The notes beneath the pieces were generated by a model. It worked only from the letters and a program-made list of their open reading frames with translations, was not told the origin of the DNA and made no database searches. Both the position numbers and the translations under genes were made by a program. DNA of 64,000 nucleotides from Candidatus Epulonipiscium sp. (GTDB lineage Bacteria > Bacillota > Clostridia > Lachnospirales > Defluviitaleaceae): the NCBI GenBank assembly GCA_012518815.1, contig JAAYRK010000052.1, forward strand, positions 1-64,000, in the 5' to 3' direction. Positions 1 through 64,000 of this stretch are shown here, piece by piece. Every line of letters starts with the position of its first letter. Position 1 is the stretch's first letter.

Positions 1-24
1 AGCATTTACTAATTAATATTTAAT

Positions 25-64
25 TAAATTCTTATCAGGCACATATGTGCCTGATAAGAATTTA
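25..64. terminator. Perfect 40-bp inverted repeat, probable terminator
   Basis: The two 20-base halves are exactly complementary around the centre acat|atgt, with the GC-richer core caggcac/gtgcctg. The 3' side ends in a short T-rich stretch only. It sits just before the prepilin peptidase gene, so it may end or attenuate transcription of a gene to the left of the window, for example a highly expressed pilin. A protein-binding palindrome is the alternative, since there is almost no loop. Confidence 0.5.
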
Positions 65-90
65 TTACTAAAAAGAAGGAGCAGTCGAAG

Positions 91-858
91 GTGTATATCT
101 ATTACATACTGATATTTGTTGTAGGCTTAATGGTAGGTAGTTTTCTTAATGTATGTATTTATAGAATTCCTTTAAAACAATCTATAGTTTTTCCGGCCTC
201 TCATTGTTTTAATTGTAATCATGAATTAAATGGCCTTGATTTGATTCCAGTATTTAGTTTTATTTTCTTAAAGGGCAAGTGTAGATATTGTGGAGATAAA
301 ATTAGTATTCAGTATCCTTTAGTAGAATTAGCAAATGCCTTGCTTTTTTTATTTGCTTTTATCTATTTTGGTTTTAATTTACTTACGGTTTTTTATGCAG
401 TGTTTTCTTCTTTACTCTTAGTTATATCGGTTATTGATTATAAAAAAGGAATTATACCAAATTATCTTATTATCTTTGGACTTATATTAGGTGTTATTTA
501 TATCACCTTTACAGTTATTATAACTCATTCTTATGATATTGCTAAAAATGGACTTTTGGGAGCTTTTTTGGGAGCAATTATTATTATTATTATTATAGTT
601 ATTTCTCGAGGTGGCATGGGGGCTGGTGATTATAAATTAATGGGAGTCATCGGATTATTTTTAGGATACAAAAAAATAATTCTAGTACTTTTTCTTGCTG
701 TAGTGTTAGCAGGGATTTTTGCAACAATTCTTTTGATTAGTAAATCAAAAGAAAGAAAATCAGCTATTCCTTTTGGGCCTTTTTTAGCAATAGCTGCACT
801 TAGTGTATTATATTATGGTGACTTAATCATTAATTGGTATTTATTATATATATTTTAA
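91..858 (+). CDS. pilD: Type IV prepilin peptidase / N-methyltransferase
   Basis: This is a membrane aspartyl protease that removes the leader peptide of prepilins and methylates the new N-terminus. It has 255 residues, the usual length. The N-terminal cytoplasmic domain carries the two CxxC pairs of the family (C39/C42 and C64/C67) that bind zinc. Several hydrophobic segments follow, with the catalytic motif GAGDYK near residue 193 and the other expected aspartate in the VIDYKKG stretch. The GTG start follows an AAGGAG site. The gene opens the visible part of the pilus operon, directly before four substrates. A run of seven Ile codons lies in one membrane segment and makes a local ATT repeat. 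Confidence 0.95.
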   Translation: MYIYYILIFVVGLMVGSFLNVCIYRIPLKQSIVFPASHCFNCNHELNGLDLIPVFSFIFLKGKCRYCGDKISIQYPLVELANALLFLFAFIYFGFNLLTVFYAVFSSLLLVISVIDYKKGIIPNYLIIFGLILGVIYITFTVIITHSYDIAKNGLLGAFLGAIIIIIIIVISRGGMGAGDYKLMGVIGLFLGYKKIILVLFLAVVLAGIFATILLISKSKERKSAIPFGPFLAIAALSVLYYGDLIINWYLLYIF

Positions 859-875
859 TGCGGGGAATGGTGGTA

Positions 876-1427
876 ATGAAAAAATATTTAAGTAATTCAG
901 GTTTTACAATAATTGAATTGGTAATAGTGTTAGCTGTAATTTCTATTATGGCTGCTGTAGTTGTCCCATCATTTGGAGTGACCCAAAGAAATCGCATTAA
1001 GAGTGTTTCAACTCAAATTGCTATGGATATTAATCGGGTTCGTACTCGTGCCCGTACACATCATAATCCTATAGATTCAGGTGATTATGAATATAAAATA
1101 GTTTTTAAAGATCCTGAAACTGTAGGCACAAAACAATATTATAAAAGCTATGAAGTATGTGGAAGGGAATTTAATCAAGGAAATCAGCCAGAAATCCCTA
1201 GCGGAGTATTGATTAGACCAGTAATGGGAAATGTTTCTGAGACCTTGATTAGTGAATTGCAGTTTGATGAAAAAGGGAGAGTAAGAATCAAGGATTCTTC
1301 AGGTTCTTATCACGAATGGAATGGAATTAGTTCACTAATTAAGATTAGTGTTGAAATAGAAGATTTCGACATAAAAAAAGAAGTCCAAGTCAATCAGTTA
1401 ACAGCTCAAACCTTAATTACAGAGTAG
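876..1427 (+). CDS. Type IV pilin-like protein (GspH/FimT type)
   Basis: This is a 183-residue minor pilin or pseudopilin. A short charged leader (MKKYLSNSG) is followed by FTIIELVIVL, the class III prepilin motif with cleavage expected after Gly and Glu at position 5 of the mature protein, and then a membrane-spanning helix. The C-terminal globular part has no motif I recognise. I chose the ATG behind GGGGA. An upstream GTG-type start in the same frame would overlap the peptidase gene and lengthen the leader unnaturally. It is the first of four pilin-like genes in the cluster and is probably a minor subunit rather than the main fibre protein. Confidence 0.85.
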   Translation: MKKYLSNSGFTIIELVIVLAVISIMAAVVVPSFGVTQRNRIKSVSTQIAMDINRVRTRARTHHNPIDSGDYEYKIVFKDPETVGTKQYYKSYEVCGREFNQGNQPEIPSGVLIRPVMGNVSETLISELQFDEKGRVRIKDSSGSYHEWNGISSLIKISVEIEDFDIKKEVQVNQLTAQTLITE

Positions 1428-1442
1428 TTAGTAGGTGATAAT

Positions 1443-2030
1443 ATGAAGAAAATTATAAGAATATTAAATATGGAGAGAGGTTTTACTTTAATAGAAGTAA
1501 TTATTTCACTTGCTATTTTTTCTATTCTTTCCCTTAGTTTAATGGGTATAATGATTAATTTTAGTGCTCAAACAGGAAAAACCCAAAGGCAAATTACAAC
1601 TCTTGAAAATGCACGTATAGTGTTAGAGTTTATGATTGACGAAACAAGAAGGGCTGAAGGGATTCAAATAGATAATTTATCTGGGAGACAGATATTGGCT
1701 TTAGAAATGAATGGGCTACCAGGTATTGATATTAGTGCCCCTAATCCTGATGTAGTTTTTGAATTTGATTCTAGCGAAAAAAAGGTATATTATAATGGGG
1801 TAGTATTATCTGATAATATTGAATCAATTAATTTTGTACCTTCTAGTATTGTAGATGCCGATGGAAAGATACATCCAGATCTTGATATAAATAAAGATGA
1901 CTTAATAGATGAAAGTTTAAAAATAGAGATTAAGGCATTGATTCCACAAGATGATCATATAAAATCCGATGTTGATTATACTATTACAGGTGAAATATCA
2001 ATAAGATACAAAAAAATTTTGACTAATTAA
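1443..2030 (+). CDS. Type IV pilin-like protein (PilW/GspJ type)
   Basis: A 195-residue prepilin-like protein. The leader ends in MERG and is followed by FTLIEVIISLAIFSILSLS, with Glu at mature position 5 and an uncharged helix. The following part (NFSAQTGKTQRQITTLENAR) resembles the alpha-1 helix end of PulJ/PilW-type minor pilins, which help start pilus assembly. This family assignment is by pattern only. It begins 15 bases after the previous pilin and precedes pilM, so all are probably co-transcribed. The body is rich in Asp and Ile, with no cysteines, so no disulfide loop is expected. Confidence 0.8.
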   Translation: MKKIIRILNMERGFTLIEVIISLAIFSILSLSLMGIMINFSAQTGKTQRQITTLENARIVLEFMIDETRRAEGIQIDNLSGRQILALEMNGLPGIDISAPNPDVVFEFDSSEKKVYYNGVVLSDNIESINFVPSSIVDADGKIHPDLDINKDDLIDESLKIEIKALIPQDDHIKSDVDYTITGEISIRYKKILTN

Positions 2031-2053
2031 ATTTTAGATGAGGGGTGTGGAAT

Positions 2054-3121
2054 ATGGGACAATTATTAGGCATTGAAGTTGGGAACAGCAATATTAAGCT
2101 AGTACAGGGCATTAAAAAGGGGAGGATAGTCCATGTTCAAAATCATGGGATTACAGCTACCCCTAAAAATGCTGTTCGGGACGGTTTTATTGTAGATATG
2201 GAAGCAGTATATAATGCTGCTTCAGAGTTAATAAAGAAGAAGCGTTTTAATGAACAAAATGCTGCCCTTTCAATTCAGGGGACATCGATTATTACTAGGG
2301 ATGTAATAGTACCATATATGGAAGAAAATGAATTAAGAAATGTCCTGGAATATCAAAAAGAAGAATATTTTCCAATAGATGTGTCAGATTATCAAACTGA
2401 TTTTAAAATATTGGAAAAGTTAGATACTGATGAAGGGAAGAAGTTAAGTGTTTTATTAGTAGCTGCTCCTAATAATATGATTACTGGAGCAATGGACTTA
2501 TTAAGAAGATTAAATTTAAAAGTAAAATTTATTGATATAGCTTCTAATGCTGTTGCTAATCTTTATGCTAATAAGTCCATGTCATTCCAAGGAGAAGAGC
2601 CTTATTCCATCATGGTTTTAGATATAGGAGGACAGACAACTACAGCTACAATTATATCAGACGGGAAAATATTATTTAGCCGTACTATTTTATATGGTTT
2701 TGATGAGTTAAATGATATAATTTCAAAGGAATTTAGTGAAGAAAGTTATGAGCAAGTTGAAATTTTTAAAAAGAGATATGCTGCTATTTATGATGCTGAT
2801 AAATCTCCAGAAGAAGATTTATATGGCAGTCATATCAGTCATGTTATAAAACCAGCTATTGATACAAACTTGATTCAAGAAATTAGCAGGGTGCTTGACT
2901 TTTATTATTCTAGAAATAATGCCAGAAAAGTTAAGACCATTTATTTAGTAGGCGGCGGAGCTTGTCTAAAAAATTTTGATAGATATATTGGCAAATCTTT
3001 TGGCATTAACACTGTTAGAGGAGACATTTTAGATAATATTAAAGCTAAAGATGCACTCAACTTTAAAGAAGATTTTCTTTATTTGACAAATGTACTTGGA
3101 TTAATTACGAGAATAAGTTAG
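2054..3121 (+). CDS. pilM: Type IV pilus assembly protein PilM
   Basis: PilM is an actin-like cytoplasmic protein that binds the N-terminal tail of PilN and links the pilus inner-membrane platform to the motor. The protein has 355 residues, as is usual. ATPase-fold signatures are seen: GIEVGNSNIKLVQG at the N-terminus (phosphate 1), VLDIGGQTTT near residue 187 (phosphate 2) and YLVGGGACL near residue 296 (adenosine motif). The ATG lies 8 bases after GAGGGG; a GTG nine bases upstream is less likely because it overlaps that site. The following pilN and pilO genes complete the known MNO module. Confidence 0.93.
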   Translation: MGQLLGIEVGNSNIKLVQGIKKGRIVHVQNHGITATPKNAVRDGFIVDMEAVYNAASELIKKKRFNEQNAALSIQGTSIITRDVIVPYMEENELRNVLEYQKEEYFPIDVSDYQTDFKILEKLDTDEGKKLSVLLVAAPNNMITGAMDLLRRLNLKVKFIDIASNAVANLYANKSMSFQGEEPYSIMVLDIGGQTTTATIISDGKILFSRTILYGFDELNDIISKEFSEESYEQVEIFKKRYAAIYDADKSPEEDLYGSHISHVIKPAIDTNLIQEISRVLDFYYSRNNARKVKTIYLVGGGACLKNFDRYIGKSFGINTVRGDILDNIKAKDALNFKEDFLYLTNVLGLITRIS

Positions 3122-3133
3122 GGGGGAATAAAC

Positions 3134-3751
3134 TTGAAAGATATAAACTTAATGCCTAGGGAGTATATTATTTTAGAAAAGCGAAGGAAATTAGGCATAT
3201 TTATCTTTATATTGATTATTATTGTCTTAGCCTTTATGGCTGTTTTGGTAATGGCACCAATTAGAATAATAAATCAAAAAAAGCAAACCTTAGCACAACT
3301 AAATGCTGAGCTTAAAAATCCTAAATATGAAATTATTGATGAATTAAAGGTAGAATTGAGTCAAAAACAAGATGAAAAAACTTTATTGAATAATCTTATT
3401 TCTCAGGTGGATTATAATACAATTGCAAGTAGAACAACTTTAGATATTTTGACAGGTCATTTACCACCAGACATGTATATATCGTCAATAACTGTTAATA
3501 ATGAATATATTAAAAGTTCAAATGTCAAGAATGAATATCCTTATATTAGGATTAAGGGAGCAGCTAATAGTTTTAGGGCAATATCTGACTATTCTGGACA
3601 GCTTTTAAATGTGCCTTTTATTAGAGATGTTGTCATAAATACAACAGCTGAAAGTACTGCTAAGGATGGAATTTCAGCAGATCATATAAAATATGATATT
3701 ATACTCTATGTTGACAAAACGAAGGGATCGGTGAATCACAATGAAGAGTAA
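3134..3751 (+). CDS. pilN: Type IV pilus assembly protein PilN
   Basis: PilN is a bitopic membrane protein of the pilus alignment complex. The 205-residue sequence starts with KDINLMPREY, the conserved INLxP motif that docks into PilM. It is followed by one membrane helix (about residues 22-42), a coiled-coil stretch and an extracytoplasmic ferredoxin-like domain. The start is a TTG 7 bases after a run of six G, and the INLMP motif fixes it. The end overlaps the next gene by 11 bases, which suggests translational coupling to its partner PilO. Confidence 0.9.
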   Translation: MKDINLMPREYIILEKRRKLGIFIFILIIIVLAFMAVLVMAPIRIINQKKQTLAQLNAELKNPKYEIIDELKVELSQKQDEKTLLNNLISQVDYNTIASRTTLDILTGHLPPDMYISSITVNNEYIKSSNVKNEYPYIRIKGAANSFRAISDYSGQLLNVPFIRDVVINTTAESTAKDGISADHIKYDIILYVDKTKGSVNHNEE

Positions 3752-5060
3752 ATCGATTAATTGGGGTATTGTAATTCTTGCTTTGCTATTATTTGGTGCA
3801 GTTGTTACTCTTTATATAATTTATATTTTATCCCCCCAGCTTCAGCAAATAAAACAATTAGATTTAGACATAGAAGATGTAAAGCTTCAAATTCAGAAAA
3901 AAGAAGAAGAATTACAGCAATTGGATTTAATAAGGGACGAAATTGCTCAATGTGAAAATGAAATTGCAGCAGCTAATATGAAAATACTTCCCTACAATGA
4001 AGTTGCTAAAAAGATAAGTTTTTTTGAAAGTTCATCAAAACTTAATAACTTAATTATCCATAAATATAACCTAAGAAATGGAAAAAGACAGTCGGTTTCT
4101 ATATCAGGAGAATATATTGAAGACGTTGATAAGATTAAAGATGATGAACCTAAAGGAGATTTATTGTATAGAGAATTACTTGTTGATTTAGAAGTTATTG
4201 GATACTATGATTCCATTAATACTTATCTTGAACAATTAAAAGCTAATATTAAACCCTTTACAGTTTACAGTGTAACTCTTAATGCGGATATTGAGGAAGA
4301 TAAAGCAGATTATGTTCGAGCATATTATAATTTAGGAAGAGATAGTAGTGTGGATGGATTTGTTTTAGCAACTATTAATCTTCGTACATTTTCTTTATAT
4401 GATGAAGAACAAGCAGATGATGAAATAATTAATCATAATTATATGGAATACGAATTTGATTATGATAATCCTATGAGAAAAATTAAAAGTATTGAAGATG
4501 TGCTTAGACAATTAAAAGGAGATACTCCTACTAGCAGTAGTCGTTCAAATAATGACTTTTTCGAGCACTTTAAGGACTTACTAAAACCACCAGCTAGACC
4601 AACTACTAATCCAACTATAAGTGATAAAGGTGTTAAAAATTTTAAAATTGCAATTAAGGATGCTTATGAATCTGGAGCTAATTTTTATATAGTTGGTCCT
4701 GGAGATGATGGAGAATATACAACAGTGCAAGCAACAACTGTACAGCCAGCTTTCTTTGATTTAGAATTAAGCCCTAATGGTTATGTATATAGTTTAAGCT
4801 CAACAGATCAACCGACAAAGTCTTTTGCAAAACAAATGCCTTTAGACGAATGTAAAGTAGTAATTGATTCTTCAGTAATTGAAATAAGAGAAAATCAATT
4901 ACTTAGCACTGTAATTAATATTAAAAATGATACTGGTAAGCTTTTACGTGTGGAAGTAAGAGGAAGTTATAAAGACAGAATATTCATTTATTCTACTAAG
5001 AGCGATACTCAAATTAATCCAGGAGAGACTGTAGACAATATAATGGTTAGTTATATTTAA
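3741..5060 (+). CDS. pilO: PilO-like pilus assembly protein with extra C-terminal domain
   Basis: Its position after pilN and its architecture point to PilO: one membrane helix (about residues 9-29), a coiled coil to about residue 75 and a domain with paired YDSINTYLEQL-like helices. At 439 residues it is about twice the usual PilO. A Ser/Pro/Thr-rich linker near residues 260-300 is followed by about 140 residues of beta-rich sequence ending in a part (NTGKLLRV-like, IYSTKSDTQINPGE) that looks like an immunoglobulin-like fold. That domain is not recognised and may take the place of PilP-type contacts in this monoderm cell, which is inference. Confidence 0.75.
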   Translation: MKSKSINWGIVILALLLFGAVVTLYIIYILSPQLQQIKQLDLDIEDVKLQIQKKEEELQQLDLIRDEIAQCENEIAAANMKILPYNEVAKKISFFESSSKLNNLIIHKYNLRNGKRQSVSISGEYIEDVDKIKDDEPKGDLLYRELLVDLEVIGYYDSINTYLEQLKANIKPFTVYSVTLNADIEEDKADYVRAYYNLGRDSSVDGFVLATINLRTFSLYDEEQADDEIINHNYMEYEFDYDNPMRKIKSIEDVLRQLKGDTPTSSSRSNNDFFEHFKDLLKPPARPTTNPTISDKGVKNFKIAIKDAYESGANFYIVGPGDDGEYTTVQATTVQPAFFDLELSPNGYVYSLSSTDQPTKSFAKQMPLDECKVVIDSSVIEIRENQLLSTVINIKNDTGKLLRVEVRGSYKDRIFIYSTKSDTQINPGETVDNIMVSYI

Positions 5061-5081
5061 TATGTGTTAAGGAGAATCTAT

Positions 5082-6134
5082 ATGGATAGGTTTAAGAATA
5101 TTTTTATTAATAATGATGAGTCAGGTTTTTCTATGGTCGAGATTATTATTGCTATGGCTATTTTCTCAATTTTTATAATTCCAATTTTTTCAATGGTTTT
5201 AGCTTCAGGGAAAAATACTGCTAACAGCAAACGATATTATGACGCAACCGTTATGTCACAAAATCTTTCGGAGGAAATAAAATATAAACTATCTGAGATA
5301 TTTGCAAAACATGACCCATTTCATAATACTGCTGGTATTGACCCAATTGGTAACAAAGGAACTGCTGTTGAAATTGATGATTTTTTAGATATGGATCCTG
5401 ATGTTTTTGAGGAAACATTTAAAACTAATGATTATTATTATGAAGTATATATTAGAGAAACTGATGATACTACAGAATCTTATACTATGGGTAACCCAAG
5501 TGATTTGTATATTTTAAAAAAGGGACCTATGACTGTTCCAGTAGTAGCTGGTGGTTCTTTTCCTGCAACTCCTTTAGATTCAGTGGATCTTACCCTTTCA
5601 TCCAATGATTTTACTCCATATTTTAATATTGAGTATGAAAGTGAAAATCCTGATATAGTTAAAGAAAATTTAACTTTTGGTTATGTTGATGGCAATTGGA
5701 CAACAGATTCACCGGAAAATGGAACTGATTTAACGATTTCATATGACTCATCTAAAAGAAGATACAATATATCAGTAGGAGAAAATACAACATTAACTAC
5801 TGATGATATTATTAAATTAAACATTGACTTAACTAGAGCAAATGAAGAGTTATCTTTAAATGAACTTGTTATAAAAGTTAAAAATAAATCTAAAGCAAAG
5901 GTAGTTTTATCTGTTTTCCGTTCGACAAATGAATATGATAAAAATTTAAAGATCATACCAGTTCAAGAAAATAAAGAAGGTAATATTTTCTTAGATATGA
6001 AAACTAAAATTATTCCTAGACCAAATTATATTATCAAAATTATTGTAAGAGATGCTCGTGAAACTCAAAATGGAAAAATCTTAAAGGAAATGACAGATAT
6101 ATACTCTCATGATTATAGAATTCTTACATTTTAA
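5082..6134 (+). CDS. Type IV pilin-like protein (PilV-like, large)
   Basis: A 350-residue prepilin-like protein with leader ending ESG and the motif FSMVEIIIAMAIFSIF, so it is a PilD substrate with Glu at mature position 5. It is much longer than a typical minor pilin (150-200 residues). The C-terminal half is rich in Asn, Thr and Asp and reads as beta-structure, without repeats or cysteines. The ATG is 7 bases after a perfect AAGGAG; a GTG six codons upstream would bury that site. It lies between the PilO-like gene and the giant PilX-like gene and may form part of the same tip complex, which is inference. Confidence 0.75.
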   Translation: MDRFKNIFINNDESGFSMVEIIIAMAIFSIFIIPIFSMVLASGKNTANSKRYYDATVMSQNLSEEIKYKLSEIFAKHDPFHNTAGIDPIGNKGTAVEIDDFLDMDPDVFEETFKTNDYYYEVYIRETDDTTESYTMGNPSDLYILKKGPMTVPVVAGGSFPATPLDSVDLTLSSNDFTPYFNIEYESENPDIVKENLTFGYVDGNWTTDSPENGTDLTISYDSSKRRYNISVGENTTLTTDDIIKLNIDLTRANEELSLNELVIKVKNKSKAKVVLSVFRSTNEYDKNLKIIPVQENKEGNIFLDMKTKIIPRPNYIIKIIVRDARETQNGKILKEMTDIYSHDYRILTF

Positions 6135-6155
6135 TAATAAAGGAGGGATAACAAG

Positions 6156-8813
6156 ATGACTGCTTTTTTAAAAAGGCTCCTTAAATCTGAAGAAGGTAAT
6201 GCACTTATAATGGTTGTTTTCTTAACCCTTGTTATGCTTTTAATTGCAGGAGCTGTTATGGCAATTTCTTTTTCAAATGTTGAAGTAAGTGATGCCTATA
6301 AGAAAACTTCTAACCTTTACTATGTAGCAGAATCAGCCGCAGAAAAGTTACTTGACAATGCTAATAAAATTCTTATTGCTGAAATGCCAAAATTAATGAA
6401 GGAAGCATCAGATGAGGCTAAAGCAACAGCATTTACTGAAAATTATAAATACTTAGTTTTTGAAGATTCACCTGATGACCCTGCTGATAGTGTTTATAAG
6501 CATAATTTTTATTTAGTTAATGAGGAAAATGAAAAGAATAAATTATACGAAGATAAGTTATCCTCTAAAGCTTTTGAACTCATAGATAATAAATTTTCTT
6601 CTGAGCCAGAATCATTAAAAATTGAGTATGAAGTAAAAGATGGTAGGAACAAAATATATGTTGAAGGCTACTTTGAAAAAATTCCTGATCCTGCACATCC
6701 TACAGGATATAAAGATGATGCATTATTATTAAAAGTTAAAGCCACATTAAAAAATGGGGCTGATATTCTATCTGAATTTGAGTTAGAAGGAGATGTCGTT
6801 TTAGCTGAACTTAAAGAACATGAAGAAATTTTATTAGAAGAGTATCGTTGGAAAGGTGATTATACAAATCCTGATGCTCCTGAATACAATCTTCCAAATG
6901 TTTTTAGAACCCCTGTTTTAACTTTTGGAGATTTTGTTGTTACTGATGGTGCTGAAGTTACAGTTGATGGCGACCTAAGGGCAAGAGGCTATGTGCCACC
7001 TCCATTAATAGATGGTGCTTTCCCTGAATTAGAACAATATGGTGGAGTATATGTTTCTAATGGTAGCAAATTAACAGTAGATGGTGATGTTATAACTTTG
7101 GCAAATGTTCATACTATTGCAGATACTGGTAGTAGTGTAGAAACTAATATAAATATTTCAGGGGATGTTATTGCTCATTCAGTAGTTATAGAGGATGATT
7201 ATCCAGGACTTAATCCTGGCAGAGGCATAAATGACAAGATTTCGGGTCATACAATTAATATTGGAGGAGACGTTTACGTAGATAATGATGTTGCAATAGA
7301 TAGGTATGCAGAGTCTTGTAATATTAATATTGCTGGTAATTTATTTGGTATAAGTAATAGACCTGGTTCTAATAATGACCCTAATAATGCCAGTGGAGTT
7401 TACTGCATAGGAAAAGATTCATTAATTACTATTGGTGGAAATGCTTTTGTGCATGGGCAAGCTTGGATAAGTTTTAATAATGGTAGAACATTTAGTAGAT
7501 TGTATGAAAGTATTGGAGAGCCCTATGAAGAAGTAGATTATTTAGATAAGTACAGAATTGGTGATCCAGCAGGTGACCCCATCTATTTAAGGGAAAGAAA
7601 AGATTATATAAAGAATAATAAAGTAATATTATTAAGCCATAATAATAGTAGTAATTATTTCTATGCACCTGAAAGAATAAATGCTAGTGGACATTTTTAT
7701 AAGGTAACTGATATAGATTATATTGGTTTGGGTGAAGAATTAATTAATAGTCATGGCAATTTTGATGAGCAACATGAGCTTGAAAATTTATTAAATAAGG
7801 GTGGAGTTTCTAGTAGTCAGTTACTACAAATTAATTCAAATTGGGCTAGTGATGCTAAGGCTATTCCCGGTACTAATAATGGAGTAAAGGCTTTAGATGT
7901 AATTGCTAGCAGTAGTGAAGATTATAAAGATTATTTAAAAGGTGAAGGTCCAATCAGCCCATTTAAAAGAAATTATTTTGCTGATGGAGGAACTTCTTTT
8001 GATTCAATGGGTGCTTATCGTGGTATAGAAGGATATATGTTTATAAAAAGAGATATTTTCTTAAAAGATTTAAATACTAATTCTCCTACAATAGATGGTA
8101 TGGTAAATTATATGGATTTTAATAAAGATATTGTGTATGCAGAAAGTGAAAGTGGAGGTACAACTACTGCATATACTGATATTGAAAGTGTAACTTGGTC
8201 TGAAGATAATCCTGTATACTTTACAGATACTGGTAGTGGAGCTATAGAAGTTATTGATATTAGTACTTTTAATGACGGTATAGATGTGGATGATCCTATT
8301 CCAACTTTGATTGTTGATAAAGGAAATGGTACAATTATTCTTACAGCAAATGGTAGTTTAGATAAGCTTAAAGCTTTAATTATTTCTAATGGTAGGGTTA
8401 TTTTTGATGGAGTAAGTGAGTTTGAAGGACAAATTATTACAAGAGGCTTAGTTAATCATGGTGATACTGGTTATGCCAATGAAGTTGTTGATACTACAGC
8501 CTTAGTAAGAGGAGAAAAAGCAGGAATTCTTGTTAGGAGTAATTTACTAATAAGTCATGATGAAAACATTATTTTTAAAGTAAAATGTAAAGATTATAAT
8601 CTTAAAAGAGTTGTAATGGACTATATTGGTTTAACTAGTTATTCTAAAGATCATACTGATGATGATAAGGTTAATAAAATTATAACAATACCAACTATTG
8701 GTATAGAAAAAGATCAAAAAATTGAGCTAAGTCCCGAATCAGTTATTTATACTAGTAATACAGAAGCATTTAAAGGGGTTCGCTTTGAGCTAAAAACATT
8801 AAGAATCAATTAA
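6156..8813 (+). CDS. Giant PilX-like pilus protein with beta-solenoid body
   Basis: The N-terminus (EEGNALIMVVFLTLVMLL, then YYVAESAAEKLLD) matches PilX/GspK-type pseudopilins, which lack Glu5 and carry the helix 'ESA' stretch. These cap pili or prime assembly. PilX proteins have about 200 residues, but this one has 885. From about residue 255 to 440 short strands recur with a G-D-V/G-N-x spacing (DGDV, SGDV, GGDV, AGNL, GGNA), as in bactofilins and other beta-solenoids, and again near residues 735-770. I therefore infer an elongated extracellular body, possibly an adhesin at the pilus tip. Strong AAAGGAGGG site. No sortase or surface-layer motif is seen. Confidence 0.7.
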   Translation: MTAFLKRLLKSEEGNALIMVVFLTLVMLLIAGAVMAISFSNVEVSDAYKKTSNLYYVAESAAEKLLDNANKILIAEMPKLMKEASDEAKATAFTENYKYLVFEDSPDDPADSVYKHNFYLVNEENEKNKLYEDKLSSKAFELIDNKFSSEPESLKIEYEVKDGRNKIYVEGYFEKIPDPAHPTGYKDDALLLKVKATLKNGADILSEFELEGDVVLAELKEHEEILLEEYRWKGDYTNPDAPEYNLPNVFRTPVLTFGDFVVTDGAEVTVDGDLRARGYVPPPLIDGAFPELEQYGGVYVSNGSKLTVDGDVITLANVHTIADTGSSVETNINISGDVIAHSVVIEDDYPGLNPGRGINDKISGHTINIGGDVYVDNDVAIDRYAESCNINIAGNLFGISNRPGSNNDPNNASGVYCIGKDSLITIGGNAFVHGQAWISFNNGRTFSRLYESIGEPYEEVDYLDKYRIGDPAGDPIYLRERKDYIKNNKVILLSHNNSSNYFYAPERINASGHFYKVTDIDYIGLGEELINSHGNFDEQHELENLLNKGGVSSSQLLQINSNWASDAKAIPGTNNGVKALDVIASSSEDYKDYLKGEGPISPFKRNYFADGGTSFDSMGAYRGIEGYMFIKRDIFLKDLNTNSPTIDGMVNYMDFNKDIVYAESESGGTTTAYTDIESVTWSEDNPVYFTDTGSGAIEVIDISTFNDGIDVDDPIPTLIVDKGNGTIILTANGSLDKLKALIISNGRVIFDGVSEFEGQIITRGLVNHGDTGYANEVVDTTALVRGEKAGILVRSNLLISHDENIIFKVKCKDYNLKRVVMDYIGLTSYSKDHTDDDKVNKIITIPTIGIEKDQKIELSPESVIYTSNTEAFKGVRFELKTLRIN

Positions 8814-8830
8814 CGAATGGAGTGGTGACA

Positions 8831-10195
8831 TTGAAGTGTAAGCATTGGAAAATATGGCTTAGTATGGCGATGACTTTAATAATGTTGTCTGGGTGTAGCT
8901 TTCTAAATTCTACGCCCCAAGAAGTAACAGATATGATTGCTGAATCTGAAGAAATAACAGAGAAAGAAGAAGAAACAAAAGAAAATGAAAAAAAGGATCA
9001 GGATAAACTTGAAGTGGAATTTGTGAAATTTTTTAATCAATTTTACAGTATTCCTACTAGTGAAATAATTAATTTAAATGCTTATCCTACCATTCCTAAT
9101 GATAATTATTCAGAGGTATTTAAAAGATTTTCAGAAAGTAGTCTTTCACTAATGGAGAAATATATGACCCCTGAATTAGAAAAAAACTTAAAAAAGAATT
9201 ATTTTCAAACAGATATTCATTTTCCACGCTTTTTATTAATTAATAAAAATGTTATTATTAATTATAATAAGGTAGAGGGATTAGAATATAACTTAATTAA
9301 TCAAGAAGACATAAAAGATGGAAAAGACAAGATTTATACCTATTTGATTAATGTAAAGGTAAAAGCTAATACTATTCCATTACAAAGGTTTAATGAATTG
9401 TTTACTTATAACGTCAATTCAAATTATTATAGTCTTGCTAATGCCAGTACAATTATTGAAGAAAGTGAAAAAGATGAAATTATGCTTGAATGTAATTACG
9501 TTGCAAAAATACAAGAGAAGAATAATAAGATTAGCTTTTATTCTTTAAAAGAACATGGAGAAAAAGCAATTCCTGAAGATGAAAGAAGAAGTTTATTAAA
9601 CAGTAGTTTTGTTAAAAGAGTTAATTATATAGAAAAACCTCTAACAGCTGATTCCTTGTTAATAAGAGAATTTATCCATAAATTTTTTAATATGGATAAA
9701 GATGATTATTTATATTATGAGTATGCCTTTGATACAAATTACGAAATATTTTCACAAAGCTTAGCTGATTTAGCTATTAGAGATTATTTTGCACCAAAAG
9801 AAGAACATTTTAGAAGTCAATATCCAAAAATGATTGTTCCTACAAAGGATGACATTATAGCTCTAAGCGTTAACAAAGAAGATGTAAAGATAGAGGTTCA
9901 TTCTATAGCTTCTAGAGGCGGAAGAGTATATGTTGTTGATATACCCGCTGTAGCAGAGTTATCAGATTATTCCAAAGAGGATTTGGAATATAGGTATTAT
10001 ATGCTAGTTGAAGATATTGAGGAAGAAGGACCTAAAATTACTAAAATACAGTATATTTTCATTAGTCGACATTTTCCAGAAACAAAAAATATAGTAACAG
10101 ATCCTTTTGAAGAAGATTCTAATAATGTAACTACAGAAGAAACAAATGAATCAGGAGGATTAGAAGAAGCAGAGGAAGCTCTTGAAGATTTTTAG
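8831..10195 (+). CDS. Lipoprotein of unknown function ending the pilus operon
   Basis: The first residues form a signal peptide with the lipobox LSGC, so the mature protein of about 430 residues should be anchored to the outer face of the membrane through its Cys. A Glu/Lys-rich linker (about residues 35-65) precedes a globular part with no known motif, and the C-terminus is very acidic. The TTG start lies 8 bases after GGAG; a GTG three codons earlier overlaps that site. It begins 17 bases after the PilX-like gene, so a role in pilus assembly or anchoring is likely, but this is from context alone. Confidence 0.7.
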   Translation: MKCKHWKIWLSMAMTLIMLSGCSFLNSTPQEVTDMIAESEEITEKEEETKENEKKDQDKLEVEFVKFFNQFYSIPTSEIINLNAYPTIPNDNYSEVFKRFSESSLSLMEKYMTPELEKNLKKNYFQTDIHFPRFLLINKNVIINYNKVEGLEYNLINQEDIKDGKDKIYTYLINVKVKANTIPLQRFNELFTYNVNSNYYSLANASTIIEESEKDEIMLECNYVAKIQEKNNKISFYSLKEHGEKAIPEDERRSLLNSSFVKRVNYIEKPLTADSLLIREFIHKFFNMDKDDYLYYEYAFDTNYEIFSQSLADLAIRDYFAPKEEHFRSQYPKMIVPTKDDIIALSVNKEDVKIEVHSIASRGGRVYVVDIPAVAELSDYSKEDLEYRYYMLVEDIEEEGPKITKIQYIFISRHFPETKNIVTDPFEEDSNNVTTEETNESGGLEEAEEALEDF

Positions 10196-10236
10196 AGATA
10201 AAAGTTAACTAACCAAAATACATTATGAGGTGCAGC

Positions 10237-10746
10237 ATGTTGAGGCAATTGTTTCCTGAAGATTATATTGATTCTATTTTTGATTTGAATATTGAACAAT
10301 TATTAAATAATAATGTTAAAGGATTAATTTTTGATATTGATAATACGTTAGTACCTTTTGACGTAGCACACCCTAATCAAAAATTAATCTCTTTTTTTGA
10401 AAAATTAAAGGAAAAAGGGTTTAAAATTTGTTTAGTTTCCAATAATACGAAGGAAAGGGTTATAAAGTTTAATGAGAAATTAAAAGTAAATACTATTCAT
10501 AAGGCATCAAAGCCTAGAAGAAAAAGTTTTATTAAGGCTATGGACTTAATGGGTACTAATAAAGATAATACCTTGGTTATAGGGGATCAGATATTTACTG
10601 ATGTATGGGGAGGTAATCGCTTAGGTATTAAGACCATCCTAGTTGTTCCTGTTAGTGATAGGGACGAATGGATTACATGGATTAAAAGAGGTATAGAAAG
10701 ACTGGTAATCCGCCTATATCAACGTCAAAGGAGTAAGAAAAGATGA
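10237..10746 (+). CDS. yqeG: YqeG family HAD-type phosphatase
   Basis: A 169-residue HAD-superfamily subclass IIIA protein. It shows the nucleophile motif FDIDNTLVPFD, a Ser/Asn motif (LVSNNT) and the acidic motif GDQIFTDVWGGNRLG. The start MLRQLFPEDY agrees with the family pattern; an ATG four codons upstream is in frame but lies over the AGGTG site. Members are often next to aroE or aroK in Firmicutes, and phosphatidylglycerophosphate phosphatase activity (as in eukaryotic Gep4) has been assigned to relatives. It overlaps aroE by four bases (ATGA), so the two are coupled. The substrate here is not shown. Confidence 0.85.
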   Translation: MLRQLFPEDYIDSIFDLNIEQLLNNNVKGLIFDIDNTLVPFDVAHPNQKLISFFEKLKEKGFKICLVSNNTKERVIKFNEKLKVNTIHKASKPRRKSFIKAMDLMGTNKDNTLVIGDQIFTDVWGGNRLGIKTILVVPVSDRDEWITWIKRGIERLVIRLYQRQRSKKR

Positions 10747-11615
10747 CTTTAGTAGATATGGTAAATGGAACTACAAATGTATATGGTTTAATAGGCAGCC
10801 CAGTTGTTCATACTTTATCTCCATTAATTCATAATAGTCTTAATAAAATTCTTAATAACAATAATGTCTATGTGGCCTTTGATGTCAATGCCCGAGAATT
10901 AGAGGATGCCCTTAAAGGAGCATATGCTCTTAATATTCAAGGAATCAATGTTACTTATCCCTATAAGGAAGCTGTGATGCCTTATCTTGTAGCTATTGAT
11001 GATTATGGAAAACAAATAGGGGCTGTTAATACTCTTAAAAAAACTAATGAGGGTTATATAGGCTATAATACTGATGCCTGGGGGCTTTTAATGTCATTAA
11101 AAGAGGAAAAGATCGAAATTGAAAATAAGAGTATATTGATTATAGGTGCAGGAGGAGCAGCAAAAGCTGCGGCTATGGCTATTGCTTCTTTAAGTGCTAA
11201 AAAGCTTTATATTTCTAACCGTACAATAAAAAGAGCAAGAGATTTAGCTGATGCTGTAAGTCATTACTATAATTTGCCCATTGAACTATTACCCTTAGAA
11301 GATATTAACAAGATTGATAATGTGGATATTTGCCTTCAGACTACGTCTTTAGGAATGCATCCGCAAGAAGGTCAATCCCCTATTAATGATGATGATTTTT
11401 TTCATAAGATAACATCAGCAGTTGATATAATTTATAACCCTTGGGAAAGTTTATTTTTAAAAAAGGCTAAAAAAGCAGGCTGTAAAACTGTTAATGGCTT
11501 TGGGATGCTTTTTTATCAAGCAGTAAAAGCGTACGAAATTTGGACTCAAAAGGAGATTTCAAAAGAGAATCTAACTGCTTTATATAAAAGCCTAAAAAAT
11601 AAGTTAATGCTATAA
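10743..11615 (+). CDS. aroE: Shikimate dehydrogenase (NADP+)
   Basis: AroE reduces 3-dehydroshikimate to shikimate in the chorismate pathway. The 290-residue protein shows the substrate site (GSPVVHTLSP), the catalytic Lys in NVTYPYKE, the Asp in NTDAWG, the nucleotide-binding GAGGAAKA loop and the NRT motif for the NADP phosphate. The order yqeG-aroE followed shortly by aroK and aroQ gives three successive-pathway enzymes in one locus, but the other aro genes are not in the window. Confidence 0.95.
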   Translation: MTLVDMVNGTTNVYGLIGSPVVHTLSPLIHNSLNKILNNNNVYVAFDVNARELEDALKGAYALNIQGINVTYPYKEAVMPYLVAIDDYGKQIGAVNTLKKTNEGYIGYNTDAWGLLMSLKEEKIEIENKSILIIGAGGAAKAAAMAIASLSAKKLYISNRTIKRARDLADAVSHYYNLPIELLPLEDINKIDNVDICLQTTSLGMHPQEGQSPINDDDFFHKITSAVDIIYNPWESLFLKKAKKAGCKTVNGFGMLFYQAVKAYEIWTQKEISKENLTALYKSLKNKLML

Positions 11616-11641
11616 GATTATACTTTGAAAGAAGGATTATC

Positions 11642-12091
11642 TTGAAAAGAAATGAAGGCTTTACTTTAATTGAACTTATTATTGTCCTTAGTATAATCTT
11701 GATTGTAGCAGCTATCGTAATACCTTCTTTTCATATAACAGAAAGATATGCCCTAAAAGCTTCAGCAATGGAATTAAAGTCCGATATAATATATACAAGG
11801 ACAAGAGCTGTTAAAGACAGCAAGAGATGTTGGATAAAAATATTTAAAGATAGTAATCTTTATTATATTACATCAGATGCTTTCGGACCTCATCATAAAG
11901 TGGTAAAATTAAGGGAGGGCATAGAAATAGAAGAAGCAGTGTTTTCAACAACGGATACAATAAAATTTACGATTAAAGGTACTACTGGCTCGGGGGGAAG
12001 AATTTGTTTGCGTTCAAAGAATTTTAGAGTTAAAATTACTGTAGTACCTGCAACAGGTAGGGTTATGATTTATTCAATAGAAAAAATATAG
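11642..12091 (+). CDS. Orphan type IV pilin-like protein (GspH type)
   Basis: A 149-residue prepilin-like protein: a very short leader (MKRNEG), then FTLIELIIVLSIILIVAAIVIPSF with Glu at mature position 5. A conserved PilX/GspH-like step (SAMELKSDIIYTRTRAVKD) follows and a small beta-rich C-terminus ends in VVPATGRVMIYS, typical of GspH/FimT. The TTG start stands behind AAGAAGGA. It lies 1.4 kb from the main pilus cluster between aroE and a comFB-like gene, and its leader makes it a PilD substrate. A competence pseudopilin is an alternative to a pilus subunit. Confidence 0.8.
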   Translation: MKRNEGFTLIELIIVLSIILIVAAIVIPSFHITERYALKASAMELKSDIIYTRTRAVKDSKRCWIKIFKDSNLYYITSDAFGPHHKVVKLREGIEIEEAVFSTTDTIKFTIKGTTGSGGRICLRSKNFRVKITVVPATGRVMIYSIEKI

Positions 12092-12138
12092 TATTTAGTA
12101 TTAGGGCTAAGAGTCATTAATTATGAGGAGGGGATTTT

Positions 12139-12414
12139 ATGTTAGAAATTAAAAACTATATGGAAGATTTAGTGTTCCAGGAAATGGATGAGGTAATTAA
12201 AGATTTACAATGCTGCGGTTGTGAAAAATGCCGTATGGATATTGCTGCAATTGCTCTTAATTCTCTGCAGCCCCATTATGTAGTTACAGAAAAGGGAAGA
12301 CTATATACAAAGATTAACACCCTTCAGCAGCAATTTGGCATAGATGTATTAACTGCAATGATAAAAGCAGCAATTATAGTTAAAAGGAATCCCCAACATC
12401 CTCATGAAGAATAA
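12139..12414 (+). CDS. comFB: ComFB family protein
   Basis: A small 91-residue protein resembling the late competence development protein ComFB. Helical N-terminus (EDLVFQEMDEVI), then a cysteine cluster CCGCEKC around residues 25-31 and the segment IAAIALNSLQPHYVVTEKG, which is typical of the family. ComFB domains have been reported to bind cyclic di-GMP in some bacteria. Here the neighbours are an orphan pilin and pilus genes, so a link to pilus or competence control is plausible but inferred. It overlaps aroK by 11 bases. Strong GGAGGGG site. Confidence 0.8.
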   Translation: MLEIKNYMEDLVFQEMDEVIKDLQCCGCEKCRMDIAAIALNSLQPHYVVTEKGRLYTKINTLQQQFGIDVLTAMIKAAIIVKRNPQHPHEE

Positions 12415-12931
12415 TACAAACATAGTATTAATAGGATTTATGGGCTGCGGGAAAAGTTCTGTTGGGATAGATCTTGCAAAAAGGATTTCTTATTCCTTTG
12501 TAGATTCTGATTTAGAGATTGAAAAAGAAATAGGAATGTCTATATCAGAATACTTTAAGAAATATGGAGAAGAGCAATTTAGGATTTTAGAAGAAAAAAC
12601 AATTAAAAGACTTGTTCGTACTACAAGACAGGTTATTGCTACAGGTGGCGGTATAGTTAAAAATCCCGTTAATATTAATCACTTGAAAAAGACAGGCCAT
12701 ATTGTCTATTTAAAGGCTTCAGCAAAGCATATATATAATAACATAAAAAATGATTCCTCAAGGCCTTTATTAAATGTTGAAGATAAGTATAATACTATTA
12801 TAGCCTTATTAAATGAAAGAAAAGAGCTTTATGAAAAACATCCAGATTTTATTGTAGAAGTTGACGGAAAATCTATAGAAGAAATTTCAAGCCTAATTAT
12901 TAATTATTTAGAGGAAGGTCAATTATTATGA
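12404..12931 (+). CDS. aroK: Shikimate kinase
   Basis: AroK phosphorylates shikimate to shikimate-3-phosphate with ATP. The 175-residue protein has the P-loop GFMGCGKSS, the substrate Asp in VDSDLEIE, the GGGIV motif (residues near 80) and the lid Arg in SSRPLL. It is the usual length and starts inside the end of comFB. It is followed by aroQ with a four-base overlap (ATGA), so the three genes are translated together. Confidence 0.95.
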   Translation: MKNNTNIVLIGFMGCGKSSVGIDLAKRISYSFVDSDLEIEKEIGMSISEYFKKYGEEQFRILEEKTIKRLVRTTRQVIATGGGIVKNPVNINHLKKTGHIVYLKASAKHIYNNIKNDSSRPLLNVEDKYNTIIALLNERKELYEKHPDFIVEVDGKSIEEISSLIINYLEEGQLL

Positions 12932-13416
12932 AAAAAATTCTTATTATTCATGGACCTAATTTAAATTTTTTAGGGATAAGAGAAAAAACTGTTTATGGCG
13001 AAACTTCCTTTGAGGCATTAAATAATTTACTCATTAAAAAAGGAATGAGTATGGGCTTTAAGGTGGAAGTCTTTCAATCTAACTTTGAAGGGGCAATAAT
13101 TGATTGTTTACAAAAGGCATATTTTGATAATGTTGATGGAATTATAATTAATCCTGGTGCCTTTACTCATTATAGTTATGCTCTTAGGGATGCTATTTCT
13201 TCTATTAATATTCCTACTGTTGAAGTACATATTTCTAATATTTATAAAAGAGAAGATTTCCGGCATAAATCTGTAACTGCTGCTTCTTGTATTGGGCAAA
13301 TATCAGGATTTGGAATTAATAGTTATCTATTAGGACTTTACGCCCTATATGAAGAATTAAATAATAAAGAGACATCAAAGGAGAATACTAATGAAGAAAA
13401 GACTGATGAAAATTAG
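12928..13416 (+). CDS. aroQ: 3-Dehydroquinate dehydratase, type II
   Basis: AroQ dehydrates 3-dehydroquinate by the type II (trans, dodecameric) mechanism. It is 162 residues long, and the family motifs are visible: HGPNLNFLGIRE, the GAFTHYSYALRDAI helix, VEVHISN and FRHKSV. The C-terminal tail after about residue 145 is an extra Glu/Lys/Thr-rich stretch that is longer than the usual protein. This tail overlaps the start of the next peptidase gene by 26 bases, which suggests coupled translation. Confidence 0.95.
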   Translation: MKKILIIHGPNLNFLGIREKTVYGETSFEALNNLLIKKGMSMGFKVEVFQSNFEGAIIDCLQKAYFDNVDGIIINPGAFTHYSYALRDAISSINIPTVEVHISNIYKREDFRHKSVTAASCIGQISGFGINSYLLGLYALYEELNNKETSKENTNEEKTDEN

Positions 13417-14464
13417 AGAGGCATTAAGTAAAAATAACCTTGATGCTATTATAATTCATAGTTCTGTTAACAGAAGGTATATTAGTGCTTTTACTGGTTC
13501 TGCAGGAATACTACTTATTTCTAAGTTTTCTGCAGTTTTATTGACTGATTTTCGCTATATTGAGCAAGCTACAAAGCAAGCCCCTGATTTTACAATTATT
13601 AATTATACTACTGAAGGTTTATATAATGAAATTAATAAATTCATAGAAAAGGAAAATGTTAAAAGATTGGCTTTTGAAGCAGAGCAACTTTCTTTTAATG
13701 ATTATAAAAAATACGAAGAAATGATAAATGCCCATCTTATACCTACTAATAAAATAGTTGAGGATATAAGAAAAATAAAAGATATAGATGAAATAGAAAG
13801 TATAAAAAAAGCCGTAGATATAGGAGACAAAGCTTTTAATCATATTTTGTCTTTTCTTAAAGAAGGTATTAGTGAAAGGGAAATTGCATTAGAATTAGAA
13901 TACTTTATGAAAAAAAATGGAGCTTCGGATCTGTCTTTTAGTACAATTGTTGCTTCTGGAGCTTTTTCTTCTTTACCCCATTGGGAACCAGGGGAAAGAA
14001 GGCTGCAAAACGGTGATTTTCTTGTAATGGACTTTGGATGTATCTATAAGGGCTACTGTTCTGATATGACACGAACAGTTGTTATTGGTAAAGCAAGCAG
14101 CAAACAAAAAGAAATATATAATATAGTATTAGAAGCACAAAAGGCTGCCCTTGAAGCTATTAAGCCTTTTAAAAAAGGTAAAGAAATAGATAAAATTTCA
14201 AGAGATTATATTGAAAATAAAGGATATGGCCAATATTTTGGTCATGGTTTAGGCCATTGTGTAGGAATGGAAATCCACGAAAATCCGAGGTTTTCTATTA
14301 ATGAAGAAGAGGAATTTTTACCAGGGATGGTTGTTACCGTGGAGCCGGGGATATATATACCGGATTTTGGAGGAGTTCGTATAGAAGATTTAGTTGTCAT
14401 AACTAAAGATGGTATTGATAATTTAACTAAATCACCCAAGGAACTTATCGAAATTTTAAATTAA
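13391..14464 (+). CDS. pepQ: Xaa-Pro peptidase, M24 family
   Basis: A metallopeptidase of the pita-bread fold that cleaves X-Pro bonds; I cannot tell aminopeptidase from prolidase. The 357-residue protein has an N-terminal creatinase-like domain and the C-terminal catalytic domain with metal ligands in MDFGC, SDMTRT, GHGLGHCVG, VEPGIY and RIEDL. These two Asp, one His and two Glu are all present. It sits directly before efp, a common arrangement in Clostridia and Bacillus (yqhT-efp). There is an alternative ATG four codons downstream, but GGAGAAT points to this one. Confidence 0.9.
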   Translation: MKKRLMKIREALSKNNLDAIIIHSSVNRRYISAFTGSAGILLISKFSAVLLTDFRYIEQATKQAPDFTIINYTTEGLYNEINKFIEKENVKRLAFEAEQLSFNDYKKYEEMINAHLIPTNKIVEDIRKIKDIDEIESIKKAVDIGDKAFNHILSFLKEGISEREIALELEYFMKKNGASDLSFSTIVASGAFSSLPHWEPGERRLQNGDFLVMDFGCIYKGYCSDMTRTVVIGKASSKQKEIYNIVLEAQKAALEAIKPFKKGKEIDKISRDYIENKGYGQYFGHGLGHCVGMEIHENPRFSINEEEEFLPGMVVTVEPGIYIPDFGGVRIEDLVVITKDGIDNLTKSPKELIEILN

Positions 14465-14541
14465 TAATTGAAAAAGTTTCTTTTTTGGTTTAAACTAAAC
14501 AAGGTGTAAATCAATTGAATCTATGATTAAGGAGGAAATAT

Positions 14542-15099
14542 ATGGTTTCAGCAGGAGATTTTAGAAATGGATTAACCATTCAATTTGAAGGAGAAATATA
14601 TTCTGTTATTGAATTCCAGCATGTAAAACCTGGTAAAGGGGCTGCTTTTGTAAGAACAAAGTTAAAGAACTTAAAAACTGGAGGAATTGTTGAAAAAACT
14701 TTCAGACCAACAGAAAAAGTGCCCAGAGCTCATATAGAAAGAAAAGATATGCAGTATTTATATAATGACGGTGAATTATTTTATTTTATGGATTCAGAAA
14801 CATATGATCAAATTGCATTAAACCAAGACCAATTAGGCGATTCATTAAAGTTTGTAAAAGAAAATGATTTGGTTAAAATATTATCTCATAACGGTTTAGT
14901 ATTTGGAGTAGAGCCTCCTTTATTTGTTGAATTGGAAATTACCCATACAGAACCTGGCTTTAAAGGAGATACTGCTACAGGAGCAACTAAACCTGCAGTA
15001 GTAGAAACAGGAGCTACTGTACATGTTCCTTTATTTGTTGAAATAGGAGATATAATTAAAATTGATACCCGTACTGGTGAATATCTAAGCAGGGTTTAA
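14542..15099 (+). CDS. efp: Translation elongation factor P
   Basis: EF-P enters the ribosomal E site and relieves stalling at polyproline. The 185-residue protein begins with the KOW-like domain and carries [16 protein letters not shown]; the loop residue is K32, the position that is modified in Bacillus-type EF-P. Two OB domains follow, with [11 protein letters not shown] at the end. The leader is about 75 bases and holds a weak promoter-like pair (TTGAAA, 17 bases, TAAACT). A terminator follows. Confidence 0.96.
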
Positions 15100-15130
15100 T
15101 TAAACCTTATAAAAAATTAATAATGACCAC

Positions 15131-15177
15131 AAAAAAGAGTAGTTAAAAGCTTAAAACTTTTAGCTACTCTTTTTTTG
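15131..15177 (+). terminator. Rho-independent terminator after efp
   Basis: A 14-pair stem (agagtagttaaaag with cttttagctactct, one G-T pair) around a short loop is followed by seven T. It ends the aro-efp transcription unit and isolates the sporulation operon downstream. Confidence 0.85.
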
Positions 15178-15239
15178 TTCTAAACCAGGACATCCTTTCA
15201 TAAAAATATTTATATAGGTAGCTTAAAGGAGGGGAAAGG

Positions 15240-16205
15240 TTGAAAAGCAAAGAAGTAATCTTAAGCTTTCTTAGTACTAGGCTAAAGAGCTTGTTTTACA
15301 ATTTAAGTGAAGAAGAATTTGAAAAAATTCATGAAATAAGATTAAGAGTAGATAAACCCTTAGTTATTTTAAAAGAAGGAAATTATTATTTTGTAAGAGG
15401 AGACGGTTTCTTAACCAAAAATCTTGAACAAGCTTTTATTGTATTTCAAAAAGATATTATTGATACCATTCAATTAATGAGTGATTATTCGATGTATGCT
15501 TTGGAGCAAGAGTTAAAAAATGGTTATATTACTCTTCAAGGTGGCCACAGAGTAGGAATAACAGGCAAGGTTCTAATTGAAAAAGGCGTCGTTAAAACGA
15601 TTAAATATTTTGGTGCAATGAATATAAGAATATCTCATGAAATAATGGGCTGTGCCAAAAAAGTTTTTCCCTATATTATTAATGGACAAAATATATATCA
15701 TACTTTAATTATTTCTCCTCCTGCTTGTGGTAAAACAACTATGCTTAGGGATTTAATACGTTTAATAAGCAATGGGGGTGAAAACAGATTTTTAGGACTA
15801 ACAGTAGGAGTAGTGGATGAACGCTCGGAGATTGGCGGCTGCTATCAAGGTGTTCCTCAAAATAATCTAGGACTTATGACTGACGTATTAGATGGATGCC
15901 CTAAAGCAGAAGGAATGAGGATGCTTCTTCGATCCATGTCCCCTAGGGTAATAGCTGTAGATGAAATTGGAAAAATGGATGACATATTTGCTATAGAAGA
16001 TGTAATGAATGCAGGAGTAAAACTGATATCTACTGTTCACGGTAGCTCTCTTTTGGACATACAAAGAAAACCTGTACTAAAAGAACTAATTAATAAAAAA
16101 ATATTTGAAAGGATAGTCATATTAACTAATAAGAATGGTCCAGGAACAGTTGAAGATATAATTGACGGTATAAGTTTAGAATCTTTGATGAAAGGAAGAG
16201 AATAG
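15240..16205 (+). CDS. spoIIIAA: Stage III sporulation protein AA (ATPase)
   Basis: SpoIIIAA is a secretion-type ATPase of the SpoIIIA-SpoIIQ feeding channel that links mother cell and engulfed forespore. The 321-residue protein shows Walker A (PPACGKTTM) and Walker B (VIAVDEIG), along with the family signature LLRSMSPRVIAVDEIG. The TTG start lies 6 bases after GGAGGGG. It is the first gene of a complete eight-gene operon. In Bacillus this operon is driven by sigma-E; I see no clear promoter of that type before it. Confidence 0.95.
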   Translation: MKSKEVILSFLSTRLKSLFYNLSEEEFEKIHEIRLRVDKPLVILKEGNYYFVRGDGFLTKNLEQAFIVFQKDIIDTIQLMSDYSMYALEQELKNGYITLQGGHRVGITGKVLIEKGVVKTIKYFGAMNIRISHEIMGCAKKVFPYIINGQNIYHTLIISPPACGKTTMLRDLIRLISNGGENRFLGLTVGVVDERSEIGGCYQGVPQNNLGLMTDVLDGCPKAEGMRMLLRSMSPRVIAVDEIGKMDDIFAIEDVMNAGVKLISTVHGSSLLDIQRKPVLKELINKKIFERIVILTNKNGPGTVEDIIDGISLESLMKGRE

Positions 16206-16723
16206 TGATAAAAATAATAGGTGCCTTAATTATCATAACAGGGACTGCTCTTATTGGATTTTTTATGGATAAGTTTGAAATGTATAGAATGAAGGACTTA
16301 GAAAATATAAAAAGAGCCTTAGTTTTTTTAAAAGGGGAAATTGATTATATGATTGCTTCTTTACCTGTTGCAATGGAGGAGGTAGGTTCAAGGGTAGAAT
16401 CTAGTATAGGTAAAATATTTAGCCATGTTGGGGAAAGCATGAAAAATAAAAGAGGGTATAGTGCAGAAAAACTATGGAAGGAATCCGTAGAGCTTTACAA
16501 GGACAGAACCTATTTATCAAAAGAAGATATTAAAAATTTACTGTCTTTAGGTACTGCCTTGGGCTATCTGGATAAAGAAATGCAAAAAAACAATATAGAT
16601 TTATTACTAGTTTATTTAGAAGATGAAATCGAAAGGCTTAAAGTTCACCGGCAAAAAAATGGCAAATTGTATAAAACTCTAGGTTTTTTAGGAGGCATCT
16701 TGATTGTTATTTTATTGTACTAA
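16205..16723 (+). CDS. spoIIIAB: Stage III sporulation protein AB
   Basis: The 172-residue protein has membrane helices at each end (about residues 3-20 and 150-170) and a helical middle with EYLDKEMQ-like family residues. SpoIIIAB resembles GspF/TadC-like membrane platforms and works with the AA ATPase. The GTG start shares one base with the preceding TAG. The two ends and the neighbours identify it. Confidence 0.9.
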   Translation: MIKIIGALIIITGTALIGFFMDKFEMYRMKDLENIKRALVFLKGEIDYMIASLPVAMEEVGSRVESSIGKIFSHVGESMKNKRGYSAEKLWKESVELYKDRTYLSKEDIKNLLSLGTALGYLDKEMQKNNIDLLLVYLEDEIERLKVHRQKNGKLYKTLGFLGGILIVILLY

Positions 16724-16737
16724 ATAGGAGGGATTAG

Positions 16738-16932
16738 GTGGATATTACAATAGTATTTAAAATTGCAGCTGTAGGGATATTGGTTTCAGTTCTTAATCAA
16801 GTTTTGGTCCGCTCGGGGAGAGAAGAGCAGGCCATGCTTACAACTTTAGCTGGCCTGATAGTTGTCCTTTTTTGGATTATACAATATATAAGTGATTTAT
16901 TTAAAACAGTTCAAACCTTGTTTCAGTTATAG
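16738..16932 (+). CDS. spoIIIAC: Stage III sporulation protein AC
   Basis: A small membrane protein (64 residues, as is usual) with two hydrophobic helices. SpoIIIAC is conserved in spore formers and lies in the membrane as part of the channel. The sequence LNQVLVRSGREEQAMLTT in the loop is characteristic. The start is GTG after GGAGGG. It precedes spoIIIAD by ten bases. Confidence 0.93.
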   Translation: MDITIVFKIAAVGILVSVLNQVLVRSGREEQAMLTTLAGLIVVLFWIIQYISDLFKTVQTLFQL

Positions 16933-16942
16933 GGGTAAGGAT

Positions 16943-17329
16943 ATGGAGATAAGTCAAATTGTAATAATAGGATTAATTTCAGTAATCTTGGCTTTGATGC
17001 TAGATAAGCATAATCCCGAGTGGAGTATGTATATAAGAATTGCTGGAGGCATGCTGATATTTTTTATTATCATTCAAAAGTTAGAGCCTGTTTTAGAAAT
17101 TGTAAAAAAGATGAGCGAAAAAATAGACGTTGATTTTGTTTATATAGCAATCGTATTTAAGGTATTGGGAATTTCATATATATCAGAATTTGGTGCTCAG
17201 CTTTGTAAAGATGCAGGAGAATCATCTATTGCTTCGAAGATTGAATTTGCTGGGAAAGTAATGATTATTACTGTTTCGGCACCAGTTATGCTTGCCTTAA
17301 TAAATATTATTTCGGAAATCATTCCATAG
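16943..17329 (+). CDS. spoIIIAD: Stage III sporulation protein AD
   Basis: A 128-residue membrane protein with helices at the N-terminus (MEISQIVIIGLISVILAL), in the middle and at the C-terminus. SpoIIIAC and SpoIIIAD are related to each other and act in the feeding tube. The segment VYIAIVFKVLGISYISEFGAQLC... carries the family's conserved Glu and Cys. I chose the ATG after AGGGGTAAGG; a longer in-frame start lies inside spoIIIAC. Confidence 0.9.
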   Translation: MEISQIVIIGLISVILALMLDKHNPEWSMYIRIAGGMLIFFIIIQKLEPVLEIVKKMSEKIDVDFVYIAIVFKVLGISYISEFGAQLCKDAGESSIASKIEFAGKVMIITVSAPVMLALINIISEIIP

Positions 17330-17339
17330 GAGTTGTGAA

Positions 17340-18503
17340 ATGAATAAAATACAAAGGATATTTATTATGTTTATATTATGGTTTTTAATACCCATAAAAG
17401 TATATTCCCATACTGTGGAAGAAATTTGGACAAGACAAATAGATAGTTTAGATTTTTCAACTATAGATAAGACTGTTACTAGCATTAAAAGTCAAAAAGA
17501 AAATCCTTATTTACATGAATTTAATTTTAAAGATACAGTTATTAAAATAATAAAAGGAGAAGCTGATTTTTCTCTTACAAACATTATAAAAGCAATAATA
17601 ATTATGATTTTTAAAGAAATGCCAGCTTATTTTGCTTTGATCGGAAAACTAATAGTTATTTCTATGCTCTGTGCTTTTTTAAGTAATTTAGCTGAATCTT
17701 TTAAAAGCAAATCTACTTCTAGCGTGGGTTTTTACGTGTGTTATATTGTATTAATCATACTACTTTTACAATCTTTTAAGATAGCCATGAGAGTTTCGGA
17801 AACAACAATTGAAAACATGGTATTAATTATTCAGTCTTCCCTGCCTATGTTATTGACCTTAATGATTGCTTCAGGAGCTGTTACTAGTGGGACAGTATTT
17901 GAGCCTTTTATTATATTCGCCTTACAAATTGTTGGAGTTTTTATAAAAAAAGTGTTACTGCCTTTAATTTTTTTCACTGCAGTTTTAGGAATTATTAATT
18001 CTTTGACGAATAAAAATTTCCTAAAAAAAATGCTTGAATTTTTTTGTCAAGGGATTGATTGGATCATCAAAGGAATAGCTATATTATTTATAGGGCTTAT
18101 GAGCCTTAGTGGCTTAACAGCTCCTGTTTTAGACGGAGTTATCAACAAAGCTGCAAAAACAGCAGTAGGAGTAGTGCCAGTAGTGGGGGAAAGCCTTACT
18201 GGAGCCGTAGATATTGTTATGAATTGTTCTCTTCTTATCAAAAACGCAGTGGGTGTAGGGGTTATTATACTAATTTCTATTTATTGCTTATTACCATTAA
18301 TTAAAATTCTTCTTTTTTTAATAGTTTATAAATTGACGGCAGCTCTTATAGAACCAATATCAGATAAAAGAATAGTAAATTGTATTTCTGATACAGGAGA
18401 TGTTTGTATAAAATTATTTACTGCTATCTTGACAAGTTCTCTTATTTTTATTGTTGCAATTACTATTTTAATAGGAGTTGGAACAATGACTTCATTAAGA
18501 TAA
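17340..18503 (+). CDS. spoIIIAE: Stage III sporulation protein AE
   Basis: A 387-residue polytopic membrane protein. It starts with a signal-like hydrophobic segment (FIMFILWFLIPIKVYS), followed by an extracytoplasmic stretch and then about six or seven helices. It is the largest integral protein of the SpoIIIA channel and is thought to act as the membrane transporter part. The SGLTAPVLDG and VPVVGESLTGAVD motifs near residues 255-285 are family hallmarks. Confidence 0.94.
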   Translation: MNKIQRIFIMFILWFLIPIKVYSHTVEEIWTRQIDSLDFSTIDKTVTSIKSQKENPYLHEFNFKDTVIKIIKGEADFSLTNIIKAIIIMIFKEMPAYFALIGKLIVISMLCAFLSNLAESFKSKSTSSVGFYVCYIVLIILLLQSFKIAMRVSETTIENMVLIIQSSLPMLLTLMIASGAVTSGTVFEPFIIFALQIVGVFIKKVLLPLIFFTAVLGIINSLTNKNFLKKMLEFFCQGIDWIIKGIAILFIGLMSLSGLTAPVLDGVINKAAKTAVGVVPVVGESLTGAVDIVMNCSLLIKNAVGVGVIILISIYCLLPLIKILLFLIVYKLTAALIEPISDKRIVNCISDTGDVCIKLFTAILTSSLIFIVAITILIGVGTMTSLR

Positions 18504-18510
18504 GGGTGAT

Positions 18511-19143
18511 ATGATGATTGATTTTTTAGGAAATTGGCTAAGGAACATAGCTTTTTTTATAATTTTTACAGTTTTTTTGGATATGTTGATGCCTGACAGC
18601 AGTTTTAGAAGTTATATCCGTATGCTTTTAGCATTAATTTTAATCCTTATTGTTACTAAGCCTATTAGTTCATTAGTTGTAAAGTCTGCCTCAATTGCTA
18701 ATGCAGTTGAAATCAATGAATTGGAATTGGAAAGGCAGACAATTCTTAAAGAAAGTAAAATGATTCAATCAAAACAAAATGATTTAATTATTGAAAGATA
18801 TAAAGATACAGTTTCGATGCAAATAGGAAAATTAATTGAAACAAATAGTAATTATAGTCCCCAAACCATAGAAATAATTATAGACGAAGATAGAGAGTCT
18901 GAAAGTTTTGGGGAAATTAATGAATTAAAAATTCTCCTTGTGGACAAAGAAGAATTATCAAAGGGAAAAAATAATATTGAAGCAGTTAAACCAATTAAAA
19001 TTGATACAAAAATTGAGAAAGAAAAGAAGCTAGAAAATGCTATTGAAGATAGAGAACTAGAAAAAAATATAAAAAATTTATTAATTAACTTCTATAATTT
19101 GTCCATTGATAATATACATATTACTGTACAAAAGAATTATTAG
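18511..19143 (+). CDS. spoIIIAF: Stage III sporulation protein AF
   Basis: A 210-residue protein with two N-terminal membrane helices and a cytoplasmic or intermembrane ring-forming domain. SpoIIIAF carries a YscJ/FliF-like ring-building motif and can multimerise. The N-terminus shows the family run MLMPDSSFRSYIRMLLALILIL. The centre (about residues 115-165) is Lys/Glu-rich. A second ATG three bases downstream is possible. Confidence 0.9.
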   Translation: MMIDFLGNWLRNIAFFIIFTVFLDMLMPDSSFRSYIRMLLALILILIVTKPISSLVVKSASIANAVEINELELERQTILKESKMIQSKQNDLIIERYKDTVSMQIGKLIETNSNYSPQTIEIIIDEDRESESFGEINELKILLVDKEELSKGKNNIEAVKPIKIDTKIEKEKKLENAIEDRELEKNIKNLLINFYNLSIDNIHITVQKNY

Positions 19144-19153
19144 GGGTGGAAAC

Positions 19154-19750
19154 ATGGGAAAAATTATGGAATGGTTAAAACTACAGGAAAAAGAAAATAA
19201 AAACATTATCTACAATATTATGTTTTTTATTGGAATAGGTGTTTTATTAATAATTCTAGGAGATACAGTATTTAATAATGTTCCTAAAAAAATAATTGAT
19301 AAAAAGGATAATTTAGTAATTAATGAGGGAAACTTAAAAGAACAGAACAAAAATTTCGAAGATGCAATGGAAGAGAGATTAGAAGCAATATTTTCAAAAA
19401 TGGAAGGGGTAGGGAAAGTTGAAGTAATGCTTACTATATCTTATGGAAAAGAAATTTTTTTAGCAGAGGATGTTGACTCTAATTATTCTAAAACTAATGA
19501 AGAAGATACCCAAGGGGGACAAAGAGAAATAACTAGCGAAGATATACAAAGTAAAACAGTGATGCAAAATACGGGATCGGGCAGTACAGAACCGGTTATA
19601 TTAAAGGAAAAGTATCCAGAGGTAAAGGGAGTATTGATTTTAGCAGAGGGGGGAGAAGATCCGAGAGTTAAACAACAGTTAACCGCAGCTGCTGAAACTT
19701 TGTTGGGAGTTCCTGCTCATAAGGTTCAAGTATTTAAAATGAATAAATAA
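19154..19750 (+). CDS. spoIIIAG: Stage III sporulation protein AG
   Basis: A 198-residue protein with one membrane helix (about residues 20-40) and an extracytoplasmic ring-building domain. SpoIIIAG forms a large ring in the intermembrane space. The family stretch KYPEVKGVLILAEGG...VKQQLTAAAETLLGVPAHKVQVFKM is clear at the C-terminus. I used the ATG after GGGGTGG; an earlier in-frame start falls within spoIIIAF. Confidence 0.93.
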   Translation: MGKIMEWLKLQEKENKNIIYNIMFFIGIGVLLIILGDTVFNNVPKKIIDKKDNLVINEGNLKEQNKNFEDAMEERLEAIFSKMEGVGKVEVMLTISYGKEIFLAEDVDSNYSKTNEEDTQGGQREITSEDIQSKTVMQNTGSGSTEPVILKEKYPEVKGVLILAEGGEDPRVKQQLTAAAETLLGVPAHKVQVFKMNK

Positions 19751-19765
19751 TAGGGGGAATCGTAT

Positions 19766-20491
19766 ATGTTTGTATTAAAAAGAAATCAAATAATAGTTAC
19801 GGCTTTAGTAGCTATGATTGCTATTGCCGGATATTTAAATTATACAGACAGCAATCAAATTGGTGATGCTGATATTGTTTATAAAGATGAGTTAAATATT
19901 TCTGATGCTATTCCTGATGATGCCATGATTATGGGAGATACTGAATTTACTGATACAACTGAAGGAGTAATTGGAGATGCTCTCTCAACAGATCCTGATA
20001 TTTTAGCTCAAATTAATCAGCTAGAAATAGGGGAAGATTTTGATGATACTATAGAGACGGCATCGGCAGATGAATTTGCAATTATTGGGGAAGAAGAGGA
20101 TCCGGGGGCTGCTGTTTTTGTTAACAGTAACACGGATACCCCATATTTTGCTCAGGCAAAACTAGACAGGGAACAATCAAGGGCAAAAGAAAGAGAAATA
20201 TTATCCGAAATATTAAATAACAAATCAGTGGACAAAGATAAAAAATCTCAAGCAGCAGATGAAATGTTAAAGCTACAAAGAAGAATAGAAAAAGAATCTG
20301 CAACTGAGGCAATGATTGAAGCAAAGGGCTTTAAAGAAGTTTATGTAAGAATTAATGACAATGGAGTAGATATTGTTGTAAATAAAGAAAAATTAACAGA
20401 ACAAGAGCTTGCACAAATTGAAAGTATAGTAAGAAATGCAACTGGATTTGAAGTTGACAAAATTCAAATTATTCCCCTTAAATCTCAATAA
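19766..20491 (+). CDS. spoIIIAH: Stage III sporulation protein AH
   Basis: The mother-cell partner of the forespore protein SpoIIQ. The 241-residue protein has one N-terminal membrane helix (about residues 8-25), a long acidic spacer rich in Asp and a C-terminal YscJ/FliF-like ring domain. The segment DKDKKSQAADEMLKLQRRIEKE is typical. The spacer (about residues 30-120) is longer and more acidic than in Bacillus. It is the last gene of the operon. Confidence 0.93.
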   Translation: MFVLKRNQIIVTALVAMIAIAGYLNYTDSNQIGDADIVYKDELNISDAIPDDAMIMGDTEFTDTTEGVIGDALSTDPDILAQINQLEIGEDFDDTIETASADEFAIIGEEEDPGAAVFVNSNTDTPYFAQAKLDREQSRAKEREILSEILNNKSVDKDKKSQAADEMLKLQRRIEKESATEAMIEAKGFKEVYVRINDNGVDIVVNKEKLTEQELAQIESIVRNATGFEVDKIQIIPLKSQ

Positions 20492-20498
20492 AAGCAAT

Positions 20499-20526
20499 TT
20501 GCAAATAGGAATAAATCTGATATAAT
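20499..20526 (+). promoter_or_regulatory. Candidate sigma-A promoter for the asp23-nusB unit
   Basis: TTGCAA and TATAAT are separated by 16 bases, about 58 bases before the Asp23 gene. The -10 is perfect. The sequence starts just after the spoIIIAH stop codon, so the housekeeping genes downstream need not depend on the sporulation operon. Confidence 0.6.
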
Positions 20527-20583
20527 AGTTAAAAGGTAAACTTTACTGTTTATTTAAGATAAGCTTTGGTGGGAGGAATATAA

Positions 20584-20997
20584 ATGGACGAAAGAAATGT
20601 TTCTTCAGTTAGTGATATAAATCAGATTGGTCAAATTCAGATTGCTGATGAAGTAATTGCAATTATTGCAGGTTTGGCTGCTACAGAAGTAGAAGGAATT
20701 GCTGGAATGGCAGGAACTTTTACCGGAGGAATTGCAGAAATTCTAGGTAAAAAGAATTTATCAAAAGGCGTAAAAGTAGAAGTAGGAGAAAGTGAAGTTT
20801 CTATTGATTTATTCCTTGTTATTAAATTTGGAGTTAAGATACCAGATGTTGCCTTGGCTGTTCAGAAAAAAGTTAAAAATGCAATTGAAACTATGACAGG
20901 ATTATCAGTTATCGAGATTAATCTTCATATTACAGGTGTTCATTTTGAAAAAAATAAAGCTGAGAATATTAAACAAGAAAATGAATTTTTTGAATAA
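20584..20997 (+). CDS. yqhY: Asp23/Gls24 family envelope stress protein (YqhY-like)
   Basis: A 137-residue member of the Asp23 family, recognised by the repeats IADEVIAIIAGLAATEVEGIAGM and KVEVGESEVSIDLFLVIKFG, ending with VIEINLHITGVHFE. These proteins are cytoplasmic or membrane-associated; the Bacillus relative YqhY is linked to fatty-acid synthesis control. Here it directly follows spoIIIAH, with no accBC genes between, and precedes nusB. Similar protein to the one at 53.5 kb, which is shorter. Confidence 0.9.
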   Translation: MDERNVSSVSDINQIGQIQIADEVIAIIAGLAATEVEGIAGMAGTFTGGIAEILGKKNLSKGVKVEVGESEVSIDLFLVIKFGVKIPDVALAVQKKVKNAIETMTGLSVIEINLHITGVHFEKNKAENIKQENEFFE

Positions 20998-21006
20998 GAA
21001 AAGGAG

Positions 21007-21047
21007 AAATTAACCCTTAAATATGTAATATATTTAAGGGTTAATTT
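21007..21047 (+). terminator. Stem-loop between the Asp23 gene and nusB
   Basis: An 18-base arm containing aacccttaaatat pairs with atatttaagggtt around a five-base loop. The downstream part has only three T in a row, so termination may be partial. nusB begins 38 bases later with an AGGAGG site. Confidence 0.5.
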
Positions 21048-21084
21048 AAGCATATTTACAAATGAATTTTCTAGGAGGAAAAAG

Positions 21085-21507
21085 ATGAGCCGCCGAAGAG
21101 CCAGAGAGCATGTTTTTACTCTATTATTTCAAATGACTTTTGTAAGTCAAGAAGAATTTCAAGAAAAGATAGATTTATTTTTTAAATATAATAATATAAA
21201 AGAAGAAGATAAACAATATATTAAGGAAGAAGTCAGAGGAGTTCTTTCAAAGCTAGATACAATAGATGAACTCTTATCACAACATTCAAAAAAGTGGAAA
21301 ATAGACAGGATGTCTCGGGTAGATTTATCCATTCTTAGACTAGCTGTATTTGAAATAATTTATAGAGATGATATTCCCAATAGTGTGGCTATAAATGAAG
21401 CTGTAGAACTAGCAAAGAAATATAGTGGTGATCAGTCTCCTTCTTTTGTCAATGGCATATTAGGAAGTATTTCTTCATCTTTAGGTGAGGTTAATGATGA
21501 TGAATAG
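21085..21507 (+). CDS. nusB: Transcription antitermination factor NusB
   Basis: NusB binds boxA RNA with NusE (S10) during rRNA antitermination. The 140-residue helical protein begins with SRRRAREHVFTLLFQM, and the family features KKWKIDRMSRVDLSILRLAVFE and VAINEAVELAKKYS are present. The last bases overlap the start of xseA. The order Asp23-nusB-xseA-xseB-ispA is the standard Firmicute one, but folD, often inserted here, is missing. Confidence 0.96.
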   Translation: MSRRRAREHVFTLLFQMTFVSQEEFQEKIDLFFKYNNIKEEDKQYIKEEVRGVLSKLDTIDELLSQHSKKWKIDRMSRVDLSILRLAVFEIIYRDDIPNSVAINEAVELAKKYSGDQSPSFVNGILGSISSSLGEVNDDE

Positions 21508-22723
21508 AAAAGTATTTACTGTCTCTCATGTTAATAGTTATATTAAATCATTAATAGATAGGGATTATGTTTTAAGTAATATTTGGGTTGAAGGGGAAAT
21601 ATCAAATTTTAAAAGACATAGTTCTGGTCATATTTATTTCACATTGAAAGATAAGGATGGAGCTATTTCTTGTATTATGTTTAGAAGCAGTGCAGCTTCC
21701 CTTCTTTTTAACCCCCAAAATGGTATGAATGTAGTTGTTAAAGGATCTGTTTCTGTATATGAAAAAAGCGGTCAATATCAAATATATGTCAATCAAATGG
21801 AGAAAAAAGGAATAGGGGCTTTATACGAGGAATATGAGAGATTAAAAGAAAAACTGGAAAGAGAAGGGCTTTTTTTACAGGAATATAAAAAAGCCATACC
21901 TAGCTTTCCTAAAGTGGTAGGAATAATTACTTCACCAACTGGGGCAGCTATTAGGGATATTATTCAAGTATCAAAAAGAAGAAATCCTAATATACAGCTT
22001 GTTGTTTACCCGGTATTAGTTCAGGGAGAAAAAGCGGCAGCTGATATTGCACAAGCTATAAACGCAATGAACCAATGGGGAAAAGCTGATCTGCTTATAG
22101 TTGGCAGAGGAGGAGGTTCTTTAGAGGATTTATGGGCTTTTAATGAAGAAATTGTAGCAAGGGCAATATTTCAGTCGGATATTCCTGTTATTTCTGCAGT
22201 AGGGCATGAAACAGATTTTACTATATCAGATTTTGTTGCCGATTTAAGAGCTCCAACTCCTTCAGCAGCTGCAGAATTGGCAGTTCCTTTATTAAAAGAT
22301 TTAAATATTCGAATAGTTAATTCCTTTAAAATGATAAATAACATAATAGAAGATAAAATTAGTTTAGGAAGGGATAAGCTTTATAATATTAATAATTCAA
22401 TCCCTTTTAAAAGACCTCTTAATACTATTTATGAAAAGCAGCAGTATTTAGATAACTTAGAAAAGATTTTAGATAATCGTATAAAGCAGATTCTAGAAAA
22501 AAAGAAAAGCAGCCTTGTTAAAGAAATACAAACTTTAGAAGCTTTGTCTCCATTAAATACTTTAGTTCGTGGTTATTCAATTACTTTAAACTCGAAAGGT
22601 CACAATATTTCTTCTATAACTGAATTAAAAGTTGATGATAGTATACATGTGAAATTAAAAGACGGAATAATTGATGCAACTGTTACAGGAATCCAGAAAG
22701 AAGAGGAGGAGTTTAATGTCTGA
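21497..22723 (+). CDS. xseA: Exodeoxyribonuclease VII large subunit
   Basis: The large subunit of ExoVII, which degrades single-stranded DNA. It is 408 residues long. An OB-fold nucleic-acid-binding domain (VEGEISNFKRHSSGHIYFTLKD) is followed by the catalytic domain with GRGGGSLEDLWAFNEE and SAVGHETDFTISDFVADLRAPTPSAAAE. Three adjacent ATGs are possible; I picked the second because it is six bases after GGTGAGG. It overlaps xseB by eight bases. Confidence 0.95.
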   Translation: MMNRKVFTVSHVNSYIKSLIDRDYVLSNIWVEGEISNFKRHSSGHIYFTLKDKDGAISCIMFRSSAASLLFNPQNGMNVVVKGSVSVYEKSGQYQIYVNQMEKKGIGALYEEYERLKEKLEREGLFLQEYKKAIPSFPKVVGIITSPTGAAIRDIIQVSKRRNPNIQLVVYPVLVQGEKAAADIAQAINAMNQWGKADLLIVGRGGGSLEDLWAFNEEIVARAIFQSDIPVISAVGHETDFTISDFVADLRAPTPSAAAELAVPLLKDLNIRIVNSFKMINNIIEDKISLGRDKLYNINNSIPFKRPLNTIYEKQQYLDNLEKILDNRIKQILEKKKSSLVKEIQTLEALSPLNTLVRGYSITLNSKGHNISSITELKVDDSIHVKLKDGIIDATVTGIQKEEEEFNV

Positions 22724-22967
22724 TAAAAATCCCTTGTCTTTTGAAGAAGGTATAAAGCGTTTAGAAGAATTAGTTGAATTATTACAAGAAGGGGATATTA
22801 GTTTAGAAGATTCTTTAAAATATTATAAAGAAGGAATAAAATTAAGTATTTATTGTTCAAAGCAGTTAGAAGAAGCAGAAAGAGAAGTTATTAAGCTGCA
22901 AAAAGACTTTGAAGGAAAATATGTAGAAAAAGCATTTAAAATTTGGGAGAATGATAATGAAATATAA
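22716..22967 (+). CDS. xseB: Exodeoxyribonuclease VII small subunit
   Basis: The 83-residue small subunit: a helical hairpin with LSFEEGIKRLEELVELL, then GDISLEDSLKYYKEGIKL, both hallmarks. Several copies bind one large subunit. The ATG follows AGAGGAGGAG and lies within the end of xseA; the next gene starts inside this one, so the three are coupled. Confidence 0.95.
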   Translation: MSDKNPLSFEEGIKRLEELVELLQEGDISLEDSLKYYKEGIKLSIYCSKQLEEAEREVIKLQKDFEGKYVEKAFKIWENDNEI

Positions 22968-23844
22968 AGAAGAATTAAATAATAAAATAAAACTTATTAA
23001 TGATTATTTGGACAAAATATTTGATAGTTTTCCGGATTCACAAGCACAAATTATATATGAAGCCATGAAATATAGTGTTTTTGCAGGTGGGAAAAGACTT
23101 AGACCAGTATTGATGTTATCAGCTTTTGAAGCTGTAGGGGGAAAAGGAGAAATAATATTTCCCTTTGCTTGTGCTATTGAAATGATACATACTTATTCAT
23201 TAATACATGATGACCTTCCTGCTATGGATGATGACGATTATAGAAGAGGTAAAAAAACTAATCATAAGGTTTATGGGGAAGGGCTTGCAATTTTGGCAGG
23301 TGATGCCCTTTTAAATAAAGCTTATGAACTTATGATAAAGGCTTCTATAGATTATCCAGGGAAAGAAGCTCTTTTAGCCATGGATGCTATTGCTTCTTGT
23401 GCAGGAACGGAAGGAATGATTGGGGGGCAAGTTGTAGATTTAATTTCAGAAGGTCGCCCAGTAGATTTAGATATTATAAATTTTATTCACAAAAACAAAA
23501 CAGCTGCAATGATAGAAAGCTCATTAAAAGCGGGTGCAATATTAGGACAAGCTAGCAAAGAGGAAATAGAAGCTTTAGCTAATTTAGGTTATTGTATTGG
23601 TATGGCTTTTCAAATTCAAGATGATATTTTAGATATAACAGGTGATGAAAAAGAATTAGGAAAGGCTATAAACAGTGATCTAAAAAACAATAAAGCAACT
23701 TTTGTTTCCATTAAAGGCCTTGAAGAATCAAAGAAATATGTAGAAAGGCTTACTAGACAAGGAATGGATTATTTAGAGATACTTAAAGAAAGAGGAAATT
23801 TTTTGATCTGGCTATCAGATTACTTAATGACTCGTGGATTTTGA
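22957..23844 (+). CDS. ispA: Polyprenyl (farnesyl/geranyl) diphosphate synthase
   Basis: An all-helical isoprenoid synthase that joins isopentenyl diphosphate to allylic diphosphates. The 295-residue protein has FAGGKRLRPVLML, the first Asp-rich motif DDLPAMDDDDYRRG and the second motif DDILD. A small residue before the first motif favours farnesyl-length products, by family knowledge. I chose the ATG with GGGAG at seven bases. The next dxs gene supplies isopentenyl diphosphate through the non-mevalonate route. Confidence 0.93.
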   Translation: MKYKEELNNKIKLINDYLDKIFDSFPDSQAQIIYEAMKYSVFAGGKRLRPVLMLSAFEAVGGKGEIIFPFACAIEMIHTYSLIHDDLPAMDDDDYRRGKKTNHKVYGEGLAILAGDALLNKAYELMIKASIDYPGKEALLAMDAIASCAGTEGMIGGQVVDLISEGRPVDLDIINFIHKNKTAAMIESSLKAGAILGQASKEEIEALANLGYCIGMAFQIQDDILDITGDEKELGKAINSDLKNNKATFVSIKGLEESKKYVERLTRQGMDYLEILKERGNFLIWLSDYLMTRGF

Positions 23845-23856
23845 GGAGGATTTATT

Positions 23857-24300
23857 TTGCAAAGTGTTCAAGGAATATTCAATAATAATATTATTAAGGC
23901 TGCCGTTTTAGCATGGTTTATAGCACAACTTTTAAAAATGATTATCGTATTAATACAAAGCCGTAAAATTGATTTTTCCAGGCTTGTTGGTTCTGGAGGA
24001 ATGCCTAGTTCCCATTCGGCTTTTGTAATGGCTATGTGTGTAAAAGTAGGGGAAACTGCAGGATATGATTCTGCTTTATTTGGTTTAGCTGTAGTCATAG
24101 GTCTTATTGTTATGTATGATGCAGCAGGAGTAAGAAGGGCTGCTGGAAAGCAAGCAGCTGTTTTAAATAAAATTATTGAAGAAATAGAACATGATGAACT
24201 TCATTTTGAAGAGAGATTAAAAGAACTGCTTGGTCATACTCCTGTTGAAGTAATTGTAGGAGCATTTCTAGGGATTGTAATAGGGTTAACATTTTTTTGA
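23857..24300 (+). CDS. yuiD: Divergent PAP2 family membrane protein (YuiD-like)
   Basis: A 147-residue membrane protein with the PAP2-like signature GGMPSSHSAFVMAM near residue 47, and three to four helices. Relatives are lipid or undecaprenyl-phosphate phosphatases, but this divergent branch has no proven activity. Lying between ispA and dxs suggests a role with isoprenoid phosphates, which is only context. The TTG start follows GAGGAGG. Confidence 0.85.
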   Translation: MQSVQGIFNNNIIKAAVLAWFIAQLLKMIIVLIQSRKIDFSRLVGSGGMPSSHSAFVMAMCVKVGETAGYDSALFGLAVVIGLIVMYDAAGVRRAAGKQAAVLNKIIEEIEHDELHFEERLKELLGHTPVEVIVGAFLGIVIGLTFF

Positions 24301-24324
24301 CATGAAAGAAGGGATTAATCTGCA

Positions 24325-26196
24325 ATGATAATTGATAGAATTAATTCGCCTAAAGATTTAAAGAAATTAAGCTTAGATAAATTAAATATTGTTGCTAGAG
24401 AAATAAGAGCTTTTCTTATAGAGAAAATTAGCAATTCAGGTGGGCATTTAGCTTCTAATCTTGGAGTAGTTGAGTTGACCTTGGCTTTGCATTATTGTTT
24501 TAATTCCCCAAGGGACAAAATTATTTGGGATGTAGGTCATCAAAGTTATGTCCATAAAATCCTTACAGGAAGAAAAAATAAATTTGATAGTTTAAGAAAG
24601 TTTAAAGGTATAAGTGGTTTTCCAAAACAAAATGAAAGTAAACACGATGTTTTTGATACTGGTCACAGTTCCACATCAATTTCTGCAGCTATGGGTATTG
24701 CAGCTGCAAGGGACTTAAACAATGATAATTTTTCTGTTATTGCTGTAATTGGTGATGGTTCTTTAACTGGTGGCATGGCTTTTGAAGCTTTAAACAATGC
24801 TGGAAGATCTAATAGTGATTTAATAGTAGTACTTAATGATAATCAAATGTCCATATCTCCTAATGTAGGTGGGCTTTCCAAATATTTAAATAATATACGT
24901 ACAGAGCCAGTTTATCTTGAAGTAAAAGAAGATATTGCCCAAGCTCTTAGAAAGATACCTAGGATTGGTAAAAGTATTGAAAAAACTATTAAAAAGACCA
25001 AAGAAGGAATAAGATTTTTATTGGTTCCTGGAACCTTATTTGAAGAATTAGGTTTTACCTATGTTGGGCCTGTTGATGGGCATAATATGAAAGAATTAGT
25101 TAATGTAATTAATAGAGTTAAAAAAATGAAAGGACCAATTTTACTTCATGTGAAAACGGTAAAAGGAAAAGGATATAGTTTTGCTGAAAAATTCCCTAGT
25201 CGCTTTCATGGAGTTGATAGATTTGATATAGAAACAGGAGAATCCCTTAAAAAGGATTTTGCAGAAACTTACTCTGAGGTTTTTGGCAATACTTTGGTAG
25301 AGCTTGCACAAAAAAATGAAAAGCTTGTAGCAATTACAGCAGCTATGCCAGATGGTACGGGATTGATGGATTTTAGCAAGAAATTTCCAAAAAGGTTTTT
25401 TGATGTAGGAATTGCAGAACAACATGCAGTAACTTTTGCAGCTGGTTTGGCAAGGGAAGGTTTTCATCCTGTTTTTGCAGTTTATTCTTCGTTTTTACAA
25501 AGAGCCTATGATCAAATACTTCATGATGTTTGTATTCAAAAATTACCGGTTATTTTTGCAATAGATAGGGCGGGAATTGTAGGTTCGGATGGAGAAACGC
25601 ATCAAGGAATATTTGATTTATCATTTTTATCTCACATGCCTCATATGACAATCATGGCACCTAAGGACAAAAAAGAATTAAAAGATATGTTAAAATATGC
25701 AGTAAATATAAAAGGGCCTGTAGCCATTAGATATCCTAAAGGTGAGGCTCCAGAGCTATTTCCTTACATGAATAATCCTATTGAATATAAAAAGGCTGAA
25801 ATTTTATATGAAGGTGAAGATGCAGTAATATTTGCTGTAGGAAAAATGCTTGAAAAAGCTAAGATAATTGTTGAAAGTTTAAGGACAAAGGGCTTTAATA
25901 TGACTTTAGTTAATCCTAGATTTATTAAGCCACTTGATGAAGAATTAATAATTAGTCTTGCCAATAGTCATAAAACATTTTTTACTATGGAAGACAATGT
26001 AGTATCAGGTGGATTTGCTAGTAAAGTTTTAGAACTTTTATCCAAGCACAATATAAAAGATGTTCATATGAAGATTTTTGCCTTTCCTGATGAGTTTATT
26101 GCCCAGGGAAGTGTTGAAGAATTATACAAGGAATATGGTCTAGATACAGTAACTATGGAGGAAGAAATTATTAATCAATTAACTTCTAAAGGATGA
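24325..26196 (+). CDS. dxs: 1-Deoxy-D-xylulose-5-phosphate synthase
   Basis: Dxs condenses pyruvate and glyceraldehyde 3-phosphate using thiamine diphosphate and starts the MEP isoprenoid route. At 623 residues it is the typical length. TPP-binding features are seen: GHQSYVHKILTGR, GDGSLTGGMAFEALNNAG and DNQMSISPNVG. In the middle domain are AAMPDGTGL, GIAEQHAVTFAAGLA and DRAGIVGSDGETHQG. No truncation is seen. Confidence 0.96.
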   Translation: MIIDRINSPKDLKKLSLDKLNIVAREIRAFLIEKISNSGGHLASNLGVVELTLALHYCFNSPRDKIIWDVGHQSYVHKILTGRKNKFDSLRKFKGISGFPKQNESKHDVFDTGHSSTSISAAMGIAAARDLNNDNFSVIAVIGDGSLTGGMAFEALNNAGRSNSDLIVVLNDNQMSISPNVGGLSKYLNNIRTEPVYLEVKEDIAQALRKIPRIGKSIEKTIKKTKEGIRFLLVPGTLFEELGFTYVGPVDGHNMKELVNVINRVKKMKGPILLHVKTVKGKGYSFAEKFPSRFHGVDRFDIETGESLKKDFAETYSEVFGNTLVELAQKNEKLVAITAAMPDGTGLMDFSKKFPKRFFDVGIAEQHAVTFAAGLAREGFHPVFAVYSSFLQRAYDQILHDVCIQKLPVIFAIDRAGIVGSDGETHQGIFDLSFLSHMPHMTIMAPKDKKELKDMLKYAVNIKGPVAIRYPKGEAPELFPYMNNPIEYKKAEILYEGEDAVIFAVGKMLEKAKIIVESLRTKGFNMTLVNPRFIKPLDEELIISLANSHKTFFTMEDNVVSGGFASKVLELLSKHNIKDVHMKIFAFPDEFIAQGSVEELYKEYGLDTVTMEEEIINQLTSKG

Positions 26197-26203
26197 TTTT
26201 TAA

Positions 26204-27013
26204 ATGTCTAGCAAAGAAAGATTAGATGTGCTTCTTGTAAAGAAAGGTTTTTTTGATTCAAGAGAAAAAGCCAAAAGAAGCATTATGGCAGGTTTGGTAT
26301 TCGTAGATGGTATAAGAGAAGATAAATCAGGAGTAAAGGTTAGGGAAGATGCCCTAGTAGAAGTTAAAGAAACTATGAAATATGTAAGCCGGGGGGGCTA
26401 TAAACTGGAAAAGGCTATTGACAGTTTTGAGATTGACTTAGAAAATAAAATTTGCCTTGATATTGGAGCATCAACAGGAGGATTTACAGATTGTATGCTT
26501 CAAAAGGGAGCAAAAAAGGTTTATGCTATTGATGTAGGATATGGGCAATTAGCTTGGGAATTAAGAACTGATGAAAGAGTAGTTTGTATGGAAAAAACCA
26601 ATATCCGCTATGTTAAAGAAGAAGATTTAGAAGATGAAGGAGATTTTGCTTCTATAGATGTATCCTTTATTTCTCTAAGCAAAGTCCTAAAAGTAGTCAT
26701 GAATTTATTAAAAGAAAATGGAGAAATAGTGGCTTTAATTAAACCTCAATTTGAAGCAGGACGGGAAAAGGTAGGTAAAAAAGGAGTAGTAAGAGACCCC
26801 AAAGTCCATGAAGAAGTAATTATTAATGTTATAGAATATGGATTAACTGAATACTTATACTTAAAAGGCTTAAGCTATTCACCTATTAAGGGACCTGAAG
26901 GAAATATTGAATATTTAGCTTATTTTAGTAAAGATAAAGATGAGAGTATAGTTGATTATGAATATAATTTAGTTAAGGATATTGTAAAAAGAGCCCATGA
27001 AGATTTAAATTAA
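26204..27013 (+). CDS. tlyA: TlyA family rRNA methyltransferase / hemolysin-like
   Basis: A 269-residue protein with an N-terminal S4 RNA-binding domain (RLDVLLVKKGFFDSREKAKRS) and a C-terminal FtsJ-type Rossmann domain with DIGASTGGFTDCML and the KPQFEAGRE motif. TlyA relatives 2'-O-methylate 16S and 23S rRNA (C1409 and C1920) in mycobacteria. The conserved position between dxs and nadK in Firmicutes supports this. Whether both rRNA sites are methylated here cannot be told. Confidence 0.92.
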   Translation: MSSKERLDVLLVKKGFFDSREKAKRSIMAGLVFVDGIREDKSGVKVREDALVEVKETMKYVSRGGYKLEKAIDSFEIDLENKICLDIGASTGGFTDCMLQKGAKKVYAIDVGYGQLAWELRTDERVVCMEKTNIRYVKEEDLEDEGDFASIDVSFISLSKVLKVVMNLLKENGEIVALIKPQFEAGREKVGKKGVVRDPKVHEEVIINVIEYGLTEYLYLKGLSYSPIKGPEGNIEYLAYFSKDKDESIVDYEYNLVKDIVKRAHEDLN

Positions 27014-27040
27014 GCTTTGCTTAAAAAGGGAGGGGATTTA

Positions 27041-27907
27041 TTGAAAAAAGTAGGCATAATACCAAACATAGAAAAGGACATTAATCTTAATAACACATTA
27101 ACTATTATTGATTGGCTAATAAAAAATAATTGTTCTGTATATATCCCTGAAGATTTGGCAAAAATTTTAGGTAAGCCTTATTTGTCATCAAGAAAAACTG
27201 AAGACATATATAAGGATTCAGATTTTATAATCGTTTTAGGAGGAGACGGGACTTTTTTAAGTGCCGCAAGAAATGCTGCAGTTTATGATACCCCCATATT
27301 AGGGATTAATTTAGGAACATTAGGTTTTTTAGCCGAAGTAGAAAAAGCTTCCTCCCTGAAAGCCTTAGAAAAGCTTCTAAAAGAAGAGTATTCTATTGAA
27401 AAAAGAATGATGTTAGAAGTCAAGGTCAAAGACTGTAAAAAAGAAAATGCACAAAAATTAATTTGTTTAAATGATATAGGGATCACCAGAAGCTCTTTAT
27501 CTAGAATTATAAATCTAAAAGTATATATAAATAATCAATTTGTAGATCATTATTCAGCAGATGGCGTAATAGTATCTACACCTACGGGCTCAACTGCATA
27601 TAATCTGTCGGCAGGAGGTCCCATTCTTAATCCTAATTCCAATATGATGGTTATAACCCCGATTTGTCCTCATAGTTTGAGTGCGAGGTCTTTCGTGGTT
27701 TCTGATGAAGATATTATAGAAATAGAGATATGTGAAAATCATAATTGTGATGTTATTCTTACTATTGACGGACAACTTGGTTATAATTTAAATAGTAATG
27801 ATATTATACAAGTTAAAAAGTCAAGTTATAGTACTAAATTAATCAAGACTTCAGACTATAGTTTTTATGATATATTAAGAAAGAAAATAGTTGGAATAAG
27901 GAAGTGA
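27041..27907 (+). CDS. nadK: NAD kinase
   Basis: NadK phosphorylates NAD to NADP. The 288-residue protein shows the GGDGTFLSAAR motif, NLGTLGFLAE and the conserved PTGSTAYNLSAGGPI stretch. I take the TTG nine bases after GGGAGGGG, which begins with KKVGIIPN; a longer frame start is less likely. Only 4 bases separate it from argR. Confidence 0.95.
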   Translation: MKKVGIIPNIEKDINLNNTLTIIDWLIKNNCSVYIPEDLAKILGKPYLSSRKTEDIYKDSDFIIVLGGDGTFLSAARNAAVYDTPILGINLGTLGFLAEVEKASSLKALEKLLKEEYSIEKRMMLEVKVKDCKKENAQKLICLNDIGITRSSLSRIINLKVYINNQFVDHYSADGVIVSTPTGSTAYNLSAGGPILNPNSNMMVITPICPHSLSARSFVVSDEDIIEIEICENHNCDVILTIDGQLGYNLNSNDIIQVKKSSYSTKLIKTSDYSFYDILRKKIVGIRK

Positions 27908-27911
27908 GAAT

Positions 27912-28367
27912 ATGAAAATTAAACGACAATCAAAAATTCTTGAATTAATTAATAACTATGATATAGAAACTCAAGAAGAATTGGCCGATAGATTAAAAGA
28001 AGCAGGTTTTGAAGTGACTCAGGCAACGGTTTCTCGAGATATTAGAGAATTAAAGCTAACTAAAGTCTCTAATGATAAAGGTATTCAAAAGTATTCTGTT
28101 ATTGGCAAGACTGAACAAGATATTTCCTATAAATATATCCGAGTATTTAAAGAAGGTTTTGTAAGTATGGACATAGCACAAAATATACTAGTCTTAAAGA
28201 CAATTACTGGTATGGCTATGGCTGTAGCAGCTGCTATGGATGCTTTTAATTATCCTGAAATTGTTGGGACTATTGCTGGAGACGATACTATTTTTTGTGC
28301 TGTAAGATCTGACGAAGAAGCATTAAAACTTATGGAAAAGCTTAATCGCATCCTTAATTCCAAGTAG
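27912..28367 (+). CDS. argR: Arginine repressor
   Basis: A 151-residue transcription factor: winged-helix N-terminus (QEELADRLKEAGFEVTQATVSRDIRELKL) and a C-terminal hexamerising, arginine-binding domain (TITGMAMAVAAAMDAF and GTIAGDDTIFCAVRS). It controls arginine synthesis and breakdown genes elsewhere. In Firmicutes it often lies between nadK or tlyA and recN, as here. No arginine operator is obvious in this window. Confidence 0.95.
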   Translation: MKIKRQSKILELINNYDIETQEELADRLKEAGFEVTQATVSRDIRELKLTKVSNDKGIQKYSVIGKTEQDISYKYIRVFKEGFVSMDIAQNILVLKTITGMAMAVAAAMDAFNYPEIVGTIAGDDTIFCAVRSDEEALKLMEKLNRILNSK

Positions 28368-28379
28368 GGAGTTGGTTTC

Positions 28380-30080
28380 ATGCTTGTACATATCTATATT
28401 AAAAATATAGCCTTAATTGATGAAATAACAATAGATTTTAAAGAGTTTTTAAATATATTGACAGGTGAAACTGGTGCAGGTAAGTCTATTTTAATTGGTT
28501 CTATAAATTTTGCCTTAGGAGAACGCAGCTCAAGAGAAATTATTAGAACTGGTGAAGAAAATGCCCTAGTGGAACTTCTTTTTTTTATAGAAAATGATGA
28601 TGTTATAAATGCCATAAAAAATCAAGGAATAGAAATTGAAGAAGATAGATATGTTCTTATAACAAGAGCTATAAATCAATCAGGCAGAAGTGTATGCCGT
28701 ATTAACGGACAAACTGTAACAACAGGAATGTTAAGGCAGATATCTTCTAAATTAATAGATGTCCATGGTCAGCATGAACATCAATCCTTATTAGATGTTG
28801 GAAAACATATTGAACTTTTAGATTTATTTTGTAAAGAAGAATTATATGATCTAAAAAATACCCTTGAAATGAAATATAAAGAATATAAAAATATAGAAAA
28901 GCAAATCAATTCTCTTATAGGTGATGAAAAGGAAATAGAAAGAAAAATTGATCTTTTACAATATCAAATAGATGAGATTTCCAGTGCAAAGTTTGAAATA
29001 GGTGAAGAAGAAGAGCTTAATAATCAATTAAATAAATTATCTAATTCAGAAAGATTAATTAATGGGATGGAAGAGCTTTATACTCTTTTATATGGGAATG
29101 AATATGAAAATCATTCAGCTTCTTTATTTTTAGGAGAAGCCATAAAAGTTTTAGGAAACTTGGCAGATATAGATGAAGAACTAGGGGCTTTATACGAAAA
29201 TGCTGAAAATATTCAAGTTTTACTTGATGATATGGCAGGAGATATAAGACGCTATAAAGAAAAAATACACCATGATCCTTATGAGTTAAAAACTGTAGAA
29301 GACAGATTAGATTTATTATATGATTTAAAAAGAAAATATGGAAACTCTATTGAAGAAATACTTGCTTACAAGGAAAAAATTGAAGAAGAATTAAATTATA
29401 TTATTAATAGTGAAGAAAGCTTAAAAGATTTAAAAAATAAACATGAAACTTTAGAAGATGAAATAAAAAATATTTGCCGCAAAATTTCTTCTATTAGAAA
29501 AGAAAAAGCTAAAAATATTGAAGAAAAAATTGAAAGTTTACTTGATGAATTAGAGATGAAAGAAGCAAAGTTTTCCGTTATGTTTTCGCAAAAGGATAAT
29601 TTTAATGAAAATGGCTGGGATAATGTTGAATTTCTTATTTCAACTAATCCAGGTGAAGATTTAAAAGCATTAGCTAAAATTGCATCTGGAGGAGAAATGT
29701 CTAGAATAATGCTTGCATTAAAATGTGTATTAGCAGATCTAGATGAGATAGGGACTTTAATATTTGATGAAATTGACACTGGAATAAGTGGAGCTACAGC
29801 TCAAAAAGTTGCTGAAAAGCTAGGTTATATATCTAGAAAAAGGCAAGTTATATGTATTACTCATTTAGCCCAAATTGCTGCTATGGGAGATAATAATTAT
29901 AAAATAGAAAAAACAGTAGATGAAAATAAAGCTATTTCTTCAATTAAAGCTTTAAATGAAGATGAAGTTATTCATGAATTAGCAAGGCTTATAAGTGGTG
30001 TACAAGTTACTGATATAACTTTAAAAAATGCAGAAGAAATGAGATTTTTAGCAAGAAATTTTAAGGAAAAGTTAAAATAA
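28380..30080 (+). CDS. recN: DNA repair protein RecN
   Basis: RecN is an SMC-like ATPase recruited to double-strand breaks. It is 566 residues long, with Walker A TGETGAGKSI near residue 28, a long coiled coil in the middle, the SMC signature ASGGEMSRIMLALK and Walker B LIFDEIDTGISG. The ATG follows GTAGGGAG. No LexA-like box was recognised upstream. It ends with a strong hairpin. Confidence 0.95.
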   Translation: MLVHIYIKNIALIDEITIDFKEFLNILTGETGAGKSILIGSINFALGERSSREIIRTGEENALVELLFFIENDDVINAIKNQGIEIEEDRYVLITRAINQSGRSVCRINGQTVTTGMLRQISSKLIDVHGQHEHQSLLDVGKHIELLDLFCKEELYDLKNTLEMKYKEYKNIEKQINSLIGDEKEIERKIDLLQYQIDEISSAKFEIGEEEELNNQLNKLSNSERLINGMEELYTLLYGNEYENHSASLFLGEAIKVLGNLADIDEELGALYENAENIQVLLDDMAGDIRRYKEKIHHDPYELKTVEDRLDLLYDLKRKYGNSIEEILAYKEKIEEELNYIINSEESLKDLKNKHETLEDEIKNICRKISSIRKEKAKNIEEKIESLLDELEMKEAKFSVMFSQKDNFNENGWDNVEFLISTNPGEDLKALAKIASGGEMSRIMLALKCVLADLDEIGTLIFDEIDTGISGATAQKVAEKLGYISRKRQVICITHLAQIAAMGDNNYKIEKTVDENKAISSIKALNEDEVIHELARLISGVQVTDITLKNAEEMRFLARNFKEKLK

Positions 30081-30102
30081 TTTTCTTGTTAGCTTTTGAC
30101 TG

Positions 30103-30131
30103 GTATAAGATTAATTTAAAAAGGTTAATTT
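30103..30131 (+). promoter_or_regulatory. Candidate sigma-F/sigma-G-type promoter before spoIVB
   Basis: GTATA and GGTTAATTT are 15 bases apart. Sigma-F-class promoters read GYWTA, about 15 bases, GGnnAnAnT; this match misses one conserved A. Bacillus spoIVB is a forespore gene read by these factors. The -10 overlaps the 5' arm of the recN terminator hairpin, so the promoter would initiate about the loop. Confidence 0.4.
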
Positions 30132-30169
30132 ATGTTTATAAGATATAGAAACATAAATTAACCTTTTTT
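30118..30169 (+). terminator. Rho-independent terminator after recN
   Basis: A perfect 20-pair stem (aaaaaggttaatttatgttt with its complement) and an 11-base loop, ending in six T. The stem is A+T-rich. Confidence 0.8.
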
Positions 30170-30191
30170 AAATTATATTGAGGGTGAAGAT

Positions 30192-31487
30192 ATGAAAAAT
30201 AAAAACAAAAAATCTTTAAGGTGTGGTATTGTATTTATAATATTTATATTGTTTATTAGTCCTTATGCAGCATCTTATTATTATATACCAAAAGAAATAA
30301 AAATGATGGCAGGTAGAAATCATGATTTTGAGTTTAATCTACCCCTTCAGGCAAAAATTACCACAGAGAAAATAGGTGTGCTTAAATTTAACAATAAGCC
30401 TATAGAAAGCAATAATTTTCAGATAGATTTACGTTCTCCTTTTTCTATTCATCCAACTCAGCAATCAAGCTTTAATGTTAAGTTAAAGCTTTTAGGTTTA
30501 GTTCCTCTTAAAACTGTAAAAGTAGATATTATTCCTCCTAAGGAAGTTATTCCTTGTGGTATGACGGTTGGAGTTAATGTTTCAACAGAAGGAATAATGG
30601 TATTAGGAACAGGGTCTGTTATAGCTATGAATGGGGAAGAAGTTACCCCTTCAAGAGGGATTTTAAAGACAGGGGATTTAATTTTAAAAGTAAACGGAAA
30701 ATCTCTAGAAAACAAAGAAGAATTAATTTCCTTTATTGAAAATTCTAAAGGTAAAAGCTTAAATATAACAATCAAAAGAGATAATGAGCTTATTGAAACT
30801 AGCATTACCCCTATTCAAACTAGTATTGACAAAAGTTATAAGATTGGTGCTTGGGTTCGGGATAAAACTCAAGGAATAGGAACTATAACTTATTATAATC
30901 CTAAAAACAATATATTTGGTGCTTTAGGTCATGGAATAACGGACATTGATACAAGGCAAACTATTCCAATTAAAGATGGTAAAATAATGAAAGCAGAAAT
31001 TACATCAATTAAAAAAGGTCAAAGAGGTATGCCGGGTGAACTAACTGGAGCTATTTATGATACTAAGGAAGCATTATTAGGAACTATAGAATTAAATAGT
31101 AATCAAGGAATTTTTGGAAAAATAGAACATGATAAAATTAAGTATTTCCCCAAAAAAAAATTTCCTATCGGATTGCAAAATGAAATTCATGAAGGGAAAG
31201 CTACTATCCTTTCTAATATTTCTAATGATAAGGTAGAAGAGTTTGAAATAGTTATACAAAAGGTATCAAGATTTCAACACGATATTTCTAAAGGAATGAT
31301 AATTAAAATAACTGACCCCAGACTATTAGATAAAACAAATGGGATTATTCAGGGGATGAGTGGTAGCCCAATCATTCAAGATGGAAAAATTATTGGAGCC
31401 GTAACTCATGTTTTTGTACATGACCCCAGTAAGGGTTATGGAATATTTATAGAAAATATGCTAAAAAACGAAACAAAATTGGAATAA
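30192..31487 (+). CDS. spoIVB: SpoIVB serine peptidase (S55)
   Basis: SpoIVB is secreted by the forespore and cleaves SpoIVFA, activating pro-sigma-K processing in the mother cell. The 431-residue protein has an N-terminal membrane helix, a PDZ domain (about residues 120-205), then the catalytic domain with the His in LGHGITD (H247) and the Ser in IIQGMSGSP (S390 region). Lys/Asp-rich stretches link the parts. It precedes spo0A, as in many spore formers. The pairing of spoIVB with spo0A is conserved. Confidence 0.95.
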   Translation: MKNKNKKSLRCGIVFIIFILFISPYAASYYYIPKEIKMMAGRNHDFEFNLPLQAKITTEKIGVLKFNNKPIESNNFQIDLRSPFSIHPTQQSSFNVKLKLLGLVPLKTVKVDIIPPKEVIPCGMTVGVNVSTEGIMVLGTGSVIAMNGEEVTPSRGILKTGDLILKVNGKSLENKEELISFIENSKGKSLNITIKRDNELIETSITPIQTSIDKSYKIGAWVRDKTQGIGTITYYNPKNNIFGALGHGITDIDTRQTIPIKDGKIMKAEITSIKKGQRGMPGELTGAIYDTKEALLGTIELNSNQGIFGKIEHDKIKYFPKKKFPIGLQNEIHEGKATILSNISNDKVEEFEIVIQKVSRFQHDISKGMIIKITDPRLLDKTNGIIQGMSGSPIIQDGKIIGAVTHVFVHDPSKGYGIFIENMLKNETKLE

Positions 31488-31580
31488 ATTTGAATTAAAG
31501 GTTCTATTTTAGTAAGAAGTTCTTTTTTGTGAATAATGAATCTTGATTTTATTTAATTCATTAATTATAATAGGAATAGA

Positions 31581-31608
31581 TTGGATATTTCCTTTTTTCT
31601 AGGATAAT
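31581..31608 (+). promoter_or_regulatory. Possible sigma-A-like promoter for spo0A
   Basis: TTGGAT and GATAAT stand 16 bases apart, about 60 bases before the spo0A start. The -35 is only a 4-of-6 match. An AGGAATA element slightly upstream resembles a sigma-H -35, but no GAAT -10 stands at a proper distance, so I do not assign a sigma-H promoter. Confidence 0.35.
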
Positions 31609-31668
31609 ACGCTTTTCGAGGCTTACTAAAGAATTAAGCCGTTATAAAAAAACAAGGGGGTCATTTTT

Positions 31669-32469
31669 TTGAACAATAATAAAATTAAAATTATCTTAGC
31701 AGATGATAACAAGGATTTTTGTGAAATTTTAGCTGAATATCTTAATAAACAAAATGATATGGAAGTAATAGGTATGGCAAATAATGGGACAGAGGCTTAT
31801 GATATGATTTTAGAAAAGTCTCCAGATGTTGTTATTTTGGATGTAATTATGCCCCACTTAGACGGAATAGGTGTACTTGAAAAGCTTAATAATGTTCATA
31901 TGGAAAAAAGACCGGTATTTGTTATGCTTTCAGCTGTTGGACAAGATAAAATTACTGAAAAGGCATTAAATTTAGGAGCAGAGTATTATATAATTAAGCC
32001 TTTTGATATGGAAACCCTTATTAACCGTATACGTCAATTAAAAGGCCATCATGAAATTATTAAAAGTAAAAGTTCGAATATGTCCATAAGCAAAGGGTCT
32101 TATGTTCCTACTGCTCACAATTTAGAAACTGAAGTTACTAATATTATTCATGAGATTGGGATTCCTGCCCATATAAAAGGATATCAATATTTAAGAGATG
32201 CAATTATTATGTCTATTAATGATATGGATATATTAAATTCCATTACAAAACAATTATATCCTTCTATTGCTAAACAATATAATACTACACCTAGCAGAGT
32301 AGAAAGAGCTATCCGCCATGCCATAGAAGTTGCTTGGAGCAGAGGAAAGATGGATACAATCAATAAGCTCTTTGGCTATACAATTAATAATGGAAAAGGT
32401 AAGCCTACAAATAGTGAATTTATTGCTCTTATTGCAGACCGACTAAGGTTAGAATTACAAGTTGGTTAA
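31669..32469 (+). CDS. spo0A: Sporulation master regulator Spo0A
   Basis: Spo0A is the response regulator that commits cells to sporulation and also controls acid and solvent production in Clostridia. It has 266 residues. The receiver domain shows D12-D13, the phosphorylation Asp D58 (ILDVIMP), S88 and K110. The C-terminal DNA-binding domain carries the hallmark [18 protein letters not shown]. The start is TTG, behind AAGGGGG. A separate promoter candidate and a downstream terminator make it a single-gene unit after spoIVB. Confidence 0.97.
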
Positions 32470-32476
32470 GATTTAT

Positions 32477-32520
32477 AAGCTTTCTTACTTTGAATAATAA
32501 TAAAGTAAGGAAGCTTTTTT
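32477..32520 (+). terminator. Rho-independent terminator after spo0A
   Basis: A 15-pair stem (aagctttcttacttt with aaagtaaggaagctt, one G-T pair) with a 10-base A/T loop and six T after it. Confidence 0.85.
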
Positions 32521-32602
32521 ATTTGTTATATTTATTGAAAAATCATCCATACTAATTATAGATAGAAAACAAAATCATATTAGCTGTAAAAGGGGTGAAA
32601 CA

Positions 32603-33580
32603 TTGACTATTGTAGGTGTTGCCAAAATCGACTGCAAGACAAAAAACTTAATTCATAGGCTTAGTTCTAAAGATATTGCAATTATTGACCATGAAGATTT
32701 GGATTATGTTTGTGCTTATGCTTTAGCCGCTAAAAAGGTTAAAGCAGTTATAAACAAATCCTCTTTTATTTCTGGGAAATATCCCAATAGAGGAACAGAT
32801 ATCCTTTTAGATAATAAAATTCCCCTATATGAAAATATTGACCGGACTGTTTTTAAATATATAAAAGAAAACGACAAAATTGAAATAAAAAATAATTTGC
32901 TATGTAAAAATGAAATTGCAGTTCCGCTAAAAGCTATTAATAAAAGTGATTGCAATGAATTTAAAAAAAAATCCTTAGATAATCTTCAAAATGAAATGTA
33001 TTCTTTTATCGATAATACCTTATATTATATGAAAAAAGAAAAGACTAAATTATTTCATTCTCCTAAACTTCCTTTTTTAGATATTGCTATTGCTAATAGG
33101 CCAGTTGTTCTTGTAACTAGAGGAGAGTATTATATTGAAGACTTAATAAAGTTAAAGGATTTTATTAAGAAAAAACAACCTGTATTGATTGGAGTAGATG
33201 GTGGGGGAGATGGGTTGACTTTTTTAAATTATATTCCCGATATTATTTTTGGAGATATGGATAGTGTTTCGGATGCGACCTTAAGAAAATCAAGAAATAT
33301 CGTGCTACATAGTTATGACAATGGAATATGCCCAGGAGAAAACCGTATAAAAAAATTAGGTTTGCCTTATTCAAAATATTCTTGTTTTGGTACCAGTGAG
33401 GATGGGGCTATTTTAATGTGTTATTATATGAATGCTTCTTACATTGTTATTGTAGGAAGTCATAATAATTTAATAGATTTTTTAGAAAAGAACCGAAAAG
33501 GAATGGCTAGTACAATTTTAACCAGGATTTTAGTTGGTTCCAAGCTAGTAGATGTAAAAGGTATTTTTAGACTTTTTTAA
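32603..33580 (+). CDS. SteA-like protein with thiamine-pyrophosphokinase-like fold
   Basis: A 325-residue protein. An N-terminal region of about 160 residues (SGKYPNRGTDILL) is followed by a thiamine pyrophosphokinase-like fold with GVDGGGDGLTFLNYIPDIIFGDMDSVSD. The ThiN motif for substrate phosphorylation (TRKDKTDTE) is absent. The end, RKGMASTILTRILVGSKLVDVKGI, resembles corynebacterial SteA, a cytokinetic-ring protein. I assign it to the SteA-like family from those features. It starts a three-gene set behind spo0A, with two envelope-glycan enzymes, so a role in division or the spore envelope is possible. Start: TTG after AGGGGTG. Confidence 0.68.
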   Translation: MTIVGVAKIDCKTKNLIHRLSSKDIAIIDHEDLDYVCAYALAAKKVKAVINKSSFISGKYPNRGTDILLDNKIPLYENIDRTVFKYIKENDKIEIKNNLLCKNEIAVPLKAINKSDCNEFKKKSLDNLQNEMYSFIDNTLYYMKKEKTKLFHSPKLPFLDIAIANRPVVLVTRGEYYIEDLIKLKDFIKKKQPVLIGVDGGGDGLTFLNYIPDIIFGDMDSVSDATLRKSRNIVLHSYDNGICPGENRIKKLGLPYSKYSCFGTSEDGAILMCYYMNASYIVIVGSHNNLIDFLEKNRKGMASTILTRILVGSKLVDVKGIFRLF

Positions 33581-33593
33581 AGATGGTGATTAC

Positions 33594-34301
33594 TTGGATG
33601 AAAAAATATCAATAATTATTCCTGTTTACAATGAAGAAAAAATAATAAAAGAAACCCTTAGAGGTCTTATAGATGCCAATATTAAAAACTTAGGGGAAAT
33701 AATAGTTGTAGACGATGGCTCTTTAGATAAAACAAAAAGTAGGGTTAATGAAATTAAGAGTCCTCTAATTAAATATCATAAATTAGCTCGTAATTTAGGT
33801 AAAGGAGCTGCATTAAGAAAAGGAGTAGAGCTTTCTAGTTATCCAGTTATTGCATTTTTAGACGGTGATATAGGATATTCTTCAAAAGAAATAACAAAAC
33901 TTCTTAAAGCTATTTATGACAATAGGGCTGATTTAGTTATTGCAGAGTTTCCACCTGCATCTGTTAAAGGAGGTTTTGGTATCGTAAAAAATATTTCCCG
34001 TAAGGGAGTCTATTTTTTTACAGGTAAAAATATAAAAAATCCCTTATGTGGACAAAGGGTATTTAGAAAAAAAATACTGTCTTATATAGATATTCCTGAA
34101 GGTTTTGGAGTTGAAGTAGGAATGCTTATTGATATATTAAATCATGGTTTAAGAGTAGAGGAAATTCCTGTTTTAATGACTCATAGAGAAACAAAAAGAG
34201 ATTTAAAAGGTTTTATTCATAGAGGAAAAGAATTAATTCACATTTTAACTGTATTAATTAAAAAGTCTTATCAATATAAGAATCCGAGGAATAGACGGTG
34301 A
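33594..34301 (+). CDS. Glycosyltransferase family 2 (polyprenyl-phosphate type)
   Basis: A 235-residue GT-A enzyme: IIIPVYNEEKII at the N-terminus, VVDDGSLDKT, the LARNLGKGAALRKGVE loop, the DxD-like FLDGDIGYS and a C-terminal GQRVFRKK. This pattern is like DPM1/dolichyl-phosphate glucosyltransferase, which charges a lipid carrier with a sugar. It lacks the C-terminal membrane helices of GtrB proteins. It lies 13 bases after the SteA-like gene and 4 before the membrane transferase. The sugar donor and lipid acceptor are unknown. TTG start. Confidence 0.82.
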   Translation: MDEKISIIIPVYNEEKIIKETLRGLIDANIKNLGEIIVVDDGSLDKTKSRVNEIKSPLIKYHKLARNLGKGAALRKGVELSSYPVIAFLDGDIGYSSKEITKLLKAIYDNRADLVIAEFPPASVKGGFGIVKNISRKGVYFFTGKNIKNPLCGQRVFRKKILSYIDIPEGFGVEVGMLIDILNHGLRVEEIPVLMTHRETKRDLKGFIHRGKELIHILTVLIKKSYQYKNPRNRR

Positions 34302-34305
34302 AACT

Positions 34306-35118
34306 ATGATTTTTTACTTTATTGGAGGGCTTATAGGATTTGTCACTAGTTTTTTTTGGAAGGCCCTAATTCTTGAATTTCTCATAAAATATAAGATAGC
34401 AAAGACTAATTACAAGCAAGAAATAATTCCAGTAGGAATGGGTATTTTGTTATTTTTTTCAGTTTTGATTGCTAGTTTTTTTATCATTTTTTTTACTGAG
34501 CAACCCATTATTTATTATGTTTTTCTTTTTGGTCTTTCTCTTATTGCTTTTGCAGGCCTCCTTGATGATATAATAGATGAAAATGAAGTTAAAGGTTTAA
34601 AAGGCCATCTTAAAAAGATGTTTAATGGAGAATTAACTGGTGGGGGTATAAAGGCTATTATTGGAACTTTGATTGCCTTTTATGTTTCTTTCTTATTTTC
34701 TACAGATATAATTGATTTAATTCTTAATATATTAATTATTCTTTTTTCTATTAATAGTATAAACTTATTTGATTTAAGGCCTGGAAGAGCTTTAAAAATA
34801 TTTTTTTTAATTAGTATTATTTATTGGATTATAGGAGACTTTTCTGACAAGTATTTAACTCTTTTAGTTATTGGTAGTAGTTTGCCTATATTAAAAGGAG
34901 ATTTGAAAGGGCAATATATGCTCGGAGATGTAGGAGCAAATATTTTGGGCTATACTTTAGCTTTTACAGGAATGATTTCTCTAAATTTTTATTATAAAAT
35001 GATAAGCATTGTATTATTAATTGTTCTTCACATTATTGCGGAGACAAAATCTATATCAAGCATTATTAATAAAGTTCCATTACTTCGATATTTAGATTAT
35101 TTAGGAAGAGAAAAATAA
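34306..35118 (+). CDS. MraY/WecA-like membrane phosphosugar transferase
   Basis: A 270-residue membrane protein with about eight to ten helices. It shows family motifs of the polyprenyl-phosphate N-acetylhexosamine-1-phosphate transferases: LLDDIIDE, the loop with GHLKKMFNGELTGGGIK, INLFDLRPGRALK and YMLGDVGANILGY. The catalytic Asp positions are present. It is shorter than MraY or WecA (about 320-350). Probably it loads a sugar phosphate onto undecaprenyl phosphate for a glycan made with the neighbouring GT2, which is inference. It is not the main MraY, as no division genes surround it. Confidence 0.78.
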   Translation: MIFYFIGGLIGFVTSFFWKALILEFLIKYKIAKTNYKQEIIPVGMGILLFFSVLIASFFIIFFTEQPIIYYVFLFGLSLIAFAGLLDDIIDENEVKGLKGHLKKMFNGELTGGGIKAIIGTLIAFYVSFLFSTDIIDLILNILIILFSINSINLFDLRPGRALKIFFLISIIYWIIGDFSDKYLTLLVIGSSLPILKGDLKGQYMLGDVGANILGYTLAFTGMISLNFYYKMISIVLLIVLHIIAETKSISSIINKVPLLRYLDYLGREK

Positions 35119-35140
35119 AATAGGCTAAGCTTAGCCTATT
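35119..35140. terminator. Bidirectional terminator between convergent genes
   Basis: An exact 22-base palindrome (aataggctaag with cttagcctatt) lies between the MraY-like and rqcH stop codons. A and T tracts flank the two sides. It probably ends both transcripts. Confidence 0.7.
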
Positions 35141-35142
35141 AT

Positions 35143-36918
35143 TTATTTTGATAATTTTTTTTTAGAAAGACTCTTTTTTATTTTTATTTCATCAGGGGTA
35201 ACATATATGGTCTTTTGATTTTCATAAATAACCATTCCAGGTTTAGCTCCTTTAGGTTTTTTTACGTTTTTTCTTAGTGTATAGTCTACTGCTACATTAC
35301 TTGAATTTTTGGCTTTGCTATGGTATGCAGCAAGATTTGCAGCCATAAGCAGAGTAGCTTCTGGAACTTCTTTGTTTTCAGTTTTAATAATAACATGAGA
35401 ACCAGGGATATCTTTAGTATGAAGCCATAAATCCATAGGACCTGCAAGACGAAAAGTTAATTCATCATTTTGACGGTTATTTTTTCCAATATAAATATCA
35501 AAGCCTTCGTCAGATTTAAAATGTAAAGGTTTAGATTTTATTTTTTCATTATGAACTTTTCCTTTTTTATTTTTAACATAGCCTTGTTCTTGCAATTCCT
35601 TTTTTATATCTTCAATATCTTCAATGTCGGTAGAAGATTCTATTGAAGAAAGCAAAGATTCTAAATAAGCTATTTCCTCATTAACAAGTTTAAGTTGCTC
35701 TATGAGGGCTTCTTTAGTTCTTTTAGCTTTATTATATTTGCTGAAATACTTTTGAGCATTTTGAGCTGGTGTAAGGACTGGATCTAAAGGAATAATAACT
35801 TCACTTAAATTATCCTCATAAAAATTAATAGTAGTATATGAGGTCATTCCCTTTGAAATATTGTATATATTAGAAGTAATAAGATCCCCAAAAATCCTTA
35901 AATAATCACAATCAGACACATCTTTTAATTGACGGCTTTGAATATCTTTTTTCTTATAACACCTTTCTAGATTATTTTGAATAATTTTTTGAATATCTTT
36001 GGACTTTTGTTTGATTCTAGAAAGATTATCTTTTTCTTTGTAATAATCTTCGATTAGTTCTGATACAAAGTCATAGTTCTTTTTTTTGTAGTTTGTAAAT
36101 TGTGTTAAATCAATAGAAGAAAACTCAATAGGTGCTTCTGTATTAGGATCATATATAATTTGTGGATTAAAGGAATTTTCTCTTATTGAATTAAAAATAT
36201 CTTTCATGATTTCTGATATCCGCTTTATATCATCGTCTTTTAATTCTTCTAAATATGTAGAGGCATCTATATTTGCCCTGTGGCATATTTCTGAAGCAAT
36301 AAGAGGGCTAATTCCTGTAAAAGATTTGTATATAGCTTGCTGAAGCTTTGTTCCGTTATTACCTTTTAAGTGTTTTCCATAATCAGCATCCATAAGCTTT
36401 AAAGGATTTATTTTATCTTGAGAAGGAGGTCTTTGATAAGTTCTTCCTGGTAAGACTTCTCTAATGGAGCTTTTATCTTTTGTAACGCGGACAATACTGT
36501 CTAAAATAAGGTTTTTATCGTCGGTTAGAATAATATTACTATGACGTCCCATTATTTCGATAATTAGTTTTTTTACAGTTAAGTCTCCTAGTTCATTATT
36601 ATTTTCAATATGAAATTCAATGATTCTTTCAAAATCTGGCTGAATTACATCAATTAATTTGCCTCCAGTTAAATGCTTTCTTAAGAGCATACAAAACATA
36701 GGAGGACTTTGGGGATTTTTCTTTTGAATATTAGTAACATGGCTTCTTGGATGATTACTGTTAGAACTAACTAATAAGCGATAATTTGTCTTACTTACTC
36801 TTATTTGAATTATTATTTCGTCGGATTCTGGTTGATATATTTTATCTATTCTTCCATCTAACATAAGTTTTTTAATTTCGTAAACAATGTTAGAAATTAC
36901 AATGCCGTCTAATGCCAT
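35143..36918 (-). CDS. rqcH: RqcH / NFACT ribosome quality-control protein
   Basis: RqcH binds obstructed 50S subunits and directs C-terminal alanine tailing of stalled peptides. It is also known as a fibronectin-binding-like protein. The 591-residue protein has NFACT-N (MALDGIVISNIVYEIKK...), HhH, coiled-coil middle domain (about residues 290-430) and NFACT-R with DLWLHTKDIPGSHVI. The tRNA-contacting position is E97-R98 (DFERII) where the Bacillus protein has D97-R98. This conservative change probably keeps function. It stands alone on the - strand between + strand operons. Confidence 0.93.
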   Translation of the reverse strand: MALDGIVISNIVYEIKKLMLDGRIDKIYQPESDEIIIQIRVSKTNYRLLVSSNSNHPRSHVTNIQKKNPQSPPMFCMLLRKHLTGGKLIDVIQPDFERIIEFHIENNNELGDLTVKKLIIEIMGRHSNIILTDDKNLILDSIVRVTKDKSSIREVLPGRTYQRPPSQDKINPLKLMDADYGKHLKGNNGTKLQQAIYKSFTGISPLIASEICHRANIDASTYLEELKDDDIKRISEIMKDIFNSIRENSFNPQIIYDPNTEAPIEFSSIDLTQFTNYKKKNYDFVSELIEDYYKEKDNLSRIKQKSKDIQKIIQNNLERCYKKKDIQSRQLKDVSDCDYLRIFGDLITSNIYNISKGMTSYTTINFYEDNLSEVIIPLDPVLTPAQNAQKYFSKYNKAKRTKEALIEQLKLVNEEIAYLESLLSSIESSTDIEDIEDIKKELQEQGYVKNKKGKVHNEKIKSKPLHFKSDEGFDIYIGKNNRQNDELTFRLAGPMDLWLHTKDIPGSHVIIKTENKEVPEATLLMAANLAAYHSKAKNSSNVAVDYTLRKNVKKPKGAKPGMVIYENQKTIYVTPDEIKIKKSLSKKKLSK

Positions 36919-36945
36919 AAAAATTCCTCCTTCTAATCATAGCTT

Positions 36946-36974
36946 AGTATACCACCAACTTTTTTACTTTAAAA
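36946..36974 (-). promoter_or_regulatory. Possible promoter for rqcH
   Basis: On the - strand TGGTATACT forms an extended -10, with a weak TTTTAA 17 bases upstream. It is about 30 bases before the rqcH start. Confidence 0.35.
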
Positions 36975-37032
36975 GTATTTTCAAATATTTTATCTTTTAA
37001 ATTGAGAAGTAAAATTGAGCTTTTATGCTTTA

Positions 37033-37061
37033 TTGACTTAGATAAAAAGCTGCGATATAAT
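37033..37061 (+). promoter_or_regulatory. Sigma-A promoter for yicC-rpoZ unit
   Basis: TTGACT and TATAAT are separated by exactly 17 bases, about 48 bases before the yicC start. This is the best consensus promoter in the window. It should drive yicC, remA, gmk and rpoZ. Confidence 0.78.
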
Positions 37062-37108
37062 ACAAAAATAGAAGAAATTCAAAGGATAAGAAGAAATGAG
37101 TGGATAAA

Positions 37109-37987
37109 ATGGTTCGCAGCATGACTGGTTATGGCCAAGGTAAAGTTGTCGTTGATGACAGAAAATTTACTGTTGAAATTCGATCTGTTAATCATAGATA
37201 TAATGATATTAACATCCGCATTCCCAGAGCGTTAAATTATCTTGAAGAAAAGATAAGGACATTTGTAAAAGAAAGAGTTTCAAGAGGTAAAATAGATATT
37301 TTTGTTTCTTTTGAGACTACTTCAAAAGATGATTTTGATGTTAGCTTAAATGAAAACTTATTAGAGGCTTATTTAGAACAACTTAATATCATCAAAAACA
37401 AATGTAATGTAATTGATGATATTTCTGTATCTTTATTAGCTAGATTTCCTGATATTATTTTAGTCAATAAAAAAGAAGATGACAAAGATACTTTGTGGAA
37501 ATTATTAGAAGAAGCATTAAATCAGGCATTTAATGGTTTTCTTTCTATGCGTGAAAAAGAAGGTGAAAATTTAAAGAATGATCTTCTAGCTAAAATAAAA
37601 GCTTGTGCTGGGCATTTAGCAAAAATTAAAGAAAGAAGTCCTCGTTTAGTAGAAGAATATAAAAGTAAATTAGAAAAAAGATTAGAAGAAATATTAGCTA
37701 ATCATTCTATAGATGAAAATAGAATAGCAACGGAAATAGCAATATTTGCTGATCACTGTAGTATAGATGAAGAAATAGTCCGATTAGGAAGTCATCTTAA
37801 TCAATTTAGAGATATTTTAAACAAGGAAGAAATAGTAGGACGAAAGTTAGATTTTTTAGCACAGGAAATGAATAGAGAAGTAAATACTATAGGTTCAAAA
37901 GCCAATGATATTCAAATAACCCAAAGTGTTTTAGAATTGAAAAGCGAAATTGAAAAAATAAGAGAACAAATTCAAAATCTTGAATAA
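37109..37987 (+). CDS. yicC: YicC/YloC family endoribonuclease
   Basis: A 292-residue protein that starts MVRSMTGYGQG, the family hallmark, and ends with the conserved NREVNTIGSKANDIQIT segment. YicC in E. coli and YloC in Bacillus are described as endoribonucleases. The middle is helical. The ATG is used because GAGTGG lies five bases upstream; an in-frame GTG three codons before has no well-spaced site. The order yicC-remA-gmk-rpoZ-coaBC-priA is the standard Firmicute order. Confidence 0.92.
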   Translation: MVRSMTGYGQGKVVVDDRKFTVEIRSVNHRYNDINIRIPRALNYLEEKIRTFVKERVSRGKIDIFVSFETTSKDDFDVSLNENLLEAYLEQLNIIKNKCNVIDDISVSLLARFPDIILVNKKEDDKDTLWKLLEEALNQAFNGFLSMREKEGENLKNDLLAKIKACAGHLAKIKERSPRLVEEYKSKLEKRLEEILANHSIDENRIATEIAIFADHCSIDEEIVRLGSHLNQFRDILNKEEIVGRKLDFLAQEMNREVNTIGSKANDIQITQSVLELKSEIEKIREQIQNLE

Positions 37988-38008
37988 GCATATGCTTAGG
38001 AGGTTAAT

Positions 38009-38284
38009 ATGGGGATTAAATTAATTAATATAGGCTTTGGAAATATCGTTTCTGCCAATAGGATTATCTCAATAGTAAGCCCTGAATCTGCCCCAATTAA
38101 AAGAATTATTCAAGAAGCACGGGACCGGGGTATGTTAATAGATGCAACCTATGGAAGAAGGACAAGAGCAGTTATTATTATGGATAGTGATCATATTATT
38201 TTATCAGCTGTACAACCTGAAACGGTTGCTAACAGGCTGTCTTCAAAAAATCATGACAATCTTAATGCTGAAATTGATGAATAA
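38009..38284 (+). CDS. remA: Extracellular matrix regulator RemA (DUF370)
   Basis: RemA is a small DNA-binding protein that activates biofilm matrix genes in Bacillus; Clostridia carry it in the same place. The 91-residue protein is full-length, with [26 protein letters not shown] and [20 protein letters not shown], the most conserved part. Targets here are unknown. Confidence 0.95.
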
Positions 38285-38299
38285 TATAGGTGATTAATA

Positions 38300-38908
38300 A
38301 TGAATAATACTAAAGGAATTATTGTTGTTATTTCAGGACCTTCTGGTTCTGGTAAAGGTACAATAGTAAATGAACTAATTAAAAATGAGCAATATGCCCT
38401 TTCTATTTCAGCCACCACAAGGAAGCCAAGGATAGGAGAAAAAGAAGGAATTCATTACTTTTTTATGTCAAAAGAAGAATTTCTTGAAATGATTAACAAG
38501 GAGGAATTAGTTGAGTGGGCTGAGTTTTGTGATAATTATTACGGCACTCCTAAGTCTTATATAGAAGATAAGATTAATAAAGGCAAAGATGTTATATTAG
38601 AAATAGAAGTACAAGGGGCATTACAGGTTAAAAAAATATATCCAGAAGCTATTTTAATTTTTATAATTCCTCCAAGTTTAACTGAGTTAAAAAATAGGCT
38701 GCTTAAACGGGGGACGGAAACTAGTGAAATCATAGAAAAAAGGTTAATGCGGGCTGTAGAAGAGTTGGATTTTGTAAAAGAATATGATTATTTGCTAGTA
38801 AATGATAGTATAGATAATGTGGTTAATGAGATTAATATGATTATCAAGACTGAACATTTTAAGGCTAATAGAAGGACATCTTTAATAGAAAAAATTAAAA
38901 AGGAGTGA
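38300..38908 (+). CDS. gmk: Guanylate kinase
   Basis: Gmk converts GMP to GDP with ATP. The 202-residue protein shows the P-loop SGPSGSGKGTI, the GMP-binding TTRKPRIGEKEGIHYFF and EIEVQGALQVKK. The length is normal. It is followed within 4 bases by rpoZ. Confidence 0.96.
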   Translation: MNNTKGIIVVISGPSGSGKGTIVNELIKNEQYALSISATTRKPRIGEKEGIHYFFMSKEEFLEMINKEELVEWAEFCDNYYGTPKSYIEDKINKGKDVILEIEVQGALQVKKIYPEAILIFIIPPSLTELKNRLLKRGTETSEIIEKRLMRAVEELDFVKEYDYLLVNDSIDNVVNEINMIIKTEHFKANRRTSLIEKIKKE

Positions 38909-38912
38909 TAGA

Positions 38913-39245
38913 ATGCTTAAACCTTCATATTCAGATTTAATAGAAAAATTAAATAAAAATAGTACTGATGAAGATAAGCCCATTATTACAAGCCGTTATT
39001 CAATTGTTATAGCTGCTGCAAAAAGAGCTCGTGAAATTGTTGATAAGAATAATCCACTTATAGAAACAAAAACAAATAAACCTGTATCTATTGCTGTAGA
39101 AGAACTTTATCAAGGTAAAACTATTATTAAGAATAAAGATAATAAAACAAGTCCAATTGATGAAATCGAAGATATTAATGAAATAGATGAAGAAATTGAA
39201 AAGGATACTGATAATATCGAAGACATTGAAAATATTGAAGAATAG
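38913..39245 (+). CDS. rpoZ: RNA polymerase omega subunit
   Basis: The N-terminal 55 residues show the omega signature (MLKPSYSDLIEKLN, SRYSIVIAAAKRAREI) that helps fold the beta' subunit. The protein is 110 residues, longer than the usual 65-80, because of an acidic Glu/Asp/Ile tail from about residue 80. Such tails occur in some Clostridia. A terminator follows. Confidence 0.92.
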   Translation: MLKPSYSDLIEKLNKNSTDEDKPIITSRYSIVIAAAKRAREIVDKNNPLIETKTNKPVSIAVEELYQGKTIIKNKDNKTSPIDEIEDINEIDEEIEKDTDNIEDIENIEE

Positions 39246-39252
39246 TATTTGT

Positions 39253-39275
39253 AATCGCCCTTTGGGCGATTTTAT
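39253..39275 (+). terminator. Terminator after rpoZ
   Basis: The stem aatcgccc/gggcgatt closes a three-base loop, and it is followed by a T-rich run. It ends the yicC-rpoZ unit. Confidence 0.8.
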
Positions 39276-39359
39276 TATAACTATAATAAGAACATAAGAT
39301 ATTTGCTTCCTACAAAAAATAATAAAAATACTTTTTGATTAAAGAAGGGAAGAAAAAAT

Positions 39360-40559
39360 ATGATTAAAAAAACTGTTGTTTTAGGAGTAACAGGAGGAAT
39401 TGCTGCATATAAAGCCTGTGAAATTGCTAGCCGTCTAGTTAAGCTAGGAATAGAAGTCAATGTTATTATGACTAAATCTGCTCAAGAATTTGTCAGACCT
39501 TTAGTATTTCAATCTTTAACTAACAGGCCAGTAGCAACGGATATGTTTAAAGCACCTCTTTCCTGGGATATCGAACATATTTCTTTGGCTAAAAAGGCGG
39601 ATTTATTTTTAATTGCACCAGCAACAGCAAATATTATTGGGAAAATTGCTGCTGGTATTGCAGATGATATGCTTTCTACAACGGTTATGGCAACAAAAGC
39701 CCCTGTAGTCATTGCTCCTGCAATGAATACGGCTATGTATAAGAATAAAATTGTTCAAAAGAATATAAAGGATTTATCAGATTTAGGTTATCATTTTATT
39801 AGTCCTGGAGAAGGTCGCTTAGCTTGCGGAGACTCGGGAGTAGGAAAGCTAGCTGAAGTGGATATTATTGTTGATGAAGTAATTGACATTTTAAGCAATT
39901 ATCCTAAGGATTATAAAGATAAAAAAATTATAATTACTGCAGGTCCTACTAGGGAGGCTATAGATCCTGTAAGATTTATTAGTAATCATAGTTCTGGGAA
40001 AATGGGTTATAGCCTTGCAGAAGCAGCTGCAAAAAGAGGAGCTGATGTGACTTTAATTTCAGGTCCTACCTATCTAAAACCTCCTTCTTCGTGTAAAACA
40101 ATCTTTGTTACAACTACAGAAGAAATGTATAAAGAAGTTTTAAATCTTTATGATGAATCTGATATTGTTATTAAGGCTGCGGCACCTAGTGATTATGCAG
40201 CAGAAACAATTTCAGTTAATAAAATAAAAAAGACACAAGATGACTTATCTATAAAATTAAAGTTAAATAAAGATATATTAAAAGAATTAGGAAGAATAAA
40301 AAATAAGCAAATACTTGTAGGCTTTGCGGCAGAAACAGTTAATGAATTAGAGTATGGGAAAAAGAAGTTAAAAGAAAAGAACTTAGATATGATTTGTATC
40401 AATAATGTTTCAAAAGATAAGGTAGGTTTTGGCCATGATACAAATCAAATAACAATTGTAAAGGAATCAGGAGAAGAAAAAGTTTTTCCCTTAATCACTA
40501 AGAAAGAATTAGCAAATTTAATTTTGGATGAAATAAAAGACTTAATGACAGAATCCTAA
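39360..40559 (+). CDS. coaBC: Bifunctional CoaBC: PPC decarboxylase / PPC synthetase
   Basis: Makes 4'-phosphopantetheine on the way to coenzyme A. The N-terminal CoaC flavodomain has the His in IEHISLAKKA, PAMNTAMY and the lid Cys in LACGDSGVG. The C-terminal CoaB domain has TAGPTREAIDPVRFISNHSSGKMG and a Lys-rich synthetase site (KKKLKEKNLD). At 399 residues it is the usual length. CoaD is encoded 19 kb downstream. Confidence 0.96.
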   Translation: MIKKTVVLGVTGGIAAYKACEIASRLVKLGIEVNVIMTKSAQEFVRPLVFQSLTNRPVATDMFKAPLSWDIEHISLAKKADLFLIAPATANIIGKIAAGIADDMLSTTVMATKAPVVIAPAMNTAMYKNKIVQKNIKDLSDLGYHFISPGEGRLACGDSGVGKLAEVDIIVDEVIDILSNYPKDYKDKKIIITAGPTREAIDPVRFISNHSSGKMGYSLAEAAAKRGADVTLISGPTYLKPPSSCKTIFVTTTEEMYKEVLNLYDESDIVIKAAAPSDYAAETISVNKIKKTQDDLSIKLKLNKDILKELGRIKNKQILVGFAAETVNELEYGKKKLKEKNLDMICINNVSKDKVGFGHDTNQITIVKESGEEKVFPLITKKELANLILDEIKDLMTES

Positions 40560-40580
40560 ATCATATAAAGGGTGGAAAAA

Positions 40581-43055
40581 ATGATTGCAGAAGTAATTGT
40601 AGGAATATCTCATGAAAATCTTGATAAAATATTTCACTATATAGTTCCCAAGGAATTGGAGTCAAAGGTCAAGATTGGCTTAAGAGTCCTTGTTCCTTTT
40701 GGAAGAGGCAATAAAAAGATTGAAGGCTATATTATTGGTTTTAGTCAAACTAGTGAAATAGAATTAGAAAAATTAAAAGAAATATATTCAATAGTAGATG
40801 AAAACCCTTTATTTGATAAGCATATGCTTTCTTTAGCAAAATGGATGAGGGAACATTATGCTTGTAATATGGTTGATTGTTTACGCTGCATCATTCCATC
40901 AGGATTAAAGGTTAAATCCCAAGCATTTATTAAAATAAGTCCTCATATAAAGACAATAGATGACTTAGATATAAACAAGAAAACTGAAAAAGAAAAAGAG
41001 ATTCTTTTATATTTGTTTGAAAAAGATAGTTATATTCTTATAGAAGATTTACTTGATTTATTTGGAAGACAAATCAATAAAGAGATAAAAAAGTTAAGTA
41101 AAGAAAATTTACTTGAAATAAAAGAAAAGGAATTAATAACAGATTATAAATATCTTATAAAACACGTATCTCTCAATAAGGATATGACAGAAGAACAAAT
41201 AGAAAACATACTAATTGAATATAAATCAAAAACTAATTATAAGGCACAAAGCAGAATAATAGAATTTTTAATGCTTAATGAGTCTATACCTCTTAACGAA
41301 ATGAAAAAAATCCTTGAAGTATCGACTTCTTCAATCAATGCCTTAGTAAAAAAAGAAATAATTGAAATAGAGGAAGTAGAACTTATTAGAGATTCATATA
41401 GACATTTATACAATGAAAGAACAGAAGCCTTTATTCCTACTTCTCAGCAAGAAAATGTGATAAAATATATATTAGACAAAATGGATAGCCAAAAGGGAGA
41501 AAGTATTCTTCTACATGGAATTACGGGAAGTGGAAAAACGGAAGTATATCTTCAACTTATTGAAGAAGTAATAAATAAAAAAGGGCAAGCTATTGTGCTT
41601 ATCCCTGAAATATCTTTAACTCCTCAAACGGTTCAAAGGTTTAAAAGTCGTTTTGGAGATAAAGTAGCAGTTACTCACAGTAAACTTTCTTTGGCAGAAA
41701 GATATGATCAGTGGAAGAGGGCAAGGGATGGAGAAGCCTCTGTTATGATTGGTCCAAGATCGGCGGTTTTTGCTCCTTTTTCCTCTTTAAAACTAATTAT
41801 TATCGATGAAGAACATGAAAATACTTATAAGTCAGAAGTAACTCCTAAGTATCATGCCAGAGAAGTAGCAGAAAAAAGAATTGAATTAATTGGAGGGGTA
41901 TGTTTAATTGCCTCTGCTACTCCTTCTTTAGAAGCATATTATGCTGCAAAAAAAGGTTCAAAAGACTTAGTTGAGCTAACCTATAGGGCTAATAAAAGTA
42001 ATCTCCCTCAAGTAGAGATTGTTGATATGAGAAATGAACTTGCAGAAGGCAACCGCTCAATTTTTAGTAGTTATCTTAAAGAAGAAATGGAAGAAAAACT
42101 TAAGAAGAAAGAACAAATCATATTATTTTTAAATAGAAGAGGTTTTTCTAATTTTGTTTCTTGTAGAAAATGCGGATATGTATTAAAATGCAAAAGTTGT
42201 AGTATTTCATATACTTATCATTCATACAATAATTCTCTTTTGTGTCATTATTGTGGCGATAAAGTAGTTAGTCCTTCAATTTGCCCTCAATGTGGTTCTA
42301 AACATATAAAGTATTTTGGAGTAGGAACTGAAAGAGTAGAAAAAGAAGTTAAAAAGTTGTTTCCTGAAGCTTCAGTTTTAAGAATGGATTTAGATACTAC
42401 TAAAGGGAAATATGGTTATGAAAAAATAATAGGACAATTTCGAGCTCAAAAAGCCGATATTTTAATTGGAACTCAAATGGTTGCAAAGGGGCACGATTTT
42501 CCTAATGTTACTTTGGTCGGGATTTTAGCAGCAGATTTAACTCTTCATATTCAGGATTTTCGCTCTGCTGAGAGAACTTTTCAGCTTATTACTCAAGTAA
42601 GCGGAAGAGCAGGAAGAGGAGATTTGCCGGGTAAAGTTATTGTACAGACATATGATCCAGAACATTATAGTATAATTTCTGCTAAAGAACATGATTATCT
42701 AAGTTTTTACAATAAGGAAATAACTATAAGAAAAGAACTTGATTATCCACCATTTAGCCATATTTTTATGATTTTATTAGTTAGTACAAATGAGAAAACA
42801 GTTATTAGTTCTGCTTTCAGGCTCATGGATATTATGAATTACTTTAATAAAAAAAATAAATTTAAATTATATGGTCCAACACCTGCAATTATATCTAAAA
42901 TTAAAAATAAATATAGGTGGAGAATAATAGTTAAATCAAATGACAGAGAGCTTTTAATGAGATATGCTTTTTATTGTATTGATAAGTTTAAGAAAAATCT
43001 AAACAATAATCAATTAATTATTCAAACGGATATAGATCCCCTAATAATTTATTAA
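40581..43055 (+). CDS. priA: Primosomal protein PriA, replication restart helicase
   Basis: PriA binds stalled forks and reloads the replisome. The 824-residue protein has the DNA-binding domain, then a helicase core with Walker A GITGSGKTEVY and DEEH box (IIIDEEHENTY). Eight cysteines form the zinc site (CRKCGYVLKCKSC, CHYCG, CPQCG), followed by GTERVEKEVKKLFP and a motif VI-like SGRAGRGDLPG. The ATG is preferred since AGGGTGG is upstream; a GTG in frame lies over that site. The region linking the DNA-binding and helicase parts is Lys-rich. Confidence 0.95.
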   Translation: MIAEVIVGISHENLDKIFHYIVPKELESKVKIGLRVLVPFGRGNKKIEGYIIGFSQTSEIELEKLKEIYSIVDENPLFDKHMLSLAKWMREHYACNMVDCLRCIIPSGLKVKSQAFIKISPHIKTIDDLDINKKTEKEKEILLYLFEKDSYILIEDLLDLFGRQINKEIKKLSKENLLEIKEKELITDYKYLIKHVSLNKDMTEEQIENILIEYKSKTNYKAQSRIIEFLMLNESIPLNEMKKILEVSTSSINALVKKEIIEIEEVELIRDSYRHLYNERTEAFIPTSQQENVIKYILDKMDSQKGESILLHGITGSGKTEVYLQLIEEVINKKGQAIVLIPEISLTPQTVQRFKSRFGDKVAVTHSKLSLAERYDQWKRARDGEASVMIGPRSAVFAPFSSLKLIIIDEEHENTYKSEVTPKYHAREVAEKRIELIGGVCLIASATPSLEAYYAAKKGSKDLVELTYRANKSNLPQVEIVDMRNELAEGNRSIFSSYLKEEMEEKLKKKEQIILFLNRRGFSNFVSCRKCGYVLKCKSCSISYTYHSYNNSLLCHYCGDKVVSPSICPQCGSKHIKYFGVGTERVEKEVKKLFPEASVLRMDLDTTKGKYGYEKIIGQFRAQKADILIGTQMVAKGHDFPNVTLVGILAADLTLHIQDFRSAERTFQLITQVSGRAGRGDLPGKVIVQTYDPEHYSIISAKEHDYLSFYNKEITIRKELDYPPFSHIFMILLVSTNEKTVISSAFRLMDIMNYFNKKNKFKLYGPTPAIISKIKNKYRWRIIVKSNDRELLMRYAFYCIDKFKKNLNNNQLIIQTDIDPLIIY

Positions 43056-43075
43056 GCTTAAAAGGAGGAAATTAA

Positions 43076-43528
43076 ATGGCTTTAAGGGAAATTAGAACCA
43101 ATGACGATGAAATTTTAAGAAAAAAATCTAAAAAAGTTGATAATATTACTCCTACTATAATTACCTTATTGGAAGATATGGCAGAAACTATGTATGAGGC
43201 TGAAGGGGTTGGTTTGGCAGCTCCTCAGGTAGGAATTTTAAGAAGAGTAGTTGTTATTGATGTAGGCGATGGGATTATTGAACTTATTAATCCTGAAATT
43301 ATTGAAACAGATGGTGAGCAAACAGGACCAGAAGGGTGTTTAAGTGTTCCAGGAGTAACAGGAGAAGTTGAAAGACCTTTAATAGTTAAAGTAAAAGCCT
43401 TAAATAGGAATGGCGAAGAATTTATTATTGAAGGTGAAGGACTTCTTGCACGGGCACTATGCCACGAGATAGATCATTTAGATGGTATTATTTTTACAGA
43501 CAAAGTGATTAGATATTTAGACGAATAA
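43076..43528 (+). CDS. def: Peptide deformylase
   Basis: Removes the N-formyl group from new proteins. The 150-residue metalloenzyme shows [18 protein letters not shown] with metal ligand C88, and HEIDHLDG with H130, E131 and H134. The short C-terminus is like type 1 Firmicute enzymes. It pairs with fmt, as is usual. Confidence 0.96.
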
Positions 43529-43545
43529 GAAAAGGGGTTATTATT

Positions 43546-44493
43546 ATGAAAGTAGTTTTTATGGGGACACCAGAATTTGCAGTTCCCTCTCTACAAAAAT
43601 TAATAGATGAAAAATATAATATTGCTGCTGTTATTACGCAGCCTGACCGTCCCAAGGGCAGAGGGAAAAAAACTTTAGCTCCTCCAATTAAAGATTTGGC
43701 TCTTAAATATAATATCCCTGTATATCAACCTGAAAAAGTAAGAACTACTGAATTTATAAATATAATGCAATCAATTAATCCTAATTTGATTGTCGTTATT
43801 GCTTTTGGACAAATTCTACCTGTGGAAATATTAAATATTCCTCAATATGGTTGTATAAATATTCATTCTTCCCTTTTGCCTAAATACCGAGGAGCTGCTC
43901 CTATTCAATGGGCAATAATTAATGGAGAAGAAGTAACTGGTGTTACTACAATGTTTATGGATGAAGGTATGGACACAGGGGATATTTTACTTAAGAAAGA
44001 AGTAAATATTTATCCTGAAGATACGGCACAAGAACTTCACAACAGGCTGTCAATTGAAGGAGCCGAGCTTTTAAAAGAAACCTTAGACCAATTAATTAGG
44101 GGACAATTAACAAGAAAAAAACAAAATCATGAAGAGGCCACATATGCTCCTATCCTAAAAAAAGAAATAGGTTTAATAGATTGGTCAAAATCCTCAAAAG
44201 ATATAATAAATTTAATTAGAGGCTTAACACCTTGGCCAAGTGCCTATACTTACTATAAAGACAAATTAATAAAAATATGGAAAGCAGAAAATTATAATGA
44301 AATATATGATAGTAACTCATTTGGTGAAATTGTAGAAATAATAAAGGATGAGGGGATAGTAGTAAAAACTGGAGATGGCAGTCTGATTATAAAAGAATTA
44401 CAAGCTGCTAATAAGAAAAGAATGTTGGCTTGTGATTATTTAAGGGGACATGAAATGGAAAAGAATACTATTTTAGGAACAAATACAAATTAA
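43546..44493 (+). CDS. fmt: Methionyl-tRNA formyltransferase
   Basis: Fmt formylates initiator Met-tRNA using 10-formyl-THF. The 315-residue protein has MGTPEFAVPSL at the N-terminus, the catalytic INIHSSLLPKYRGAAPIQWAI segment and a C-terminal OB-like domain with RGLTPWPSAYTYY. It has the normal length and follows def. Confidence 0.96.
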   Translation: MKVVFMGTPEFAVPSLQKLIDEKYNIAAVITQPDRPKGRGKKTLAPPIKDLALKYNIPVYQPEKVRTTEFINIMQSINPNLIVVIAFGQILPVEILNIPQYGCINIHSSLLPKYRGAAPIQWAIINGEEVTGVTTMFMDEGMDTGDILLKKEVNIYPEDTAQELHNRLSIEGAELLKETLDQLIRGQLTRKKQNHEEATYAPILKKEIGLIDWSKSSKDIINLIRGLTPWPSAYTYYKDKLIKIWKAENYNEIYDSNSFGEIVEIIKDEGIVVKTGDGSLIIKELQAANKKRMLACDYLRGHEMEKNTILGTNTN

Positions 44494-44497
44494 ATTC

Positions 44498-45262
44498 ATG
44501 GAATTAAAAACTACATTATTTAAAAAATTAGTTTTTACAGTAATATTCACTTTTGTTTGGATAGTTTTGCTTTTATGGACCATTCATGTTTATATCCCCA
44601 TAGAATTTTATAAGAAATTCTTTTCTATCCTTACAATTATTATAATACCAGTGATATTATTCTTATGTTTGACCTGTATATTTTTATTATCAGTATATAA
44701 AAAAGAAAAAGTATTTTTACTTTCTCCTAGAATTGGTATAAAACTTTTAAGAAAGATATATCCTTTCATCTCTGCTATAGCTGCTTTTTATAATTATGAT
44801 AGATTTTTCATTAAACAACTTTTTATTTCAATTAATAATATTTTTGTTAATGATTTAAAATTAAAAGTATCTTTTTCGGATATACTAGTTTTAATACCTC
44901 ATTGTATTCAAAACTATAATTGTAATATAAAAGTTACTTCTGATTTTATTGCCTGTAAAGAGTGTGGTAAATGTAATATTTCAGAACTAAAAAAACTAAA
45001 AAATAAATATGGTTGTAACCTGGCTATTGCCACAGGAGGAACTATAGCAAGAAAAAAGGTTAAAGAATTTAATCCTAAATACATAATTGCTGTTGCTTGT
45101 GAAAGAGATTTAATTAGCGGTATATTAGACATCAAAAGCATTCCAGTTTTTGGTCTTTTAAATGAACGTCCAAACGGACCCTGTATCAATACTACAGTAG
45201 ATATTAGTAAAATTGAAAATCAGCTTAAAAAGTTTACCATGACGATAGATAAGGAGAGATAG
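44498..45262 (+). CDS. DUF116 family cysteine-rich membrane protein
   Basis: A 254-residue protein of the DUF116 type. Two membrane helices near the N-terminus (about residues 10-30 and 45-65) precede a cytoplasmic or outer domain with a Cys cluster (CIQNYNC, CKECGKC) and GPC near the end, so a metal or iron-sulfur site is likely. The position just after fmt is common in Clostridia. Function is unknown. No clear Shine-Dalgarno site precedes its ATG, so it may be coupled to fmt. Confidence 0.8.
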   Translation: MELKTTLFKKLVFTVIFTFVWIVLLLWTIHVYIPIEFYKKFFSILTIIIIPVILFLCLTCIFLLSVYKKEKVFLLSPRIGIKLLRKIYPFISAIAAFYNYDRFFIKQLFISINNIFVNDLKLKVSFSDILVLIPHCIQNYNCNIKVTSDFIACKECGKCNISELKKLKNKYGCNLAIATGGTIARKKVKEFNPKYIIAVACERDLISGILDIKSIPVFGLLNERPNGPCINTTVDISKIENQLKKFTMTIDKER

Positions 45263-45263
45263 T

Positions 45264-45953
45264 ATGTATATTGATATAACTTATATAATTCTTGTTTTAC
45301 CAGCAATTCTTTTGACTCTTTATGCTCAAGCTAAAGTAAAATCAACTTTCAATAAATATTTAAGAGTGTCAAATTCAAGGGGTGTTACAGGAGTAGAAGC
45401 GGCAAGAGCCATACTTCAAAATCAAGGCATACATGATGTTAATATTGAAAGAGCAGATGGGCATTATACAGATCATTATGACCCTAGAACTAAAACTATT
45501 AGATTGTCTTCTCCTGTATATGATGGTGCAACTATTACATCAGTAGGGGTTGCTGCCCATGAAGTAGGTCATGCCATACAACACAATACAAGCTATTCCT
45601 TCTTAGTTATAAGGCATTCAATTTTTCCAGTTGTAAATATTAGCTCAAGATTAGCTATGCCTTTAATATTATTAGGATTATTATTTTCTAATAGTTTGGT
45701 GGCAATAGGAATCTTGTTATTTTCAGCAGTAGTTTTATTTCAATTAGTTACCTTACCTGTAGAATTTAATGCATCTAAAAGGGCTTTAGCAGCCTTGGAA
45801 GGACAAGGTATTTTATCAGATAGTGAAATAAGACCTGTAAGAAAAGTTTTAAGTGCTGCTGCTCTTACTTATGTTGCAGCAGCAGCTGTTGCTGTAGCTA
45901 ATTTACTTCGTTTATTAATTCTCTTTACTGGTGGCAATCGTAGAAGAAGGTAA
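45264..45953 (+). CDS. yugP: Zinc metallopeptidase (YugP-like)
   Basis: A 229-residue membrane metallopeptidase with zinc motif HEVGHAIQH (about residues 95-103) and several hydrophobic helices. The family (Zn_peptidase_2) includes Bacillus YugP. The substrate is not known. It ends in an Arg-rich tail. The start lies after AAGGAG. Confidence 0.9.
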   Translation: MYIDITYIILVLPAILLTLYAQAKVKSTFNKYLRVSNSRGVTGVEAARAILQNQGIHDVNIERADGHYTDHYDPRTKTIRLSSPVYDGATITSVGVAAHEVGHAIQHNTSYSFLVIRHSIFPVVNISSRLAMPLILLGLLFSNSLVAIGILLFSAVVLFQLVTLPVEFNASKRALAALEGQGILSDSEIRPVRKVLSAAALTYVAAAAVAVANLLRLLILFTGGNRRRR

Positions 45954-45958
45954 TATAA

Positions 45959-45984
45959 GAAAGCGTTACTTAGTAACGCTTTTT
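45959..45984 (+). terminator. Terminator after the metallopeptidase gene
   Basis: The stem aaagcgttac/gtaacgcttt has a three-base loop and five T after it. Confidence 0.85.
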
Positions 45985-46060
45985 ATCATGAATCATAAAT
46001 TAATTATTTTAAAAAGTTTATGATATTAAATATATAAATTATACATTGGGGAGTAATAAA

Positions 46061-47413
46061 ATGGAGAAATTAAATCCAAGAGAAATAGCAGTCAATATTA
46101 TTTCTGAAATTAATGAAGAAGGTGCCTATAGCAATATATCACTTAAAGAAAATTTCAGTAATTATCGCCATTTAACTGATTTGGATAAAGCTTTCATTAC
46201 AACGATTGTAAATGGAACAATTAGATACCTTCTTACAATTGATTATGTAATAAATCAATTTTCAAAAACAAAAACAAAGAAAATGAAAGCTGTTATAAGA
46301 AGTATCTTAAGGTCTTCTGTTTACCAGATATTATTTATGGATAAAGTTCCAGCTTCAGCAGCTTGTAATGAAGCAGTCAAAATTACAAAAAGAAGAGGTT
46401 TAAGCGGTTTAGCTGGCTTTGTAAATGGAGTTCTTAGAAATATTTCTCGTAATAAGGATAATATTATTTATCCAGATCCACATAAGGATTTTATAAATTA
46501 TTTGTCTATTAAACATTCATTCCCTAAATGGATTATAGAATATTGGCTAGACCATTATTCCAAAGAATTTGTAGAAGAATTATGTCATGCATCTAATATA
46601 AATCCTAAAGTTAGTATACGTTGTAATTTATTAAAAAGTGATGTAGATTCCTTAACAGATAGCTTGTTAAAAGAGAATATTGATGTTTCTAAAGGACTAT
46701 ATTTAAAAGAAGCTCTTTATATTTCTAAGACATCTTCCATAAGTGAATTAGATTCTTTTAAAAAAGGCTTATTTCAAGTTCAAGACGAAAGTTCAATGTT
46801 AGTAGGACATATAGTTAATCCCAAAGTAGGAGAAAAAATTCTTGATGTATGCAGTGCTCCTGGAGGAAAATCAACTCACTTAGCTGAGTTAATGAATAAT
46901 AAAGGTTATATATTGGCACGGGACATCCATGAAAATAAATTAAATTTAGTTAAATCATCTGCTAAAAGACTAGGAATTGATATTATTGAAAGTCAAGTAA
47001 AAGATGCAAGTGCAATTGATGAAAAAATGCTTAATAAAATGGATAAAGTCTTAGTAGATGCACCTTGTTCAGGACTTGGCATAATCCGCAAAAAACCGGA
47101 TATCAAATGGAAAAAAGAAAATAGTGATTTGAAGGAATTAATTGGTATACAAAGGAGAATCCTGGAGGTTTCTTCAAAGTATGTAAATAAAGATGGTGTT
47201 TTAGTATACAGTACCTGTACTATATCTGAAAAAGAAAATCTTGAAAATATAGAATGGTTTATTAAAAATTTTGATTTTGTTTTAGAAGACATAGATCCTT
47301 ACATTCCCAAAAAGCTTCAAAATGAAAACTCAAAACAAGGATATATAAAGTTATACCCTCATATTCATAATACGGATGGTTTTTTTATTGCAAGACTTAG
47401 GCGAAAAAATTAG
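46061..47413 (+). CDS. rsmB: 16S rRNA (cytosine-967 C5) methyltransferase
   Basis: RsmB (Sun) methylates C967 of 16S rRNA. The 450-residue protein has an N-terminal NusB-like RNA-binding domain, then a Rossmann domain with VCSAPGGKSTHLAE, DAPCSGLG (catalytic Cys) and YSTCTIS. The ATG after GGGGAG is preferred; a TTG five codons upstream overlaps it. The NusB-like part resembles the real nusB product in the window. Confidence 0.94.
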   Translation: MEKLNPREIAVNIISEINEEGAYSNISLKENFSNYRHLTDLDKAFITTIVNGTIRYLLTIDYVINQFSKTKTKKMKAVIRSILRSSVYQILFMDKVPASAACNEAVKITKRRGLSGLAGFVNGVLRNISRNKDNIIYPDPHKDFINYLSIKHSFPKWIIEYWLDHYSKEFVEELCHASNINPKVSIRCNLLKSDVDSLTDSLLKENIDVSKGLYLKEALYISKTSSISELDSFKKGLFQVQDESSMLVGHIVNPKVGEKILDVCSAPGGKSTHLAELMNNKGYILARDIHENKLNLVKSSAKRLGIDIIESQVKDASAIDEKMLNKMDKVLVDAPCSGLGIIRKKPDIKWKKENSDLKELIGIQRRILEVSSKYVNKDGVLVYSTCTISEKENLENIEWFIKNFDFVLEDIDPYIPKKLQNENSKQGYIKLYPHIHNTDGFFIARLRRKN

Positions 47414-47422
47414 GAGGTTAAA

Positions 47423-48460
47423 ATGCAAGAGATAGATATTGCTTCATTAACTATAGAAGAAGTAAAAAACTTAATAGTAGAAATAGGTGAAAAAGAATTT
47501 CGTGGAGAACAGATATTTCATTGGATTCACGGGAAAAGGATAGAAAGCTTTGATGAAATGACAAATCTTTCAAAGAGATTAAGAGAAAAACTTAAAAATA
47601 ATTATGAATTGAATTTACTTAGTATTGAAGAAAAATATGTTTCTAAAATTGACAATACAACAAAATACTTGTTTAGTTTAAAGGATAATAATATAATAGA
47701 AAGTGTTTTAATGAGATATAATTACGGTAATACTGCTTGTATTTCATCACAAGTAGGCTGTAGAATGGGATGTGCTTTTTGTGCATCTACATTAGGAGGC
47801 TTAATTCGTAACCTTACTGCTGGAGAAATGGCAGGACAAATTTATAAAATTGAAAAAGACAGCAATATAAAAATATCTAATATTGTTATTATGGGTAGTG
47901 GTGAACCCTTAGATAATTTGGAGAGTATCCTTTCATTTATTAAGATAATAAATCATCCTAAAGCTGCCAATATAGGCCAAAGACATATTACCTTATCTAC
48001 TTGTGGTCTAGTAGATAAAATTTATACTTTAGCAAATAAAAATTTACAGATTACTTTAGCAATATCTTTACATGGACCTAATGATAAAGTTCGTCAAGAA
48101 ATAATGCCTATTGCTAAAAAATATTCTATAGATGAACTATTAAAAGCTTGTTCTTATTATATAATGAAAACCCATCGAAGAATAACTTTTGAATATGCTT
48201 TGATAAATCAGTTAAATGACCAAGAAGAATATGCTTTTGAGCTAGCTGATAAGTTAAAGGGTTTATTATGCCATGTGAATTTAATTCCTATGAATCCTGT
48301 AAAAGAAACTAATTTTAAAGAAAGTAATAAAGATACTATAAAAAAGTTTAAAGAAATATTAGAATCAAAGGGTATTCAAACTACTGTAAGAAGAAGATTA
48401 GGAAGCGATATTGATGCTGCTTGCGGACAATTAAGAAGAAGGTATTTGGAAATGAAATGA
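47423..48460 (+). CDS. rlmN: 23S rRNA (adenine-2503 C2) methyltransferase, dual-specificity
   Basis: RlmN is a radical-SAM enzyme that methylates A2503 of 23S rRNA, and often A37 of tRNA. The 345-residue protein has CxxxCxxC at C113/C117/C120 (VGCRMGCAFC) and the second-Cys motif near C334 (DAACGQL). The GSGEPLDN motif fits. It is followed by the PP2C gene, the common Firmicute order. Confidence 0.95.
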   Translation: MQEIDIASLTIEEVKNLIVEIGEKEFRGEQIFHWIHGKRIESFDEMTNLSKRLREKLKNNYELNLLSIEEKYVSKIDNTTKYLFSLKDNNIIESVLMRYNYGNTACISSQVGCRMGCAFCASTLGGLIRNLTAGEMAGQIYKIEKDSNIKISNIVIMGSGEPLDNLESILSFIKIINHPKAANIGQRHITLSTCGLVDKIYTLANKNLQITLAISLHGPNDKVRQEIMPIAKKYSIDELLKACSYYIMKTHRRITFEYALINQLNDQEEYAFELADKLKGLLCHVNLIPMNPVKETNFKESNKDTIKKFKEILESKGIQTTVRRRLGSDIDAACGQLRRRYLEMK

Positions 48461-48469
48461 GGTGGAAAA

Positions 48470-49222
48470 ATGATTATTTCAGCTGGAAAATGCCACATTG
48501 GAAAACATAGAAATAAAAATGAAGATGCTATTTTTTTACATGATAGTCAATACGGTTGTCTTCCCAATCTCTATATTGTCGCTGATGGCATGGGAGGACA
48601 TTTGGCAGGAGAGTATGCAAGTACCTTTGCAATACAAAGTTTTTGTGAGTATGTAAATATGCATAAAGACGATAGTATTTCTGCTGAAAATTTGAAGTCT
48701 TTTTTATATGATGCCATCCTTTATACAAATAATAAAGTATATGAAAAATCAAAAGAAGATGATAATTTTAAAGGAATGGGTACGACATTTATAGTATCAG
48801 TTTTTTTAGCTGATAAAATATATGTGGCTCATGTTGGAGATAGCAGAGTCTATATTATTCAAGATGATAAAATCTATCAGTTGACCTTAGACCATTCTTA
48901 TGTAGAAGAAATGGTTAGAAAAGGTGAAATTACTGAAAAAGAAGCAATAAATCATCCTAATAGAAATATTATTACTCGAGCTGTAGGAACAAATTCTACA
49001 GTAGATGTTGATTTTTATACTGCAGATATTAATGATGGTACTTTTACACTTATGTGTTCTGATGGTTTATCTAATATGCTTGAAGAAGAAGAAATTTTAC
49101 ATATTATTAAAGAAAACGAGGACTTGGAAACAATAACTCAGGCATTGGTAGACAAAGCCAATGAAAAGGGAGGATTCGATAATATTTCCGTAATCATAAT
49201 AAGGGGAAGAGAAGGAAGGTGA
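48470..49222 (+). CDS. stp: PP2C-type Ser/Thr phosphatase
   Basis: Stp (PrpC) reverses phosphorylation by the PASTA kinase encoded next. The 250-residue protein has the PP2C metal motifs NEDAIFL, ADGMGGHLAGE, HVGDSRVYI and MCSDGLSNML. It is coupled to prkC by close spacing (4 bases). Length is normal. Confidence 0.94.
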   Translation: MIISAGKCHIGKHRNKNEDAIFLHDSQYGCLPNLYIVADGMGGHLAGEYASTFAIQSFCEYVNMHKDDSISAENLKSFLYDAILYTNNKVYEKSKEDDNFKGMGTTFIVSVFLADKIYVAHVGDSRVYIIQDDKIYQLTLDHSYVEEMVRKGEITEKEAINHPNRNIITRAVGTNSTVDVDFYTADINDGTFTLMCSDGLSNMLEEEEILHIIKENEDLETITQALVDKANEKGGFDNISVIIIRGREGR

Positions 49223-49226
49223 GAAT

Positions 49227-51281
49227 ATGCTGCAGAAAGGATATATATTAAGTAATCGCTATGAAATAATTGAAAAAATTGGTGCTGGTGGAATGTCCAT
49301 AGTATATAAGGCAAAATGTAATAAATTGCAGCGTTATGTAGCAATAAAAGTATTAAGAGAAGAATTCGTTAGCGATGAGGAGTTTGTATCTAGATTTAGG
49401 GTAGAAGCACAATCAGCTGCAAGCTTATCTCATCCTAATATATTAAATATTTATGATGTAGGAAATGAAGAAGATCTATATTATATTGTCATGGAATATA
49501 TACAGGGCAAAACCTTAAAAGAAATTATTGATGAAGAAGCTCCCTTTTCTTCTACAAAAACATTAAAGTTTGGTATAGATATTGCATCTGCCCTTCAGCA
49601 TGCTCATAAAAACAATATTATTCATAGAGATATTAAACCTCAAAATATATTAGTAACGGATGAAGGTGTCTTAAAGGTTGCAGATTTTGGTATCGCTAGA
49701 GCTGTCGATTCTTCTACAGTTGTTACAACTGGAAATGCCATTGGCTCTGTACATTATTTTTCTCCTGAACAAGCAAGGGGAGGCTATATTGACAAAACAA
49801 GTGATATATATTCATTGGGAATTGTTTTGTATGAGATGATAACAAAATCTTTACCTTTTGAAGGAGAAAGTCCAGTTACTGTAGCACTAAAACACATTAA
49901 CGAGGAGCTTCCTTCTCCATCAAGTATAAATTCTCATATCTTTCCAAGCCTTGAAGACATTATTATAAAAGCAACTCAGAAAAAGACAGATAATAGATAT
50001 AAAGATATCGATGAAATGATTAAGGATATGGAAAGAGCTATAGATGAACCTAATGGAAAGTTTGTTAATAAGAGAAATGTAATAGATTCTCCTACTATTG
50101 AAATGACAAAAGACGATATGAAAATTATAAGAGGAGAACAAAAATATAGCAACGATAAAGATATTGATATGGAAAAGACCATTGAGAGTGATTTTGAAAA
50201 TTATGATGAAGATTATAACCAAGACGATGAAGATATTGATATGGAAGATGAATATGAAGAAAAAAATCCTAAGGAAAAATGGGTTTTGGTAGGAGCAGTA
50301 TTTACTTCGTTTATTATTATTGTAATTTTAAGTGCTGTAGGTATTAATTTAATAAAAAATTATTTAACACCTAAAGTTGTAGAAGTTCCGTCATTAATTG
50401 ATATGACTGTAGAAGAAGCAAAGAAATTATTAGAAGAAAAAAAATTAGTATTAGTCGAAGCTGAAGAAATATATGATGATGATATCGAGGAAGGAAGAAT
50501 TGCTTTTCAAGATCCACAAGAAGGAACTGTAATTAATTTAAACTCTGAGGTAGTAGTAAAGGTTAGTAAAGGCTATCAAACTTTTGAAGTGCCTAATGTA
50601 GTGGATTATGATTATGACTCAGCTATAAGGAAGTTAGAAGAATACTTTAATGTCTCTGTCGATTCTCAATATAGTGATATAGTGCCTGAAAATCATATTA
50701 TTGCACAAAATCCTAAAGAAGGTACTCTGCTCAAATCTGGTGAAACAGTAAGAATCACCATTAGTTTAGGAGAAGAAGTTCAGACAGTTCCTGTACCAAG
50801 GGTAGTTAATTTATCCGAAGAGGCAGCTGTAAACCAGCTTCTTAATGCAGGGCTGACTGTGGGTAGCAGGACCTATGTACCTAATGATGAAGTAGAAAAA
50901 GGTTATGTAATTAGTCAAGGAGTTGCTCAAGGGGAAATGGTAAGAGCAGGGTATGCTGTAGATTTGGTTATCAGTGAAGGAATGCAAAAGACTGATGAAG
51001 AGGAAACTCCAACTCCAACTACTAATGCACCTGTTGAAAAAGTCATTGAAATTATGGCTCCAACAGATATAGATACTCAGCTTGTAAATGTTAAAGTTAG
51101 ACTCAATAGAGAAAATCAATTTGCATATGACAATAACCATGATATTTCAGAGTTTCCTATTAAAGTTCCGATTGCTGGATATGGAGAGGGATTTATTGAA
51201 GTATATATAAATGATGTTATAAAGTATAGAGAATCCATAACATTCAATAATCCTGTAAATACTACGGAGGAAACAGAATGA
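49227..51281 (+). CDS. prkC: PASTA-domain Ser/Thr protein kinase PrkC
   Basis: PrkC senses muropeptides and lipid II and controls cell-wall growth and spore germination. The 684-residue protein has the kinase domain with GAGGMSIVYKA, K41, HRDIKPQNILV and DFGIARA. An acidic juxtamembrane stretch, one membrane helix (about residues 352-374) and three PASTA repeats of about 70 residues follow (from about 385 to 590). A short beta-rich tail (about 610-684) is extra. ATG after AAGGTGAG. Confidence 0.95.
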   Translation: MLQKGYILSNRYEIIEKIGAGGMSIVYKAKCNKLQRYVAIKVLREEFVSDEEFVSRFRVEAQSAASLSHPNILNIYDVGNEEDLYYIVMEYIQGKTLKEIIDEEAPFSSTKTLKFGIDIASALQHAHKNNIIHRDIKPQNILVTDEGVLKVADFGIARAVDSSTVVTTGNAIGSVHYFSPEQARGGYIDKTSDIYSLGIVLYEMITKSLPFEGESPVTVALKHINEELPSPSSINSHIFPSLEDIIIKATQKKTDNRYKDIDEMIKDMERAIDEPNGKFVNKRNVIDSPTIEMTKDDMKIIRGEQKYSNDKDIDMEKTIESDFENYDEDYNQDDEDIDMEDEYEEKNPKEKWVLVGAVFTSFIIIVILSAVGINLIKNYLTPKVVEVPSLIDMTVEEAKKLLEEKKLVLVEAEEIYDDDIEEGRIAFQDPQEGTVINLNSEVVVKVSKGYQTFEVPNVVDYDYDSAIRKLEEYFNVSVDSQYSDIVPENHIIAQNPKEGTLLKSGETVRITISLGEEVQTVPVPRVVNLSEEAAVNQLLNAGLTVGSRTYVPNDEVEKGYVISQGVAQGEMVRAGYAVDLVISEGMQKTDEEETPTPTTNAPVEKVIEIMAPTDIDTQLVNVKVRLNRENQFAYDNNHDISEFPIKVPIAGYGEGFIEVYINDVIKYRESITFNNPVNTTEETE

Positions 51282-52168
51282 TAATAGGAACTATAGTAAA
51301 AGGTATTGCTGGTTTTTATTACGTAAAAGTTAATGAAACAATATATGAATGCAAGGCCAAAGGAGTATTTAGAAATATCAATATAACTCCATATGTAGGG
51401 GATAAAGTTGAGATAGTTCTTTTAGATGAGGAAAATCGAGGTAATATTGTTAAAATATTACCTCGCAGAAATTGCATGATTCGGCCTCCAGCATCCAATA
51501 TTGACCAAGCTGTTATTGTGTTTTCTATAAAAAATCCAAATCCCAATCTTCAGCTTTTAGACAGATTTTTAGTACTAGCTGAAGAACAACAATTAGATAT
51601 TATAATTTGTATAAATAAAATTGACTTAGAAGAAGATGAAAATGCTTGTAAAGATTTAGAATTTGTTTACAAAAAAGCAGGTTACAAGACTATATTAACA
51701 AGTACTGTGTCTGATATAGGTATTTTGGATTTAAAAGAAGCCTTAGCCAATAAAACAACTATTTTTGCTGGTCCTTCAGGAGTAGGAAAGTCTTCCTTAT
51801 TAAATTCTGTAAATCCTTCGTTAAAATTAGAAACAGGAAAGATTAGTGAAAAAATAAAAAGAGGAAGACATACTACAAGACATGTAGAACTTTTATCATT
51901 GGATAATGGAGGATATGTTTTGGATACTCCTGGCTTTAGCTCCCTTAGCCTTACTCATATGGATTCAGTTAAACTTCAAGATTATTATAGGGAGTTTATT
52001 CCATATAATAATTCTTGTAAATTTGTCCCTTGTAGTCATATTCATGAGCCTGAGTGTAAAATCAAAGAAATGGTAGAAAAAGGGCATATTGATATGGAAA
52101 GATACGAGCGTTATATTAAGCTCTATAATGAACTTGAATCCAATGAGCAAAGGAGATGGAAAAAGTGA
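51278..52168 (+). CDS. rsgA: Ribosome small-subunit biogenesis GTPase RsgA
   Basis: RsgA is a circularly permuted GTPase that matures the 30S subunit. The 296-residue protein has an OB-fold N-terminus, then CINKIDLE (G4), AGPSGVGKSSLLN (G1) and LDTPGFSSL (G3). A C-terminal zinc site has CKFVPCSHIHEPECKI. It overlaps prkC by 4 bases and thiN by 4 bases. Confidence 0.96.
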   Translation: MIIGTIVKGIAGFYYVKVNETIYECKAKGVFRNINITPYVGDKVEIVLLDEENRGNIVKILPRRNCMIRPPASNIDQAVIVFSIKNPNPNLQLLDRFLVLAEEQQLDIIICINKIDLEEDENACKDLEFVYKKAGYKTILTSTVSDIGILDLKEALANKTTIFAGPSGVGKSSLLNSVNPSLKLETGKISEKIKRGRHTTRHVELLSLDNGGYVLDTPGFSSLSLTHMDSVKLQDYYREFIPYNNSCKFVPCSHIHEPECKIKEMVEKGHIDMERYERYIKLYNELESNEQRRWKK

Positions 52169-52803
52169 AGGTATTAATTTTTGCTGGTGGAGATATTGAG
52201 GATTATTCCTTTGTAAATCAGTATGTAAATATTTCGGATTATATTATCTGTGCGGATAGTGGTATTGGACATACAAGAAAAATTAATTTGCTTCCAGATT
52301 TAATTGTAGGAGATTTTGATTCCGCTTCCCAGGAAGATATAAATTATTATAGGGAAAAAGATATAGATATTAAAAATTTTCCTACTAGAAAAGATAAAAC
52401 AGATACAGAAATTGCCTTAGACATGGCTATAGAAAAAGGAGCAAAAAAGATTTACATTATAGGCGGCACTGGGACACGTTTGGATCACAGCTTGGGAAAC
52501 ATACACTTGCTATATTATGCCTTGCAAAAAAATGTATCGGCTGTGCTTATAAATCAAAATAATATAGTTCATTTAATTGATAAGGAAATTATTATTAGTG
52601 GTGAAAAAGGAAGCATTATTTCCCTTATTCCTTTTTCATTAGAAGTAAAAGGAGTTTTTACAAAAGGGTTAGATTATTCATTAAAAGATGCTGTACTTTA
52701 TAGTGGCAGTTCTTATGGAATTAGTAATGTTATGACTTCCTCAACGGCGACTATAGCTATAAAGTCAGGATTTCTTTTAATTATTCAAGAATTAAAAGAT
52801 TAA
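52165..52803 (+). CDS. thiN: Thiamine pyrophosphokinase
   Basis: ThiN converts thiamine to thiamine diphosphate with ATP. The 212-residue protein has CADSGIGH, VGDFDSAS and the active-site stretch FPTRKDKTDTEIALDMA, then GTGTRLDHSLGN. I prefer the GTG nine bases after GGAG; an ATG three codons earlier leaves no spacer. The usual rpe gene between rsgA and thiN is missing here. Confidence 0.93.
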   Translation: MKVLIFAGGDIEDYSFVNQYVNISDYIICADSGIGHTRKINLLPDLIVGDFDSASQEDINYYREKDIDIKNFPTRKDKTDTEIALDMAIEKGAKKIYIIGGTGTRLDHSLGNIHLLYYALQKNVSAVLINQNNIVHLIDKEIIISGEKGSIISLIPFSLEVKGVFTKGLDYSLKDAVLYSGSSYGISNVMTSSTATIAIKSGFLLIIQELKD

Positions 52804-52831
52804 AGGTCTCAATTTAATTGAGGCCTTTTTT
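52803..52831 (+). terminator. Terminator after thiN
   Basis: The stem aaggtctcaa with ttgaggcctt (one G-T pair) closes a short loop, followed by five or six T. Confidence 0.8.
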
Positions 52832-52895
52832 ATCTGCACAAATTTTTAAATCCTTGAATAAAATATAATGAATAAGTTAAAGGAAGTAGAAGGAT

Positions 52896-53039
52896 ATGAA
52901 AAGCAGGGTACTTGGATTATTTCTTTTTGCAATAGGAATGGGAATGCTCCTAGTTTTTCTTATTCCAGGAACAAGTTTTATTATCATTATAGCAATATTT
53001 CTTGTGTTTTTAGGATATGCATTTTTTAAAAAATATTAG
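52896..53039 (+). CDS. Small two-helix membrane peptide upstream of spoVM
   Basis: A 47-codon reading frame too short for most gene finders. The product starts MKSRVLGLFLF and ends AFFKKY. Two hydrophobic segments (about residues 5-22 and 26-43) are split by an IPGTS turn, so it would form a membrane hairpin. A GGAAG site stands about nine bases upstream. It ends 13 bases before spoVM and may be co-transcribed with it. No family is recognised. Confidence 0.6.
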   Translation: MKSRVLGLFLFAIGMGMLLVFLIPGTSFIIIIAIFLVFLGYAFFKKY

Positions 53040-53052
53040 TGAGGTGAAAAAA

Positions 53053-53127
53053 ATGAGGATAATGGTAATTAAAATGCCCAAAATAATAGGAAAGATAATT
53101 AAAAAAATATGTGGAATAAAGGATTAA
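53053..53127 (+). CDS. spoVM: Stage V sporulation protein SpoVM
   Basis: A 24-residue amphipathic peptide, MRIMVIKMPKIIGKIIKKIC then GIKD. SpoVM recognises the positive curvature of the forespore membrane and anchors the SpoIVA coat base. It matches the family in size (24-26 residues), in the I/VIKxPK start, in the helix-breaking Pro at position 9 and in a basic amphipathic helix. A GAGGTG site lies upstream. The order thiN-spoVM-rpmB is the same as in Bacillus, which supports the call. Confidence 0.9.
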   Translation: MRIMVIKMPKIIGKIIKKICGIKD

Positions 53128-53135
53128 TAGATAAA

Positions 53136-53165
53136 AAAAACAAAGCTCTTTTGAACTTTGTTTTT
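53136..53165. terminator. Bidirectional terminator between spoVM and rpmB
   Basis: The 10-pair stem aaaaacaaag/ctttgttttt and its 10-base loop end in a T run on each strand. It would stop both spoVM and the opposing rpmB transcript. Confidence 0.7.
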
Positions 53166-53178
53166 AAAGCTTATTAAA

Positions 53179-53367
53179 TTAGTTTGCACGTGTAACGGCG
53201 TCAGAACGTAAACATCTAGTACAAACATTGATTCTTTTTGCAGCTCCGTTAACCAATACTTTTACTTTTTTGATATTTGGTTTCCATTTTTTATTAGATC
53301 TTCTATGAGAGTGACTCACTTGTATACCAAAGTGCACACCTTTTTGACAAATTTCACATTTTGCCAT
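53179..53367 (-). CDS. rpmB: 50S ribosomal protein L28
   Basis: A 62-residue basic ribosomal protein. The start MAKCEICQKG and the later CTRCLRSD give a four-Cys zinc ribbon of the C+ form, so zinc is needed for folding. VSHSHRRSNKKWKPN is the L28 signature. It is transcribed opposite its neighbours; AGGAGG lies before the start on the - strand. Confidence 0.96.
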   Translation of the reverse strand: MAKCEICQKGVHFGIQVSHSHRRSNKKWKPNIKKVKVLVNGAAKRINVCTRCLRSDAVTRAN

Positions 53368-53478
53368 AGCACTACACCTCCTTTATATCCATAGCCCTAA
53401 GAACACAACAAGGATATTTTATCAGATAGTAATAAATAATGCAAGAAAAATTCTAGCTATATTATTTACAATTCTATT

Positions 53479-53505
53479 TTGAAAAATAATAAAAAATGAT
53501 ATAAT
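53479..53505 (+). promoter_or_regulatory. Candidate promoter for the second Asp23-FakA unit
   Basis: TTGAAA and TATAAT are 15 bases apart (one base less than the usual minimum) about 46 bases before the Asp23 start. The -10 is perfect. Confidence 0.45.
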
Positions 53506-53551
53506 ATATAATAAAGTTTTAATGAAAAGAAAATTACTCAGGAGGGTTAAT

Positions 53552-53908
53552 ATGTCTGGTAAAATTGTGAATGAGTACGGTAATGTTTTTATAGAGAATG
53601 AAGTCATTGCTCGTATAGCCGGTTTGGCAGCAATAGAATGTTATGGTATAGTAGGTATGGCAATAAAAAATGTTACCGACGGTTTGGTTCAACTGCTAAA
53701 GCGGGAAAGCCTTACAAAAGGTGTTAAAGTAAATGTTGAAGACAATGGTGTAACCATAGATTTTCATGTTATCGTGGAATATGGCACAAAAATTTCAGCA
53801 GTAGCAGATAATTTGATTAGTACAGTTAAGTATAAAGTCGAAGAATTCATTGGTTTAGAAGTTAAAAAAATAAACATATTTGTCGAAGGTGTCAGAGTAG
53901 ACAATTAA
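53552..53908 (+). CDS. yloU: Asp23/Gls24 family protein (YloU-like)
   Basis: A 118-residue Asp23 protein with NEVIARIAGLAAIECYGIVGMA and the end KINIFVEGVRV. The start ATG follows AGGAGGG. It resembles the protein at 20.6 kb but lacks its N- and C-terminal extensions. It is followed by the DAK protein, a pairing that is conserved in Firmicutes and may reflect a shared link to lipid metabolism, although this is unproven. Confidence 0.9.
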   Translation: MSGKIVNEYGNVFIENEVIARIAGLAAIECYGIVGMAIKNVTDGLVQLLKRESLTKGVKVNVEDNGVTIDFHVIVEYGTKISAVADNLISTVKYKVEEFIGLEVKKINIFVEGVRVDN

Positions 53909-53930
53909 AAGGTACAAAGGAGGCAGCAAA

Positions 53931-55586
53931 GTGAATATTTCGAAGATTGACGGAGAAATGTTAAAACGGATGATAATAGCCGGTGCTAATAATTTAGAGA
54001 AAAAGAAACAAATAGTAGATGAGTTAAACGTATTTCCAGTTCCTGACGGAGATACAGGAACAAATATGTATTTAACAGTGCTGGCTGCGGCAAGAGAAGT
54101 AGAAAAAGCCCAGTCCAATGATATATTTGAGATTTCAAAAGCAGCAGCTTCTGGTTCTTTAAGAGGTGCAAGAGGTAATTCAGGAGTTATTTTATCTCAA
54201 TTATTTAGAGGTTTTTCAAAAGGACTTCAAGGACATTCTGATGCAGATACAAAGATTTTGGCAAATGCCTTTGAATCAGGAGTTAAAACTGCTTATAAAG
54301 CAGTAATGAAGCCAAAAGAAGGAACAATTCTAACCGTAGCAAGAGGTATTGCAGATGAAGCTCTTTCTATTGCAGAGGAAATAGAAGATATAGAAAGCTT
54401 TTTACAAGATGTATTTGCCCATGGCCACGCAGTATTAAAGAAGACTCCAGATATGCTTCCAGTTTTAAAGCAAGCAGGAGTTGTCGATGCAGGTGGAAGA
54501 GGACTTTTAGAAATTTTTGAGGGAGCTATTTCTGCTCTTTATACTACTGGAGATGTTTCCTTAGTAGAAGGGACTTCGGCTTCTACTGCTGCTGCACCTT
54601 ATTCTGCTCTGGCTTCCGTTAGTCATGAAGAAATTACTTTTGGATATTGTACAGAGTTTATTATTAATTGTTCAGATAACAATGAAGCTTCGGCAGAGGA
54701 ATTAAGGCAGTATTTAAATACTCTTGGGGATTCCATAGTTGTAGTAGAAGATGATGAGGTGATTAAGATTCATGTACATACAAATCACCCTGGAAAGGCT
54801 CTTGAAAAAGCTTTAAGCTATGGACCACTAACTAATATAAAAATTGATAATATGAGAGAACAACATACAAGTCATATCAATTTTAAAAAGAGTGAAGATA
54901 AAATAGAAGTTACTGCGTCAGAAAAGAAAGAAATAGGTTTTATAGCTGTATCTACAGGAGATGGTATTAAAGAAATATTTAAAGGTTTAGGAGTTGATTA
55001 TGTACTTCAGGGCGGTCAAACGATGAACCCTAGTACTGAAGACATATTAAATGCTGTAGAAAAAGTAAATGCTGATACAATAATTGTTTTACCTAATAAT
55101 AAGAATATTATTTTAGCTGCAGAGCAAGCTCAAAAGCTATCAAAAGAAAAGAAAATAGAGGTTATTCCTTCAAAAACTATACCTCAAGGAATTGCTGCTA
55201 TGATAGGATATGAGCCTAATAGGACTATAGAAGATACCCTTGAATCTATGAATGAATCTATGTCATATGTAAAGACAGGACAGATCACTTTTGCAGTAAG
55301 AGATACAGTTATTGGTGATAGAGAAATTAAAGAAGGAAATGTATTAGGTATTATTGAAGGAGATATAGCTGTAGTTTCCGATGATTTGGATAAAGCTACT
55401 TTAGAACTTATAGACAAAATTGTAGATGATGAAAGTGAAATTGTAAGCATTTATTATGGAGAAGATATAGAAGAAAGCCAAACTCTTAAGATAAGAAAAT
55501 ATATTGAAGAAGTTTATCCAGATTGTGAAGTAGAAATCCATTATGGAGGTCAACCACTTTATTATTATATTTTCTCTGTAGAATAA
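53931..55586 (+). CDS. fakA: FakA-like DAK-domain fatty-acid kinase
   Basis: FakA phosphorylates fatty acids bound to DegV-type FakB proteins. The 551-residue protein has the DAK domain (DAK-phosphatase-like) with NVFPVPDGDTGTNM, GARGNSGVILSQLFRGF and DAGGRGLLEI. The C-terminal part resembles the FakA DegV-like domain with GDRE and YYGEDIEE. The start is GTG after AAAGGAGG. No FakB gene is adjacent. Confidence 0.9.
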   Translation: MNISKIDGEMLKRMIIAGANNLEKKKQIVDELNVFPVPDGDTGTNMYLTVLAAAREVEKAQSNDIFEISKAAASGSLRGARGNSGVILSQLFRGFSKGLQGHSDADTKILANAFESGVKTAYKAVMKPKEGTILTVARGIADEALSIAEEIEDIESFLQDVFAHGHAVLKKTPDMLPVLKQAGVVDAGGRGLLEIFEGAISALYTTGDVSLVEGTSASTAAAPYSALASVSHEEITFGYCTEFIINCSDNNEASAEELRQYLNTLGDSIVVVEDDEVIKIHVHTNHPGKALEKALSYGPLTNIKIDNMREQHTSHINFKKSEDKIEVTASEKKEIGFIAVSTGDGIKEIFKGLGVDYVLQGGQTMNPSTEDILNAVEKVNADTIIVLPNNKNIILAAEQAQKLSKEKKIEVIPSKTIPQGIAAMIGYEPNRTIEDTLESMNESMSYVKTGQITFAVRDTVIGDREIKEGNVLGIIEGDIAVVSDDLDKATLELIDKIVDDESEIVSIYYGEDIEESQTLKIRKYIEEVYPDCEVEIHYGGQPLYYYIFSVE

Positions 55587-55593
55587 AATTATT

Positions 55594-55622
55594 TTAGGGC
55601 ACCCAACAGGGTGCCTTTAAAA
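55594..55622 (+). terminator. Stem-loop after the DAK gene
   Basis: The stem agggcaccc/gggtgcctt encloses a four-base loop. Only three T follow, so termination is probably partial before recG. Confidence 0.55.
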
Positions 55623-55642
55623 CATCATGAAAGGGGTTTTTT

Positions 55643-57697
55643 ATGAATCTTTCCGATCCCGTAGACATTCTTAAAGGTGTCGGGGAACAAACTCGTAAAA
55701 AGCTTAATAAATTAGATATTTATAGCATAGAAGATTTATTATATCATTTTCCAAGAGAATATGAAGACAGGTCTAAAATAATAAAAATAAATGAAATTGC
55801 TTTTAATGAATCTAACACAATAATAGCCAAAATTGCCAGTATTCCACAAAACGAAAAAAAAGGAAGGCTTGTAATTACAAAAGTTAAAATAAAAGATGAA
55901 ACAGGGACAATTTTTGCTGTTTGGTATGGACAAGCTTATTTAAAAAAACAATTTAATATAAACGAGAGCTATATATTTACTGGAAAGGTTTTATATAAAT
56001 ATGGCAAAATTCAAATGGAGTCACCGGAATTTGAGAGATATGATGGAAAAGAAGTTCTTTCTTCAGGTAGGATTATTCCTATTTATCCTGCTACGTATAA
56101 ATTGTCTCAAAAAATAATACGTCAATTGATTTATCAAGCAATAAAAGAAACAAAAAATCAATTACTTGAATTTTTGCCTAAATGGATACGGAAAAAATAT
56201 CAAATAGCTGATTACAATTATTCAATTCTTAATATTCATTTTCCTGAGTCTTTGGAGGACTTTTTTGTTTCAAGAGAGCGTTTAGTATTTGAAGAATTAT
56301 TTATTTTGCAAACAGGTTTATTAAGAATTAAGAATAAAATCAAAGATAATAAGAGAGCTATAAAATTTAATGACATTGAAGAAGTTAAAGATTTAATAGA
56401 CAATTTACCTTTTAAATTGACTAAGGCACAAATAAAGGTATTTGATGAAATTAAAAAGGATATGCTATCTGACAAGTCAATGAATCGTTTAATCCAGGGT
56501 GATGTGGGCTCTGGTAAAACAGTTATAGCTGCATTGGCCCTTTATATTGCTGTAAAAAATAATTATCAAGGGGTTATGATGGCACCAACAGAAGTTTTAG
56601 CCAGTCAGCATTATCAAGGACTAATTTCTTTATTTGAAAAAGAAAATATCAAAATAGGCTTGCTTACTGGTTCTTTAACCAAAAAGAATAAAGAACTTCT
56701 TTTAAAAGAAATAGAAGAAGGAACTATTAATATTGTTATAGGAACCCATGCTCTAATTCAAGAAAAGGTTGTTTTTAAATCTTTAGGCCTAGTTATTACT
56801 GATGAGCAGCATCGCTTTGGAGTAGCACAAAGAAGGCTCTTGTTTGAAAAAGGTTCAAATCCTGATGTTCTTGTAATGACGGCTACACCAATTCCTAGAA
56901 CCTTAGCATTAATTTTATATGGTGATTTAGATATTTCAATAATTGATGAACTGCCCCCAGGCAGACAAAAAATAGATACTTATTGTGTCGATTCATCATA
57001 TAGGGAAAGAATTTATAAATTCATAAAAAAAGAATTAGATACTGGAAGACAAGCTTATATAATCTGTCCAGCAGTTGAAGAATCAGAAATTGAAGGACTC
57101 CAATCGGTAATTAATTATACTGAACAAATAAAAAATGAATTTAAAGAGTATAGAGTTAGCTTTCTTTATGGAAAAATGAAGGCAAAAGAAAAGCAGAAGA
57201 TTATGGAAGACTTTCTTAGCGGCGAAATACAAATATTAGTTTCTACTACGGTTGTTGAAGTTGGAGTAAATGTTCCCAATGCAAGCATTATGCTTATCGA
57301 GAATGCAGAAAGATTTGGTTTATCTCAACTTCATCAACTTAGAGGAAGAGTTGGAAGAAGCATTCATAAATCCTATTGCATTTTAATAACTGATTCGAAA
57401 AGTAAAATAGCAAAAGAAAGAATGAAAGTCATGGAAAAAACTAATGATGGTTTTAAAATATCTGAAACCGATTTACATTTAAGAGGACCAGGAGAATTTT
57501 TTGGTACCCGTCAACATGGGATTCCTGATTTAAAAATTGCTAATTTATATAAAGATATAGACATTTTAAAAAAAGTTCAAGATGCTTCAAAGGAATTATT
57601 AAAAGCTGACCCCAATTTAGAAGCTGATGATCACCTTTTATTAAAAGAAAAAATAGATAAATTTTTTGAAGAAAAAACAAAAAATATATCCCTATAG
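55643..57697 (+). CDS. recG: ATP-dependent DNA helicase RecG
   Basis: RecG remodels stalled forks and branched DNA. The 684-residue protein has an N-terminal wedge domain, then Walker A GDVGSGKTVIA, the DEQH box, ATPIPRTLA, VVEVGVNVPNA and RGRVGRS, followed by a TRG motif in the C-terminal region. It is full-length. ATG after AAAGGGG. Confidence 0.96.
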   Translation: MNLSDPVDILKGVGEQTRKKLNKLDIYSIEDLLYHFPREYEDRSKIIKINEIAFNESNTIIAKIASIPQNEKKGRLVITKVKIKDETGTIFAVWYGQAYLKKQFNINESYIFTGKVLYKYGKIQMESPEFERYDGKEVLSSGRIIPIYPATYKLSQKIIRQLIYQAIKETKNQLLEFLPKWIRKKYQIADYNYSILNIHFPESLEDFFVSRERLVFEELFILQTGLLRIKNKIKDNKRAIKFNDIEEVKDLIDNLPFKLTKAQIKVFDEIKKDMLSDKSMNRLIQGDVGSGKTVIAALALYIAVKNNYQGVMMAPTEVLASQHYQGLISLFEKENIKIGLLTGSLTKKNKELLLKEIEEGTINIVIGTHALIQEKVVFKSLGLVITDEQHRFGVAQRRLLFEKGSNPDVLVMTATPIPRTLALILYGDLDISIIDELPPGRQKIDTYCVDSSYRERIYKFIKKELDTGRQAYIICPAVEESEIEGLQSVINYTEQIKNEFKEYRVSFLYGKMKAKEKQKIMEDFLSGEIQILVSTTVVEVGVNVPNASIMLIENAERFGLSQLHQLRGRVGRSIHKSYCILITDSKSKIAKERMKVMEKTNDGFKISETDLHLRGPGEFFGTRQHGIPDLKIANLYKDIDILKKVQDASKELLKADPNLEADDHLLLKEKIDKFFEEKTKNISL

Positions 57698-57717
57698 AAC
57701 TAACATAAATTACCATT

Positions 57718-57744
57718 ATATTCGACAAAAAATTGCACATAATA
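57718..57744 (+). promoter_or_regulatory. Possible sporulation-sigma promoter for the SASP gene
   Basis: The -10-like CATAATA fits the forespore sigma-G form CATnnTA; a -35-like ATATT is 15 bases upstream and is a weaker match. A TTCGACA sequence, the reverse of the Spo0A box, overlaps the spacer. This is weak but in a sensible position, about 60 bases before an SASP gene. Confidence 0.35.
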
Positions 57745-57801
57745 TGAATGTACCTTAAATAAGGTATTAATAAAGGGTGAAATTCTAAAGGAGGTAATAT
57801 T

Positions 57802-58014
57802 ATGGCAAGTAGAAACCGTAAAGCAGTTCCTGAAGCTAGAGCAGCCCTTGACAAATTTAAGTATGAAGTAGCAAACGAAATTGGAGTACCTTTAAAGCAA
57901 GGATATAATGGAGACTTAACTTCTGCTCAAAATGGTTCTGTTGGCGGATACATGGTTAAAAAAATGATTGAGCAACAAGAACGTCAAATGGCAGGAAATG
58001 CACCTCTTCAATAA
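57802..58014 (+). CDS. Alpha/beta-type small acid-soluble spore protein
   Basis: A 70-residue protein of the alpha/beta SASP family that coats spore DNA. It shows EARAALDKFKYEVANEIGV, with the germination-protease cleavage site between Glu and the following residue, and NGDLTSAQNGSVGGYMVKKMI, the second conserved stretch. The gene has a strong AGGAGG and its own terminator. It stands between recG and rsmD as a single-gene unit. Confidence 0.94.
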   Translation: MASRNRKAVPEARAALDKFKYEVANEIGVPLKQGYNGDLTSAQNGSVGGYMVKKMIEQQERQMAGNAPLQ

Positions 58015-58024
58015 ATAAAAGAAT

Positions 58025-58059
58025 AAAAAAGGAATGGCAATAATGTCATTCCTTTTTTT
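58025..58059 (+). terminator. Terminator after the SASP gene
   Basis: The stem aaaaaggaatggca/tgtcattccttttt (with one G-T pair) has a four-base loop and seven T. Confidence 0.85.
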
Positions 58060-58067
58060 ATAATAGA

Positions 58068-58099
58068 TAATTACATCGATAAAAATATCGATGTAATTA
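58068..58099. repeat. Perfect 14-pair inverted repeat
   Basis: The arm taattacatcgata and its exact complement surround a four-A loop. It has no T run behind it, and starts 8 bases after the SASP terminator. It may be a second hairpin or a protein-binding site. In the rest of the 240-base gap I see no gene and no convincing promoter for rsmD. Confidence 0.55.
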
Positions 58100-58253
58100 G
58101 GGAGAGGAAACAGAAAGATTATTTGAGGATTCGTTATTATTATGAACATTATAATTGACTTTTATTCAGTTTATTATTAAATTATAGTTATGAAGTAATT
58201 TTTCTTATTTTGATATAAATTGAATTTTTTATGTTTATATTGGAGGAATATGA

Positions 58254-58814
58254 TTGAGAGTAATAGCCGGAACTGCTAAAGGACATAAGCTTAAAGCTCC
58301 AAAAGGAATGGATACCCGGCCTACCACGGACAAGATAAAAGAAACACTTTTTAATATGATTAGTCAAGATATTTATGATTCTAACTTTTTAGATTTATAT
58401 AGTGGTACAGGAGCCATTGGGATAGAAGCATTGAGTAGAGGAGCAAAAAAGGCTGTATTTATTGATAAATCCCATATTTGTAAAATGATTATTGAAGATA
58501 ATTTAATTCATACAAAATTAAAAGATAAAGGGATAATATATCAGATAGATGTTAGCAAAGGATTAGATATATTAAAAGAAAAAGACGAAAAATTCGATAT
58601 AATTTTTATGGATCCTCCTTATTGGGATAATAACATAGAAAAAATATTAGAAAAAATTGTAAGACTAAATCTTATTTCTCCTATAGGATATATTATTGTT
58701 GAGCATTCTTCAGAAAAAGATATACAAAATCTTTATAGATTGCAAATATGGAAAGAAAAAGTTTTCAAGACGACAAGGATGACTTTCCTAAAAATACTGG
58801 AGGAATCATTATGA
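58254..58814 (+). CDS. rsmD: 16S rRNA (guanine-966 N2) methyltransferase
   Basis: RsmD methylates G966 of 16S rRNA. The 186-residue protein starts [15 protein letters not shown], with [15 protein letters not shown], the SAM site [19 protein letters not shown] and the catalytic DPPY (IFMDPPYW). The start is TTG after TGGAGG. The end overlaps coaD by four bases. Confidence 0.95.
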
Positions 58815-59290
58815 AAATAGCAATTTATCCTGGTAGCTTTGATCCAGTTACTAATGGACATATTGATATTATTTTTAGAGCTTCTGCTATGGTAGACAAG
58901 TTAATTATTGGTGTTTTATCCAATGTAAAAAAACAGCCCTTGTTAACTGTAGAAGAGCGTATTGCTCTTTTAGAAGCTACTACTCATAAATATTTAAAAA
59001 ATGTTGAGGTAGAAGCCTTTTCGGGTTTATTAGTAGATTTTGCTGCAAAGAAAAATGCTTCAATTATTGTAAGAGGTTTACGGGCAATGTCTGATTTTGA
59101 ATATGAGCTTCAAATGGCTCAAACTAATCGAAACTTAAACAAAAATATTGAAACCATTTTTCTAGCTACAAACGTTCATTATTCTTTTTTAAGTTCTAGT
59201 GTTGTAAAAGAAATTGCAATGTTTGGCGGAGATATTAATTCATTAGTACCGCCTGTAGTTGAGGAATATCTTAAGACAAAATTTATGTGA
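58811..59290 (+). CDS. coaD: Phosphopantetheine adenylyltransferase
   Basis: CoaD transfers AMP to 4'-phosphopantetheine in coenzyme A synthesis. The 159-residue protein starts with [15 protein letters not shown] (TxGH) and has [12 protein letters not shown] and [13 protein letters not shown]. The true start is the ATG after GGAGG, within rsmD; a longer frame adds residues not in the family. Confidence 0.96.
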
Positions 59291-59301
59291 GGTGGGATAG
59301 T

Positions 59302-59811
59302 ATGGATAGTATTTTACAATTGTTAGAAGCTATTGAAGATATTTTAGACTCCAGCAACGCAGTACCTTTTACAGGAAAGGTAATGGTTGACAAGGAAGAG
59401 TTATATGAGCTTATTACAGATATCCGTCTAAAATTGCCTAATGAAATCAAGCAGTCTAAATGGGTTATTGAAGAAAGAAATAAAATACTTATTGATGCTC
59501 AAAAAGAAGCTGAAAATACAATAAAAGAAGCAGATGCTAAATTAGCTAAATTGGTTGATGAGCATGAAATTACAAAAAGGGCATATGAACAAGCTGAAGA
59601 AATTATTGAAAGTGCAAAGCAAAATGCAAGGGAAATGCGTTTAGGAGCTTTAGACTATGCTGATGAAGTATTATTAGCAGTAGAAAATAACTTAAAACAA
59701 GCTTTAGAAGCTATACATAATCGCAATATGGAATTAGAAGATAGTTTAGGAAATGTAATTAGTACTATTTATTCAAACCGTCAAGAGTTAAAAGGAAATA
59801 CACAAAAGTAA
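59302..59811 (+). CDS. Coiled-coil protein of unknown function
   Basis: A 169-residue protein. The N-terminal 55 residues include KVMVDKEELYELITDIRLKLP, followed by a long charged coiled coil (KEAENTIKEADAKLAKLV... to about residue 155). This resembles a DivIVA or ATP-synthase-b-like stalk but without the DivIVA membrane motif. Clostridia often carry such a gene after coaD. The start ATG follows GAGGTGGG. Function is unknown, and a structural role near the membrane or septum is a guess. Confidence 0.72.
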   Translation: MDSILQLLEAIEDILDSSNAVPFTGKVMVDKEELYELITDIRLKLPNEIKQSKWVIEERNKILIDAQKEAENTIKEADAKLAKLVDEHEITKRAYEQAEEIIESAKQNAREMRLGALDYADEVLLAVENNLKQALEAIHNRNMELEDSLGNVISTIYSNRQELKGNTQK

Positions 59812-59836
59812 TTTTATATTTAGTTTTTATTACTTT
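59805..59836. terminator. Weak stem between convergent genes
   Basis: The eight-pair stem aaagtaat/attacttt overlaps the ends of the coiled-coil gene and ylbJ, with a 16-base A/T loop. It could serve both directions but is marginal. Confidence 0.3.
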
Positions 59837-61013
59837 GAAAGATATTAATATTAATTATTATAAAAAGAATACAGATAGAAGCACAAAAATAAGGTCCTAT
59901 TTTAAACCACAGATTATTTGTAAAGGAATCTGAGACAGTTTTAAAAACAGATTGACTATAACTAGTTATTTTTACAAATTGAGGGTACAATAATATCGAA
60001 TAAATAAATGCAATTAATCCTTGTATTAGTTTTGAATAGCTATAAACTAAAATGTTAATATCTGAAGAACTAATGACAGTTATTGTTTGCATAAGCACAG
60101 ATATTCCACCAAAAGCAATTAAAAAGCTTACTAAGGCAAGTTCTTGGCAAATGGTAGATGAATTTAGGCTAATCCTACTAATACCATTAGTAATTTCAAT
60201 TATTCCTAGAACTAAAGAGGAGATTAAATTAGGATTTAAGCCTATAGTATTAAAAAAGGGTTTTAGCAATTTAGTTGATAAATTTAATAGAGAAGATAAT
60301 TCAAGAAGTTGTGATATTACAGAAAAAACTATTACAAACCCACCTATTTGAACAATAGTCTCCATAGAATTTAAAATACTTTCTTTAAGGATTAATCCAA
60401 TTTTTTTTGAATTAGTTTTTTGTATGATTAATAGTTGATTTAGGGATTTCTTTATAATATTTTTGTATTTTTTTCTCTTGATTGATTTTTCTCTTTTGTA
60501 GAAACTAAAGAGTATGCCTACAGTTAATGAAGAAAGATAATGAACAATTAATAAAAAAACACCTATTTCGGGTTTAGAAAGCATACCGGCAGATACGGCC
60601 CCCAAAATAAATAAGGGGCCGCTATTATTTGTAAAGGAAACAAGACGTTGGGCTTCAATTTGACTAATTTTGCCCTTAGACCGTAAATCTGAGCTTATTT
60701 TAGCACCCATAGGATATCCAGATATAAGGCCCATAATCCAAGGGAAGGCACCTTCGCCAGGCACATTAAAGATTGGTCCCATAACAGGTTCAAAAATAAT
60801 ACCTATAAAATGAACTACTCCTAATTCTATTAATAAATAAGTAGCTACCATAAAAGGAAACAAAGAAGGGAATAGCGTATTAAACCATAATTGAATTCCT
60901 TTTTTAGAAGAAGTAAGGACTTCTTGAGGGAAGATTAGTATTCCTGCTGTAACTAAAATGATAATTAATATAGTAATAAGTTTAGATGATGATATAAAAT
61001 GCTTATTCTTCAT
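59820..61013 (-). CDS. ylbJ: Sporulation integral membrane protein YlbJ
   Basis: A 397-residue membrane protein with about eight helices, found in spore formers; the Bacillus gene is sigma-E dependent and is needed for proper spore cortex. Family motifs are KKGIQLWFNTLFPSLFPFMVATYLL, PWIMGLISGYPMGAKI and SFTNNSGPLFILGAVSAG. I chose the ATG five bases after GAGGG, since the TTG upstream is weaker. It is followed by tmcAL in the opposite orientation to coaD. Confidence 0.93.
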   Translation of the reverse strand: MKNKHFISSSKLITILIIILVTAGILIFPQEVLTSSKKGIQLWFNTLFPSLFPFMVATYLLIELGVVHFIGIIFEPVMGPIFNVPGEGAFPWIMGLISGYPMGAKISSDLRSKGKISQIEAQRLVSFTNNSGPLFILGAVSAGMLSKPEIGVFLLIVHYLSSLTVGILFSFYKREKSIKRKKYKNIIKKSLNQLLIIQKTNSKKIGLILKESILNSMETIVQIGGFVIVFSVISQLLELSSLLNLSTKLLKPFFNTIGLNPNLISSLVLGIIEITNGISRISLNSSTICQELALVSFLIAFGGISVLMQTITVISSSDINILVYSYSKLIQGLIAFIYSILLYPQFVKITSYSQSVFKTVSDSFTNNLWFKIGPYFCASICILFIIININIFQSNKN

Positions 61014-61084
61014 CATATCCCTCAATTTAAATTATCTTTTATCCTTATATAAATATGTTTTATAAATAGATATTAATACATTGT

Positions 61085-62344
61085 TTATTTATTAATAATT
61101 ATTAAAGGAGATGAGAATTCTAAGCCTCCTATTCTTTGAGAAACTTTTGGATAATGTAGGCTGTAAATATCTGTAGCATATATTTCTTTTTCAAGCATTT
61201 TTTTAGGAAGTCCTTGTAAATTCACATATGACTTTTTTATGTTGGATATTATTGGGAGATTAGAATTAAGTTTTAATTTTTTTAATAAGGGGGATGCAGT
61301 TTTTCTAAAGCCAAGAATTCTTATATATTGAGGTCCTCCGTTATTATGAAAGTCCCAAAAATCTTTAGAATATATTTGTAAAAGCATATTCAATAGTGCT
61401 CTTTGAATTTTTGTTAAAGTATATCTTTTAGTTTTAATTGATTTAGTTAAATCATTAATATAAAAATGATTCATTCCTGATTTTATTATTCTATTTTCTA
61501 AGCCCTCATCAATCTCCATTATCTTACTTATTGTTTCTGGGGGCATAGTTTTAAGTAGATATTGCAATTCAAAGGAAAAATCATTGTAATAAACTGGGGC
61601 TTTGCCTAAGTTTATGGATTCAAGAAATAAATCGGCACATTTTTTGGGCATTGTTTTATATAAAATGCTATAGTCATTATTTTTAAGGGAATTTCTTATT
61701 CCTGTTGCTGAAGCAAAAATAGAATCAAGCTGGGTAGAGTTGTATGAAGCCCCTTGCCTTTTAATTGTAAAAACTTCAATAGGACTTTTTAATAGCTTTA
61801 GAGCCTTTAAATATTCAATGGCCAAAATATTATTAGAAGAAGAAAGGATTTTATTTAATTCTTCTTTTGGAATATTAATTTTTTTATCTATAAACTCACT
61901 TATTAAGGCTTTATTTCTTGCAAGAGGGAAAGCAAGACCCTTAGATACATATGCTTTTAGTTTCATTTTATAATGGTCGGATTCAAAGAATAAAAAATCA
62001 GCTATTTGTGATAATAAATCTATAGAGCCTAATTCACTGCCAAAGGATATGCAGTCAGTGATATTTGAATGATGTAGTATAGATATGGCTCCAAAGGCAA
62101 AAAATTCGGCACTGGACGTAGCGTATACTACAGGTAATTCAAGAACCAAATCAGCTCCTGCTTCTAAAGCCATTTTGGTTCTTGTCCATTTATCAACTAT
62201 AGCAGGTTCGCCCCTTTGGACATAATTGCCGCTCATTACCACAACAGTAAAATCAGAATTCGTTATTTTTTTTGATTCTTCTAAATGATAAAGATGACCG
62301 TTATGAAAAGGATTATACTCTGTAATCAGGCCTAATACTCTCAT
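61085..62344 (-). CDS. tmcAL: tRNA(Met) cytidine acetate ligase
   Basis: TmcAL (YlbM) uses acetate and ATP to acetylate C34 of elongator tRNA-Met. The 419-residue protein has the nucleotidyltransferase motif EYNPFHNGHLYHL (HxGH) and SGNYVQRGEPAIVDKW. The acetate supply is apt, because pta and ackA are divergent from it. The ATG behind GGAG at seven bases is used; an ATG two codons earlier lacks spacing. Confidence 0.94.
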   Translation of the reverse strand: MRVLGLITEYNPFHNGHLYHLEESKKITNSDFTVVVMSGNYVQRGEPAIVDKWTRTKMALEAGADLVLELPVVYATSSAEFFAFGAISILHHSNITDCISFGSELGSIDLLSQIADFLFFESDHYKMKLKAYVSKGLAFPLARNKALISEFIDKKINIPKEELNKILSSSNNILAIEYLKALKLLKSPIEVFTIKRQGASYNSTQLDSIFASATGIRNSLKNNDYSILYKTMPKKCADLFLESINLGKAPVYYNDFSFELQYLLKTMPPETISKIMEIDEGLENRIIKSGMNHFYINDLTKSIKTKRYTLTKIQRALLNMLLQIYSKDFWDFHNNGGPQYIRILGFRKTASPLLKKLKLNSNLPIISNIKKSYVNLQGLPKKMLEKEIYATDIYSLHYPKVSQRIGGLEFSSPLIIINK

Positions 62345-62450
62345 ATTCATTCTCCTATAAAATTTATATTTATATTATTCTATTTTAACAATTTTGTGTC
62401 AATAATGCTGTCGAAAAACTAAAAAAAAAGATAAACTTTCTTTAAGACTA

Positions 62451-62479
62451 TTGTATACAATAAGCAATTTGTTTATAAT
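62451..62479 (+). promoter_or_regulatory. Sigma-A promoter for pta
   Basis: TTGTAT and TATAAT stand 17 bases apart, about 34 bases before the pta start. A TGTCGAA match to the Spo0A box is 36 bases upstream of the -35. Confidence 0.6.
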
Positions 62480-62512
62480 AAGTAAAGGAATATTATTGAG
62501 AGGAGTATTATT

Positions 62513-63511
62513 GTGGATTTTTTACAAACTATCAAGCAAAAAGCAAAAGCTGACAAAAAAACAATTGTATTACCCGAATCACAAGATTTAAGGGTTTTAA
62601 AAGCAACTGAAAAGATTATTAAAGAAGATTTAGCAAAGGTTATTTTAATTGGTAATGAAAAAGAAATATTAGAAAAAGCAGAGGGATTAAATATTTCTGG
62701 AGCTGAAATTATAGATCCAGGCTCATATGCCCAAATGAATGATTTTATAGATGCATTAGTTGAATTAAGAAAAAATAAAGGGATGACAAAAGAAAAGGCT
62801 ACAGAATTACTACAAGATCCTTTATATTTTGGTGTCATGATGGTAAAAAAAGGAATCGCCCATGGTATGGTAGCTGGAGCTGTTAATTCTACAGCTGATG
62901 TACTTAGACCTTCTCTTCAAATTTTAAAAACTGCTCCTAATACAAAATTAGTTTCTTCATTTTTCGTAATGGTTGTACCTGATTGTGAATATGGAGAAAA
63001 AGGAGTATTTATTTTTTCTGATGCAGGTTTAGTACCAAATCCTAATTCTGAGGAGTTAGCTGCTATTGCTGTAAGCTCAGCAAAATCTTTCAAACATTTA
63101 GTAGGGGCGGAGCCAATTGTTGGAATGCTTTCATTTTCAACTAAAGGAAGTGCTTGTCACCCTGATGTAGATAAGGTTATTGAAGCAACAAAAATGGCAA
63201 AAGAGCTTGCTCCAGAGTTAAAAATAGATGGAGAATTCCAATTGGATGCTGCAATTGTTCCAAGTGTAGGGGCTAGCAAAGCACCAGATAGTGAAATTGC
63301 TGGAAAAGCAAATGTATTAATTTTCCCTGATTTAGATGCTGGTAATATTGGTTATAAATTAACTCAAAGAATAGCAAAAGCTGAAGCTTATGGTCCTATT
63401 ACCCAAGGAATTGCAAAACCAGTTAATGATTTATCTAGAGGATGTACTGATGAAGATATTGTTGGTGTTGTAGCAATTACATGTGTACAAGCACAAATAA
63501 ATGGCAAATAA
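62513..63511 (+). CDS. pta: Phosphate acetyltransferase
   Basis: Pta converts acetyl-CoA to acetyl phosphate. The 332-residue protein is the short Firmicute form. It shows IVLPESQDLRVLKAT, the GMVAGAVNSTADVLRPSLQIL stretch and PIVGMLSFSTKGSA, then VLIFPDLDAGNIGYKL. The start is GTG after AGAGGAG. Acetyl phosphate is used by AckA to make ATP in anaerobes. A gap of 114 bases follows before ackA. Confidence 0.96.
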   Translation: MDFLQTIKQKAKADKKTIVLPESQDLRVLKATEKIIKEDLAKVILIGNEKEILEKAEGLNISGAEIIDPGSYAQMNDFIDALVELRKNKGMTKEKATELLQDPLYFGVMMVKKGIAHGMVAGAVNSTADVLRPSLQILKTAPNTKLVSSFFVMVVPDCEYGEKGVFIFSDAGLVPNPNSEELAAIAVSSAKSFKHLVGAEPIVGMLSFSTKGSACHPDVDKVIEATKMAKELAPELKIDGEFQLDAAIVPSVGASKAPDSEIAGKANVLIFPDLDAGNIGYKLTQRIAKAEAYGPITQGIAKPVNDLSRGCTDEDIVGVVAITCVQAQINGK

Positions 63512-63625
63512 TAATTTATAAATTATAAGCACAACATATTTCTATTAATTTAGTTTTAGTTCGTTAAGCAAATTATTACTAAAAAATATTTAAAAATCAA
63601 ATATATTATACGGGGAGACGATAAT

Positions 63626-64000
63626 ATGAATATTCTAGTAATTAATTGCGGCAGTTCTTCTTTGAAATATCAATTAATAAATATGAAAGAAGAAAAGGTA
63701 TATGCTAAAGGAATATGTGACAGAATTGGAATTAACGGTTCTGTACTTAAACATACTCCTAATGGTAATGATACTGTTGTTAAAGAAGTATCTATGGTTA
63801 ATCATAAAGATGCCGTAAGAGAAGTTTTATCTGCATTAACTCACGAAGAATACGGAGTTATTCAAAGTATGGAAGAAATAGCTGCTGTAGGTCACAGAGT
63901 TGTTCACGGGGGAGAAAAATTTAGTGGCTCAGTTATAATAGATGATGAGGTTATTAAAGCTATTGAAGAATGTAGTGATTTAGCTCCTTTACACAACCCA
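63626..64000 (+). CDS. ackA: Acetate kinase, N-terminal part
   Basis: The first 125 codons of ackA, cut by the window edge. It begins [16 protein letters not shown], the phosphate motif of the ASKHA fold, and has [12 protein letters not shown]. AckA takes acetyl phosphate to acetate with ATP formation. The ATG follows GGGGAG at seven bases. The rest lies outside this window. Confidence 0.95.

Follow-up and report, generated by a model that had tools for sequence, protein, structure and literature searches.

The steA, GT2 and MraY-like genes behind spo0A in a Defluviitaleaceae genome as the remainder of a four-gene unit

The three genes that follow spo0A in the 64 kb stretch of DNA analysed (the window) are what is left here of a widespread unit of four genes, steA-steB-GT2-MraYL, which links the cell-separation regulator SteA/SteB to two enzymes apparently capable of making lipid-linked sugars. 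The reading favoured, with a probability of roughly 0.45, is that GT2 and the compact MraY-like transferase (MraYL) begin a lipid-linked glycan and that SteA senses the state of this pathway, the SteB output arm having been lost in the window's lineage. The position of SteAB next to spo0A in Clostridia has already been published (PMC12977500). No paper was found in literature searches on a link of SteAB to GT2/MraYL enzymes, on the joint loss of SteB and the SteA anchor, or on the promoter signal described below.

Gene order and composition of the locus

The initial annotation described three adjacent, co-directional genes (steA, GT2 and MraY-like) behind the spo0A terminator, and the open reading frames proved to be exactly as it gave them, all on the forward strand and with intergenic gaps of 13 and 4 bases. 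The features of the locus are as follows.

30192..31487, forward strand: spoIVB (context); TIGR02860 418.7 bits, cut-off 305.25
31669..32469, forward strand: spo0A (context); TIGR02875 417.8 bits, cut-off 200
32477..32516, forward strand: intrinsic-terminator-like hairpin in the spo0A/steA interval; 16-pair stem, then a T run
32525..32554, forward strand: conserved promoter-like block; TTATA (32526-32530), 17 bases, CATACTA (32548-32554)
32590..32597, forward strand: ribosome-binding-site-like AAGGGGTG upstream of the steA TTG start, read from the sequence
32603..33580, forward strand: steA, core protein of 325 aa; NF040608 363.3 bits, model positions 1-324 of 369
33594..34301, forward strand: GT2, 235 aa, GT-A fold; PF00535 (Glycos_transf_2) E 2.5e-29, structure model and fold search
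34306..35118, forward strand: MraYL, 270 aa, compact transferase of MraY/DPAGT1 fold; structure model, fold search and invariant residues
35119..35140, both strands: terminator-like hairpin common to MraYL and the convergent NFACT gene, closing the unit
35143..36918, reverse strand: convergent NFACT/FbpA-like gene (context); PF05833 E 7.8e-158

A terminator scan gave four sites of this type, against 1.3 expected from shuffles. The trio is present in all eight genomes of the window's family (Defluviitaleaceae), with dN/dS values of 0.065-0.151 over four genome pairs, which argues against a chance arrangement; this conservation and the co-occurrence of steA with MraYL together rule out a chance cluster.

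The usual order in Bacillota is spoIVB-spo0A-steA-steB-GT2-MraYL. Outside the window's family, 69 of the 73 loci sampled show steA, GT2 and MraYL in this order. Inside it 8/8 do; here steB has dropped out of the middle and the remaining genes stand in unchanged order. Among 398 genomes of the phylum, steA was found in 242, steB in 240 and MraYL in 238. Both steA and steB are present in 237 of them (five with steA alone, three with steB alone) and so are both steA and MraYL (steA alone in five, MraYL alone in one, neither in 155), although such counts are not independent events and relatedness inflates all of them. The genomes with steA and without steB are G000, G081, G158, G376 and G404; SteA of G158 and G376 is either full-length or truncated close to the end of a contig, and the steA of G404 is a fragment. 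Eight sampled loci with an anchored SteA have no steB beside steA, and steB lies elsewhere in their eight genomes. GT2 and MraYL mostly overlap or almost touch, with a median gap of -4.

Related sets of steA, steB and MraYL also occur in some loci of Actinomycetota and Armatimonadota, and mycobacterial SteAB functions without known GT2 and MraYL neighbours, which speaks against the glycan-sensor reading. NUDIX, SpoIIM and XerD genes, which have other likely functions, are also frequent neighbours. In a Kribbella locus a MurJ-family gene stands immediately downstream of MraYL, which fits a lipid-linked product. The suggestion of an envelope-glycan module made in the initial annotation is strengthened by gene order, by co-occurrence and by the predicted folds of the two enzymes; the sensing step, the sugar and the end of the pathway are inferred beyond these.

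SteA without its anchor and without SteB

The window protein belongs to the SteA core family, its NF040608 score standing above the curated NCBIfam cut-off of 150, and the family SteA profile matches PDB 9hmy (E 6.6e-91). It shares the core with its pocket with the SteAB systems of Mycobacteriales (Rv1697-Rv1698; cgp_1603-1604), but has neither the C-terminal membrane helix nor the amphipathic tail; moreover, SteB is absent from the genome and GT2 and MraYL are the operon partners. SteB (PF11382) was over its cut-off in none of the eight genomes of the family, the window's source genome being 92% complete, nor was it over the cut-off in G081, which represents a second anchorless lineage. The SteA tail is 0 aa long in 8/8 family genomes and 3 aa in G081, and at least 25 aa in all 149 other rows of the 158 counted, with L138 and ORFs of more than 480 aa excluded. 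The tail of L140 is short as the contig ends there, and a hydropathy cut marked SteA of L150 and L151 as possibly helix-less, neither of which has a short tail. A SteA tree, built without L061 and L138, without most of the named loci and without ORFs of more than 480 aa, shows two separate changes to the anchorless, steB-less state. Both anchorless lineages have kept 68 of the 78 core positions conserved at at least 93%, including the stretches of the ligand pocket. The core has changed greatly on the long stem branch of the window's family, so that the ligand may have changed too.

SteA of Corynebacterium (CgSteA) is stabilised by GDP and UDP, and binding tests with MtSteA were inconclusive (PMC12977500). 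In Corynebacterium, SteA is reported to be diffuse and non-functional when it lacks the membrane helix of its own, and SteB is needed for robust septal localisation (PMC6705760). Since helix and SteB are both absent here, the division role drawn from Corynebacterium in the initial annotation cannot simply be carried over. SteA acts in cell separation and has been predicted essential for M. tuberculosis; the Mycobacterium protein (TapA) has been linked to MtrAB, a two-component system, in a way that does not depend on SteB/MctB, its interaction with MtrB likewise being independent of SteB (PMC12338722). The partner of a SteB-free SteA may therefore have nothing to do with glycan enzymes. With thiamine pyrophosphokinase, SteA shares a nucleotide-binding stretch around a GDMDS motif, in the nucleotide-binding half. 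This match spans only about 40 residues and fails to reach the curated cut-offs, with 28.6 against 30.7 for PF04263 and 32.7 against 76.4 for TIGR01378, which rules out SteA as a plain thiamine pyrophosphokinase.

Predicted folds of GT2 and MraYL

The 235-residue model of GT2 has a GT-A fold and shows no transmembrane anchor. The fold search aligned it to glucosyl-3-phosphoglycerate synthase (3ckj; Z 24.4, rmsd 2.2 over 213 residues), dolichyl-phosphate mannose synthase (5mlz; Z 22.9, rmsd 3.2 over 223) and ArnC (9bhe; Z 21.6, rmsd 2.6 over 213). D90 and D92 of its acidic DxD motif are invariant in 62 sequences. GT2 lies below the curated cut-offs of all NCBIfam families among the matches listed, including that of GpgS, the glucosyl-3-phosphoglycerate synthase (68.1 bits against 262).

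MraYL was predicted with a pLDDT of 95.1 and matches MraY (8cxr; Z 24.1, rmsd 3.1 over 239 residues) and DPAGT1 (6bw6; Z 24.1, rmsd 2.9 over 248 residues), the first unrelated row having a Z of 4.5. It shares with MraY, WecA and DPAGT1 the fold and, as aligned to MraY, the paired Asp, NxxNxxD and GD motifs; the residues D87 D88, N150 N153 D156 and G207 D208 are invariant in 66 sequences. It differs in its length, 270 aa against 300-380 in the structures compared, and carries D-x-R-P-x-R, with G at the fifth place in at least 90%, where MraY has DGxDG. MraY proper carries a C-terminal histidine triad, whereas the conserved C-terminal columns of the 66 MraYL sequences hold no histidine and H101 is their sole invariant one. 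The window's MraYL drew no Pfam hit of its own, PF00953 included at E 0.1, but PF00953 matched 18 of 28 aligned relatives. The MraYL profile has one match in the window genome and none at E 1e-15 in 160 of the 398 genomes, all of which must have MraY; the profile thus separates MraYL from canonical MraY. MraYL as the cell's own MraY is ruled out by these 160 genomes and by the missing triad, and within the MraY superfamily the protein would form a branch not described before.

Promoter signal, proposed mechanism and alternative explanations

The promoter-like block upstream of steA is kept in all eight genomes of the window's family and has one match in the 64 kb, with none in 100 shuffles. 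Read from its letters, it would be a sigma-G-type promoter with one mismatch, on a consensus which we take to be GHATR-17/18-CATWMTA and of which a literature search gave no printed form. Upstream of steA, sigma-G-type promoters were found in 20 of 142 loci against 3.1 expected, a set that remained after removal of the window's family and of 10 named loci that were near-duplicates or related, and the enrichment was seen at steA only. The motif was picked after CATACTA had already been seen, and the spacing of the -35 element is the unselected part of the test: 12 exact GHATR elements stand at 17/18, compared with 0.59 per other spacing. A scrambled motif gave none in the steA set (1.8 expected), and the sigma-E form, at up to two mismatches, was found upstream of steA in 0/142 loci (1.5 expected). 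In the spoIVB control, sigma-F sites numbered 34 against 7.7, yet the scrambled motif also reached 11 against 0.9, which indicates that related loci inflate such counts. For the window's family alone the block may instead be of sigma-E type, because it resembles the spoIIIA promoter of relatives; of six genomes, three have this promoter as GTCATATT and one as GTCATAAT, and it is divergent in the window and L223.

The initial annotation had proposed a comparison of spore formers with non-spore formers. With Spo0A as the marker, the set goes together with Spo0A across the phylum (Spo0A in 238 of 242 steA-positive genomes), but steA is missing from 107 of 345 Spo0A-positive genomes. The sporulation role suggested for the trio thus has partial support: it is favoured by this association and by the promoter enrichment, and weakened by the Spo0A-positive genomes without steA, by the related sets in other phyla and by the C. 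difficile locus going unnamed in the sporulation-regulon paper cited below.

In the mechanism proposed, MraYL would move a sugar-1-phosphate from a UDP-sugar onto undecaprenyl phosphate, and GT2, using a second nucleotide sugar, would extend the lipid-linked sugar or make an undecaprenyl-phosphate sugar. A cytosolic SteA dimer may bind a compound containing UDP or GDP that either enzyme uses or makes, and in this way report how active the pathway is. The signal would in most relatives pass through the membrane helix to SteB and position a peptidoglycan hydrolase, as has been reported for Mycobacterium; in the window's family and one other lineage the output arm would have been lost, leaving SteA to work from the cytosol on the glycan enzymes or another partner. 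In several lineages, probably including the window's, a sporulation-type promoter would drive at least part of the expression of the unit. A more far-reaching version, which is doubtful, regards the unit as an undescribed, often forespore-expressed checkpoint of spore-forming Bacillota, in which GT2 and MraYL, the latter as a compact new family of the MraY fold, produce a lipid-linked glycan, with SteA reading the nucleotide or nucleotide-sugar state and SteB driving peptidoglycan hydrolysis. Arm and anchor would then have been dropped twice, the soluble SteA would regulate the glycan enzymes directly, and the ancestral SteA ligand would be a substrate or product of its partners. The loss of SteB and the SteA anchor makes a separate role of SteA testable, since in the anchorless lineages evolution has already uncoupled the cytosolic core from the SteB output, and the near one-to-one company of SteA with two nucleotide-sugar enzymes across Bacillota suggests candidate ligands. 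Through the promoter signal, a part in spore formation likewise becomes open to testing. Should the proposal hold only in part, it still offers a working hypothesis for four genes behind spo0A in many Clostridia, including C. difficile.

Alternatively, the genes may form a vegetative division module without a special part in sporulation, the glycan being a general wall polymer and SteA still reaching the septum with the help of a different membrane protein, such as a sensor kinase in the manner reported for MtrB, or through its basic membrane-facing surface. The sets in Actinomycetota and Armatimonadota agree with this, as do the SteB-independent interaction with MtrB and the situation in C. 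difficile, which has no sigma-G-type site upstream of steA and whose CD1215-CD1220 (numbers inferred from gene order) are unnamed in the main text of a sporulation-regulon paper (PMC3789822); a literature search with C. difficile locus numbers found nothing on the steA locus. Nevertheless, the near-constant presence of Spo0A, the enrichment of sigma-G-type sites at steA only and the diffuse, non-functional state described for helix-less Corynebacterium SteA make a vegetative module unlikely. It is less probable still that the genes are neighbours without a joint function, inherited whole in an old, stable recN-to-xerD neighbourhood and sharing only ancestry and expression. The nearby genes of other likely functions and the inflation of all co-occurrence counts by relatedness are in keeping with such an origin, but the close packing of GT2 and MraYL, the mere five and one exceptions to the steA/MraYL pairing across about 160 genera, and the removal of steB from the middle of an otherwise intact order speak against it.

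The persistence of the conserved pocket without SteB or anchor, and the resemblance to thiamine pyrophosphokinase in the nucleotide-binding half, could also suggest that SteA catalyses a step of the glycan route, as a nucleotidyl or pyrophosphoryl transferase that arose from that fold and acquired its coupling to SteB later. This is improbable, given the short match below the cut-offs and a literature in which no report of enzymatic activity of SteA was found. That SteA in the window's family is a relic decaying after the loss of SteB, as its lost anchor and partner and its long stem branch might imply, is largely refuted: steA is present in all eight family genomes with most conserved core positions kept, and its dN/dS of 0.065-0.092 in four genome pairs is lower than that of GT2 (0.115-0.151) and MraYL (0.098-0.147).

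The steA trio and its gene neighbourhood

Three co-directional genes lie behind spo0A in the window:

32603-33580, + strand, steA (first ORF)
33594-34301, + strand, GT2 gene (second ORF)
34306-35118, + strand, gene of an MraY-like protein, named MraYL here (third ORF)

The positions proposed for the three ORFs in the initial annotation are matched exactly, with gaps of 13 and 4 bases. A terminator-like hairpin stands between spo0A and the trio, and a two-way hairpin common to the convergent NFACT gene lies 3' of it. The first ORF is SteA by NCBIfam (363 bits against a cut-off of 150), with a match spanning only model positions 1-324 of 369, and the second is a GT2 by Pfam PF00535. A Pfam search at E 0.1 gave nothing for the window copy of MraYL; PF00953 is matched by 18 of 28 aligned relatives, and a profile of these 28 finds MraY in the PDB (E 3.7e-5). 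The genome itself (2.19 Mb, 117 contigs) is 92% complete and holds two Spo0A_C matches, and among the matches listed only one falls in the spo0A of the window. Elsewhere in the window (91-8813), a run of prepilin-peptidase-like, prepilin-like and PilM-like genes resembles, as judged by eye, a cluster for type IV pili or type II secretion.

Profiles built up from the window proteins served to search 80 neighbourhoods in all. Among the 73 outside the Defluviitaleaceae, MraYL is present in 72, steA, GT2 and MraYL follow in that order in 69, steB (PF11382) adjoins steA in 64, the order steA-steB-GT2-MraYL occurs in 60 and spo0A is immediately upstream in 56. In another collection of 79 named loci from outside the family, some of them cut by contig ends and Kribbella, Serinibacter and Armatimonadota among them, MraYL is present at 67, the four-gene order at 61 and spo0A at 44. 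The trio of Defluviitalea phaphyphila (L058, L138) is not immediately downstream of spo0A, and spo0A and spoIVB are absent from the stretch fetched upstream of its steA. In Bacillota, DUF3866, NUDIX, SpoIIM and XerD genes often lie downstream of the unit (clusters of 68, 49, 42 and 30 ORFs over 149 loci, each named from a scan of one representative), and gene sizes at the C. difficile locus agree with this order. For the SpoIIM-family gene, whose scanned representative matches PF01944, L150:12739-13374, downstream of MraYL, is an example. At a Kribbella locus (L157:10080-13467) the interval from steB to MraYL yielded no GT2; a MurJ flippase family gene (PF03023, E 3.8e-46) directly follows MraYL and is itself followed by a GT4-type glycosyltransferase gene.

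One sample of 398 Bacillota genomes contained 242 with steA, 240 with steB, 238 with MraYL and 345 with Spo0A. Both steA and steB are found in 237 (steA without steB in 5, steB without steA in 3), and both steA and MraYL likewise in 237 (steA without MraYL in 5, MraYL without steA in 1). Spo0A is present in 238 of the 242 steA-positive genomes, and a further 107 genomes have Spo0A and no steA. Fisher tests on these counts are extreme, but descriptive only, since related genomes are not independent. In one single-contig genome (G412:C1:1727583-1728681), steA lies in two overlapping pieces, in different matches, possibly through a frameshift or sequencing error. Within the order Lachnospirales, SteA exceeded the cut-off in 6 of 76 sampled genomes, all Defluviitaleaceae. 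An earlier paper (PMC12977500, section 10) already describes SteAB following spo0A in Clostridia and suggests a role in sporulation. In the open-licence literature, no paper was found that links SteA/SteB to a glycosyltransferase and MraY-like gene in Bacillota, or that deals with joint loss of SteB and the SteA anchor or with a steA promoter signal.

Joint loss of SteB and the SteA anchor

SteB exceeds the cut-off in none of the eight Defluviitaleaceae genomes, nor in G081, a genome of another family. The SteA tail, a C-terminal membrane helix plus amphipathic helix beyond the core, measures 0 residues in all eight and 3 in G081, and at least 25 in the 149 other rows, the shortest of which is cut by a contig end. 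The Defluviitaleaceae and G081 are the genomes whose SteA stops at the core. At eight sampled loci the tail is present and steB does not adjoin steA; all of these genomes have steB elsewhere. A phylogeny of 106 SteA proteins requires the anchorless state to have changed twice, and well-supported branches force both changes; the Defluviitaleaceae group near Alkaliphilus, and G081 is placed elsewhere.

The core has 78 positions with conservation of at least 93%, and both anchorless lineages keep 68 of them. The dN/dS of steA within the Defluviitaleaceae is 0.065-0.092 in four pairs, which largely rules out that SteA is a relic in the family. On the stem of the family, the SteA core was altered far more than the products of neighbouring genes (stem length over median path among other species: SteA 1.10, GT2 0.30, MraYL 0.37, Spo0A 0.27, SpoIVB 0.37), and this long stem is consistent with a new partner or job acquired at SteB loss. 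According to PMC6705760, SteA of Corynebacterium that lacks its own helix does not function and is either diffuse or not at the septum; according to PMC12977500, a transmembrane SteA-SteB complex positions the hydrolase RipA in Mycobacterium.

Predicted enzymes and a possible mechanism

The predicted MraYL structure (66 sequences, pLDDT 95.1, pTM 0.92) resembles MraY (8cxr; Z 24.1, rmsd 3.1 over 239 residues) and DPAGT1 (6bw6; Z 24.1, rmsd 2.9 over 248 residues) alike, with the first unrelated row at Z 4.5. The acidic motifs are invariant, a family signature N-xx-N-xx-D-x-R-P-x-R is present and the aligned sequences have no histidine triad. The GT2 model (62 sequences, pLDDT 95.4) resembles glucosyl-3-phosphoglycerate synthase (3ckj, Z 24.4), dolichyl-phosphate mannose synthase (5mlz, Z 22.9) and ArnC (9bhe, Z 21.6); its predicted fold does not distinguish among the acceptors of these three.

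GT2 and MraYL may start a lipid-linked glycan from nucleotide sugars, with SteA sensing a substrate or product of the two enzymes. Both GDP and UDP are reported to stabilise CgSteA; for MtSteA the results were inconclusive (PMC12977500, section 8). Where SteB is present, SteA and SteB would couple the sensed signal to peptidoglycan hydrolysis; where SteB is gone, SteA would act in the cytosol.

A sigma-G-type signal upstream of steA

A block ending in CATACTA lies upstream of steA in all eight Defluviitaleaceae genomes, including D. phaphyphila. At 151 loci from outside the family, too, no 7-mer is more over-represented than CATACTA in the 112 bases that precede steA (10 loci against 0.43 expected). 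The sigma-G consensus of B. subtilis work is matched with no more than one mismatch at 20 of 142 loci, where shuffles gave 3.1 (sd 1.6). For a scrambled motif the count was 0 against 1.8, and sigma-F, -E and -A forms were not enriched at these loci. Upstream of steB, GT2 and MraYL the sigma-G form matched 0, 2 and 0 times. Over 103 -10-like sites, 12 exact -35 elements stand 17 or 18 bases 5' of the -10; the other spacings average 0.59 each. Six matches are exact, that of the second anchorless lineage (L065) among them. The block of the window (32525..32554) has one mismatch to the consensus and, from its sequence, could be read as a sigma-E site too. Counting against a promoter reading, however, the scan gave no sigma-G-type site upstream of steA at the C. 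difficile locus (L214), and neither CD1215-CD1220 in a C. difficile regulon paper (PMC3789822) nor CD1215-CD1218 in a Spo0A paper (PMC4028888) are named in the main text.

A separate block, with GGACATCC and CATANAA, lies upstream of spoIIIAA (window 15099-15240; L223-L227) in 6 of 6 family genomes. It looks like a sigma-E promoter accompanied by a putative SpoIIID-like site.
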